This document shows, piece after piece, positions 1 through 38,059 of a DNA stretch of 38,059 nucleotides; position 1 is the stretch's first letter; each line of letters opens with the position of its first letter. The stretch is from assembly GCA_021809425.1 (NCBI GenBank), contig JAKBAA010000018.1, forward strand, positions 9,055 through 47,113, given 5' to 3'. The translations under genes were made by a program, and so were the position numbers. The stretch comes from Actinomycetes bacterium (GTDB taxonomy: Bacteria > Actinomycetota > Acidimicrobiia > Acidimicrobiales > Bog-793). Below the pieces are notes generated by a model. The model saw only the letters and a program-made list of their open reading frames with translations. It was not told the DNA's origin and made no database searches.

Positions 1-142
1 ACGGCGCCGCCGATGCCGCCCGGGCGGTCGCTGTCCCGGGGGCGGTCGAGGCACCGGCGGTTGCCGGCAGCACGGCCAGCCCGGCGCCGCCGGAGAGGAC
101 GAGGAAGGCGGCAAGCGAACGCCGCCAGGTGGGTTGCTTCAT
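1..142 (-). CDS. Secreted protein, 5' end only (runs off left edge)
   Basis: The ATG lies at 142 and the frame stays open to the window edge, giving 47 residues. The start is supported by an AGGGAG ribosome-binding site about seven bases upstream. The peptide begins MKQPTWRRS, then has a hydrophobic Ala/Leu/Val stretch ending around LPATAGAS, a classical Sec signal peptide. What follows is Ala/Thr-rich and gives no clue to function. Only the export signal is visible, so the mature protein is unknown. Confidence 0.7.
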   Translation of the reverse strand, partial: MKQPTWRRSLAAFLVLSGGAGLAVLPATAGASTAPGTATARAASAAP

Positions 143-277
143 CGGTGCACTCCCTTCGCCGTCTCCACCCGCACGAGGCCATGTGCGGATGCGTCGGCAT
201 ACCCGTGCACGAGGTCTCGTGGCGTGGAGCGCTTGTCGGGAGGACAGCTACCCCGCCTTCACCTGTCCGTAATCAAA

Positions 278-320
278 GCCGTGGTCGCGGCGGGTGGGCG
301 AGCGCCGCCGCGACCACGGC
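278..320 (-). terminator. Rho-independent-type terminator of the UGSC gene
   Basis: A perfect 15-bp inverted repeat (278-292 and 306-320) with a 13-nt loop starts 11 bases after the UGSC stop codon. On the minus strand it is followed by TTTGATT, one of the few T-rich runs in the area. Stem length, position and T-tract all fit an intrinsic terminator. Confidence 0.8.
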
Positions 321-330
321 GAGACAGGGA

Positions 331-2034
331 TCAGCCGACGGCGACCGAGTGGAAGGCCACCGTGTGGCGCATCGGCCGGTGGGCCGGGATGACCGTCGAG
401 ACACCGGCGTTGCCGGCGCCGGCCACCACCAGCAGGATGGCGTCGGGGCTGTCCCCGAAGTGGACGAATTGGTCGTCCGGCTCGAGCACGGCGGCGGTCG
501 GCCCGCCGGCGATGGCCCCGGACAGGCCGTCCCCCTCGGCCAGCCCCATCCGGCGCAGGTCGGCCCGAGCCCGGCCCCAGTGGTCGAACAGGAACTGGCG
601 CACCTGTGCCCTGGTCCATCCGGCCCGGGCGAGCAGCTGGGCGTGCTCGGGGCCGACCACCACGGTGGCGGCCCGGCAGCCGAAGGCACCCCCGTAGGAC
701 ATCGAGTCGGCGATCGTCGCCAGCACCTGCTCGGGCTGGCTGCTGGTGCGCTGCTCGACGTGGACGGTGCTGCGGGCCAGGTGGACCGTGACGGCGCTGT
801 CGCCGGCGGCGAACCCCCGCTCGACGTGCTGGGGGTCCCACGGGCTCGCCTCCTCGTTCTCGGCCAGGCACAGGCAGTACTTGCCAGGGGTTCCCTGGCT
901 CGACTGGTCGAACCCGCCCGGGCGGACCCCGAGGGCGTTCATCACCATCAGCCGGATGGCCCGCCCGACGGTGGCGTTGGCCCGGTAGCCCGGCCCGAAC
1001 ACGTTGCCGGCCCCGTTGAACCCGAGCCGGGTGCGCACCGGGCCGTTGACCACCACGCAGACGGCCTGGCCGGTGGTGCTCTGCAGCAGGCCGGTCTGCG
1101 CCAGCGGCTGCAGGGCGCGCAGCGCCGCCACCACCACCGGGAAGTGGGCCGGCTGGCAGCCGGCCATCCCGGCCGCCACGGCGGCAAGGTGGGCCGTGCA
1201 GGTCTTGTCGAGGTGGTCGACCCGCAGCAGCCCCTCGTCCGGGTCCAGACCGGCCTCGGCCAGGAAGGCGTCGACCATCCCCTGATGGACCGGCACCACC
1301 GGCAGGCCGTCGGTCCAGCCCTGCGCGTAGTAGTGCTCGACCACCGACACCAGCTCCTCCACGGCCACCCGGGTCGGCCCGGGCCCGGTGGCAGGCCCGG
1401 TGGCGGGCCCAGCGGCGGCGGGCCCAGCGGCGGCGGGCCCAGCGTCAGCCGGCGCCGCAGCGGTTGCCGGCGCCGCAGCGGTTGCCGGCGCCGGGGTGCC
1501 GGCAAGGCCGAGCAGCTCGAGCACCTGCGGCAGCACGGCCTCGGCACGGTCGGCGCACTCGGCCTCGGAGAGGCTGCTCAGCGGGTGAGGGATGGCGAGG
1601 TAGCGGTAGCCCGGGGCGCCCTCGAGGCGGGCCATGGCGTCGCTCGAGGGGAAGAAGGCGTCGGTGACGATCGAGACGGCCGGGAGGCCGAGCCGCTCGA
1701 GGTGGATGCCGTCGGCCACACTGGCCGCACTGCAGCTGCCTCAATCGCCGACCCCGGTGATGACGACGTCGCACCGGGCGGCGAGCGAGGCCGCCTGGTC
1801 ATCGGGGACCGGGTTGCCGAAGTAGGGCTTGGCCTCCTGGATGACCCCCTTCAGGGGGTACCGCTCGGCGAGCAACCGGCCGAGGGCGGCGAGAAGGTGG
1901 TCGGAGTTGTGCTTGGTCGAGTCGAGCAGCCCGACGGTCAGGCCGTCGAGGCGGTCGAAGCGGCGGGGGGCGAGCGAGAAGGCCGGGGTGGCCCCCTGCT
2001 CCTCGGCGACGGGCGGGACGAGGAAGGTGGTCAC
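331..2034 (-). CDS. UGSC-family selenoprotein fused to a second conserved domain; TGA at 1741-1743 read as selenocysteine
   Basis: The frame is open from a GTG at 2034 (AGGAGG seven bases upstream) to the TGA at 331, except for one TGA at codon 98. The codons after that TGA read Gly-Ser-Cys, so decoding it as selenocysteine gives the U-G-S-C signature after which the UGSC family is named. Similarity-like sequence runs unbroken across it: VVITGVGD before and SAASVADGIHLERLGLPA after. Residues 1 to about 165 form the UGSC domain. An Ala/Pro/Gly linker of about 40 residues follows, then a domain with GWTDGLPVVPV, an AGCQPAHFPVVVAAL segment and ENEEASPWDPQHVERGF, which I recall as a common environmental family often found with UGSC proteins. 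The biochemical role is unknown; a redox function is inferred from the Sec/Cys motif. The alternative, a nonsense mutation, would not explain the exact motif. Length is 567 aa. Confidence 0.85.
1390..1500 (-). repeat. In-frame minisatellite encoding the interdomain linker of the UGSC protein
   Basis: Three copies of a 15-bp unit (gggcccagcggcggc, the last diverged) lie at 1405-1449. Two exact copies of an 18-bp unit (ggcgccgcagcggttgcc) lie at 1451-1486. Unit lengths are multiples of three, so copy-number change only lengthens or shortens the Ala/Pro/Gly linker. Confidence 0.75.
1713..1727 (-). other. Candidate bacterial SECIS hairpin
   Basis: Eighteen bases downstream of the recoded TGA, inside the coding sequence, lies a hairpin with a 5-bp stem CGGCC/GGCCG and the loop AGTGT. 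Bacterial SECIS elements sit immediately 3' of UGA with the apical loop roughly 16-37 nt away and a G near the loop start, and this one satisfies the spacing. The short stem and high GC content mean such a hairpin could occur by chance. Confidence 0.45.
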
Positions 2035-2105
2035 CCTGGGGCCTCCTGGACGGTCACGGCAGACGTGGTCCCCGGAGCTGGCGAGTGGCCGCCCGGGCAC
2101 GCCTG

Positions 2106-2134
2106 TTCGTACCTCCGGCGGTCCCTGCCGTCAA
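2106..2134 (-). promoter_or_regulatory. Probable promoter of the UGSC gene
   Basis: On the minus strand, TTGACG (2134-2129), a 17-bp spacer and TACGAA (2111-2106) form a good housekeeping sigma promoter about 70 bases upstream of the GTG start. The leader carries the AGGAGG ribosome-binding site. Confidence 0.55.
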
Positions 2135-2206
2135 GCTGCGGCCGGCGCTGCCCGCTCGTGCAGAGCGCGCCGGAGGCGGTCGAGGGCTCGGTAAGGTCTC
2201 CCGCTC

Positions 2207-3010
2207 ATGGCACCGGATGCGTACAGCTCGCTGGCTCGCGGCACGTTGCTGGCCGACCGGATCGGACGGATCCCGGGGGTGGCCGCCCTGCGGACCGCCT
2301 ACGGAAAGAGCACGTCGGTGTGGGCCGCCCACGACCACGAGGTGGCCGACACCTGGTGGATCGCCCTGTCGGGCACGGTGAGCCCCGACTACAACAGCGC
2401 CCTCCTCCACGGTCCGGATGCACCCGACCGGGTGGACGACGTGCTGCGGCGCATCAAGGAGACCGGCCGGCCGGCCACCGTGGCCCTGGCCGGGGCCGGC
2501 CTGGCGGCGGCCGGCCGGCTGCAGGACGAGGGGTGGGTGCTGGCGGCCGCCCTGCCGTTCATGTACGGCGAGCCCCGCCCGGGGGCGGCCGACGAGCGGG
2601 TGCGGCTGCTCCAGGAGGACGACCTGGCGGCGGCGACCGCCGTGCTGGCCCGGACGTTCCACGTGCCCGAGCAGAGCGCGGCGGCCTGCTACCACCCGGG
2701 GCTGTCCGGCGAGGACGGGATCCTCGCCTGGGGGCTGTTCGACCCGGAGCTGGTGTCGTGCGGCATCGACGTCCAGGTGGGCGACGACCTGTACGTCGGC
2801 TGGGCCCTCGCCACCGACCCGGCCCACCAGGGGCGCGGCTACGGGGCCCGCCTGGTCGGCCACGTCGACCACTGGTACTACCACCACGGGCGGCGCTCGT
2901 CGCTCCACGTCGGGTCGACGGCCGGTGCCCGGCTGTACGCCGCCCGCCAGCACCCGGTGGTCGAGCACTGGCAGCACTGGTCCCGCCCCCGCTGGCTGCT
3001 CGGGGCCTGA
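2207..3010 (+). CDS. GNAT-family N-acetyltransferase
   Basis: A 267-residue protein. The C-terminal half (about 130-265) is the GNAT fold, with the acetyl-CoA pyrophosphate-binding segment ATDPAHQGRGYGARLV (Q-x-x-G-x-G/A motif, residues about 202-217) followed by the expected helix and strand. The N-terminal half (WWIALSGTVSPDYN and following) resembles the divergent half of double-GNAT proteins, but no second CoA motif is visible. No Shine-Dalgarno precedes the ATG. A TAAGGT element ends nine bases upstream, so the mRNA leader is likely minimal. It is divergent from the UGSC gene. The substrate cannot be predicted. Confidence 0.85.
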   Translation: MAPDAYSSLARGTLLADRIGRIPGVAALRTAYGKSTSVWAAHDHEVADTWWIALSGTVSPDYNSALLHGPDAPDRVDDVLRRIKETGRPATVALAGAGLAAAGRLQDEGWVLAAALPFMYGEPRPGAADERVRLLQEDDLAAATAVLARTFHVPEQSAAACYHPGLSGEDGILAWGLFDPELVSCGIDVQVGDDLYVGWALATDPAHQGRGYGARLVGHVDHWYYHHGRRSSLHVGSTAGARLYAARQHPVVEHWQHWSRPRWLLGA

Positions 3011-3055
3011 GCCACCCGGGACGCCCCGGCCTCCCCCAGGCGCCCCGGGCGACCC

Positions 3056-3085
3056 GGGCTCCCCGGCCGGCCGCGCCGGGAGCCC
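3056..3085. terminator. Hairpin between two convergent genes
   Basis: GGGCTCCC-CGGC pairs with GCCG-GGAGCCC across 3056-3085, an 11-bp stem with one bulge. It sits in the 83-base gap between the stops of the convergent GNAT and methyltransferase genes. There is no T-tract, so it may be only a structural end signal. Confidence 0.45.
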
Positions 3086-3093
3086 GCGGCGGC

Positions 3094-4173
3094 TCAGGGC
3101 CGGACGGCGCGCACCAGGGAGTACCGGGCGCCGGTCTCCTGGCAGGACACCGCCGTGAACCCGGCCCGCTGGAGCAGCCCGGACAGCTCGGCGAAGGAGA
3201 GCTGCTGGCCCTGGGTGCCGACGGCCATGAGCACCCCGAAGGCGGCCGCCTCCCGGGGCCCGGCCAGGTCGTCGTCGAGGAGCATCTCGTGGACGAGCAC
3301 GGTCCCGCCCGGCTCGACGGCGTCGAAGGCCCGCCGGAGCAGCTCGGCGCAGGTGGCCGGGCGCCAGTCGTGGAGGACGTTGGACAGCAGCACGGCGTCG
3401 TGGCCGGCCGGCCAGGGGTGGCGGAACATGTCCAGGGCGACCGTCCCCACCCGGTCGGCCAGGCCGGCCGCCCCGATGCGCTCGCCGGCCGCCGCGCACA
3501 CCGCCGGCAGGTCCACCACGGTCGCCCGCAGCCCCGGGTTGGCCCGGGCCAGGGCCACGGAGAAGCAGCCGGAGCACCCGCCGACGTCGAGCAGCCGGCG
3601 GGTCGCCGACAGGTCGGCGGCAGCCGCCAGGTCGTCGGCGGCGGCGGCCGAGTGGGCGTGCATGTAGGCCACCACCCGGTCGGCACGGCGCCGGTCCATC
3701 GCCCCGGCGGCCCAGTCGTCCCCGAGCATCCCGGCGTCCCCCGGGCTCGGGACGGCCTCGTCGGGGTCGGGCGCCAGCAGCACGTCCCGCAGCCGCCCGG
3801 CCACCGGGTCGCCGCGCCGGTGCATGGCGAGCAAGCCGCCCCAGCCGAACGGGCCGTCCACCAGGTGGACAGCGGCCGTGGCGCTCAGCTGGAACCGGCC
3901 GCCCCGCCGGGTGAGCAAGCCGAGGGAGGCCAGCAGGGCGAGCAGCGACCGGAGCACCCTCGGGTTCCACCCGGTCCGCCCCGCCAGCTCCGGCCCGCTC
4001 GCCGGCGCCTCGGCCAGGGCGGCGAACAGTCCCACCTCGTCCGCCACCAGCACGGCCGGCAGCCACTGGGACGACAGGAACGCCGTCCACACCGGGCCGT
4101 CGTCGACCCGCCAGGCCGTCGCTCCGGCCACCGGGGCCCCCACGACCGGGGCCCCCACGACCGGGCCGGTCAC
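3094..4173 (-). CDS. SAM-dependent O-methyltransferase-like protein
   Basis: A 359-residue protein with the layout of the acetylserotonin/hydroxyneurosporene O-methyltransferase family. An N-terminal winged-helix dimerisation region ([38 protein letters not shown]) is followed by a Rossmann SAM domain. Motif I reads [16 protein letters not shown] near residue 195, and LSNVLHDW lies near 266, where this family usually has its catalytic-loop His. The GTG start at 4173 overlaps the msrA stop by 4 bases, implying translational coupling. The first residues ([16 protein letters not shown]) come from a 15-bp tandem repeat, so the true start could lie slightly downstream. The substrate is unknown, and its link to MsrA is positional only. 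Confidence 0.85.
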
Positions 4174-4676
4174 GAGGCCGGGGTGACGGTCCAGTCGGGC
4201 CGGACGTAGTGGCAGGTGTAGCCGTGGGGGTAGCGCTCCAGGTAGTCCTGGTGCTCCGGCTCGGCCTCCCAGAACGGACCGGCCGGCACCACCTCGGTGA
4301 CGACCGGGCCGGGCCACCGGCCGGAGGCCTCGACGTCGGCGATGGTGGCCTCGGCCACCCCCTTCTGCTGGTCGTCCACGTAGAAGATGGCCGACCGGTA
4401 GCTGGTGCCGACGTCGTTGCCCTGGCGGTCCCTCGTGGTGGGGTCGTGGACCTGGAAGAAGTGCTCCAGCAGCCGCCGGTAGGTCAGCTTGGTCGGGTCG
4501 AACCGGATCTCGATGGCCTCGGCGTGGCTGCCGTGGTGGCGGTAGGTGGCGTTGGCCACGTCCCCCCCGCTGTAGCCCACCCGGGTGGCCACCACCCCGG
4601 GGATCTTGCGGATCAGGTCCTGCATCCCCCAGAAGCACCCGCCGGCGAGCACCGCCCGCTCGAGATCGTCGGCCAT
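4170..4676 (-). CDS. msrA: Peptide-methionine (S)-S-oxide reductase MsrA
   Basis: A 168-residue protein. It reduces methionine-S-sulfoxide in proteins, a cytoplasmic oxidative-damage repair step. The catalytic signature GGCFWG is at residues 12-17 with Cys14 as the nucleophile. [12 protein letters not shown], the [20 protein letters not shown] segment and the C-terminal [14 protein letters not shown] are all typical. The ATG at 4676 is chosen because GGAGGAGGAG stands just upstream; a longer in-frame extension has no homology. It ends in a 4-base overlap with the methyltransferase gene. Confidence 0.97.
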
Positions 4677-4725
4677 CTCGCTCCTCCTCCCCGGCCCCCT
4701 GCCGGGCCGGGCGCTGCCGGCCAGC

Positions 4726-5214
4726 CTACGGGCAGGCGGCCACCGGCGACTCGACCGGGTTGGACGGGGTGATCCCCACCGACCCGTCCGACGGGCCGAG
4801 GTTGTCGAGGGCGAGGTGGGCCACGAAGGCGGTCCGCGGGATGGGGTCGTCGGCGACGAACGGGTGCAGGCGGACGCCACGGGTGGCGTAGGTGTTGCGG
4901 CGGGCGACGAACTCGAACAGGAACGGGAACCGCCCGGCGTTGGCCGGCCAGGTGGCCACGAGGACGTACCGGTTGCCCGGCACCAGCTCGGCCGCCTCGA
5001 AGGCGACCACCAGGTAGTTCCGGTTGACCTGGCGGGACGACCCGCAGGCGTTGTGGACGGTGAACACGGCCAGGCCGGCCCGCACCCGGGCCGGGGGCAC
5101 CCGGGACAGGGCGCCGGCCGTCCCGGCGGCGGTGCCGGTGAGGGCCAGCGTGGCGCCGGCCGCCGCGGCGACCCGTGCGAGCGTCGCCGCCCGCAGCCTC
5201 CGTCCTCGGCCCAT
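4726..5214 (-). CDS. Secreted protein of unknown function
   Basis: A 162-residue protein beginning with an Arg-rich n-region and an Ala/Leu/Thr hydrophobic core ending near [10 protein letters not shown], a likely Sec signal peptide. The mature part contains [16 protein letters not shown] and [24 protein letters not shown], suggesting a small beta-rich domain, with two further Cys-containing segments including the C-terminal VAACP. I do not recognise the family. The ATG at 5214 is favoured over the adjacent GTG at 5217 because GGAGGG lies at the right distance. It is separated from msrA by 49 bases on the same strand. Confidence 0.7.
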
Positions 5215-5300
5215 CACGACCCTCCGGCCTCGCTCCCGCCCGCCGGCGAGCCTAGGCGCGGGCCCGCCGGCCCCCGGGCGTACGGCGACGGCAGGGCGCC

Positions 5301-5364
5301 GCTCACCGGCACGGCGGCCGGTAGGGGGTGCCGCTCACCGGCACGGCGGCCGGTAGGGGGTGCC
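5301..5364 (-). repeat. 32-bp tandem duplication spanning the STAND gene stop codon
   Basis: Two adjacent identical 32-bp copies (5301-5332 and 5333-5364) cover the last ten codons and stop of the STAND gene and the bases just beyond. Because the upstream copy keeps its stop, the second copy is untranslated. Confidence 0.85.
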
Positions 5365-8300
5365 GGAGGCGTACTCGGACCACTCGGTGGTCGACACCGG
5401 CGAGCCGGCCCGCTGGCAGATCTGGGCGGCCGCCCTGGCCGGGGAGACGATCCAGCGGTGGAGCACCCGGTCGGTGCCCCCGGCGAGCAGCTGGCGGCCG
5501 CCGTCGGTGAAGGCGACGGCGAACAGCGACCCGCTGGCGGCACGCAGGTCGTCGACCACCACCGGGGCGGCCGGGTCGGCGAGGCTCCACACCCACACGC
5601 TGCCGTCGGTGGTCGCCGCCGCCAGCAGCCGGCCGGCCGGGCTGACGGCGAGCTGGTACACGTAGGAGGTCGGGCCGGTCAGCCGGGCCAGGCGCACCGG
5701 GTGGCGGGGGTCGGCCAGGCTCCACAGCTGGATGGTCCGGTCGCCGCTGCCCGCCGCCAGCACCCGGCCGTTCGGGGTGACGGCCAGGGCGAACACGTAG
5801 CTGGAGAACCCGCCCAGGCGGGCCAGCAGGCGCGGGTGGGCCGGCCGGGCCACGTCGTACAGGTAGACACCCCCGTCGGCGCTGGCGGCGGCCAGCAGGC
5901 GCCCGTTCGGGGTGAACGCCACCGCCATCACCGGCCCCTTCGGCCCGGTCAGGGTGGGCAGGGCCACCGGGTGGCGCGGGTCGGCCACGTCCCAGCGGCG
6001 GACGGTGCCGCCGTCGTTGCCGGCCACCAGGACGGCGCCGCCGGGGCTGAAGGCGAGCTGCTCGACGAACGGCGGGTCGCCGAGGAGCGGCCGGCCGAGC
6101 GCCACCGGGTGGGCCAGGTGGGCGATGCCGTACAGCTGGACGGCCCCCTCGGCGTTGGCCAGGGCGAGCAGCCGGCCGTTCGGGCTGACCGCCCCGGAGC
6201 CGGCCACCGGGCCGAAGCGTGCCGGCGGGTCGACGCTCGCCACCAGGCGGGCCGGCCGGTCCGGGGTGACCCGCCAGAACCCGACGTCGCCGGCGGTGCC
6301 GCCGCTCACCGCCGCCACCAGCCCGGCGGGGCGGTCGGGGGCGAAGAAGTAGATGTTGCCCGGCGCCCGCACCATGGCGGGGAGGGGGATCGGCCACCGG
6401 GTGGTCACCCCGGCGCCGTCCCCGGTGACGAGCGCCTGGGCGGACCGGTCGAAGGCCAGGCTGGTCACCGGGTTGGGATCACGAAGGGTGGCCTCGACCG
6501 ACCAGCCGGCGGTCGAGAACAGGCGGATGGTCCCGACGGCGTCGCTGGCCGCCAGGAAGCGACCGGACGGGCTGAAGGCGACGGCGTAGGCGATGCTGCC
6601 GAACGTCGGCAGGGCGCCGGCCACCGGGGCGAGCCTGGCGCCGCGACCGACCCGGTAGCGGCGGACCACCCCGTCGTCGGCCCCGGTCGCCAGCAGGCCA
6701 CCGGCCGGGGAGAAGGCGACCGACTCGACGGCGGCCCCGCCGGGCTGGGTGACGGCCACCGGCCGGGAGGCGCCGGCCGGCCACTCGTCGAGCAGCCCGC
6801 CGGCCCCCCCGGCCACGAGGAGGCGGCCGGAAGGGGCGTAGGCGACCGCCTTCAGCACGGCACGCCCCGTCGCCGGCAGCGCCCGCTCGGCGGTCGCCCT
6901 GCCGTCGGGGGCGAGCCGCCACCGGTGGACCTCGCCGTCGGCGCCGGCGGCGGCCAGCTGGTCGCCGGAGGGGGAGAAGGCGACGGAGTACACCGTGTTG
7001 GTCGGGCCGGCCAGCACGGCCAGCCGGCGCGGCCGGGACGGGTCGGCCACGTCGTACAGGACGACCGCCTTGCCGCTTCCCCCGAACGCCAGCACCCGCC
7101 CGGTCGGGTCGACGGCGACGGCGAACACCGACGGTCCGGCCGGCCCGGCGGCGAGCCGGGCCACCAAGCGGGTGGCCGGGCCGACCAGGGCGTACAGGTC
7201 GACCACCCCGCCCCCCGACCGGGCCACGGCGAGCAGCCGGCCGTGGCGGCCGACGGCCACGAAGTCCGACCCGGGCGCCCCGACCAGCCGGGTGGCCAGC
7301 GGGCCGGCCGTGGCGTCGAGGAGGGCCGAGCGCGCCTCGACGGTCGGCGACAGCCGGTAGCCGGCGACGGCCAGCTGGGCGGCCAGGGCGGGCGCCCGGG
7401 CGGCCAGCTGGGAGGCCTCGATGGCCAGCTGGCGCGACTGGGCGGCGTCCCGGGCGGCCGCGGCCTCGGCACGGGCCTGCAGGCCGTAGGCGGCGAGCGC
7501 CGCCACCCCGACCAGCAGGACCATCGACACGGCCAGCAGCACCCGCACCCGCCGGTTGCGGCGGCGCTCGGTGGCCGCCTCGGCGTCCGCCCGGGCACGG
7601 CTGGTCTCGACGAGCTCCACCTCGGCGGCGTTCAGCTCGGCCCGGTGGGCCGGCACGGCCAGCAGCTCCTGGTAGGCCCCGAGCCGGCTGCCCCGCAGCA
7701 GCAGCCCGTCGTCTCGCCCGGAGGCGAGCCAGGCGCTCGTCACGTCGCTCAGCCGGTGGCGCAGCTGCAGCCCGGTCAGGTCCTCGGCCAGCCACCCGGC
7801 GAGGCGCGGCCAGGCGGTGAGCAGGGCCTCGTGGCTGAGCGTCACCTGCTCGGCGTCGACCGTGACCAGGCGGGCCTCGACGAACCGCTCGAGGACCTTG
7901 TCGACCACCCCCGGCGCCGGGCCGTCCTCGAGGGCTGCCAGCTCGCACCGGCCCACCCGCCGGCGGGTCGGCGGTGCGTCCTCGCTGACGCGCACCAGCC
8001 GGAGCAGGATGCGCCGGGCGATCTGCTGCTCGTCGTCGCCGAGCGAGCGGTACAGGTCCTCGGCGCTCTGGCGGACGGCCCCGGCGACCCCGCCGGCGGC
8101 CCAGTAGCCCTCCAGGGTGAGGGCGTTGGTCCGGCTGCGTGCCCAGGTGGACCGAAGGGCATGCGACAGCAGCGGCAGGGCGCCCGGCTCGTGGGTGGAG
8201 CCGTCGGCCGCGCGGGCGGCCAGGTCCTTCAGGAGCACCTCCACCAGGCCGTCCTCGACGGCCGCCCCGACCGCCCGGGCCGGCCCGACGATGGCCCGGC

Positions 8301-9162
8301 GCAGCTGGTCGTCGGTCATCGGCCCCAGCAGCACCTGGTGGTCGGCGAGGGCCCGGTGCAGCACCGGCTCGCGCACGGCCACCTCGTAGAAGTCGGCGCG
8401 CAGCCCGACCACCACCAGCCGCCCCGGGCCGGCCCAGCCGGCCAGGCGTGCCAGCGCCTCCCCCCGGACTGCCGGCGCGACCTCGGGGGCGAGCAACTCC
8501 TCCAGCTGGTCCACCACCACCAGGGCGGGCGCACCTGGCGCACCGGGCGCACCGGGCGCCCCGACGGCGCCCAGGACCTCCTCCAGCGCGCCGACCGGGT
8601 CGTCCCCGGGGGTGCACCACCGGGCCGACCAGGCGGTGGTGCCCGGCTGGGCGAGCGCCCCGGCGCGCACCTCGGCCATCACCCCGGCCCGCAGCACCGA
8701 CGACTTGCCGGCCCCCGACGCACCGACCAGCGCCACCATCCCGCCCCCGGCGGCGACCACGTCGCCGAGCGCCCCCAGCACGGCGGCGACCGCCGGCTCC
8801 CGGCCGAAGAAGCGGGGGGCGTCCTCCTCGGTGAACGGCTCCAGGCCCGGGTGGGGGGCGGCCGAGCGGGCGGTCCGCCGGTCGCTCGTCCGCCGGCACC
8901 GCCAAAGCGCCTCGAGCCACGCCTGCACCTCGCCCGCCTCGGCCACCCCGCACTCGGCAAGGAGCCCCACGTACACCCGCTCCTGGGCCGGCCCGGGAAG
9001 GTGGCGGCCGGCGCAGTAGTCGCCGATGGTGGCCACCGGAACGTCGAGGGCACGGGCCAGCTCGCGCACCGTCCGGCCGGCCCGCGTCCGCAGCTCGGAC
9101 AGGGCTCGGCCCAGGTCGGCCCGCGTCGTGATCTCCTCCGGAGCTGACCTGGCCTCGACCAT
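5335..9162 (-). CDS. HTH - STAND NTPase - transmembrane - WD40 signalling protein
   Basis: A 1275-residue protein. Residues 10-90 are a Cro/C1-type HTH (recognition region VPVATIGDY). Residues 115-460 are an nSTAND-type NTPase with Walker A GASGAGKSS (147-155), Walker B LVVVDQLEE (214-222) and the SHEALLTAWPRLAGWL motif near 443. One membrane segment lies at about 541-561, followed by an Ala-rich coil and roughly a dozen WD40-like repeats up to the C-terminus. STAND proteins act as switches that oligomerise when the repeat domain senses a ligand; some are phage-sensing or cell-death regulators. The trigger and output here are unknown. The ATG at 9162 is supported by AGGAGGAG. A GAPGAPGAPGAP insert precedes Walker B. 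The HTH is nearly the same as that of the divergent 97-aa protein. Confidence 0.92.
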   Translation of the reverse strand: MVEARSAPEEITTRADLGRALSELRTRAGRTVRELARALDVPVATIGDYCAGRHLPGPAQERVYVGLLAECGVAEAGEVQAWLEALWRCRRTSDRRTARSAAPHPGLEPFTEEDAPRFFGREPAVAAVLGALGDVVAAGGGMVALVGASGAGKSSVLRAGVMAEVRAGALAQPGTTAWSARWCTPGDDPVGALEEVLGAVGAPGAPGAPGAPALVVVDQLEELLAPEVAPAVRGEALARLAGWAGPGRLVVVGLRADFYEVAVREPVLHRALADHQVLLGPMTDDQLRRAIVGPARAVGAAVEDGLVEVLLKDLAARAADGSTHEPGALPLLSHALRSTWARSRTNALTLEGYWAAGGVAGAVRQSAEDLYRSLGDDEQQIARRILLRLVRVSEDAPPTRRRVGRCELAALEDGPAPGVVDKVLERFVEARLVTVDAEQVTLSHEALLTAWPRLAGWLAEDLTGLQLRHRLSDVTSAWLASGRDDGLLLRGSRLGAYQELLAVPAHRAELNAAEVELVETSRARADAEAATERRRNRRVRVLLAVSMVLLVGVAALAAYGLQARAEAAAARDAAQSRQLAIEASQLAARAPALAAQLAVAGYRLSPTVEARSALLDATAGPLATRLVGAPGSDFVAVGRHGRLLAVARSGGGVVDLYALVGPATRLVARLAAGPAGPSVFAVAVDPTGRVLAFGGSGKAVVLYDVADPSRPRRLAVLAGPTNTVYSVAFSPSGDQLAAAGADGEVHRWRLAPDGRATAERALPATGRAVLKAVAYAPSGRLLVAGGAGGLLDEWPAGASRPVAVTQPGGAAVESVAFSPAGGLLATGADDGVVRRYRVGRGARLAPVAGALPTFGSIAYAVAFSPSGRFLAASDAVGTIRLFSTAGWSVEATLRDPNPVTSLAFDRSAQALVTGDGAGVTTRWPIPLPAMVRAPGNIYFFAPDRPAGLVAAVSGGTAGDVGFWRVTPDRPARLVASVDPPARFGPVAGSGAVSPNGRLLALANAEGAVQLYGIAHLAHPVALGRPLLGDPPFVEQLAFSPGGAVLVAGNDGGTVRRWDVADPRHPVALPTLTGPKGPVMAVAFTPNGRLLAAASADGGVYLYDVARPAHPRLLARLGGFSSYVFALAVTPNGRVLAAGSGDRTIQLWSLADPRHPVRLARLTGPTSYVYQLAVSPAGRLLAAATTDGSVWVWSLADPAAPVVVDDLRAASGSLFAVAFTDGGRQLLAGGTDRVLHRWIVSPARAAAQICQRAGSPVSTTEWSEYASGTPYRPPCR

Positions 9163-9183
9163 CCTGACTCCTCCTCTCGGGCG

Positions 9184-9189
9184 ATGGTA
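9184..9189 (-). promoter_or_regulatory. -10 element of the STAND gene
   Basis: TACCAT on the minus strand, about 22 bases upstream of the ATG with the ribosome-binding site between. A weak -35 (TTGGCG) stands 15 bp upstream. The same TACCAT hexamer serves the divergent HTH gene. Confidence 0.4.
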
Positions 9190-9215
9190 GGAGCAGGGTG
9201 CGACCGCCAACCCGA

Positions 9216-9253
9216 ACGTCCGGGGACGTCGGGCATCGTCGGGGGACGTCCGG
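9216..9253. repeat. Four 10-bp direct repeats, probable operator array
   Basis: ACGTCCGG, ACGTCGGG, TCGTCGGG and ACGTCCGG start at 9216, 9226, 9236 and 9246, exactly one helical turn apart. Two further related sites, ACGTGGGT and ACGTCGGA, lie at 9315 and 9335, 20 bp apart. The array sits between two divergent genes that encode almost identical HTH domains, upstream of both promoters. Confidence 0.65.
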
Positions 9254-9354
9254 AGGGGGCCCGGCCGGGGCCCGGCCTGGGCCGGACCGGGGCCCGACCT
9301 CGCAAACCCCCTGGACGTGGGTGATCTTCGGACAACGTCGGACGGGAACGGCCG

Positions 9355-9383
9355 GTGACGGCGGCCACCCTGCCCCGTACCAT
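9355..9383 (+). promoter_or_regulatory. Promoter of the 97-aa HTH gene
   Basis: GTGACG (9355-9360), a 17-bp spacer and TACCAT (9378-9383) precede a leader of about 20 bases that carries AAAGGA before the ATG at 9411. Spacing is ideal. Confidence 0.55.
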
Positions 9384-9410
9384 CGGGCAGCCCCCGTCAA
9401 AAGGACCGCG

Positions 9411-9704
9411 ATGATCGAGACGCATCCGCACGGACCGGAAGCCATCCGCAGCCGGCGCGACCTGGCGTGCGCCCTGACCGTCCTCCGGCTGAACGCCGGC
9501 CTGAGCGTGCGGGAGCTGGCCACGCGCCTCGACGTGCCGGTGGCCACCATCGGCGACTACTTCAGCGGCCGCCACCTTCCCGGGCCGTCCCGCTTCCCGC
9601 TGCTCCGCCGGGTGCTGGCCGAGTGCGGCGTGGTCGACGAGGTGGCCGCCCAGCGGTGGCTCCTGGCCGTGGCCGACCTCAAGCGGCGGCCGGCCGGCGC
9701 CTGA
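9411..9704 (+). CDS. Stand-alone HTH regulator, twin of the STAND protein's N-terminal domain
   Basis: A 97-residue protein that is essentially only an XRE/Cro-type HTH plus a C-terminal helix. RSRRDLACALTVLRLNAGLS, LATRLDVPVATIGDY and GRHLPGP align without gaps to the first 90 residues of the divergent STAND protein; VPVATIGDY and GRHLPGP are identical. It probably arose by duplication of that domain, or the reverse. Placement across a shared repeat array suggests that it regulates the STAND gene, its own gene, or both by competing for the same operators. It has a good -35/-10 and an AAAGGA ribosome-binding site. Confidence 0.85.
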   Translation: MIETHPHGPEAIRSRRDLACALTVLRLNAGLSVRELATRLDVPVATIGDYFSGRHLPGPSRFPLLRRVLAECGVVDEVAAQRWLLAVADLKRRPAGA

Positions 9705-9710
9705 CCGGGG

Positions 9711-10343
9711 TCACGGGCCCAGCACCACCACGGCCGTGCTCGCCGGCAGCTTCACCAGGCAGCTTCCCGGCCCGCACCGGGCCCAGTGGCGGTGGGCCGG
9801 CACGAAGGAGTGGTGGGCGGTGTAGTACACCGCCACGTAGTCGGACCGCCCGAGCCGGGGCGACCGGAACGTGACGGTGGCCAGCCCGTGCAGCCCGACC
9901 AGCGACCCGCCCCGCTCGAACAGCAGCCCCAGCCCGTACACCGGCTTCAGGCGGGCCTGTGCGGCCGGCACCTCGATCCGGGACGGCGGGATGGCGGCGA
10001 GCCGGGCCGACGTGATCACCACCCGGACCGGGGCCGTGACGGCGCCCTTCGCCACCACCAGGTCACCGTGCACCCCACCCGACGTGCCGGCGATCGACCG
10101 GCCGGCCGGCGTCACCGGGACGACCGCCAGCACCTGGTCGAACCCGCCAGGCACCCCCCGAAGGACCACCGGGGCCGGGCCGGCGGCGGCAAGGGCGGCG
10201 GCGGCAGGGCCTGCGGCGGCACGGGCGCCGGCGGCGGCAGGGGCGGCGGCAGGGCCGGCCAGGGTGGCGACGACGACCGCTGCGGCGGCAAGGGTGGCGG
10301 TCCGAGCCACCACGCCCCGCCTGGCCCTGCCTCGTCGTGCCAT
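9711..10343 (-). CDS. Secreted protein of unknown function
   Basis: A 210-residue protein with a basic start (MARRGRARRG), a long Ala/Val hydrophobic segment and an Ala/Pro-rich stretch, consistent with export and cleavage. The mature region has short beta-strand-like segments (VHGDLVVAKGAV, GLHGLATVTFRSP, YVAVYYTAHHSFVP) and a Cys pair in HWARCGPGSCLVKLP. I do not recognise the family. The ATG at 10343 is preferred; a GTG at 10355 is in frame but less well placed behind the G-rich ribosome-binding region. It converges with the HTH gene, with stops only six bases apart. Confidence 0.65.
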   Translation of the reverse strand: MARRGRARRGVVARTATLAAAAVVVATLAGPAAAPAAAGARAAAGPAAAALAAAGPAPVVLRGVPGGFDQVLAVVPVTPAGRSIAGTSGGVHGDLVVAKGAVTAPVRVVITSARLAAIPPSRIEVPAAQARLKPVYGLGLLFERGGSLVGLHGLATVTFRSPRLGRSDYVAVYYTAHHSFVPAHRHWARCGPGSCLVKLPASTAVVVLGP

Positions 10344-10445
10344 GGCCTGCCCCACCCCCTCTGTCCCGCTGCCGGGCCCGCTGGCTGGGCCCGCTGGCCA
10401 CTGCCCCGGGGGGCACTTACCCGACGGTGGGGCGGCTATGCGGTC

Positions 10446-10475
10446 GGGCAGGTGGGGCAGGCAGGGCAGGTCGGG
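10446..10475 (+). other. G-quadruplex-capable tract
   Basis: Four runs of at least three G separated by 5-6 bases fit the G3+N1-7 pattern. Another G-rich block follows to 10507. It lies in the 164-base gap between the SNF2 gene end and the secreted-protein gene, inside an imperfect GGGCAGGT repeat. In so GC-rich a genome this may be incidental. Confidence 0.4.
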
Positions 10476-10507
10476 CAGGTCGAAACGGTCGGGCAGCGGG
10501 GCGGGGG

Positions 10508-13500
10508 TCAGTCAAGGAGTGCCCGGAGGTCGTCGGCGGCGAGGCGGGCCGAGGCGAAGGTACCGCCGTCGAGGACGCTGTCGAAGAGCTGGGCCTTGCG
10601 GTCCTTGAGGGCCATGACCTTGTCCTCGATGGTGTCGGCGGCGACGAGCCGGTAGACGAGGACCTTGCGGGTCTGGCCGATCCGGTGGACCCGGTCGACC
10701 GCCTGGGCCTCGGTGGCGGGGTTCCACCAGGGGTCGAGCAGGATGCAGTAGTCGGCCTCGGCCAGGTTGAGGCCGAAGCCGCCGGCCTTGAGGCTGAGGA
10801 AGAAGACGGGGGCGTCGCCGGTGCGGAACCGGGCGATCTCGTCGGCCCGGCGGCGGGTGCGGCCGTCGAGGTAGCAGTGGTCGATGCCGGCCGCCTGGGC
10901 CCGTGCACGGGCGGTGGCGAGGAAGCGGGTGAACTGGCTGAAGACGAGGGCACGGTGGCCGTCGGCGACGACCTCGTCGAGCATGTCGAAGAGGGCGTCG
11001 AGCTTGGTGGCGGGGATGCCGGCGTGGCGGTCGTCGACGAGGGCCGGGTCGAGGGCGGCCTGGCGGAGGAGGGTGAGGGAGCGGAGGATCTCGAAGCGGT
11101 TGCCGTCGACGTCGGCCAGCAGACCGAGAACCTTCTGGCGCTCCCGCTGCAGGTAGGTCTCGTAGAGCTTGCGGTGGCGCGGGTGGAGGTCGAGGCGGAC
11201 CACCTGCTCCTGCTTGTCGGGCAGGTCGGCGGCCACCTCCTCCTTGCGGCGGCGGAGCAGGATGGGGCGGACGCGGCGGCGGAGCTGGGTGAGCCGGTCG
11301 CCGTCGTGGTGGCGCTCGATGGGGGTTCGGTAGTGCTCGGCGAAGCGGTCGGCCCGGGGGAACAGGCCGGGGGCGGTGATGGCGGCGAGGGCCCACAGCT
11401 CGGCCAGGGAGTTCTCGAGTGGGGTGCCGGTGAGGGCCAGCTTGAACGGGGCGGGGATGCGCCGGATGCCCCGGTGGAGCTGGGTTGCCGGGTTCTTGAG
11501 GAACTGGGCCTCGTCGAGCAGGAGACCGGCCCAGCCGACGGCGGCGTACTCGTCGTGGTCGATGCGGGCGAGGGCGTAGGAGGTGACCACGATGCCGGCA
11601 CCGTCGGCCAGGGCGGCGAGCGGGACACCTCGGCGGGCGGCCGTCTGGGAGACGGCGACGACCGGGACGCCCGGGGCGAAGCGCTCGGCCTCGGCCACCC
11701 AGCCGGGGACGACGCTGGTCGGGGCGACCACCAGGAACGGGGCGGTCACCTGGAGGCGGTGGCGGGCATGGCAGATGAGGGCGAGCGCCTGGAGGGTCTT
11801 GCCGAGGCCCATGTCGTCGGCCAGGATGCCGCCGAGGCCGTGGGCGAACCGGGCGGCCAGCCACTGGAAACCTTCCACCTGGTAAGGGCGGAGGGTGGCC
11901 AGAAGGCCGTCGGGGAGGGGGAGCGGCGGGGCGTCGCCAGCGGCGGCCAGGGAGGCGACGGCGTCCGACCAGGCGCCCAGCTCGTCGCCGGTGGCACCCA
12001 GCTGGCGCAGGTCGTCCCACAGGCTGGCCTGGAACCGGCTGAGGCGGGCGGTGGCGCGGGGGCTGTCGTGGAGGGAGCGGGCCTCGGCGATGAGCTCGGC
12101 CAGGCGGGCCAGCTCGGGGCGGTCGAGGGACAGGATGGCGCCCGACGACAGCAGCAGGGTGGGGGTGCCGCTGGCGAGCGCCACGAACAGCTCGTGGAAC
12201 GGGACCGGCTCGCCCCCGACGGTGACCTCGACCGACAGGTCCAGCCAGTCCCCGTCGGCCGTCTCGGCACCGACCAGGCGGACCACCGGCGGCTGGTCGG
12301 CCTCACGGAAGTCCGGCCGCTCCCCCTGCTCGTCCAGGCGGAGCCCGTCGATGGCCCGGAGGGCCGGCAGCACCTCCAGGGCGAACCGGGCGGCGGCAAG
12401 ACCGGCCAGATCGGCCGAAGGGACCAGGCGGGGGCCCAACGGGGTGTCGGCGACCAGGCCGGGGGTGGCGGCGCACCGGTCGACGGCGGCCAGTCGGGCG
12501 GCGGCAGCCTCGAGGTCGGCCTCGCCGTCCACCGGACGGGCCGACGGGCCGAGGCCGAGCGACCAGCCGACGGCGACCGACGTGCCGTGCCAGTCCAGCC
12601 GCAGCACCAGCTCCTCCTGGACCACCTCGGGCAGCCCCACCGACCCGTCCCCGGAGCACACCGGCAGCCGGCGGCGAAGGGCCGGGTACAGGGACTCCCA
12701 GAACCGGTCGAGGTCGCCGGCCGGGATCCGGATGGCGCCGGCCCGCAGCAGCTCGGCCAGGCCGTTGTCCACGGCGACGGCCAGCGGGGCCAGCGCCAGG
12801 CTGGTGGGGCCTGGGCCGTTTGCGGGGCCTGGGCCGTTGGCGGGGGCGCGGCCGCGGCCGTTGGCGGGGGCAGGGGCGCCGGCTGGCGGGCGCTCGACCG
12901 GGTCGCCGGTCCACCAGGCGATGCCGTGGGCGGGCCGGCCGAGGAGGAGGGCCCGGTCGAGGGCGATGGCGTCGCCGTCGGCCCCGAGGCGGGGGTGGAG
13001 GACGAGGCCGGGGCCGTCGCGCCGGGCGTCCAGCAGGACTGGCACCGGCTCGACGTGCAGGTCGACCGGCTCGGCGCTGCGGCCGACCTGGAGGAGCGGC
13101 ATGGCCAGCTCGCCGGCCTGGCGCAGCAGGTCCCACAGGCGGCGTGACCCGAACGACTCGAGCCAGACCACGTCCTCGCCGTAGGGGGACCAGGTGCGGC
13201 TGGCACCGAGGCCGTGCAGGGCACGCAGCTCACGCAGCAGCTCCAGCTGCTGGCGGCGCAGCGGGGTCGAGGCGCTGTAGCCGAGGTAGTCGAGGCGCGA
13301 CCACGAGATCCCGGTGCGCACCCAGCTGCCGTTCGCCCGCCGGACCACCGGGCGCACCCGGATGCCCGGGCCGGCCACCCCGTTGCGGCGGCTGGCCGGA
13401 GCGGAGGCCACCAGCTCGAGCTGCAGCCCGAGCGCCCCCTCCCCGCTCGGGCCCGGGCCGGGGGCAACCGGCTCGGCGATGGCCTGGCGCAGCATGGCCT

Positions 13501-13879
13501 CCCAGCCGTGGCCTGCTGCCGGCCCGCCAGCGGGCGGGGTGGCAGCGGGCGGGGTGGCAGCGGGCGGGGTGGCAGCGGGCGGGGTGGCGAGCAGGAGGGC
13601 GACCACGTGCTTGCAGTTGAAGCCGACCGGGCAGCTGCACCGGCCGGCCACCGACGTCAGGCAACCGCCCGGGCCGGGGCCGTCTCGGTCGACCCGGACG
13701 GTGACGGCGTAGGGGCGCAGGCCGCTGCCGGCGACCTCGCCGGCGAGGACGAGGCCGGCGCCGTCCCAGTGGGCGTGGCCGACGGCACCGTTGCGGGCGT
13801 ACGCCTCCCCCCGGGCGACCGTGCGGGGGTCGAGCAGGCGCTCGAGCCGAGCCACGTCGGTGGTGCCGAGGGCGGCCAT
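10508..13879 (-). CDS. SWIM zinc-finger SNF2-family DNA helicase/translocase
   Basis: A 1123-residue protein. The N-terminus has a SWIM finger (C81-x-C83, C89-x-H91 in GRCSCPVGFNCKHVV). A long middle region contains a bacterial SNF2 accessory domain. The C-terminal half is the SF2/SNF2 motor: motif I DDMGLGKT near 686, motif II DEAQ near 789, LTGTPLENS, and motif VI VDRVHRIGQTRKV near 1066. Such proteins are ATP-driven double-stranded DNA translocases; the bacterial SWIM-SNF2 subfamily has no settled role. The ATG at 13879 lacks a Shine-Dalgarno but has TACCGT seven bases upstream, so the mRNA is probably leaderless. Four ATPPA repeats directly follow the zinc finger. Confidence 0.95.
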   Translation of the reverse strand: MAALGTTDVARLERLLDPRTVARGEAYARNGAVGHAHWDGAGLVLAGEVAGSGLRPYAVTVRVDRDGPGPGGCLTSVAGRCSCPVGFNCKHVVALLLATPPAATPPAATPPAATPPAGGPAAGHGWEAMLRQAIAEPVAPGPGPSGEGALGLQLELVASAPASRRNGVAGPGIRVRPVVRRANGSWVRTGISWSRLDYLGYSASTPLRRQQLELLRELRALHGLGASRTWSPYGEDVVWLESFGSRRLWDLLRQAGELAMPLLQVGRSAEPVDLHVEPVPVLLDARRDGPGLVLHPRLGADGDAIALDRALLLGRPAHGIAWWTGDPVERPPAGAPAPANGRGRAPANGPGPANGPGPTSLALAPLAVAVDNGLAELLRAGAIRIPAGDLDRFWESLYPALRRRLPVCSGDGSVGLPEVVQEELVLRLDWHGTSVAVGWSLGLGPSARPVDGEADLEAAAARLAAVDRCAATPGLVADTPLGPRLVPSADLAGLAAARFALEVLPALRAIDGLRLDEQGERPDFREADQPPVVRLVGAETADGDWLDLSVEVTVGGEPVPFHELFVALASGTPTLLLSSGAILSLDRPELARLAELIAEARSLHDSPRATARLSRFQASLWDDLRQLGATGDELGAWSDAVASLAAAGDAPPLPLPDGLLATLRPYQVEGFQWLAARFAHGLGGILADDMGLGKTLQALALICHARHRLQVTAPFLVVAPTSVVPGWVAEAERFAPGVPVVAVSQTAARRGVPLAALADGAGIVVTSYALARIDHDEYAAVGWAGLLLDEAQFLKNPATQLHRGIRRIPAPFKLALTGTPLENSLAELWALAAITAPGLFPRADRFAEHYRTPIERHHDGDRLTQLRRRVRPILLRRRKEEVAADLPDKQEQVVRLDLHPRHRKLYETYLQRERQKVLGLLADVDGNRFEILRSLTLLRQAALDPALVDDRHAGIPATKLDALFDMLDEVVADGHRALVFSQFTRFLATARARAQAAGIDHCYLDGRTRRRADEIARFRTGDAPVFFLSLKAGGFGLNLAEADYCILLDPWWNPATEAQAVDRVHRIGQTRKVLVYRLVAADTIEDKVMALKDRKAQLFDSVLDGGTFASARLAADDLRALLD
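13530..13589 (-). repeat. 15-bp in-frame minisatellite in the SNF2 gene
   Basis: Four copies of gcgggcggggtggca (the last with one change) encode repeated Ala-Thr-Pro-Pro-Ala just after the SWIM finger, forming a flexible linker. Confidence 0.85.
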
Positions 13880-13886
13880 CCAGGCG

Positions 13887-13892
13887 ACGGTA
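13887..13892 (-). promoter_or_regulatory. -10 element for leaderless SNF2 mRNA
   Basis: TACCGT on the minus strand ends seven bases before the ATG at 13879. No Shine-Dalgarno is present, which fits transcription starting at the initiation codon. Confidence 0.5.
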
Positions 13893-14001
13893 CCGGACCG
13901 GGCAGGCGGCCCTGTCGATCCCTGGCTCGCCCTGCTCCTCGTCAAGGGGTGGCTGCTGCTCGGCGAGGACGGCCGCTGGGCGTGCGGCGGCCGGGCCCCG
14001 C

Positions 14002-15057
14002 CTAGGAGCCGTCGCCGACGGTCACGGAAAGGGTGACCCCGGCGCCGGGCAGCGACAGCTGCTCGGCGAGGACGGTCAGCCGCCCCCGAGCCAGCTCCTC
14101 GACGTCGCCGCCAGCCGTGGCCGACGAGCGTTCCACGGTGAACCCCTTGGCCTCGAGCGTGCGGACGTACCCCGACAGCGCCGACCGGCTGGCCTCGTGC
14201 AGCTCCACGTACCACTTGGCAGGGCCGATCCGGGCGCTCGAGACGACCGACCCGGGCGGCGGGGGCACTGCCGAGGGGAACCCGGCCGGAAGCCCCGGCG
14301 CCGGCGCCACCGGTTGGGTGCCGGTCGGGACGGCCGGCAGCGGGGTGGCCTTCGGGGCACGGATCGTCCCGACCCCGCCGATCGCCTCGACCCGGAAGGT
14401 GGTGACCGCCCCCTTCAGGTGGTACGCCGCGGCGTCCGACCCGGACGGGACGCCGGCCGTGTACGACAGGAGGGCGCCCGACCGGTCGGCCACGCAGGCC
14501 GTGGCCGTCTCGAGCAGCAGCCCGGACGACGCTGCGGGCGTGGCCACGGCGTAGGTCGTCCCGGCGTCCCCGGCCACGTGGCAGGCGCCCTTGGTGGTGA
14601 TCCGGATGCCGGCCACGTGGGTGTAGCCGATCAGCCCCTCGGCGGCGGTGCGCTCGCCATCCAGGTGGGACAGCCCGTCGGGCGAGCGGAACGTGACCGG
14701 CACGACCCGCCCGAGCACCACGGCGTACCCCCGGCCACCCACGTCGTAGGTGGTCTCCCGGACCGGCATGGTCGCCTCCACCTCCCAGTCCTCCGGGCCG
14801 TGGACCGTGCCGGTCAGCGCCAACCGGTAGCCGCCGTTCGACGCCGTCGAGGTGAACCGGTAGCTCGTCAGGCTCCCGAGCGCCCCCAGGTCGAGCCGGT
14901 GGGCCACCCCGGGGCCGAGGCGACCGGCGGCAGCCCCGCCTCCCGAGCGGACGGACGCTCCGGCGACGCCGACCCCTGCCGCCAGCCCTGCCGCCAGCCC
15001 TGCCGCCAGGCTGGCAGGAAGGCAGACGACGGCGAGGGTTGGCAGCGGTTGTGGCAT
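14002..15057 (-). CDS. Secreted protein of unknown function
   Basis: A 351-residue protein with an N-terminal signal peptide (MPQPLPTLAVVCLPASLAAG followed by repeated Ala-Gly-Leu). The mature part has beta-rich segments such as LTSYRFTSTASNGGYRLALT, a TTYDVGGRGYAVV segment, a middle Pro-rich linker (about 230-265) and a C-terminal segment with WYVELHEASRSALSGYVRTL and TVERSSATAGGDVEELARGR. The overall shape recalls LppX/LolA-type lipid-carrier domains, which is only an impression. The ATG at 15057 is preceded by GGAGGAG. It lies on the same strand as the SNF2 gene, with 122 bases between them. Confidence 0.7.
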   Translation of the reverse strand: MPQPLPTLAVVCLPASLAAGLAAGLAAGVGVAGASVRSGGGAAAGRLGPGVAHRLDLGALGSLTSYRFTSTASNGGYRLALTGTVHGPEDWEVEATMPVRETTYDVGGRGYAVVLGRVVPVTFRSPDGLSHLDGERTAAEGLIGYTHVAGIRITTKGACHVAGDAGTTYAVATPAASSGLLLETATACVADRSGALLSYTAGVPSGSDAAAYHLKGAVTTFRVEAIGGVGTIRAPKATPLPAVPTGTQPVAPAPGLPAGFPSAVPPPPGSVVSSARIGPAKWYVELHEASRSALSGYVRTLEAKGFTVERSSATAGGDVEELARGRLTVLAEQLSLPGAGVTLSVTVGDGS

Positions 15058-15252
15058 CCTGACGCTCCTCCGACGGCCGCTTCGACGGCGGCAGGCCGAG
15101 CTGGCCGGCCACTGCGGCCGGCCACTGCGGCCGGGCCTCTGCCGGCAGCGTAGCCACGGACCCTCTCGACCGGCGGTGCCCTCCGGGCGGATCGGGGCTC
15201 GCCTATGGTGCGGACGATCCAGGGCGGCAGCCGAGCGCGGGAGGGGACAGCG

Positions 15253-16104
15253 ATGGCCGATGACGGCTCGGGAGCGCGTGCGAGCGGCGGTGGCCCGGTG
15301 AGCGCCGAGCAGCGCCACTGGAACGACCCCGGCTGGGCGGCCTCGTGGCCGAGGCGGGAGCGGCTGACGTCGGAGGTGACCGGCACCCTGCTCGACCACC
15401 TCGGCCCGGTGGCCGGCGAGCGGGTGCTCGAGGTCGGCTCGGGCGGCGGGACGGCCACGTTCGCCCTTGCCGATCGCGTCGGGAGCGGCGGGTCGGTGGT
15501 CGCCGTCGACGTGTCCGTTCCGCTGTGCGACCTGGCTCGCAGCCGGGCCGGCGAGCGGGGGATCGACAACGTCACCTTCGTCGTGGCCGACGCCCAGCGG
15601 GCCGACATCCCGGGCGGTCCGTTCTCGGCAGCGGTCAGCCAGTTCGGGGTGATGTTCTTCGACGACCCGGTGGCCGCCTTCGCCAACCTGCGCGCCCACG
15701 TCGCCGGCGGGGCGCCGCTCGCCTTCGCCTGCTGGCGCTCCCCGGCGGACAACCCGTGGATGGTCAACGCCACCGTGGCCGCCTTCTCGGCCGCCCCGCC
15801 GGCGCCACCCCCCGGTCCGGGGGTGCCCGGACCGTTCGCCTTCGCCGACACGGCCGCCACCCTCGCCCTGGTCGGGGCGGCTGGCTGGCAGGCCGCTCGG
15901 GCGACGCCGTGCGACGTCGCCGTCGAGGTCGACGAGGAGGTGCTGTTCGACGAGTCCTTCCTCCACGTCGCCGGCGTCCCCGAGGAGCGGGTCGGCCAGG
16001 CGGTCGAGGCGGTCCGTGCCAAGCTCGCCCCGCTCGCCCGGCCGGGCGGCCGCTACGAGGTGCCGCTCGCCTTCCAGGTCGTCACCGCCGTCGCCCCGGC
16101 CTGA
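15253..16104 (+). CDS. Class I SAM-dependent methyltransferase
   Basis: A 283-residue protein of the UbiE/Methyltransf_25 type. Motif I is VLEVGSGGGTATFALA at about 58-73. The acidic ribose-binding position appears in VVAVDVS. VTFVVADAQRADIP and AVSQFGVMFFDDPVAAFANL are the usual post-I and motif II regions. The C-terminal third (from FADTAATLALVGAAGW) resembles the lid of small-molecule methyltransferases. The ATG at 15253 is preceded by GGGAGGGGAC; a TATGGT element at 15204-15209 may be its -10. The substrate is unknown. Confidence 0.9.
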   Translation: MADDGSGARASGGGPVSAEQRHWNDPGWAASWPRRERLTSEVTGTLLDHLGPVAGERVLEVGSGGGTATFALADRVGSGGSVVAVDVSVPLCDLARSRAGERGIDNVTFVVADAQRADIPGGPFSAAVSQFGVMFFDDPVAAFANLRAHVAGGAPLAFACWRSPADNPWMVNATVAAFSAAPPAPPPGPGVPGPFAFADTAATLALVGAAGWQAARATPCDVAVEVDEEVLFDESFLHVAGVPEERVGQAVEAVRAKLAPLARPGGRYEVPLAFQVVTAVAPA

Positions 16105-16132
16105 CCGGCCCGCAGCGGGCGACCAGCTGGGG

Positions 16133-16591
16133 TCAGCAGCCCGGAGCGAGGCCGAGCCGGCGAGCGACGGTGCCGGGCGGCTCGGCGAGGCCGGCACCGA
16201 GGAGCTCGCGGTCGGCGCTGACCAGCACGACACCGAGGCTGGCGGCGGCGGCGGCCCAGCAGGCGTCGTAGAAGGTGAGGCGCCGGTCGGCGCCGAGCAG
16301 GGCGGCCCGGCGAAGCCAGTCGGTCGACATGGCGAGCGGGGCGCCGCAGATGGCCACGAGGTCGTCGAGCTGGTCGGCCACGTCGGCCCCGTCCCAGCCG
16401 AGGCGCCGGAGCAGGACGTTGCCGGTCTCGTAGAGCGCCAGGTCAAGCATGCGCGCCTCGATCGCCCCGGCCTGTGTGGCGTCCCGCAACGCTCGGGCCT
16501 CGTCGACCTCGGACTCGCCGGATGCGTGGAACCACTTCAGCAGCACCGACGTGTCCACCAGCAGCGAGGTAGGGGGCGGCAGCGAGGTCAC
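16133..16591 (-). CDS. vapC: VapC-type PIN-domain ribonuclease toxin
   Basis: A 152-residue PIN protein retaining the four acidic catalytic positions: Asp13 (LVDTSVLLKW), Glu55 (LYETGNVLL), Asp109 (TFYDACWAAAA) and Asp127 (LVSADREL). These toxins cleave tRNA or rRNA when freed from the antitoxin. The GTG start at 16591 overlaps the antitoxin stop (GTGA), so translation is coupled and antitoxin-first. It converges with the methyltransferase gene, with a 28-base gap. Confidence 0.9.
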   Translation of the reverse strand: MTSLPPPTSLLVDTSVLLKWFHASGESEVDEARALRDATQAGAIEARMLDLALYETGNVLLRRLGWDGADVADQLDDLVAICGAPLAMSTDWLRRAALLGADRRLTFYDACWAAAAASLGVVLVSADRELLGAGLAEPPGTVARRLGLAPGC

Positions 16592-16824
16592 CGGGCTCGA
16601 TCGCGGTCCTGTCGGACGAGCGTGGCCGACTCGAAGGATCCGGCACGGCGGAAGCGGTCCTCCGACCGACGGATGGCGGCTGCGACGGCATCGGGATCGG
16701 GTCGGACGAGCTCGCGCCGTGCGGCGGCGGCCAGGAAGGCGCTCCGGCTGGTCGAGCGGGAGCGGGCGGCGGCGTCGACCGCTCGGAGGAGCTCGTCGGG
16801 CAGGGACACCATCACCTTGGCCAT
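16588..16824 (-). CDS. vapB: VapB-type ribbon-helix-helix antitoxin
   Basis: A 78-residue protein. The N-terminus MAKVMVSLPDELLRAVDAAA followed by RSTSRSAFLAAAARREL is the ribbon-helix-helix DNA-binding fold. The C-terminal 35 charged residues would wrap the toxin. It immediately precedes vapC with a 4-base overlap. TATACT stands six bases upstream of the ATG, so the transcript is probably leaderless; the protein most likely autoregulates here. Confidence 0.88.
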   Translation of the reverse strand: MAKVMVSLPDELLRAVDAAARSRSTSRSAFLAAAARRELVRPDPDAVAAAIRRSEDRFRRAGSFESATLVRQDRDRAR

Positions 16825-16830
16825 ACCAAG

Positions 16831-16836
16831 AGTATA
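16831..16836 (-). promoter_or_regulatory. -10 element of vapBC
   Basis: TATACT on the minus strand is followed by six bases and the ATG of vapB, with no Shine-Dalgarno. It lies in the 94-base divergent gap shared with operon A-E, which also holds an imperfect inverted repeat (CCGCCGG ... CCGGCGG). Confidence 0.6.
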
Positions 16837-16906
16837 GCCGCCGGTGCTGCCGCGAGCGGCCCGGCGGAGCGGGCAGCTGCACCGACCCCGGAGGCACCGG
16901 GTTGGC

Positions 16907-16912
16907 TAACGT
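16907..16912 (+). promoter_or_regulatory. -10 element of operon A-E
   Basis: TAACGT, then six bases, then the GTG of gene A. No Shine-Dalgarno is visible. This predicts a single leaderless transcript for the five-gene operon. Confidence 0.5.
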
Positions 16913-16918
16913 CGGGCC

Positions 16919-18820
16919 GTGTGGCGCGAGCCCTGCCGCCCTCGGCGGCGACAGGAGGAGGCGGACGGGCCACTGCTCGGGCAGGCGCTGTGGGTGGGTG
17001 GCGTCCTCGACCAGCCGGGGCGGGCCGCCCTCCGGCGGGCGCTCGCCGGTCGGGTCGACGAGGCGGCGGCGCTCGAGAGGGTCCCGGTGGCAGACCACGG
17101 CGTCGGTGGGCTCGTGCGAGGGGCGCTCGGGGAGGCGCTGCCGGGCCAGCTCGACCGGCTCCGCTCGACCCGGGCCACGCTGCTCCGACTGTTCCCCGGG
17201 TCGGCGCTGGCGCCCGACGGGGAGGTCACCTCGCTCGACCTGGGCCGGCAGGGGACGGCAGCGCTGTCCAAGGTGGGATGGACACGCTGGTCCGACCTGG
17301 TCGACCGGCCGGTGCGGAGCATCCTGTCGCTGCCCGGCGTCGGTGGGCAGGCCGCCAGCAGGCTGCTCGAGTCGTGCTTCGCCCGCAGCCTCGCCACCGT
17401 CGTCGACACCTGGGCATCGGACCCGGCGGCAGGCGACCTCGGGGTCGTCCTGCGCCACGAGCGGGGTGAGGCAGGCCAGCCGGTCCTCGAGGCCCTGCTC
17501 GAGCGCTGGAGCGGGGACGGACCGCCGGCCGCCGGCGAGGCCGCCGGGCGCCTGCTCGAGGCGGCAGCCCCGTGGGCGCTCGATGCCGGGGGTGCCCTGT
17601 CGACCCTGCTGACGGCCGCCGGCGACGAGCGAAGCAGGATGGTCTTTGCCGCCCTCTGCCTGCCGAGGGGGTCCCGGCCGGCCGCCGGGGAGCTGGCGAT
17701 CGGGCTCGGGGTCTCCGGGGCGCGGGTGCTGCAGCTGCGCGACCGAGCCGAGGCCCGTGTCCGGGACGCCCTCGGCACCGCCCCGTTCGCCACCCGGTGG
17801 CTGGTCGCCAGCCTGGCCCGGCGGCTCGGGCCGGTGGCGGCGGAGGAGCGGGCCATGCGCACCCTCGGCCGGCTGGGCGTGGGCGATCCTCGGGGCGATC
17901 CTGGGGCAGCCGACCTGGCGCTGTTCCTGGCCGGCCCCTACCACGAGGTGGCCGGCCGGCCCGGCTGGCTGGCGACCGACCCGAGGTCGCTCGTGGCGAC
18001 GACCACCGCCGGCCTGCAGGCCGACGGGGGGGTCCGACCGCTGGCCGACCTCGCCGGTGAGCTGGCCGCCGCCGGCGTCCGCCCCGACGAGCTCGAGGCG
18101 TGGCTGACCTCGTCGGGGGCGGCCGTCGCCCACGAGCTCGCCGTCCAGGCGACCGGTCCGCTGGCCGACGCCGTCGAGCGGATCCTCGACGCCCACGGCT
18201 CGGCCCGGTCCGCCGACGACCTCGCCGCCGACCTGGCCCGCGCCGGCCGGGCCGTCGACCCGGGCACGTTGGCGCGCCTCGGCGGTCACCGCCGCTTCCG
18301 GATGGCCGACGGGGCGCTGTCCCTCGCCTGCTGGGGGGCCGGCGGCCCGGCCATCCCGAGCGGCCCGGCCCCGCCGGTCCGGCCAGCGGGGAGCGACCGG
18401 GCCGGGCGGCGCGAGCAGACGGCCCCGGCGGCCCAGACGGCCCCGGCGGGCGAGCGGCAGTGGCTGGCGGTGCCGGTCGACCACGACGTGCTGCGGGGCT
18501 CGGAGGGGCCGGTGCCGGTGACGCTCGTCGACGACCTCGGCATGGCACGGCGCACCCGGCGGACGTTCTCGAGCCGGTTCGGACCGGTCGCCCTCTCCTA
18601 TGATGCGCCGGACCCGGCCAGGGGCTCGGTCCGGGCGGTCGCCCTGGCGACCGGGGCCCAGGCAGGCGACACGCTGGTGCTGGGGTTCGCCAGGGCCGGC
18701 GACGTCACCGTCGAGGTGCGCCGGGCCGCCGCCGGCGAGCGGGCCGGCGAAGGCGACAGGGTGACGGCCGCGGGCAGACGACCGGGAACGACCGAGACGG
18801 CAACCGGAGGGGCATCGTGA
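16919..18820 (+). CDS. Operon gene A: protein with RNAP alpha-CTD-like and sigma-4-like segments
   Basis: A 633-residue protein that I cannot assign to a named family. Residues about 104-152 (VTSLDLGRQGTAALSKVGW, then WSDLVDRPVRSILSLPGVGG) match the helix-hairpin-helix pattern of the RNA polymerase alpha C-terminal domain. Residues about 238-287 (RSRMVFAALCLPR, AAGELAIGLGVSGARVLQLR) match the HTH of sigma region 4. The middle is helical with no clear signature. After a TAPAAQTAPAG linker, residues about 510-610 form a beta-rich terminal domain (DTLVLGFARAGDVTVEVRR). DNA binding is the inferred role, perhaps target recognition or regulation. It is the first gene of the operon, starts at a GTG with a leaderless promoter, and overlaps gene B by 4 bases. 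Confidence 0.85.
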   Translation: MWREPCRPRRRQEEADGPLLGQALWVGGVLDQPGRAALRRALAGRVDEAAALERVPVADHGVGGLVRGALGEALPGQLDRLRSTRATLLRLFPGSALAPDGEVTSLDLGRQGTAALSKVGWTRWSDLVDRPVRSILSLPGVGGQAASRLLESCFARSLATVVDTWASDPAAGDLGVVLRHERGEAGQPVLEALLERWSGDGPPAAGEAAGRLLEAAAPWALDAGGALSTLLTAAGDERSRMVFAALCLPRGSRPAAGELAIGLGVSGARVLQLRDRAEARVRDALGTAPFATRWLVASLARRLGPVAAEERAMRTLGRLGVGDPRGDPGAADLALFLAGPYHEVAGRPGWLATDPRSLVATTTAGLQADGGVRPLADLAGELAAAGVRPDELEAWLTSSGAAVAHELAVQATGPLADAVERILDAHGSARSADDLAADLARAGRAVDPGTLARLGGHRRFRMADGALSLACWGAGGPAIPSGPAPPVRPAGSDRAGRREQTAPAAQTAPAGERQWLAVPVDHDVLRGSEGPVPVTLVDDLGMARRTRRTFSSRFGPVALSYDAPDPARGSVRAVALATGAQAGDTLVLGFARAGDVTVEVRRAAAGERAGEGDRVTAAGRRPGTTETATGGAS

Positions 18821-19641
18821 CGAACCTGGCGAGGAGCGACCGGCGCACCGGGGGGACCGGCGGGGAGGCGAGCCTCGAGGAGGCCCTGCGGGCGGTCGAG
18901 CTCGACGCCGACGCGGCGCTGAAGGCCCTCGGGGCGGCGCTGCGGGCGGCCAAGCGGGCCAAGCTGGCGGCGGCGACCGGCCAGGTGCGCGACCTGCAGG
19001 TGGCGATGGAGGCGGCCGTGGCGCTCGCCGGCGAGGCGACCGGGGCGGCGGCGGCGCTCCGGGACGGGTGGACCTTCGACGTGGCCGGCTGGATCTCGTC
19101 GGGCGCCTACGCCAAGGAGCTGCTGGCGGCGGCGGCCGAGGCCGGGGTGAAGGCGTTCGAGTCGGACGAGCGGATCCTGTGCTACCCGGCCGTCGTCCAG
19201 GTGTCGGCGAGCGACGCCACGGTGGCGGTTGACAAGCGGAAGGACCGGCGGATCCGGCCGTCGGTCGTGGTACGAGCCCTCGGCGCCCTCCAGCAGCGGC
19301 CGCCGGCGTTCAAGGCGGACGCCTTCATCGAGAGCCTGGCCACCGCCTACCAGCTGGTGGTGGCCGACAAGGGGCTCCGCCCGGGCGGGCCCGCCCGGCT
19401 GGTAGAGGTGCACAAGGTGCTCACCCTGCTCCCCGGGGCGGCCCGTGACTACACCCGCCAGGAGTTCGCCCGGGACATCTACCTGCTCGACCAGAGCGGC
19501 ATCGTCGAGACGAGGGACGGCCGGCGGATGACCCTGCCGGCGAGCGCCATGACGAGGGGGTCCGGCGTCCTGACCACGGTGACCAAGGCGGGCCAGACCA
19601 AGGTGTACGTCGGGGTCGCCTTCGCCGGGGGGTCGGCATGA
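18817..19641 (+). CDS. Operon gene B: helical protein with possible C-terminal winged helix
   Basis: A 274-residue protein of unknown family. Residues 18-85 are continuous Ala-rich amphipathic helix (EEALRAVELDADAALKALGA), probably coiled coil. A short strand region follows (ILCYPAVVQVSASDATVAVD, KRKDRRIRPSVVVRAL). The C-terminal third (YTRQEFARDIYLLDQSGIV, then RRMTLPASAMTRGSGVLT) looks like a winged helix. The architecture suggests an adaptor or DNA-bridging subunit rather than an enzyme, as no catalytic motif is visible. GTG start with GGAGGGG upstream; GTGA overlap with A and ATGA overlap with C imply fixed stoichiometry. Confidence 0.85.
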   Translation: MTNLARSDRRTGGTGGEASLEEALRAVELDADAALKALGAALRAAKRAKLAAATGQVRDLQVAMEAAVALAGEATGAAAALRDGWTFDVAGWISSGAYAKELLAAAAEAGVKAFESDERILCYPAVVQVSASDATVAVDKRKDRRIRPSVVVRALGALQQRPPAFKADAFIESLATAYQLVVADKGLRPGGPARLVEVHKVLTLLPGAARDYTRQEFARDIYLLDQSGIVETRDGRRMTLPASAMTRGSGVLTTVTKAGQTKVYVGVAFAGGSA

Positions 19642-20591
19642 TCGCCGTTCGGGACTACCTCGAGACGCTCGACGGGGAGTACGTGTCGGACTACGTGGCC
19701 TCCGGTGGGGCGGCCGTCAAGTTCGTCGTGCCGGCCGACGAGGAGGCGGCGGCCACCTTCCTCGACGGGCTGTCGGGGGCGGCCGGTCGGGCCGGCTACC
19801 TGATGGCCTCGGTGGACGCCGCCGAGACCCGGGTCCACCTGCTCGACCAGGTCTTCACCGAGGTGGCCCGCCAGGTCGACTGGGACGAGCTGGCCGGCGT
19901 CGCCGCCAGGTCGGCGGCGGCAGCCGCCGGCTACCCGGTGCCGGCCGGCGCAACCCTGGCGGTCGAGCAGCTGGCCGCCCACCACCGGGTCGAGGCCGGC
20001 GAGCTGAAGCGGGACGTCGACCGCCAGCTGCAGGCACGGGTGCACCAGGACTACGCCATGGTCCAGGAGCTCCGCACCGCCATGCTCCGGCTGTGCCAGG
20101 CCCAGCTGCACACCGGCCAGGTGGCCGAGGCCGAGCACGCCGCCATCCTCGACTGGCTGCGGGGCGACCTGCGCCAGATGTCCGCCCTGCGCTCGTCGCT
20201 GATCTTCCGGCGGATCGGCCGGCACAACGCCCGGCAGCTGCTGTTCTCGCTGGCCCACTGGCTGTCGGTCAACGACCGGGCCGGGCTCGTGCTCGTGCTC
20301 GACCTCCGCCGCCTCGGCTACGCCCGCCGCCCGAGCCCGGAGGAGCGCCAGGGCCTGTACTACACGAGGGCGGCCCTGCTCGACGCCTACGAGGGGCTGC
20401 GCCAGCTGGTCGACAACACCGACGAGATGGCCAACCTGCTCGTCGTCGCCGTCGCCTCGCCGGCCTTCCTGTCGGACCCCGGGCGAGGGCTCGACGCCTA
20501 CCAGGCGCTGAAGCTGCGGATCTTCGACGAGGTGCGCGACGTCAACCGGGACAACCCGCTGTCGTCGCTCGTCCGGGTGGGGGCGACGTGA
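19638..20591 (+). CDS. Operon gene C: Walker-degenerate relative of the DUF2791/BrxD ATPase
   Basis: A 317-residue protein. By eye it follows the plan of the next gene. SGGAAVKFVVP stands where gene D has the P-loop GGGFGSGKSH. GYLMASVDAAETRVHLLDQV parallels FVVSKVVISKETPLYDPVKL. AGLVLVLDLRRL parallels AGWVVLLDEAEL. So the P-loop has lost its GSGKS form and the Walker B Glu is gone. It would be a non-catalytic partner, possibly forming a hetero-oligomer with D. The C-terminal DAYQALKLRIFDEVRDVNRD is well ordered. The paralogy is my alignment by eye and needs a profile comparison. ATGA and GTGA overlaps couple it to B and D. Confidence 0.8.
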   Translation: MIAVRDYLETLDGEYVSDYVASGGAAVKFVVPADEEAAATFLDGLSGAAGRAGYLMASVDAAETRVHLLDQVFTEVARQVDWDELAGVAARSAAAAAGYPVPAGATLAVEQLAAHHRVEAGELKRDVDRQLQARVHQDYAMVQELRTAMLRLCQAQLHTGQVAEAEHAAILDWLRGDLRQMSALRSSLIFRRIGRHNARQLLFSLAHWLSVNDRAGLVLVLDLRRLGYARRPSPEERQGLYYTRAALLDAYEGLRQLVDNTDEMANLLVVAVASPAFLSDPGRGLDAYQALKLRIFDEVRDVNRDNPLSSLVRVGAT

Positions 20592-21859
20592 GCGGCGGCG
20601 GCTCGCTCGAGGCGAGGCGCGCCCTCGAGGCGCTGCGGGCCGGCGTCCCCAACCGCGACGCCGTCGCCGTGCTCGGGTCGACCCAGCAGGGCGTGCGCGA
20701 CCGGTTCAGCGAGCTGACCGCCGCCGTCGCCGGCCTCCCCGAGGGACCGGCGCCCGGCGGGATGCTCATCGGCGGGGGGTTCGGCTCGGGCAAGAGCCAC
20801 GTGCTGGAGCACCTCGCCCACGTCGCCCTCTCCGGCGGGTTCGTCGTGTCGAAGGTGGTCATCTCCAAGGAGACCCCCCTTTACGACCCGGTCAAGCTCT
20901 ACCGGGCGGCCATCGAGCACGCCAAGGTGCCCGGGCGGCCGGGCTCGGCCATCGACGAGATCGTCGCCGGCCTCGACGTCGACTCGCAGCGCTACGCCGA
21001 CCTGTACCGCTTCGTCCACCAGGAGGACGGGCCGGTCGACAGCCGGTTCGGGGCGACCCTGTTCCTGTACGAGTACGCCCGAGGCGACGAGGAGTTCGCC
21101 GACCGCCTCGTCCGGTTCTGGGCGGGAGACCCGCTGCCGGTCGGCGACCTGCGCCGGCGCCTCAAGGAGGCCGGGGCGGCCGCCACCTACCGGCTGGGCG
21201 CCATCAAGGAGCGTGACCTCGCCCGGCACCGGTTCCGCTTCGTCGCCCGCCTCGTCCAGGCGGCCGGCTACGCCGGGTGGGTCGTCCTGCTCGACGAGGC
21301 CGAGCTGATCGGCCGGTACTCCGCCCTCCAACGAGCCCGCTCGTACGCCGAGATCGCCCGCCTGGTGCGCGGCGACCGCGACGACCCGGGCGCCCCGCTG
21401 TGCAGCGTGCTCGCCACCGTCGACGACTTCGAGGGCCAGGTGCTGGTCGGCAAGAACGACATCGAGCTGATCGGCAAGCGGCTCCGCTCCCGGGGCACCA
21501 CCGAGGACGACGTGCTGGCCGCCCAGGCCGAGACCGGCATGCGGATCATCGAGCGCGAGCAGGTCCAGCTCCAGCCACCCGGTCGGGACGAGCTCGACCG
21601 CCTGTACGCCCGGCTCAAGACCATCCACGCCGACGCCTACGGCTGGCAGCCCCCCGACGTCCCCGGCCTCGAGCGGCTGCCGTCCAACCGGATGCGCCAG
21701 TACGTGCGCGCCTGGATCAACGAGTGGGACCTGCGCCGCCTCGATCCCTCCTACCAGCCGCACCTGTCGGTCGACCAGCTCGCAGTCGACCTCGCCACCG
21801 ACCCGGACGCCGGCGAGCCGGCCGCCGGCGAGGGGGACGGCGAGGGCAGATCGGCCTGA
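20588..21859 (+). CDS. Operon gene D: DUF2791 / BREX-type ATP-binding protein (BrxD-like)
   Basis: A 423-residue P-loop ATPase of the family called BREX system ATP-binding domain. The N-terminus ARRALEALRAGVPNRDAV, Walker A GGGFGSGKSH (62-71), SKVVISKETPLYDP (about 89-102) and Walker B VVLLDEAELIGRYS (about 232-245) followed by RARSYAEIARLV are characteristic. In BREX type 2 loci BrxD accompanies a helicase (BrxHI). Here it also precedes a helicase, but no BREX methyltransferase, PglZ, PglW or PglY is nearby. ATPase activity is inferred from intact motifs. The GTG start overlaps the gene C stop; gene E begins five bases downstream. Confidence 0.92.
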   Translation: MSGGGSLEARRALEALRAGVPNRDAVAVLGSTQQGVRDRFSELTAAVAGLPEGPAPGGMLIGGGFGSGKSHVLEHLAHVALSGGFVVSKVVISKETPLYDPVKLYRAAIEHAKVPGRPGSAIDEIVAGLDVDSQRYADLYRFVHQEDGPVDSRFGATLFLYEYARGDEEFADRLVRFWAGDPLPVGDLRRRLKEAGAAATYRLGAIKERDLARHRFRFVARLVQAAGYAGWVVLLDEAELIGRYSALQRARSYAEIARLVRGDRDDPGAPLCSVLATVDDFEGQVLVGKNDIELIGKRLRSRGTTEDDVLAAQAETGMRIIEREQVQLQPPGRDELDRLYARLKTIHADAYGWQPPDVPGLERLPSNRMRQYVRAWINEWDLRRLDPSYQPHLSVDQLAVDLATDPDAGEPAAGEGDGEGRSA

Positions 21860-21864
21860 CGGCG

Positions 21865-23403
21865 ATGCTCGCCGACGAGCTGGTGCGGGTGCTGGCGAAG
21901 CCGGGCGGGATGACCGCCGCCGAGCTCGCCGTGGCGGTGGCCGTCGACGAGGAGGCGGTGGTGGTCACCCTGCATGCCGCCCACGACCGGTTCCGCTGCG
22001 ACCGGGGCTCGCCGTCGCGGTGGTGGCTGGCGGCCGGCCCGGTGCGGGGCACCGCTCGGACGGGGAGGGAGCCGGGACGGCAGCCGGCCAAGCTGGTCGG
22101 GCTGCACGCCTGGCAGGCAGATGCCCTCGCCGCCTGGGCCGCCCAGGGCCACCGCGGCGTGGTCGAGGCGGTCACCGGGGCGGGCAAGACGATGGTGGGC
22201 ATCGCCGCCGCCCTCGAGGAGCTGGGCCGGCGCGGCCAGGTGGTGGTGCTCGTCCCGACGGCCGAGCTCCAGCGGCAGTGGGTCGCCGAGCTGTCCTGCC
22301 GCCTGCCCGACGGCGCCCGGGTGGGGCAGCTCGGCGCCGGCTCGGGCGACCGCCTGGCGAGCTGCGACGTGCTCGTCGCCGTGGTCAACAGCGCCCGTGC
22401 CGGCGACCTCCGGCCGGTTCGCCGCGGTGGGCTGCTCGTGGCAGACGAGTGCCACCGGTACGGAAGCACCGTCAACCAGATGGCGCTCGACCGCCGCTTC
22501 TCTCGCCGGCTCGGCCTGAGCGCCACGTACGCCCGGGACGACGGCGGCAGCCGGACCTTCCTCGACCCCTACTTCGGCGGGGTGTGCTTCCGGCTCGGCT
22601 ATGCCCGAGCCGTCGCCGACGGGGTGACCGCCCGGTTCAGCGCCACCCTCGTCGGCGTGCGCTTCTCGGACGAGGAGCAGGCCGGCTACGACGACCTGAC
22701 GGCGGCCATGGCGAAGGCACGAGCCCGGTTGCTCGCCCAGCACGGCGTGGTGCCAGAGCCGTTCGAGGCGTTCCTCCGGGCCGTCGTGGCGCTGGCCGAC
22801 GGCAACGGCCCCGGCAGCCGGCTGGCCCGGACGTACCGCCAGGCGATGCTCGAGCGGCGCCGGCTGCTCGCCGACACCCCGGCCAAGGAGGCGGCCCTCG
22901 TCCGCCTCGCCCCGGCCGTCGAGGCGGCCGACCGCGCCCTCGTGTTCACCCGGAGCATCGCCGGCAGCGAGCGTGCAGCGGCCCTGCTCGCCGTGTGCGG
23001 GCTGCGGTCGGGCGTCGTCCACTCGGCCCAGCCCGCCGGCGAGCGGCGAGCGGCCCTCCAGCAGTTCGCGGCGGGAGCGCTCGACGTGCTGGCGGCACCC
23101 CGGGTGCTCGACGAGGGTGTCGACGTGCCGGCCGCCGATCTCGCCGTGATCGTCGGCGCCAGCCGGTCCCGCCGCCAGATGGTCCAGCGGATGGGGCGCG
23201 TCCTGCGCCGAAAGCCGGACGGCCGGACGGCCCGCTTCGCCGTGCTCTTCGTCGAGGGCACCGTCGAGGACCCCCGGCGGGGCGCCCACGAGGCGTTCCT
23301 CGGGGAGATCCTCGACGTCGCCGAGGCGACCACCTGCTTCCCGGCAACCCTCGCCCAGGCCACCCCGGCCGTCGTGCTCGCCTCGCTCCGCCCCGACCAG
23401 TAG
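21865..23403 (+). CDS. Operon gene E: SF2 DEAD/DEAH-box helicase
   Basis: A 512-residue helicase of the XPB/UvrB-like SF2 group. Residues 1-60 resemble a winged helix ([20 protein letters not shown]). Motif I is AVTGAGKTM (102-110), motif Ia [14 protein letters not shown], motif [12 protein letters not shown] near 191, motif III LGLSAT near 217. The C-terminal lobe has [21 protein letters not shown] and motif [12 protein letters not shown] near 441. It probably unwinds or remodels DNA for the operon. Its ATG follows the gene D stop by five bases without an obvious Shine-Dalgarno, so coupling is likely. It is the last gene of the operon. Confidence 0.93.
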
Positions 23404-23456
23404 CCGACCCCGTAGCCGACCCGCAGCTGGGCCTGGAGCCGGGCCGGTGACCGGCG

Positions 23457-23633
23457 GACCTCGTGGAGCATCTCCGGGACGCCCTCCATCAGGTCGTGCC
23501 GGGTCAGCATCTGGCCGGCCGCCGAGGAAAGGGCGGCAACCCCGGTGCCGTGGCGGGCCCCCTCGAGGACGAACGACGACAGGAGGGCGACCGCCTCCGG
23601 GCGGTTCGGCTGCGCGCCACCCAGCTGGTCGCC
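23457..23633 (-). pseudogene. ureA: Urease gamma subunit (ureA) remnant
   Basis: The minus strand encodes about 55 residues of clear urease gamma sequence: [18 protein letters not shown], then [20 protein letters not shown] and [10 protein letters not shown]. Intact UreA has about 100 residues. The N-terminal third is absent, with an in-frame TAG at 23634-23636 just before the remnant. After MLHEV the usual ATFPDGTKLVTVHDPI tail is replaced by unrelated sequence up to the end of helicase gene E. No ureB or ureC follows. It is therefore a two-ended fragment and cannot encode a functional subunit. Confidence 0.8.
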
Positions 23634-23781
23634 CTAGCTCCGCCGTCACTCGACCGACGGTGGCAGGCGTCGTCGGGCCGGGTTGGCAACAGACCGTCCA
23701 CGACCGGCGCCACCGAGCGAGTGGCGCGAACGGGGCGGCGGGTGTCCCAGACGGCAAGCCAGGGCGGCCTAGCGTGGCGCG
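23634..23781 (+). promoter_or_regulatory. Intergenic region with -10 element of the ABC exporter
   Basis: No gene is visible here. The relevant element is TAGCGT at 23770-23775, six bases before the GTG of the ABC ATPase, which fits a leaderless start. The rest of the stretch shows no recognisable feature. Together with the ureA remnant and a short region at 23404-23456 containing a repeated gtagccgaccc, it fills the 378-base gap between genes. Confidence 0.45.
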
Positions 23782-24753
23782 GTGACCGACCAGACGGGCG
23801 CAGGCGCTGCCGGCATCATCCACACCGAGCAGCTGACCAAGGTCTACCCGCGCGCCGAGGTGGCCTCGGTCGACCGGCTCGACCTCGACGTGACGGCCGG
23901 CGAGATCTTCGGGCTGCTCGGCCCGAACGGCGCCGGCAAGACGACGACGGCCGGCATGCTCACCACCCGGGTGGTGCCGACCTCCGGGCGGGCGCTCGTC
24001 GGGGGGGTGGACGTCGCCGCCCACCCGGCCCTCGTCAAGCAGCTGACCGGAATCGTCTCCCAGCAGAACACGCTCGACCGCCAGCTGACCGTCTGGGAGA
24101 ACCTGTACTACCACGGCCGGCTGTTCGGGATGGGGGCGCCGGCCTCCCGGCGGATCGCGAGCGAGCTGCTCGAGCAGCTCCAGCTGGGCCGGTGGGCGAA
24201 AGCCTCGGTGTACGCCCTGTCCGGCGGGATGGCCCAGCGGCTGATGGTGGCCCGGGCGATCTTCCACCGGCCGGCCGTCCTGTTCCTCGACGAGCCCACC
24301 GCCGGGCTCGACCCGCAGAGCCGGCTCGCCCTGTGGGAGATCCTCGAGCAGCTCCACGAGGACGGCCAGACGATCCTTTTGACGACCCACTACATGGAGG
24401 AGGCCGACCAGCTGTGCGACCGGGTGGCCGTGATGGACCACGGCAGGATCCTCGCCCTCGACACGCCGGCCGAGCTGAAGCGCCAGCTCGGGACGGACAC
24501 CGTCGTGTCGGTGCGGGCCAGCGGTGACCTCGAGGCGCTCGGCGAGCGGCTCGCCGGGGAGGTGGGCGGGATCACCGGGCGGCGGGTCAGCGACGGGGTG
24601 CTCCAGCTCCACCTGCGCGACGCCCACCGGCCGATCCCGCAGATCGTGCTGGCAGCCGAGCGCAACGGGTTCGAGCTGGCGGACATCTCGGTGGCCGAGC
24701 CGACCCTCGAGACCGTGTTCATCAGCCTGACCGGAAGGGAGCTACGCGACTGA
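23782..24753 (+). CDS. ABC exporter ATP-binding protein (DrrA-like)
   Basis: A 323-residue ABC ATPase of the ABC-2 exporter class. Walker A GPNGAGKTT lies near 48, the Q-loop is in GIVSQQNTLD, the signature LSGGM near 147, Walker B VLFLDEPTAGLDP near 168 and the switch His in LLTTHYMEEADQLCDR. The C-terminal 80 residues are the accessory domain typical of DrrA/CcmA-type proteins. GTG start with a leaderless promoter. It overlaps the permease start by one base (TGATG), so the two are co-expressed. The exported substrate is unknown; lipids or small hydrophobic drugs are usual for this class. Confidence 0.95.
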   Translation: MTDQTGAGAAGIIHTEQLTKVYPRAEVASVDRLDLDVTAGEIFGLLGPNGAGKTTTAGMLTTRVVPTSGRALVGGVDVAAHPALVKQLTGIVSQQNTLDRQLTVWENLYYHGRLFGMGAPASRRIASELLEQLQLGRWAKASVYALSGGMAQRLMVARAIFHRPAVLFLDEPTAGLDPQSRLALWEILEQLHEDGQTILLTTHYMEEADQLCDRVAVMDHGRILALDTPAELKRQLGTDTVVSVRASGDLEALGERLAGEVGGITGRRVSDGVLQLHLRDAHRPIPQIVLAAERNGFELADISVAEPTLETVFISLTGRELRD

Positions 24754-25646
24754 TGTCGCTCGCCACCTCAGGGCAAGCCGGGACGACCACCCCCGGGCAC
24801 CAGCCCATCGCCGTCAACCTGCGGCCAGTGGTCGCCGCCAGCACGACGGCCCTCGGCGCCCTGCTGCTGCGAGACCTGCGGGTCCTGTGGAAGGACCGAT
24901 GGGTGTTCGTGCTGCGGACGCTGGTCCAGCCGTTCTTCCTGTGCTTCGTCTTCCTGTTCGTGTTCCCCAAGATCGGCCAGGGCGTCGGCGGGCGGGGGGC
25001 GGGGGGCGAGTCGGCCTTCGCCACCGTCCTCGTCCCCGGGGTGGTCGGCATCTCGATCATGTTCCAGGGGGTCCAGTCGATCGCCCTCAACATGGCCCAG
25101 GAGTTCGGCTACACCCGCGAGATCGAGGACCGCGTGCAGGCCCCCTGCCCGATCTGGCTGGTGGCCGTCGCCAAGGTCCTGTCGGGGGCCGCCCAGGGGG
25201 TGATCTCGGCGGTGATCGTCCTGCCCATCGCCGACGTCGTCCACGCGGCGGGCGTGCATGCCCACCTCGACGTGCACTGGGCGGTCGTGCTGACCCTGGT
25301 GCCGCTGGCCTGCGTCGCCATGTCCGGGCTCGGGCTGGTGCTCGGGACGAGCTTCGAGCCACGCAACATCGGGCTCATGTTCGGGTTCATCATCCTGCCG
25401 ATCACCTTCCTCGGCGGCACCTACTACTCCTGGACCACCCTCGCCCCGGTCAAGGTCGGTGGGTTCCCCTGGCTCCAGGCGCTGGTCCTGCTCAACCCGC
25501 TCATCTACGTCAACGAGGGCATGCGGGCCGCCTTCACGTCGTTTCCCCACCTGCACCTGTACGTCGTCTACCCCGTCCTCGCCGGGTTCGCCGGGCTGCT
25601 CTTGTGGCTTGGCCTGCGCAACTTCCGCCGGCGCGTCCTCAGCTGA
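24753..25646 (+). CDS. ABC-2 type exporter permease
   Basis: A 297-residue membrane protein with about six hydrophobic segments: VLRTLVQPFFLCFVFLFVFP, FATVLVPGVVGISIMFQG, VISAVIVLPIADVV, AVVLTLVPLACVAMSGLGLV, MFGFIILPITFLGG and LYVVYPVLAGFAGLLLWLGL. This is the ABC-2 membrane fold. The motif around ITFLGGTYYSWTTL and LNPLIYVNEGMR is typical. It pairs with the ATPase upstream through a one-base overlap to form a full transporter as a dimer of dimers. Its stop is directly followed by a fragment of an NlpC/P60 gene on the other strand. Confidence 0.93.
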   Translation: MSLATSGQAGTTTPGHQPIAVNLRPVVAASTTALGALLLRDLRVLWKDRWVFVLRTLVQPFFLCFVFLFVFPKIGQGVGGRGAGGESAFATVLVPGVVGISIMFQGVQSIALNMAQEFGYTREIEDRVQAPCPIWLVAVAKVLSGAAQGVISAVIVLPIADVVHAAGVHAHLDVHWAVVLTLVPLACVAMSGLGLVLGTSFEPRNIGLMFGFIILPITFLGGTYYSWTTLAPVKVGGFPWLQALVLLNPLIYVNEGMRAAFTSFPHLHLYVVYPVLAGFAGLLLWLGLRNFRRRVLS

Positions 25647-25706
25647 CCAGCTCCCCACCGACCAGGTCTGGACGGCCGGCTGGTCGGCCTCGACGAGCGC
25701 CCCGCC
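25647..25706 (-). pseudogene. Fragment of a lost NlpC/P60 gene (C-terminal tail)
   Basis: The minus strand reads GGALVEADQPAVQTWSVGSW, matching GGALVEADVPAVQTWSVQSW near the C-terminus of the intact NlpC/P60 protein about 0.7 kb away, with high nucleotide identity. Nothing upstream in this frame continues the family, because the GNAT promoter begins within ten bases. It is a short relic of a second copy or of a local rearrangement. Confidence 0.65.
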
Positions 25707-25714
25707 GAGCTCGG

Positions 25715-25743
25715 TTGCAGACCGGGATCGCGGTCGTCACCAT
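25715..25743 (+). promoter_or_regulatory. Promoter of the broken GNAT gene
   Basis: TTGCAG (25715-25720), a 17-bp spacer and CACCAT (25738-25743) are followed by six bases and the ATG at 25750. The promoter appears intact and would give a leaderless mRNA. Confidence 0.45.
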
Positions 25744-25749
25744 CAGGTC

Positions 25750-26277
25750 ATGGGCACCGACGCCGCCACCCTGCGAGCCGCCCGCCTCGACGACGCCGCC
25801 GCCATCGGACTGGTCCACGTCCGCTGCTGGCAGGAGACCTATGCCGGACACTTCCCCCAGCAGTTCCTCGACGGCCTCGACCCCGCACAGCGGGCCGACC
25901 GCTGGCGGCGCACCCTAGGGCGCACCGACCGGGACCGCCAGGCCGCCCTCGTCGCCGACCTGGACGGCACTGTCGGAGGTTTCGCCAGCGTCGGACCCTG
26001 CCGTGACGACGACGCCCACGGCGCCGGCGAGGTCTATGCCATCTACCTGCGCTCCGCGCTGTGAGGACAGGGCCTCGGGCGCCAGCTGATGGCCGCAGCG
26101 CTCGACACGCTCGCCGGCTTCGACTTCGACGAGGCGACCCTCTGGGTGCTCGAAGGCAACGACCGGGCCCGCCGGTTCTACGAGGCAGGCGGCTGGAGCG
26201 CTGACGGCGCCAGCAAGGTCGATGACGGCCTGGGTTTCCCCATCGCCGAGGTCCGCTACCGGCGGGCGCTGACCTGA
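25750..26277 (+). pseudogene. GNAT acetyltransferase interrupted by an in-frame TGA
   Basis: The frame encodes a 175-residue GNAT protein with one internal stop at 26062-26064 (codon 105). Before it lie LRAARLDDAAAIGLVHVRCW, QETYAGHFPQQFLDGL and VYAIYLRSAL. After it come GQGLGRQLMAAALDTL (the acetyl-CoA loop) and EGNDRARRFYEAGGW. In this family the residue at the stop is usually Trp (as in hxxWGxGxG), so a TGG-to-TGA change explains it. The first 104 residues alone lack the CoA-binding loop and should be inactive. Readthrough is possible but unsupported, and no Gly-Ser-Cys-like context suggests selenocysteine. The rest of the gene is not decayed, so the lesion looks recent. Confidence 0.8.
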
Positions 26278-26341
26278 CCGGCGCGGCGGTCGAGCCGGCA
26301 CCGGCACAAGAGGCCCACCTCACCGTCAAACGCCACGCCCG

Positions 26342-27703
26342 CTACGGCGAAGGGTGCACGCCCTCCGCCATCAGGCCCGACTTGGAAGGTGGCGCCCAGC
26401 TCTGGACCGACCAGGTCTGGACGGCCGGGACGTCCGCCTCGACGAGGGCGCCGCCCCCGACGTACAGGGCGTCGGTGCCGATGTCCTGCCAGTTGGCCGG
26501 GTTGGAGGAGGAGAACAGGATGTCGCCCGTCTGGAGGCCCGTCCACGGCACGTGGGTGCCGCCGGCGTGGTACTGGTCGGCGGCGGTCCGCGGGAGGGCC
26601 TTGCCGGTGACCGACAGGTACGACCGGTAGACCAGTCCCGAGCAGTCGTAGTTGGCCGGACCGGTGCCTCCCAGCCGGTAGGGCTTGCCCAGCTGGGAGA
26701 GGGCGAACAGGACGGCCTTGTCCCCGACGGTGACCGGCCGAACGACCAGCGCCTCGAGCGGGGGGCTCCCGACCGGGTTGAACGGGTCGTCGAAGGCTCC
26801 GCAGCCGGCGTGGACGGCCGACCCGAACGCCCACGACGTGCCGTTCTGGTCCTCGATCCAGTAGCCGGTGCCGGCGGCGTCGGCCACCAGCTTCTCTGCC
26901 GGGTCGGTCGCGGCCGCCAGCGGGTGGGCCCCGTAGTAGTGGGCGTCGCCGAAGCTGTAGATGGATCCGGTCGAGGTCAGCTCCCAGTAGCCCTTGCCGT
27001 CGGCGGTCGACGCAAGGTCGACCACCTGGCCGGTCGGCCCGCTCCCCGGTCGAGGGCCGTAGGCGGTGGCGTCGCCGAACCCCTGGACCTGGCCGTCGGC
27101 CGACAACAGCCAGTAGCCCCGGCCGTCCGGGGTGGCGACCAGCCGGACCACGTGGCCAGGTCCGGTGGCCGGGTCGTGGCCGACCCCGAACGGTCGGGCG
27201 TTGCCGTAGGCGGTCACGTCGCCGTCGGCCGACACGACCCAGTAGCCCTTGCCGTTGGCCGTCGCCGTCAGGTCGCTCACCGGGCCGGCCGGCCGGGCCC
27301 CTGGGGTGGCCGGCGGGTAGGTGGCGGCGATGCCCCGGGCGACCACCTGGCCGGCCGTCCCCACCATCCAGTACCCCTGCGTCGACCCCAGCTGCGGGGT
27401 GAGGCCCCCCGTGTAGGACAGGTCGGGCACCACGTCGGCGAGCGTCCCGGTGAAGTTGCCGGCGCCGTGCAGCGGCGCGGCGTTGTCGAACGCGTACACC
27501 GACCCGGTGGTCGTCGCCAGCCAGAAGCTGTTGACGGCCGGCCCCGGCCCCGACGACGAGCCGAAGCAGGCGGCCGGTGGCGGCGAGGCACCGGCCGCCG
27601 GCAGGGCAGTGACACGCAGGGCAGTGGCACCAAGGGCAGTGGCACCAAGGGAGACGCCGGCGAGGGCGGCAGCGACAGCGCTGCGGCGGGCGGTGGCGAG
27701 CAT
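26342..27703 (-). CDS. Secreted NlpC/P60-like protein with beta-propeller-like repeats
   Basis: A 453-residue protein. A signal peptide (LATARRSAVAAALAGVSLGA) is followed by about six repeats with the pattern GYW-hydrophobic, D/G-G, Y/F-x-F-G-D/N-A (residues about 55-300), as in actinobacterial cell-surface proteins. The C-terminus is an NlpC/P60 domain with nucleophile context NYDCSGLVYRSYL (Cys about 353) and ALPRTAADQYHAGG and LQTGDILFSS. Where active enzymes have the catalytic His (HVxxYxGxG) this protein has TDALYVGGG, so the His is Thr near 408. It may be a non-hydrolytic peptidoglycan binder. TAGGCT seven bases upstream of the ATG suggests a leaderless mRNA. Confidence 0.88.
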   Translation of the reverse strand: MLATARRSAVAAALAGVSLGATALGATALRVTALPAAGASPPPAACFGSSSGPGPAVNSFWLATTTGSVYAFDNAAPLHGAGNFTGTLADVVPDLSYTGGLTPQLGSTQGYWMVGTAGQVVARGIAATYPPATPGARPAGPVSDLTATANGKGYWVVSADGDVTAYGNARPFGVGHDPATGPGHVVRLVATPDGRGYWLLSADGQVQGFGDATAYGPRPGSGPTGQVVDLASTADGKGYWELTSTGSIYSFGDAHYYGAHPLAAATDPAEKLVADAAGTGYWIEDQNGTSWAFGSAVHAGCGAFDDPFNPVGSPPLEALVVRPVTVGDKAVLFALSQLGKPYRLGGTGPANYDCSGLVYRSYLSVTGKALPRTAADQYHAGGTHVPWTGLQTGDILFSSSNPANWQDIGTDALYVGGGALVEADVPAVQTWSVQSWAPPSKSGLMAEGVHPSP

Positions 27704-27710
27704 GGGGCGG

Positions 27711-27716
27711 AGCCTA
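27711..27716 (-). promoter_or_regulatory. -10 element of the NlpC/P60-like gene
   Basis: TAGGCT on the minus strand, seven bases from the ATG at 27703, with no Shine-Dalgarno between. Confidence 0.45.
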
Positions 27717-27783
27717 AGCCACGGCGACCGAGCTCGCCGCCGGCCGCCGGACCCCGGGCGCGCCGGGCCCCGGGCGCGCCGGC

Positions 27784-27819
27784 GCCGGCCCCTTGGCAGC
27801 GAGCTGCCAGAGGGCCGGC
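27784..27819 (-). terminator. Strong nested hairpin downstream of the MFS gene
   Basis: GCCGGCCC pairs with GGGCCGGC (8 bp), and inside it TGGCAG pairs with CTGCCA around a CGAG tetraloop, giving a 36-nt rod with small symmetric internal loops. It lies about 50 bases past the MFS stop on the minus strand. No T-run follows, so it may act as a Rho-assisted or RNA-stabilising end. Confidence 0.55.
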
Positions 27820-27867
27820 GAGTGGGGGGACCGGCGCCGCCGGGATGCGGCGGTCAGGGGCCGACGG

Positions 27868-29367
27868 TCAGGCGATCTCGGCGACGACCAGGTCGTCGGG
27901 GAGCGGCTCGTCGGCGGTGGCCGTGTCCGTGCGGTCCCGGCGGACGGCCAGGGCGAGGGTGACGGCGGTGGCCACCAGGAAGAGGGCGGCGGCGAAGAAG
28001 GCGCGGTCGGCCCCCACCACGAAGGCGTGGCGGGCGACCGCACGGGCCGCCTCCCCGGCCGGGGCGTGGGCGGCGGCGGAGCGGCTGGCCGAGCCGAACA
28101 CCGACACGAGGACGGCCAGGCCGAGCGAGCCGCCGACCTGCTGGGCCACGTTGACCAGCCCGGAGGCGGCACCGGCGTCGGCCGGGGCCACACCGGCCAG
28201 GGCGACGTTGGTGAGCGGGACGAAGGCGAACCCGTTGCCGGCCCCGAACAGGACGAGCGGGCCGAGCACGTCGAAGTAGGAGCTGCCTACCGACAGCTGG
28301 GTCAGCCAGGCCAGGCCGGCCGTCGACAGGAGGACCCCGCCCACGAGGAGGGCCTTCTCGGGAAGCTTCCGGCTGAGCACCCGGGCGCTGGCCTGGGAGG
28401 CCGAGAACAGGGCCACGGTGAGCGGCAGGAAGGCCAGCCCGGCCACGAGCGGCCGGTAGCCGAGCTCGTCCTGGAGGAACTGGGTGAGGAAGAAGAACAT
28501 GCCGTACATGCCGGCCACCAGCAGCAGCCGGGCCAGGTAGGAGGCCGACCGGTTGCGGTCGGCGAACAGCCGGAGCGGGGTGATCGGCTCGGCGGCCCGC
28601 TGCTCGTTGAGGACGAACCCGGCCAGCAGGACGGCCCCGGCCACGAACGACCCGACGGTGGTCGGGCTCGACCAGCTGGAGGTGGCGGCGTGGATGAACC
28701 CGTACACGATCGCCCCCATCCCGAGGGTCGAGGTGAGCGCCCCCGACAGGTCGAACCGGCCGCGCCGGCGGCCGGTCTCGGTGACCAGGCGGGCGGCGCC
28801 GACCACCACCAGGATGCCGATGGGGACGTTGACGTAGAACACCCAACGCCACGACAGCCACTGGGTGAGCACCCCGCCGGCCAGCAGGCCGATGGCCACC
28901 CCGCCCACCGACATGGCGGCGTACCAGGCGATCGCCCGCCGGCGGGCCGGACCCTCGGAGAACTGGACCATCAGCAGGGCCAGCGCCGACGGGGCGGCGA
29001 AGGCGGCCCCGGCCCCCTGGACGGCGCGTGCCGCCAGCAGGAGGCCCGACGAGGTGGCGAGGCCGCCGGCCATCGAGGCCACCGTGAACAGGGTGATCCC
29101 GGCCAGGAACGTCCGGCGGCGGCCGAGCAGGTCGCCGGCTCGGGCGCCCAGCAGCAGGAGACCGCCGAACACCAGGGTGTAGGCGTCGATCACCCACGAC
29201 AGGCCGGTGCTCGAGAAGCCGAGCGACTCCTTGATCCGGGGAAGGGCGATGTTGACGATGGTGGCGTCCAGGACGACCATCAGCTGTGCAGCAAGGATGA
29301 TGGCAAGCACGAGGCCTGACCGGTCCTTGTGGACCTGGCCGGCTCGCCGATCGAGGTGCATCGACAC
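27868..29367 (-). CDS. MFS drug-efflux transporter, DHA2 (14-TM) family
   Basis: A 499-residue integral membrane protein with about 14 hydrophobic segments. Typical DHA2 features are LMVVLDATIVNIALPRIKES (motif D1), the motif A loop GARAGDLLGRRRTFLAG after TM2, and WRWVFYVNVPIGI at the motif after TM5. It would export toxic compounds by proton antiport. The GTG at 29367 is chosen because GGAG lies nine bases upstream; ATG at 29361 is an alternative. Divergent from a TetR gene, with one TetR-type palindrome exactly filling its promoter spacer, so it is very likely repressed by that regulator. Confidence 0.93.
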   Translation of the reverse strand: MSMHLDRRAGQVHKDRSGLVLAIILAAQLMVVLDATIVNIALPRIKESLGFSSTGLSWVIDAYTLVFGGLLLLGARAGDLLGRRRTFLAGITLFTVASMAGGLATSSGLLLAARAVQGAGAAFAAPSALALLMVQFSEGPARRRAIAWYAAMSVGGVAIGLLAGGVLTQWLSWRWVFYVNVPIGILVVVGAARLVTETGRRRGRFDLSGALTSTLGMGAIVYGFIHAATSSWSSPTTVGSFVAGAVLLAGFVLNEQRAAEPITPLRLFADRNRSASYLARLLLVAGMYGMFFFLTQFLQDELGYRPLVAGLAFLPLTVALFSASQASARVLSRKLPEKALLVGGVLLSTAGLAWLTQLSVGSSYFDVLGPLVLFGAGNGFAFVPLTNVALAGVAPADAGAASGLVNVAQQVGGSLGLAVLVSVFGSASRSAAAHAPAGEAARAVARHAFVVGADRAFFAAALFLVATAVTLALAVRRDRTDTATADEPLPDDLVVAEIA

Positions 29368-29402
29368 GAAGGCATGCTCCAGAGGTAGGATCTCGACAGA
29401 AG

Positions 29403-29441
29403 CGGAGGCTTCCTCCGATCACTATACGGAGGATTCCTCCG
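29403..29441. promoter_or_regulatory. Two palindromic TetR-type operators
   Basis: CGGAGGCTTCCTCCG (29403-29417) and CGGAGGATTCCTCCG (29427-29441) are the same 15-bp palindrome with one central difference, with centres 24 bp apart. They lie between the divergent MFS and TetR genes. Confidence 0.8.
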
Positions 29442-29449
29442 TTTGACAA
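29421..29449 (-). promoter_or_regulatory. Promoter of the MFS gene
   Basis: On the minus strand, TTGTCA (29449-29444), a 17-bp spacer and TATAGT (29426-29421). The upstream palindrome occupies positions 29427-29441 of the spacer, and the second lies just downstream of the -10, so bound repressor would block polymerase. Confidence 0.7.
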
Positions 29450-29486
29450 GCGGGCGCTGTGTGGGCGCCGAGCGGACAGGTAGCAG

Positions 29487-30146
29487 GTGGCAGCAACCAG
29501 AGCGGCGAGCCGGCAGGCCCGCCTCGACACCGAGCCGGGACCCCAGCCGGAAGCCGGCGTCGCCGGTGGCCCGTCGGGGGGCCGGCCGGCGAGAGCGGAC
29601 GCCGTGCGCAACCGGGCACGGCTGATCGAGGCGGCGGCGGCGGCGTTCGCCGAGCGGGGCGAGGCGACCTCGCTGGAGGACGTGGCCCAGCGGGCCGGGG
29701 TCGGCATCGGCACCCTGTACCGCCACTTCCCCACCCGGGACGCCCTGGTGGAGGCGGTCTACCGGAGCGGCGTCGAGTCGCTGTGCGAGGCGGCCGACCA
29801 GCTCCTGGCCGACCTCCCCCCGGACCGGGCGCTGGCGGAGTGGATGGACCGGTTCGTGTCGTACGTTGCCACCAAGCGCGGCATGCTCACCGCACTGCGG
29901 TCGCTGCTCGACGCCGACGCCACCCTGTTCGACGACTGCAGGGCCTGCCTCGAGGCGACGGCCGCCCGGATGCTCGGGGCGGCCGCCGAGTCGGGGTTCG
30001 TCCGCCGTGACGTCGACGCCGGCGACCTGTTGCGGGCCATGGGCGGCATCTGCATGGCCACCGACGCCTCCCACCGGACCGACCAGTTGCGCCCACTGGT
30101 CGGGCTGCTGCTCGACGGGCTCCGCTTCGGGGCCACCCGGGGCTGA
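29487..30146 (+). CDS. TetR-family transcriptional repressor
   Basis: A 219-residue protein. The HTH is at about 45-90: NRARLIEAAAAAFAERGEAT, then LEDVAQRAGVGIGTLYRHFP, the TetR signature. The C-terminal helical region resembles the SACE_7040/TetR_C type and would bind a small hydrophobic ligand. The N-terminal 35 residues are disordered and rich in Arg, Pro and Gly. The GTG at 29487 has only a weak AGG upstream, so the start is uncertain. It should repress the divergent MFS gene and itself through the two palindromes. Confidence 0.93.
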   Translation: MAATRAASRQARLDTEPGPQPEAGVAGGPSGGRPARADAVRNRARLIEAAAAAFAERGEATSLEDVAQRAGVGIGTLYRHFPTRDALVEAVYRSGVESLCEAADQLLADLPPDRALAEWMDRFVSYVATKRGMLTALRSLLDADATLFDDCRACLEATAARMLGAAAESGFVRRDVDAGDLLRAMGGICMATDASHRTDQLRPLVGLLLDGLRFGATRG

Positions 30147-30232
30147 CCTCCGGCACCCCCCCCCGCAACGCCCCCTCGGGGCCCCCTCGGTGCCCCTTCG
30201 GCCATTGCCGCGGGATCCTGCCGGCAAGGCGG

Positions 30233-30238
30233 TACGGT
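30233..30238 (+). promoter_or_regulatory. -10 element of the HATPase gene
   Basis: TACGGT followed by six bases and the GTG at 30245. This spacing, repeated elsewhere in the window, favours 30245 over the in-frame GTG at 30242. Confidence 0.45.
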
Positions 30239-30244
30239 GAGGTG

Positions 30245-30700
30245 GTGCACCAGGGGTTTCCGGCCGGCAGTGGCCCCGGTGAACCCTCCCATCCTTTGGG
30301 AAGGTCGGCCGGCAGGGACACCGTGCGGCGGGAGCGCTCGTTCGGGGGGCGCCCGGAGGACGTGCACGAGGTGCGCTCGTTCGTCGCTGCGGCCGCCGGC
30401 GAGGCCGGGGTGGACCTGTTCGCGGCCACCCTGGCGGCGAGCGAGCTGGCCACCAACGTGGTGGTCCACGCCGGGACCCCGTTCACCGTCTCGGTGGCCG
30501 TCGGGCCCGGCCGCTTGCGGGTGGAGCTGTCCGACGGGAGCGCCCTGGCGCCGGTCGCCCGGGCGACCGACCACGACAGCGCCAACGGGCGGGGGGTGCC
30601 CATCGTGCAGGCGGTCACCGACCGGTGGGGGTCCGGCCGGAGGGCGACCGGCAAGGTGGTGTGGTTCGAGCTGGACCGGCCGGTCGGCGCCACCGGGTAG
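30245..30700 (+). CDS. HATPase_c anti-sigma-factor-like serine kinase
   Basis: A 151-residue single-domain protein of the RsbW/SpoIIAB-like ATPase group. The N box is in LAASELATNVVVHA, the G1 region in RVELSDGS and the G2 region in NGRGVPIVQAVTDRWG. Such proteins bind ATP and either hold a sigma factor or phosphorylate an anti-anti-sigma partner. No sigma factor or STAS partner is encoded next to it. The first 30 residues are disordered. The transcript is likely leaderless. Its 3' end is 28 bases from the convergent mazF-like gene. Confidence 0.88.
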   Translation: MHQGFPAGSGPGEPSHPLGRSAGRDTVRRERSFGGRPEDVHEVRSFVAAAAGEAGVDLFAATLAASELATNVVVHAGTPFTVSVAVGPGRLRVELSDGSALAPVARATDHDSANGRGVPIVQAVTDRWGSGRRATGKVVWFELDRPVGATG

Positions 30701-30728
30701 GGCCGGTCGTCGCCTTCGGGCACGCTCG

Positions 30729-31043
30729 TCAGCAGTCGGCCAGGGCGCGCAGCGAGCTGCACATCTCACTTCGCCGGGGTCCCAGGGAGCCGATCCGGGC
30801 GACCAGGGCGGACCGCCGGACCCGCTGCAGGTTGTCGAACGAGGCGACGCACTCGACGGCCAGCCCCTCGTCGGCACCCAGGTGCACCTCGGTCGGGATG
30901 TGGCGCACCGTACGGCTCACCGGGGCCGCCACGATGCCGGCGAGCACCGGGGCGGCCTCGCTGCGCGTCACCACCAGCACCGGACGCCGCTTGTCCTCCG
31001 CCTCGGCCCACCAGATCTCCCCCTGGGCCGGCGTTGCTACCAC
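30729..31043 (-). CDS. MazF/PemK-type endoribonuclease toxin without visible antitoxin
   Basis: A 104-residue protein. QGEIWWAEAEDKRRPVLVVT is the MazF N-terminal signature (G-x-I-W with the following R-P-V-L-V-V), and VSRTVRHIPTEVHLGADEGL carries the conserved T/S and the strand leading to the active site. MazF toxins cut mRNA at short motifs. The expected small MazE antitoxin upstream is missing. Instead the GTG start overlaps the 3' end of a PLD-like gene by seven bases. Either that protein, a distant antitoxin or residual activity explains tolerance. Confidence 0.88.
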   Translation of the reverse strand: MVATPAQGEIWWAEAEDKRRPVLVVTRSEAAPVLAGIVAAPVSRTVRHIPTEVHLGADEGLAVECVASFDNLQRVRRSALVARIGSLGPRRSEMCSSLRALADC

Positions 31044-31990
31044 GCGGCTGCGCTGCGACCGGCTGCGGCGCTGCGACCGGTGGCGGCGATCCGGGCAGCG
31101 GCGGCGGTGACGGCAGCCGCAGCCGGACCGGCCAGGCGGACGTCGACCTCGTGGTTGACGGTGAGCCCGTCGTAGCTGAAGTTGGCCGAGCCCACCACGG
31201 CAGCGGTCCCGCAGGCGAGCACCTTGGCGTGCAGGTACGGCTCGGACGGCGCCGTCACCACCCGGACCCCGCCGGCCCGCAGCCGCTGCATGGCGACGGC
31301 AGCCCCGTAGGCGGACCCGTTCAGGTCGACCGTCACCCGCACCCCTCGGCGAGCGGCGGCGACGAGGCCGTCCCGGATGGTCCAGTCGGTCAGGTAGTTG
31401 GCCAGCACCGTGCAGCTTCCCCGGGCGGGCGTCCCGGCCAGCACGGCGAGCATGGCCCCCTCGATCGCCGGCCCGCTGACGAACGGGCCGGCGCTCCCCG
31501 ACGACGGCCGGCCCGCCCCGCCGGCTGCCGCCCAGTCGGTGGCGATCACCGCCGACGCCGCCTGGCCGGCCGCCGCCCCGTGCAGCTCGACGTCCAGGTC
31601 GCTCGTGTACGACGACGCCGCCCCCAGGTTGACCCCGCCGGTGAGCACGGTGGTGCCGTCGACCACCAGCAGCTTGACGTGGTCGATCCCGCCCGCCACC
31701 GCCAGCCTGCGCACGGCCACCCCCGCCCGGGCCAGGGTGGTGGCGGCGGCGGCGCTCTGGCCCTCGGTCGGGTCGACCACCACCTGCACGGCGACGCCCC
31801 GGCGGTGGGCGGCGACGAGAGCGGCGACGACGGCCGGGTTGCCCAGCTCGTACACCTCCAAGCCGACCGTCCGCCGGGCCCCGGCGATGAGGGCGACCGC
31901 CTGGCCGGCCACCGCCGCCGCCGGGACGACCGCCGCGGCGGTCGCCGGCCGTGCGACGACCGCCGGGGTGACAGGGAGGTGGGCGACCAT
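31037..31990 (-). CDS. Phospholipase D-like protein with two HKD regions
   Basis: A 317-residue protein. The first HKD region is HVKLLVVDGTTVLTGGVNLG, with all of H-x-K-x4-D present. The second is HAKVLACGTAAVVGSANFS, which keeps His and Lys but has Gly where the Asp should be. PLD-family proteins hydrolyse phosphodiesters in lipids or nucleic acids. The N-terminus (about 30 residues) is Ala/Val-rich and could be an uncleaved anchor or signal. The ATG at 31990 is chosen because TAGCCT lies seven bases upstream; ATGs at 32020 and 32032 are in frame. It is followed by the mazF-like gene in a 7-base overlap. Confidence 0.87.
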   Translation of the reverse strand: MVAHLPVTPAVVARPATAAAVVPAAAVAGQAVALIAGARRTVGLEVYELGNPAVVAALVAAHRRGVAVQVVVDPTEGQSAAAATTLARAGVAVRRLAVAGGIDHVKLLVVDGTTVLTGGVNLGAASSYTSDLDVELHGAAAGQAASAVIATDWAAAGGAGRPSSGSAGPFVSGPAIEGAMLAVLAGTPARGSCTVLANYLTDWTIRDGLVAAARRGVRVTVDLNGSAYGAAVAMQRLRAGGVRVVTAPSEPYLHAKVLACGTAAVVGSANFSYDGLTVNHEVDVRLAGPAAAAVTAAAARIAATGRSAAAGRSAAAW

Positions 31991-31997
31991 GGCGACG

Positions 31998-32003
31998 AGG
32001 CTA
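31998..32003 (-). promoter_or_regulatory. -10 element of the PLD-mazF pair
   Basis: TAGCCT on the minus strand, seven bases before the ATG at 31990, with no Shine-Dalgarno. Confidence 0.45.
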
Positions 32004-32108
32004 CGCAGCGGGTACCTCATCGAGCACGACATGGCACGGCACGGCACACGGCGCACGGCGCCCCGGCGAGGCGATGACCTCTGCGGTGCCGGCCGGGGGC
32101 AGGCTGGG

Positions 32109-33602
32109 TCAGACGACCGTCAGCGAGACCGTCTCGGTGGCGGTGTGCTGGGGGTAGGCCGAGTCGAACACCTCGACCGTGAAGCTGTAGGCGCCGGGCG
32201 TGGTGGGGGTGCCGGACAGCAGCCCGGTGGTCGACAGGGTCATCCCGGTCGGCACGGTGCCGCCGACCACCTGCCACGTGTACGGGGCGGTGCCCCCGCT
32301 CGCCGTGAACACGAACGAGTAGTACTGGTTGTGGGTGGCCGGCGGGCTCAGGGTGACCGGCGTGGTGATGGCGAGGGCGCCGCTCGACACCTGGATGGTG
32401 ACGTACGAGGTGGCCGCCTGGACCGGGCTCGAGGCGTCGGTGACGTTCAGGATCACCTGGTAGGTCCCCGAGGCGGTCGGCGTCCCCTCGACGAGGCCGC
32501 CCGGCAGGAGCGCCAGCCCCGGGGGCAGGGCGCCGGACACGATCGTCCACGTGTACGGGGCGGTACCGCCGGTGGCCGGCAGGGTGGAGCTGTACGACAC
32601 GCCCTGGGTAGCCCCGAGGATGGTGGTCACCGGAACGACCAGCGGGGTGGACGTGACGGCGACCGTCAGCTGGCCGGTGGCCGACAGCGCCGGGTTGGAG
32701 GAGTCGGTGGCACGCACCGTGAACGTGGACGTGCCGGCCGACGACGGTACGCCGCTGAGGGTGCCGTTGGCCGCCAGGGTGAGCCCGGCCGGCAGGGCGC
32801 CGGCGGCGACCGACCAGCTGTACGGGGCGGTCCCGCCGGACGCCGACAGGTGCTGGCTGTAGAACACCCCCTGGCTGGCGGCGGCGAGCGAGCCGGTGGC
32901 GATGGTCACCGGCGGGGGGGACACGGTGAAGGCGACCGCCAGCTCGCTCGACAGGGCGACCGGCTTGGCGTCGTCGGTGACCTTGACGGTGGCCGACGTG
33001 GTGCCGGCGGTGGTGGGCGTCCCGGACAGGGCCCCGCCCGGCGACAGCGAGATGCCGGCCGGCAGGGAGCCGGCCACGACCGCCATCGTGTACGGCGGCC
33101 GGCCCCCCCGCGCCGCCAGCTGGCCGGTGAACCCGACCCCGACGGTGGCCGACAGGGAGAGCGACGACACCGACAGCGGCTGCAGCCCGTCCTGGCGGAC
33201 GACCACCACACGCCGCACCGTCCTGCCGCCGAGTCCGGCCACGGAGGCCGTCAGGCGGTAGGCCAGGGACCGCGTCGTGTCGGCGGCGCCCAGGTGGACC
33301 GCGGTGGCCACGTAGCCGTTCTTGCACCCCCGGTGCGCCCGGCTCACCTTGACGGCGGCCGGGGCGGCGAACCAGCAGGTGGTCGCCGCGCTGACGTGCA
33401 GCCGCACCGTCACGGCCCCGCCCCCCGGGCCGACGGTCGGTCGGCCGAGCGCCAGCGAGATGATCGCCGGGCCGCTCGGGGCTGCTGCCATCGGGGCTGC
33501 GGCCTTCGGGGCTGGGGCGGCGCCGGCCAGGCCGGCGGAGCCGAGCGTGCCTGCTGCGGCGAGCAGGAGGGCGAGGGGGAGCGATCGCGACACGGTCATC
33601 AC
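32109..33602 (-). CDS. Secreted putative-Ig (He_PIG) repeat protein 1
   Basis: A 497-residue exported protein. Signal peptide (SRSLPLALLLAAAGTLGSAG), then a module of about 100 residues with TTCWFAAPAAVKVSRAHRGC (two Cys), then four putative-Ig repeats of about 80-90 residues, each with the pattern GGTAPYSW, LPAGLTL, GTLSGVP and a final TV-x-A/V-TD. Such repeats form beta-sandwiches in surface or adhesion proteins. There is no sortase signal or terminal membrane anchor. GTG at 33602 is favoured because TACGCT is six bases upstream; ATG at 33599 is the alternative. Paralogous to the next two genes. Confidence 0.88.
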   Translation of the reverse strand: MMTVSRSLPLALLLAAAGTLGSAGLAGAAPAPKAAAPMAAAPSGPAIISLALGRPTVGPGGGAVTVRLHVSAATTCWFAAPAAVKVSRAHRGCKNGYVATAVHLGAADTTRSLAYRLTASVAGLGGRTVRRVVVVRQDGLQPLSVSSLSLSATVGVGFTGQLAARGGRPPYTMAVVAGSLPAGISLSPGGALSGTPTTAGTTSATVKVTDDAKPVALSSELAVAFTVSPPPVTIATGSLAAASQGVFYSQHLSASGGTAPYSWSVAAGALPAGLTLAANGTLSGVPSSAGTSTFTVRATDSSNPALSATGQLTVAVTSTPLVVPVTTILGATQGVSYSSTLPATGGTAPYTWTIVSGALPPGLALLPGGLVEGTPTASGTYQVILNVTDASSPVQAATSYVTIQVSSGALAITTPVTLSPPATHNQYYSFVFTASGGTAPYTWQVVGGTVPTGMTLSTTGLLSGTPTTPGAYSFTVEVFDSAYPQHTATETVSLTVV

Positions 33603-33608
33603 TCGGGA

Positions 33609-33614
33609 AGCGTA
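33609..33614 (-). promoter_or_regulatory. -10 element of Ig-repeat gene 1
   Basis: TACGCT on the minus strand, six bases before the GTG at 33602. A GTGAC/GTCAC dyad at 33614-33630 overlaps its upstream edge. Confidence 0.45.
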
Positions 33615-33643
33615 GTGACCGGTTCTGTCACGGGATGGGCATT

Positions 33644-33661
33644 GTTGCCCTTCTGGGCAAC
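33644..33661 (-). terminator. Hairpin terminator after Ig-repeat gene 2
   Basis: GTTGCCC and GGGCAAC form a perfect 7-bp stem with a 4-nt loop, 48 bases after the stop of gene 2 on the minus strand and before the promoter of gene 1. It is followed by AAT only. Confidence 0.6.
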
Positions 33662-33708
33662 TTCGGGGCGGCGCCACAGCTGGCGCACAGGAACGCCCCG
33701 GGCGGGGG

Positions 33709-35013
33709 CTACTGGACGGTGAGGGTGACGGTGGCCTGGGCCACCTGGGTGCTGGTCGAGCTGTCCTTGACCTGGACGCTGAACACGTACGTACCGGCCT
33801 TGGTGGGGGTGCCCGACAGGGCGCCGTTGCCGGTGAGGATCAGTCCGGGCGGCACGGTGCCGCCGAGCTCCTGCCAGCTGTACGGGGCGGTGCCGCCGGA
33901 CACCTGGAAGGTGAACCCGTAGATCGACCCGACCGTGGCCGCCGGGAGGGTGGACGGGGCGACCACCGAGATGCTCGACGAGGCGACCACCGACAGGGTG
34001 AGGGTGAAGCTGGCCGACTGGACCGGCTGGGAGGCGTCGGTGACCACCAGGGTGACCGGGAACGTCCCGATGGTCGTCGGGGTGCCGGCCAGGACGCCGG
34101 TGGACGACAGGGCCACCCCCGAGGGGAGCACCCCCGATGAGATGCTCCAGTGGTACGGGGCCGACCCGCCCGTCGCCGTCAGGAGCAACGAGTAGGGGAC
34201 CCCCTGGGTGGCGAACGGGGCGAGGGTCGAGGTCACCTGGAGGGAGCCGGAGCCGACCTGCAGGGTGAGGTTGGCCGACGCCGTCTTGCCGGTGGCGTCG
34301 GTGGCGGTCACCGTGAGCGGGAACGGGCCGGACACGGTCGGGGTGCCGTACAGGAGCCCGTTGGCCGACAGGGTCACCCCGGCCGGCAGCACCCCGGCGG
34401 TGAGCGCCCACTGGTACGGGGCGGTGCCACCCGACGCCGACAGGACGGCGTCGTACACCACCCCGACCGAGCCAACCGGCAGGGGGCCGGTGGCCACCGC
34501 CATCCCGGCGGGTGCCGCCGGGCCGGTCGGCGTGGCCGGGTTGGCCGGGCTCACCTTCGTCGGGGCCGCCCGCCGCCCCTTCTGGCGGACCACCACCCGC
34601 CGGGTGACCGTGGTGGTGCCCCCGTGCACGTGGGCCACGATCACCAAGGCACGCCCCCGGGTCGACCGGTTGGCGGCCACCCGGGCCACCACGGCGTCGG
34701 CCCCCCGGGCGCACGACCGGTGGGCGCGGACCATCCGGACCGCCGGGGCGGCCGTCAACCAACAGGTGGTCGCCCGGCGCACCTTCAGGTGGACCACCGT
34801 GACCCCCCCGGTCGCCGGCAGCACGGCTCGGCTGAGCCAGAGGCGGACCACCACCGGCTTCGCCACCGGCCGGCGCCGGGCGGCAGCCGTGTGGGCGGTG
34901 GCGGGGCGGGCGGCCGAGGCGGTGCCGGCGGCTGCCCCGATCAGTCCGGCCGCCCCGGCCAGGGTGACGGCGGAGAGGAGCAGGGCGGTGGCGCGTTGGC
35001 GAACCGGTCGCAT
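33709..35013 (-). CDS. Secreted putative-Ig repeat protein 2
   Basis: A 434-residue paralogue of its neighbours. The N-terminus is a signal peptide (RQRATALLLSAVTLAGAAGL). The Cys module (TTCWLTAAPAVRMVRAHRSC) is followed by a basic region (RRVVVRQKGRRAAPTKV) and only three Ig repeats. The ATG at 35013 has no Shine-Dalgarno; TACGCT stands nine bases upstream, giving a leader of two to three bases. The stop is a TAG. Separate terminators flank the gene, so it is transcribed alone. Confidence 0.87.
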   Translation of the reverse strand: MRPVRQRATALLLSAVTLAGAAGLIGAAAGTASAARPATAHTAAARRRPVAKPVVVRLWLSRAVLPATGGVTVVHLKVRRATTCWLTAAPAVRMVRAHRSCARGADAVVARVAANRSTRGRALVIVAHVHGGTTTVTRRVVVRQKGRRAAPTKVSPANPATPTGPAAPAGMAVATGPLPVGSVGVVYDAVLSASGGTAPYQWALTAGVLPAGVTLSANGLLYGTPTVSGPFPLTVTATDATGKTASANLTLQVGSGSLQVTSTLAPFATQGVPYSLLLTATGGSAPYHWSISSGVLPSGVALSSTGVLAGTPTTIGTFPVTLVVTDASQPVQSASFTLTLSVVASSSISVVAPSTLPAATVGSIYGFTFQVSGGTAPYSWQELGGTVPPGLILTGNGALSGTPTKAGTYVFSVQVKDSSTSTQVAQATVTLTVQ

Positions 35014-35022
35014 CGTTCGTGG

Positions 35023-35028
35023 AGCGTA
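35023..35028 (-). promoter_or_regulatory. -10 element of Ig-repeat gene 2
   Basis: TACGCT on the minus strand, nine bases before the ATG. It touches the end of the terminator hairpin of gene 3 with no bases between. Confidence 0.45.
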
Positions 35029-35066
35029 CCGGAGGCGGCATCGCACGGGCGGGATGCCGCCTCCGG
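35029..35066 (-). terminator. 14-bp hairpin, terminator of Ig-repeat gene 3
   Basis: A perfect 14-bp inverted repeat (35029-35042 and 35053-35066) with a 10-nt loop, 37 bases after the gene 3 stop. No T-tract follows, but length and position fit a terminator. Confidence 0.65.
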
Positions 35067-35103
35067 TCGCTCGACGAGAGGACCTACCGGGTGGTACCGG
35101 CTA

Positions 35104-36561
35104 CTAGTTGACCGTCAAGGTGATCGCCTCGGTGGCCGTGTGCACCGGGCTGGCCGAGTCGTACACCTCGACCGTGAAGTTGTACGTCCCGGTTGCCGTC
35201 GGGGTGCCGGTGAGGAGGCCGTTGTTCTGGAGGCCCATCCCCGGCGGCGGGGTGCCACTCGAGATCTGCCAGAAGTACGGGGCAGTGCCGCCGGTGGCGG
35301 ACAGCGGGAACGTGTAGAGGCTGCCCTGGGTGGCCGCCGGGCTGAGGGTGGCCGGGGTGGTGATCGACAGGGTGCCGTTGGTCACGTAGATGGTCAGGTT
35401 GGACGTGGTCGTCTGCTGGGGCGCCGACGAGTCGTGCACGGAGAGCACCACCGGGTAGGTGCCGAGGGTGGTGGGCGTCCCCGTGATGGTGCCGGCCGGC
35501 AGCAGGGTCAGCCCCGGCGGGAGGGTCCCGGAGGTGACCGACCAGGTGTACGGGTAGGTGCCCCCGGTCGCCGACAGCGTGTAGGAGAAGGCGGACCCGG
35601 TGGAGGCGTTGGCGAACTGGCTCGACGTCACCTGGAGGGTGGCGGCGGCCACCGTCAGGGTGAGCTGCTGGGTGGCCGTCACCGCCGGGGTGCCGGCGGT
35701 GGTCGCCTGGACGGTCACCGTGAAGGTGCCCGACGTCAGCGGGGTCCCGCTCAGCAGGCCGGTCGGGGCGAGGGTCAGGCCGGACGGCAGGGCGCCGCCG
35801 GTGACCGCCCAGGTGTACGGGGCGTTGCCCCCGCTGGCGGTCAGGGTGGCCGAGTAGGCCGTGCCCTGCGCCGCTGCCGGCAGCGACGTGCTGGTCACCG
35901 TCACCGGCGGGGCGGCCACCACGAACACGAGCACCACGTCGGCGGTCACCCCCTGCGGCTGGGAGCTGTCGGCGACGGCGACCGTCGCCGAGAAGGTCCC
36001 CACCGAGGTCGGCGTGCCGGAGAGGGCCCCGCTGGCCGCCATCGACAGGCCGGGCGGCAGGCTGCCGCCGACCACCCTTGCGCTGTACGGGGCGTGGCCG
36101 CCGGCACCGCCCAGCTGCTCGGCCACCGGGACGCCCACCGTGAGGGTGGCGGCCACCGACGGCACGATCGGGGTGAGCCCGGCCTGGGCCAGCTCCACCG
36201 AGCGCTGCACGGTCATCCCGTTGGCGCTGCGCACCCAGCCGGTCAGCTGGAAGGTGGCGGTGGCCGTCGACGTGGCCCGGCCGAGGCGGACCACGGTCCA
36301 GTCACGGCCGCCGGCGCACCCGCGGTGGGAGCGGTCCACCTGGACGTTGGCCGGGGCGGTGAACCAGCAGGTGGACCCGCGGCTCACCTGCAGCCGGATG
36401 GCCGACGCCCCGCCGTTGGCGCCGATCAGCGGCCGGCCAAGGCTGAGCTGGGTGATCGACGGCGGTCCCGACGGCGCGCCGCTGGCGCCGGACACACCTG
36501 CGCCGGCGGCCACCAACGCCGCTGCTGCCACCATGACGGCGCTGCCCCGCAAGAGTCTCAT
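35104..36561 (-). CDS. Secreted putative-Ig repeat protein 3
   Basis: A 485-residue paralogue. Signal peptide (RGSAVMVAAAALVAAGAGVS), the Cys module STCWFTAPANVQVDRSHRGC, a further segment of about 60 residues, then four Ig repeats, each with GG-x-x-PY-x-W and LP-x-GL and SGTP. Repeats 2 to 4 are closer to each other than to repeat 1. The ATG at 36561 is preceded by TACGTT at six bases. The three tandem genes share order of modules but differ in repeat number (4, 3, 4), as expected from unequal recombination. Confidence 0.88.
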   Translation of the reverse strand: MRLLRGSAVMVAAAALVAAGAGVSGASGAPSGPPSITQLSLGRPLIGANGGASAIRLQVSRGSTCWFTAPANVQVDRSHRGCAGGRDWTVVRLGRATSTATATFQLTGWVRSANGMTVQRSVELAQAGLTPIVPSVAATLTVGVPVAEQLGGAGGHAPYSARVVGGSLPPGLSMAASGALSGTPTSVGTFSATVAVADSSQPQGVTADVVLVFVVAAPPVTVTSTSLPAAAQGTAYSATLTASGGNAPYTWAVTGGALPSGLTLAPTGLLSGTPLTSGTFTVTVQATTAGTPAVTATQQLTLTVAAATLQVTSSQFANASTGSAFSYTLSATGGTYPYTWSVTSGTLPPGLTLLPAGTITGTPTTLGTYPVVLSVHDSSAPQQTTTSNLTIYVTNGTLSITTPATLSPAATQGSLYTFPLSATGGTAPYFWQISSGTPPPGMGLQNNGLLTGTPTATGTYNFTVEVYDSASPVHTATEAITLTVN

Positions 36562-36567
36562 GGTGAA

Positions 36568-36573
36568 AACGTA
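36568..36573 (-). promoter_or_regulatory. -10 element of Ig-repeat gene 3
   Basis: TACGTT on the minus strand, six bases before the ATG at 36561; no Shine-Dalgarno. Confidence 0.5.
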
Positions 36574-36639
36574 CTGCGCGCGCGTCCACCGGGATGGTCA
36601 CCCTGCGGGAACGCTGACAGAACCTTCACACTTGTGCCC

Positions 36640-37044
36640 TCAAACCTTCCGAACCTCGAGCGGCCGGTGGGCCTTCGCCATCTGGTCGTAGTCGTCGTCC
36701 TGGGTCACCACCGGCAGCCCCAGCTCGACGGCGGTGGCGGCGATCAACGCATCGGCCAGCTTGACCGTCCGCACGATGCCGGCGCCCCGGCAGTCCGCCA
36801 CCAGGCGAGCCCACGCCGTCATCGTCGACTCGCCGATCGGCACCGGGTCGATCGTCCGGGCCAACGCCAGCGTGCCCGCTCGACGGGCCCGCGTCCGGTC
36901 GTCGGCAGCGCACAGCACGCCCAGCTCCAGCTCGCCCATCGTCACCACCGACACCGTCACCCGGTCGGGCAGCTCGCCGAGCGGCCGCCCGCCTTCACGG
37001 GCGATGAACACCGACGTGTCGACCAGCCCGGCCGGCTCGCTCAC
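36640..37044 (-). CDS. vapC: VapC-type PIN-domain toxin
   Basis: A 134-residue PIN ribonuclease. Catalytic acidic positions are Asp9 (LVDTSVFIARE), Glu38 or Glu40 (VVTMGELELGVL), Asp98 (KLADALIAATA) and Asp116-118 (VVTQDDDYD). The GTG start overlaps the antitoxin stop by four bases (GTGA), the same arrangement as the other VapBC in the window though the antitoxin type differs. It would block growth by RNA cleavage when the antitoxin is lost. Confidence 0.93.
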   Translation of the reverse strand: MSEPAGLVDTSVFIAREGGRPLGELPDRVTVSVVTMGELELGVLCAADDRTRARRAGTLALARTIDPVPIGESTMTAWARLVADCRGAGIVRTVKLADALIAATAVELGLPVVTQDDDYDQMAKAHRPLEVRKV

Positions 37045-37283
37045 TGGTCCTCCAACGTCTGTCCCACCAGCAGGTCGAGCTCCTCCCGCAGCGCCGGGTC
37101 GGCCGCCCGCCCTCCCAGCTCGCTGCGCAACCGGTCGCCCGACACCCACCGGGACCGCTGGGCATGGGGGACGATGTCGGCGATCGCCTCGCCGTGCACG
37201 GTCAGCACCACCCGCTCCCCCGCCCGCACCGCCTCGATCACCTGGCTGGTCCGATTGCGCAGCTCTCGCACGCCGACCTCCAT
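37041..37283 (-). CDS. Phd/YefM-type antitoxin
   Basis: An 80-residue protein. MEVGVRELRNRTSQVIEAVR followed by GERVVLTVHGEAIADIVPHA is the Phd/YefM DNA-binding fold. The C-terminal helix (LREELDLLVGQTLEDQ) should occupy the toxin groove. It lies directly upstream of and overlaps the PIN toxin gene. TACCGT stands seven bases before the ATG, so the mRNA is probably leaderless and autorepressed. Confidence 0.92.
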   Translation of the reverse strand: MEVGVRELRNRTSQVIEAVRAGERVVLTVHGEAIADIVPHAQRSRWVSGDRLRSELGGRAADPALREELDLLVGQTLEDQ

Positions 37284-37290
37284 GTGCGAC

Positions 37291-37296
37291 ACGGTA
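37291..37296 (-). promoter_or_regulatory. -10 element of the Phd-VapC pair
   Basis: TACCGT on the minus strand, seven bases before the ATG at 37283; the same hexamer and spacing as for the SNF2 gene. Confidence 0.45.
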
Positions 37297-37306
37297 GCAC
37301 CTACCT

Positions 37307-37343
37307 CCCGACGGCCACCCTCGCCGCGGGCGCCCCCGTCGGG
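37307..37343 (-). terminator. Possible terminator of the HNH gene
   Basis: CCCGACGG and CCGTCGGG form an 8-bp stem with a 21-nt GC-rich loop, 18 bases past the HNH stop codon on the minus strand. The large loop and missing T-run make it uncertain. Confidence 0.35.
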
Positions 37344-37360
37344 CCGGCGCGGCGCCACCG

Positions 37361-38059
37361 CTAACCGCTGCCCGCCTCGCGCCGGCCGTCCGCCCCGCCG
37401 GGTGGGTCCGGCTCTGGGTCCGACTCTGGGTCCGACTCTGGGTCCGGCGGCGGCTCCGGGTCCGGGCTCCGGTTGCGCAACCGGTTGTGCCAGCCGCACA
37501 GCACCCGCCCGTTCTCCTGGGTGGTCTCGCCACCGTGCTCGTAGGGCACCACGTGGTCGACCTCGCACCGCTCGAAGGGCACCTCGCAGGTCGGGTGCTG
37601 GCACACCCGGTCGCGCAGCTCGACCGCCCGCCGGGTCGCCCCGGTGAAGAACCGGGTCCGGGCCCCCACCTCGACGCGGGTCCGGCCGTGCCAGACGGCC
37701 CGCTCGACGAGCGCCTCGTCCAGGTAGGCGAGCACGCTGCCCGGCGACACCACTGTCCCGTTGGCCAGCTCGCAGATGCGCCCGGCCAGCGTCGGGAAGT
37801 CCACCAGCACCGACACGAGCGGGGCCGGGAACCGGGCGTCGGAGGGACAGCCAGCCGAGCGGCGGGCCATCTCGACGAGGGCGTCCGCCCGGCGCTGTGC
37901 CGAGGTCCGCTCGAGCTCGCCCGGCAGCGGGTCGCGGCCGAGCGCCACCTTGGCGGCCGCCACGTCCGCCTCGTACAGGTCGTCCGCGAGGCGACGCAGC
38001 TCCCCCTCGACGATCGCCCCGGCGATCGGGTCGAGGGTCAGCTTGCCTACATAGGTGCC
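37361..38059 (-). CDS. DUF222 - HNH endonuclease, 5' end missing at window edge
   Basis: The frame is open to the right edge, giving 232 residues of the C-terminal part. The region starting GTYVGKLTLDPIAGAIVEGE is the end of the DUF222 domain found in actinobacterial HNH proteins (often called 13E12 repeat). The HNH nuclease follows: CQHPTCEVPFERCEVDHVVP, then GGETTQENGRVLCGWHNRLR, with both Cys-based zinc ligands, the Asp-His catalytic pair, Asn and the final His. The last 30 residues are a low-complexity Asp-Pro-Glu-Ser tail from a 12-bp repeat. These genes are numerous in actinomycetes and often mobile; a DNA-cleaving role is inferred from the HNH motif. Confidence 0.93.
   Translation of the reverse strand, partial: GTYVGKLTLDPIAGAIVEGELRRLADDLYEADVAAAKVALGRDPLPGELERTSAQRRADALVEMARRSAGCPSDARFPAPLVSVLVDFPTLAGRICELANGTVVSPGSVLAYLDEALVERAVWHGRTRVEVGARTRFFTGATRRAVELRDRVCQHPTCEVPFERCEVDHVVPYEHGGETTQENGRVLCGWHNRLRNRSPDPEPPPDPESDPESDPEPDPPGGADGRREAGSG

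Follow-up and report, generated by a model that had tools for sequence, protein, structure and literature searches.

To our knowledge, ATPases of the BrxD type are found repeatedly in BREX and Shango, and there is no consensus on what they do. Shango consists of a TerB protein (SngA), an ATPase (SngB), and a helicase (SngC), and it is a tested antiphage system (PMC10250203). In the accessible part of its text, a BREX survey of January 2026 proposes a role for BrxD in loading or activating its helicase, and it describes three winged helices, an inactive STAND domain, and a domain like the RNAP alpha-CTD in the C-terminal half of PglW (PMC12839542). PbeABCD is the CxC-ABC/DndE system (PMC6459918; revised in PMC10853773). 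No operon like the one described here was found in the accessible part of the BREX survey (PMC12839542), and recent lists of defence systems were covered in part.

The operon lies in a window of 38,059 nucleotides, which is the whole stretch of actinobacterial DNA that was analysed. Its five genes are all on the plus strand: A (16919..18820; approximately 600 aa) for a predicted multi-domain DNA-binding protein, B (18817..19641; 274 aa) for a protein matching no known family, C (19638..20591) for a BrxC/BrxD (ORC/Cdc6)-family protein lacking Walker A, D (20588..21859) for a BrxD-type ATPase with intact motifs, and E (21865..23403) for an SF2 helicase. Codon statistics favour 16994 as the start of A. 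The open reading frames overlap by 4 bases at A/B, B/C, and C/D, and the gap between D and E is 5 bases. The order A-B-C-D-E and the strand are kept in 13 other actinobacterial genomes (14 with the window). Twelve of these 13 copies are on a single contig (L012-L018, L062-L065, and L069), and that of G375 is split across two contig ends, one with A-B (L068) and the other with C-D-E (L029). Because the five genes recur in identical order and strand in the 12 single-contig loci and in G375, the arrangement is more than chance, and the A-E operon is a genuine, non-random unit. An earlier note on this DNA had proposed that the genes act together; its coordinates and overlaps hold, and the co-occurrence in order that it left to be counted is borne out by these genomes.

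The pairwise-identity matrices of B, C, D, and E correlate across the 14 genomes (r 0.79-0.85). All nine strong A matches among 248 genomes of the order sit within the operon, and wherever the contig permits a check, matches to B and C fall in the operon or in a B-C-D core (discussed below). Homologues of A, B, or C serving as housekeeping genes apart from D and E, which would have spoken against a common system, were thus not encountered among the checkable matches. PADLOC and NCBIfam hold no model covering A or B, so none of their defence models accounts for all five genes. Damage is seen in some copies: E is broken in L016, L069 has an interrupted A, and L032 has broken C and D and no recognisable B.

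Both C and D match PF10923 (BrxC_BrxD) above its gathering cut-off of 22.2 bits, C with an E-value of 1.7e-11 (44.2 bits, profile positions 43-324) and D with 1.9e-22 (80.3 bits). Among PADLOC models, C matches SngB (9.8e-5), and D matches SngB (5.6e-8) and BrxD (4.4e-15), as expected for the BrxD-type ATPase that the earlier note had recognised in D. The Walker A motif of D (GGGFGSGKS, residues 62-70; 20771..20797) has G66, G68, and K69 invariant in homologues, and D236 and E237 of its Walker B motif (VVLLDE; 21281..21298) are likewise invariant. Walker A is absent from C across the aligned homologues, and C is presumed to be an inactive ATPase. Because C and D belong to the same family and only D has Walker A, the operon appears to hold an inactive/active ATPase pair. 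A C-to-D profile comparison was uninformative because the alignments were shallow; it was dropped, and the shared Pfam family was used in its place. Thus, of the three proteins at first regarded as unassignable, C now has a family, whereas B still has none; A has domain matches but no Pfam family for the whole protein.

E matches ResIII, Helicase_C, and ERCC3 in Pfam, which agrees with its first description as an SF2 helicase. Its best score against the PADLOC helicases is with PbeA (1.1e-59), followed by BrxHI (1.3e-10) and SngC (0.0047), and its match to XPBII reaches 7.8e-43. The alignment covers residues 245-624 of the 672 residues of PbeA, which is the helicase part. E has a short N-terminal HTH-like region followed by the helicase core, and a search for a nuclease domain in E found none; no nuclease or other obvious effector was found in the A-E operon as a whole. 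By these matches, E is assigned to the XPB/PbeA type of SF2 helicases and not to BrxHI. Because E is nearer to PbeA/XPB than to BrxHI, the E-D pair appears to be analogous to the BrxD-BrxHI pair of BREX type 2, not identical to it. The pairing with BREX type 2 suggested in the earlier note therefore stands for a BrxD-type ATPase next to an SF2 helicase, but not for E as BrxHI. Directly 3' of E in G408 is a gene for a 642-aa SEC-C-motif protein (L030:3898-5826, minus strand), a possible extra member of the operon.

In distant genomes, B-C-D are retained together and A and E are gone. In L077, L078, L079, and L081, B-C-D is followed by X (approximately 186 aa, with no assigned family) and then by an SNF2 helicase fused to an Mrr nuclease domain. 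In L082, D is followed by this SNF2-Mrr gene, and the L080 sequence stops after X. The Pfam Mrr_cat scan covered L078 and L081, of which the other SNF2-Mrr motors are close homologues. Four of the five SNF2-Mrr motors have an intact nuclease D..QxK motif; in L079, it is degraded. We designate the A-E type as subtype I and the SNF2-Mrr type, which comes from another actinobacterial class, as subtype II. Other arrangements comprise an SNF2 motor with no recognisable nuclease motif and no X beside it (L038), a B-C-D set with a broken C divergent from a DrmD-like helicase (L033), and B-C-D without a visible motor (L031, at a contig end, and L037). In L034, a DEDDh (RNase_T) exonuclease domain stands ahead of the B homologue in one open frame (7979-9493, plus strand), which is possibly a natural B-nuclease fusion. 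As judged from these sequences, B-C-D is a portable core, and of the sequence evidence for its possible role as a DNA-motor loader or adaptor, the motor swap is the strongest. Both L031 and L037 have an aldehyde dehydrogenase close to B-C-D; this was set aside as a coincidence, as match strength and orientation differ between the two loci.

The AF2 model of B (pLDDT 90.6) has a long helical hairpin, an alpha/beta middle part, and a C-terminal winged helix. Comparison with the PDB and viral structures gave no significant fold match, and B is thus a confidently predicted fold that appears to be structurally new.

A is predicted to consist of a sigma-region-4 HTH, further winged helices, and a B3/EcoRII-N-type domain (AF2 model, pLDDT 76.9). 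Its N-terminal third is variable between homologues. A profile of 16 A homologues matches region 4 of RpoH, RpoS, and SigA in the PDB (best E 3.8e-8), placing a sigma-70 region-4-like HTH at 17627..17776, and Pfam Sigma70_r4 was found in five of eight A family members. This match supports the earlier mention of a DNA-binding-type protein with transcription-machinery-like domains. A winged-helix part resembling HARE or RNAP delta is tentatively placed at 18161..18328, where the profile weakly matches the RNAP delta subunit (E 0.049) and the model has helices and a beta-wing. Signs of an RNAP alpha-CTD-like part are weak. In Foldseek, the C-terminal domain is similar to the B3 domains of the plant proteins VRN1, ARF1, and VAL1, and to the N-domain of the restriction enzyme LlaJI.R1 (probability approximately 1.0, E 0.02-0.1; TM by target approximately 0.5 for the single-domain targets). 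We placed this putative DNA-binding pseudobarrel by topology at residues 514-601 (18458..18721) because that is the sole beta-rich stretch of its size in the model; the B3/EcoRII-N-like part is also the best-conserved region of A.

The sigma region-4 HTH and the possible alpha-CTD would suit a role in transcription control, with A as a sigma-like factor and B-C-D-E remodelling promoters. Nevertheless, Pfam and PDB profile searches found no sigma region 2 in A, the distant B-C-D genomes yielded no A homologue, and the SNF2-Mrr partner of the core points to DNA cutting, so that we regard transcription control as highly improbable. The protein at the A position in L038 was considered as an A homologue and rejected, with no detectable homology. 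Of the 58 genomes matched by the A profile, most gave only short hits confined to the HTH region, and these hits were not counted as A. A distant A-like protein of approximately 686 aa is encoded in L067 (232-2286, minus strand), on a contig without B-C-D-E. L066 has a perfect duplication of approximately 5.9 kb (1-5923 and 13979-19901; the copies lie approximately 14 kb apart and flank a serine recombinase), which carries an A-like protein and two unknown genes without B-C-D and is either real or an assembly artefact.

Six distant B-C-D loci are located beside defence-type genes, as a raw, uncontrolled tally. L038 has a type IV REase (PADLOC 4.8e-274), SoFic (3.8e-75), and a DUF4268 protein as neighbours; L080 has a ZacC-like protein (1112 bits); L077 has a Dsr1-like protein and a type IIG-like methyltransferase; L079 has a TOTE primase-helicase; L034 has a helicase-nuclease with Mokosh- and Cas4-like parts; and L033 has its DrmD-like helicase. 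This defence-island setting is provided by the SNF2 subtype together with two further distant B-C-D loci. The neighbours of the subtype I loci, including the window, are mostly metabolic genes with some toxin-antitoxin pairs. In the window, PIN (16133-16558) and RHH (16588-16824) genes, both on the minus strand, form the VapBC pair already seen by the earlier note, just upstream of A and divergent from it. L065 has a HipA homologue (11948-13258) beside the operon. Among the subtype I neighbours, only these toxin-antitoxin genes (VapBC and HipA) are suggestive of defence. The phage-defence role first proposed is thus favoured by the distant relatives, with the SNF2-Mrr subtype in defence islands, but not by the neighbours in the window. 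A decayed gene reported at one edge could not be established; the open reading frame at 23447-23785 has no family match. Elsewhere in the window, three adjoining frames (32109-36561, minus strand) share a match to a single Ig-like/peptidase A4 protein region of L013, and a phospholipase D-like protein (31037-32020) adjoins them.

The operon is patchy, occurring in approximately 1-8% of genomes depending on the survey. With C as the query, 60 genomes yielded five strong relatives besides the window, and the C profile found six further genomes among 395 of the class and two among 396 of the phylum; in the class to which G510 belongs, the B profile found seven of 399 genomes, among them G510 itself. 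Within one genus, G021 carries the operon and G003 (96% complete) is without it. In the D tree, the family of the window is divided between two separate groups; G888, a genome of another family that is nearer to the window than G002, G018, or G020, lies within one of them. The patchiness and the D tree fit transfer and loss, with differential loss alone as the alternative. None of the tested flank proteins of the window was found at the operon edge elsewhere. The flanking gene at 10508-13879 (minus strand) encodes an SNF2 helicase with a SWIM zinc finger, which looks independent of the operon because G017 has a full-length ortholog and no operon. An empty-site test using this gene gave no clean empty site because the G017 ortholog sits in an unrelated neighbourhood.

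No relatives of B or C were found in 72,556 plasmids or in IMG/VR, and none of C in 50,697 phage records. Because the phage, plasmid, and viral-contig collections gave no match, mobility is deduced from the distribution alone, and the operon has probably moved horizontally. Patchiness together with ORC-like ATPases, a DNA-binding protein, and a helicase could also indicate a module that an integrated mobile element uses for maintenance or partition/replication of its own DNA. The lack of matches in these collections, the annotated flanking genes, among which no integrase or relaxase was seen, and the fusion of the sister subtype motor to a nuclease make such a module quite improbable. The main rival to an anti-invader role is a DNA repair or replication-restart accessory, in which the XPB-like helicase would be loaded by the Orc/Cdc6-like ATPases at damaged or stalled host DNA. 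E resembles the DNA-repair helicases XPB and XPBII, ORC/Cdc6-type proteins are replication loaders, and the subtype I neighbours are mostly non-defence genes; however, the operon is patchy across close relatives and non-syntenic, its motor is swapped for an SNF2-Mrr nuclease, and the sister loci are beside defence genes. We therefore consider a repair or restart role unlikely.

The conserved order, the patchiness, the non-shared flanks, the motor swap, the defence neighbours of the distant loci, and the SngB and BrxD matches are consistent with a new, probably horizontally moving anti-invader system, whose B-C-D core would load a DNA motor. We assign this reading, in which defence is deduced from sequence comparisons, a probability of roughly 0.6. 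A would recognise DNA via its predicted HTH units and B3/EcoRII-N-type domain. C (dead) and D (active) would then join into a hetero-assembly that B scaffolds and clamps, and this assembly would spend ATP to place the helicase on the DNA recognised by A. Orc/Cdc6 loads replicative helicases, and we used it as the model for the C/D step; the role proposed for BrxD in the BREX survey (PMC12839542) lends independent support to such a mechanism. Finally, E would translocate and strip or block replication and transcription on the invading DNA. In subtype II, the last step is probably cutting because the motor is an SNF2 helicase fused to an Mrr nuclease. Because no protective modification gene is attached, the choice between self and non-self would have to rest on DNA sequence, structure, or foreign modification.

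More tentatively, at somewhat less than even odds, B-C-D may be the core of a class of anti-invader systems that has so far gone unrecognised. In it, a pseudo-/active ORC-type pair and a new scaffold would serve as a general motor loader, and self would be told from non-self without a DNA-modification enzyme. The interchangeable motors of such a class would include the XPB/PbeA-type helicase, the SNF2-Mrr nuclease, and perhaps a DrmD-like helicase or a B-fused exonuclease. As a compact set, the dead/active pair, the structurally new partner, and the swappable motor would allow the helicase-loader idea to be tested on five genes free of a methylation background, and a modification-free system would be added to the poorly explored actinobacterial defence repertoire.

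Compared with BREX type 2, the operon likewise has a BrxD-family ATPase adjoining an SF2 helicase, and its RNAP-like and winged-helix modules and inactive STAND/ORC protein resemble, as far as the accessible part of the survey describes it, the C-terminal half of PglW (PMC12839542). In contrast, BrxC, PglX, PglZ, and the PglW kinase/nuclease are missing, and the helicase is of the XPB/PbeA type, not the Ski2/Lhr-like BrxHI. A-E contain no BrxC/PglY, no PglX or PAPS reductase, no PglZ core, and no BREX modification gene, in agreement with the earlier note, and do not constitute BREX of any type. The BrxD family match and the partial resemblance of A and C to PglW might suggest a detached BREX type 2 accessory (BrxD, helicase, and PglW-like sensor parts) serving a BREX core elsewhere in the genome. 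Only one of the 14 carrier genomes has a convincing PglZ, which largely refutes this arrangement, and the accessory pair of BrxD and Lhr/Ski2-like BrxHI was rejected because D scores 56 bits against a BREX_BrxD equivalog cut-off of 350 and the best match of E is PbeA/XPB; we give the detached accessory only a very slight chance. The genome that contains the window has, outside it, a PglZ-domain match of 70 residues (G000:C176:9017-9217; 24-25.5 bits, barely above the cut-off), which is probably another phosphatase-like protein.

PbeABCD shares with the operon only the helicase part of PbeA, and the operon is without its HKD nuclease, CxC ABC ATPase, DndE, and phosphorothioate genes. DndC is absent from all 14 carrier genomes tested, and PbeABCD was rejected on these grounds. 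Shango also combines a BrxD/SngB-type ATPase with a helicase and a further protein, in few genes and without a modification enzyme. The operon differs in having two ATPase paralogues, one of them presumably inactive, in A and B, which have no Shango match, and in E, which is weakly SngC-like; Shango was set aside because A-E lack a TerB match and the SngC similarity is marginal. Zorya was rejected as well, with no ZorA, ZorB, or ZorC match in A-E or the scanned subtype II proteins and a ZorD-like motor in subtype II only. That motor is an SNF2 protein like ZorD, DpdE, and DISARM DrmD, and ZorD shares its C-terminal Mrr nuclease. However, the ZorA/B/C, Dpd, and Drm partners are unrecognised at most subtype II loci, where the B-C-D core is found instead.
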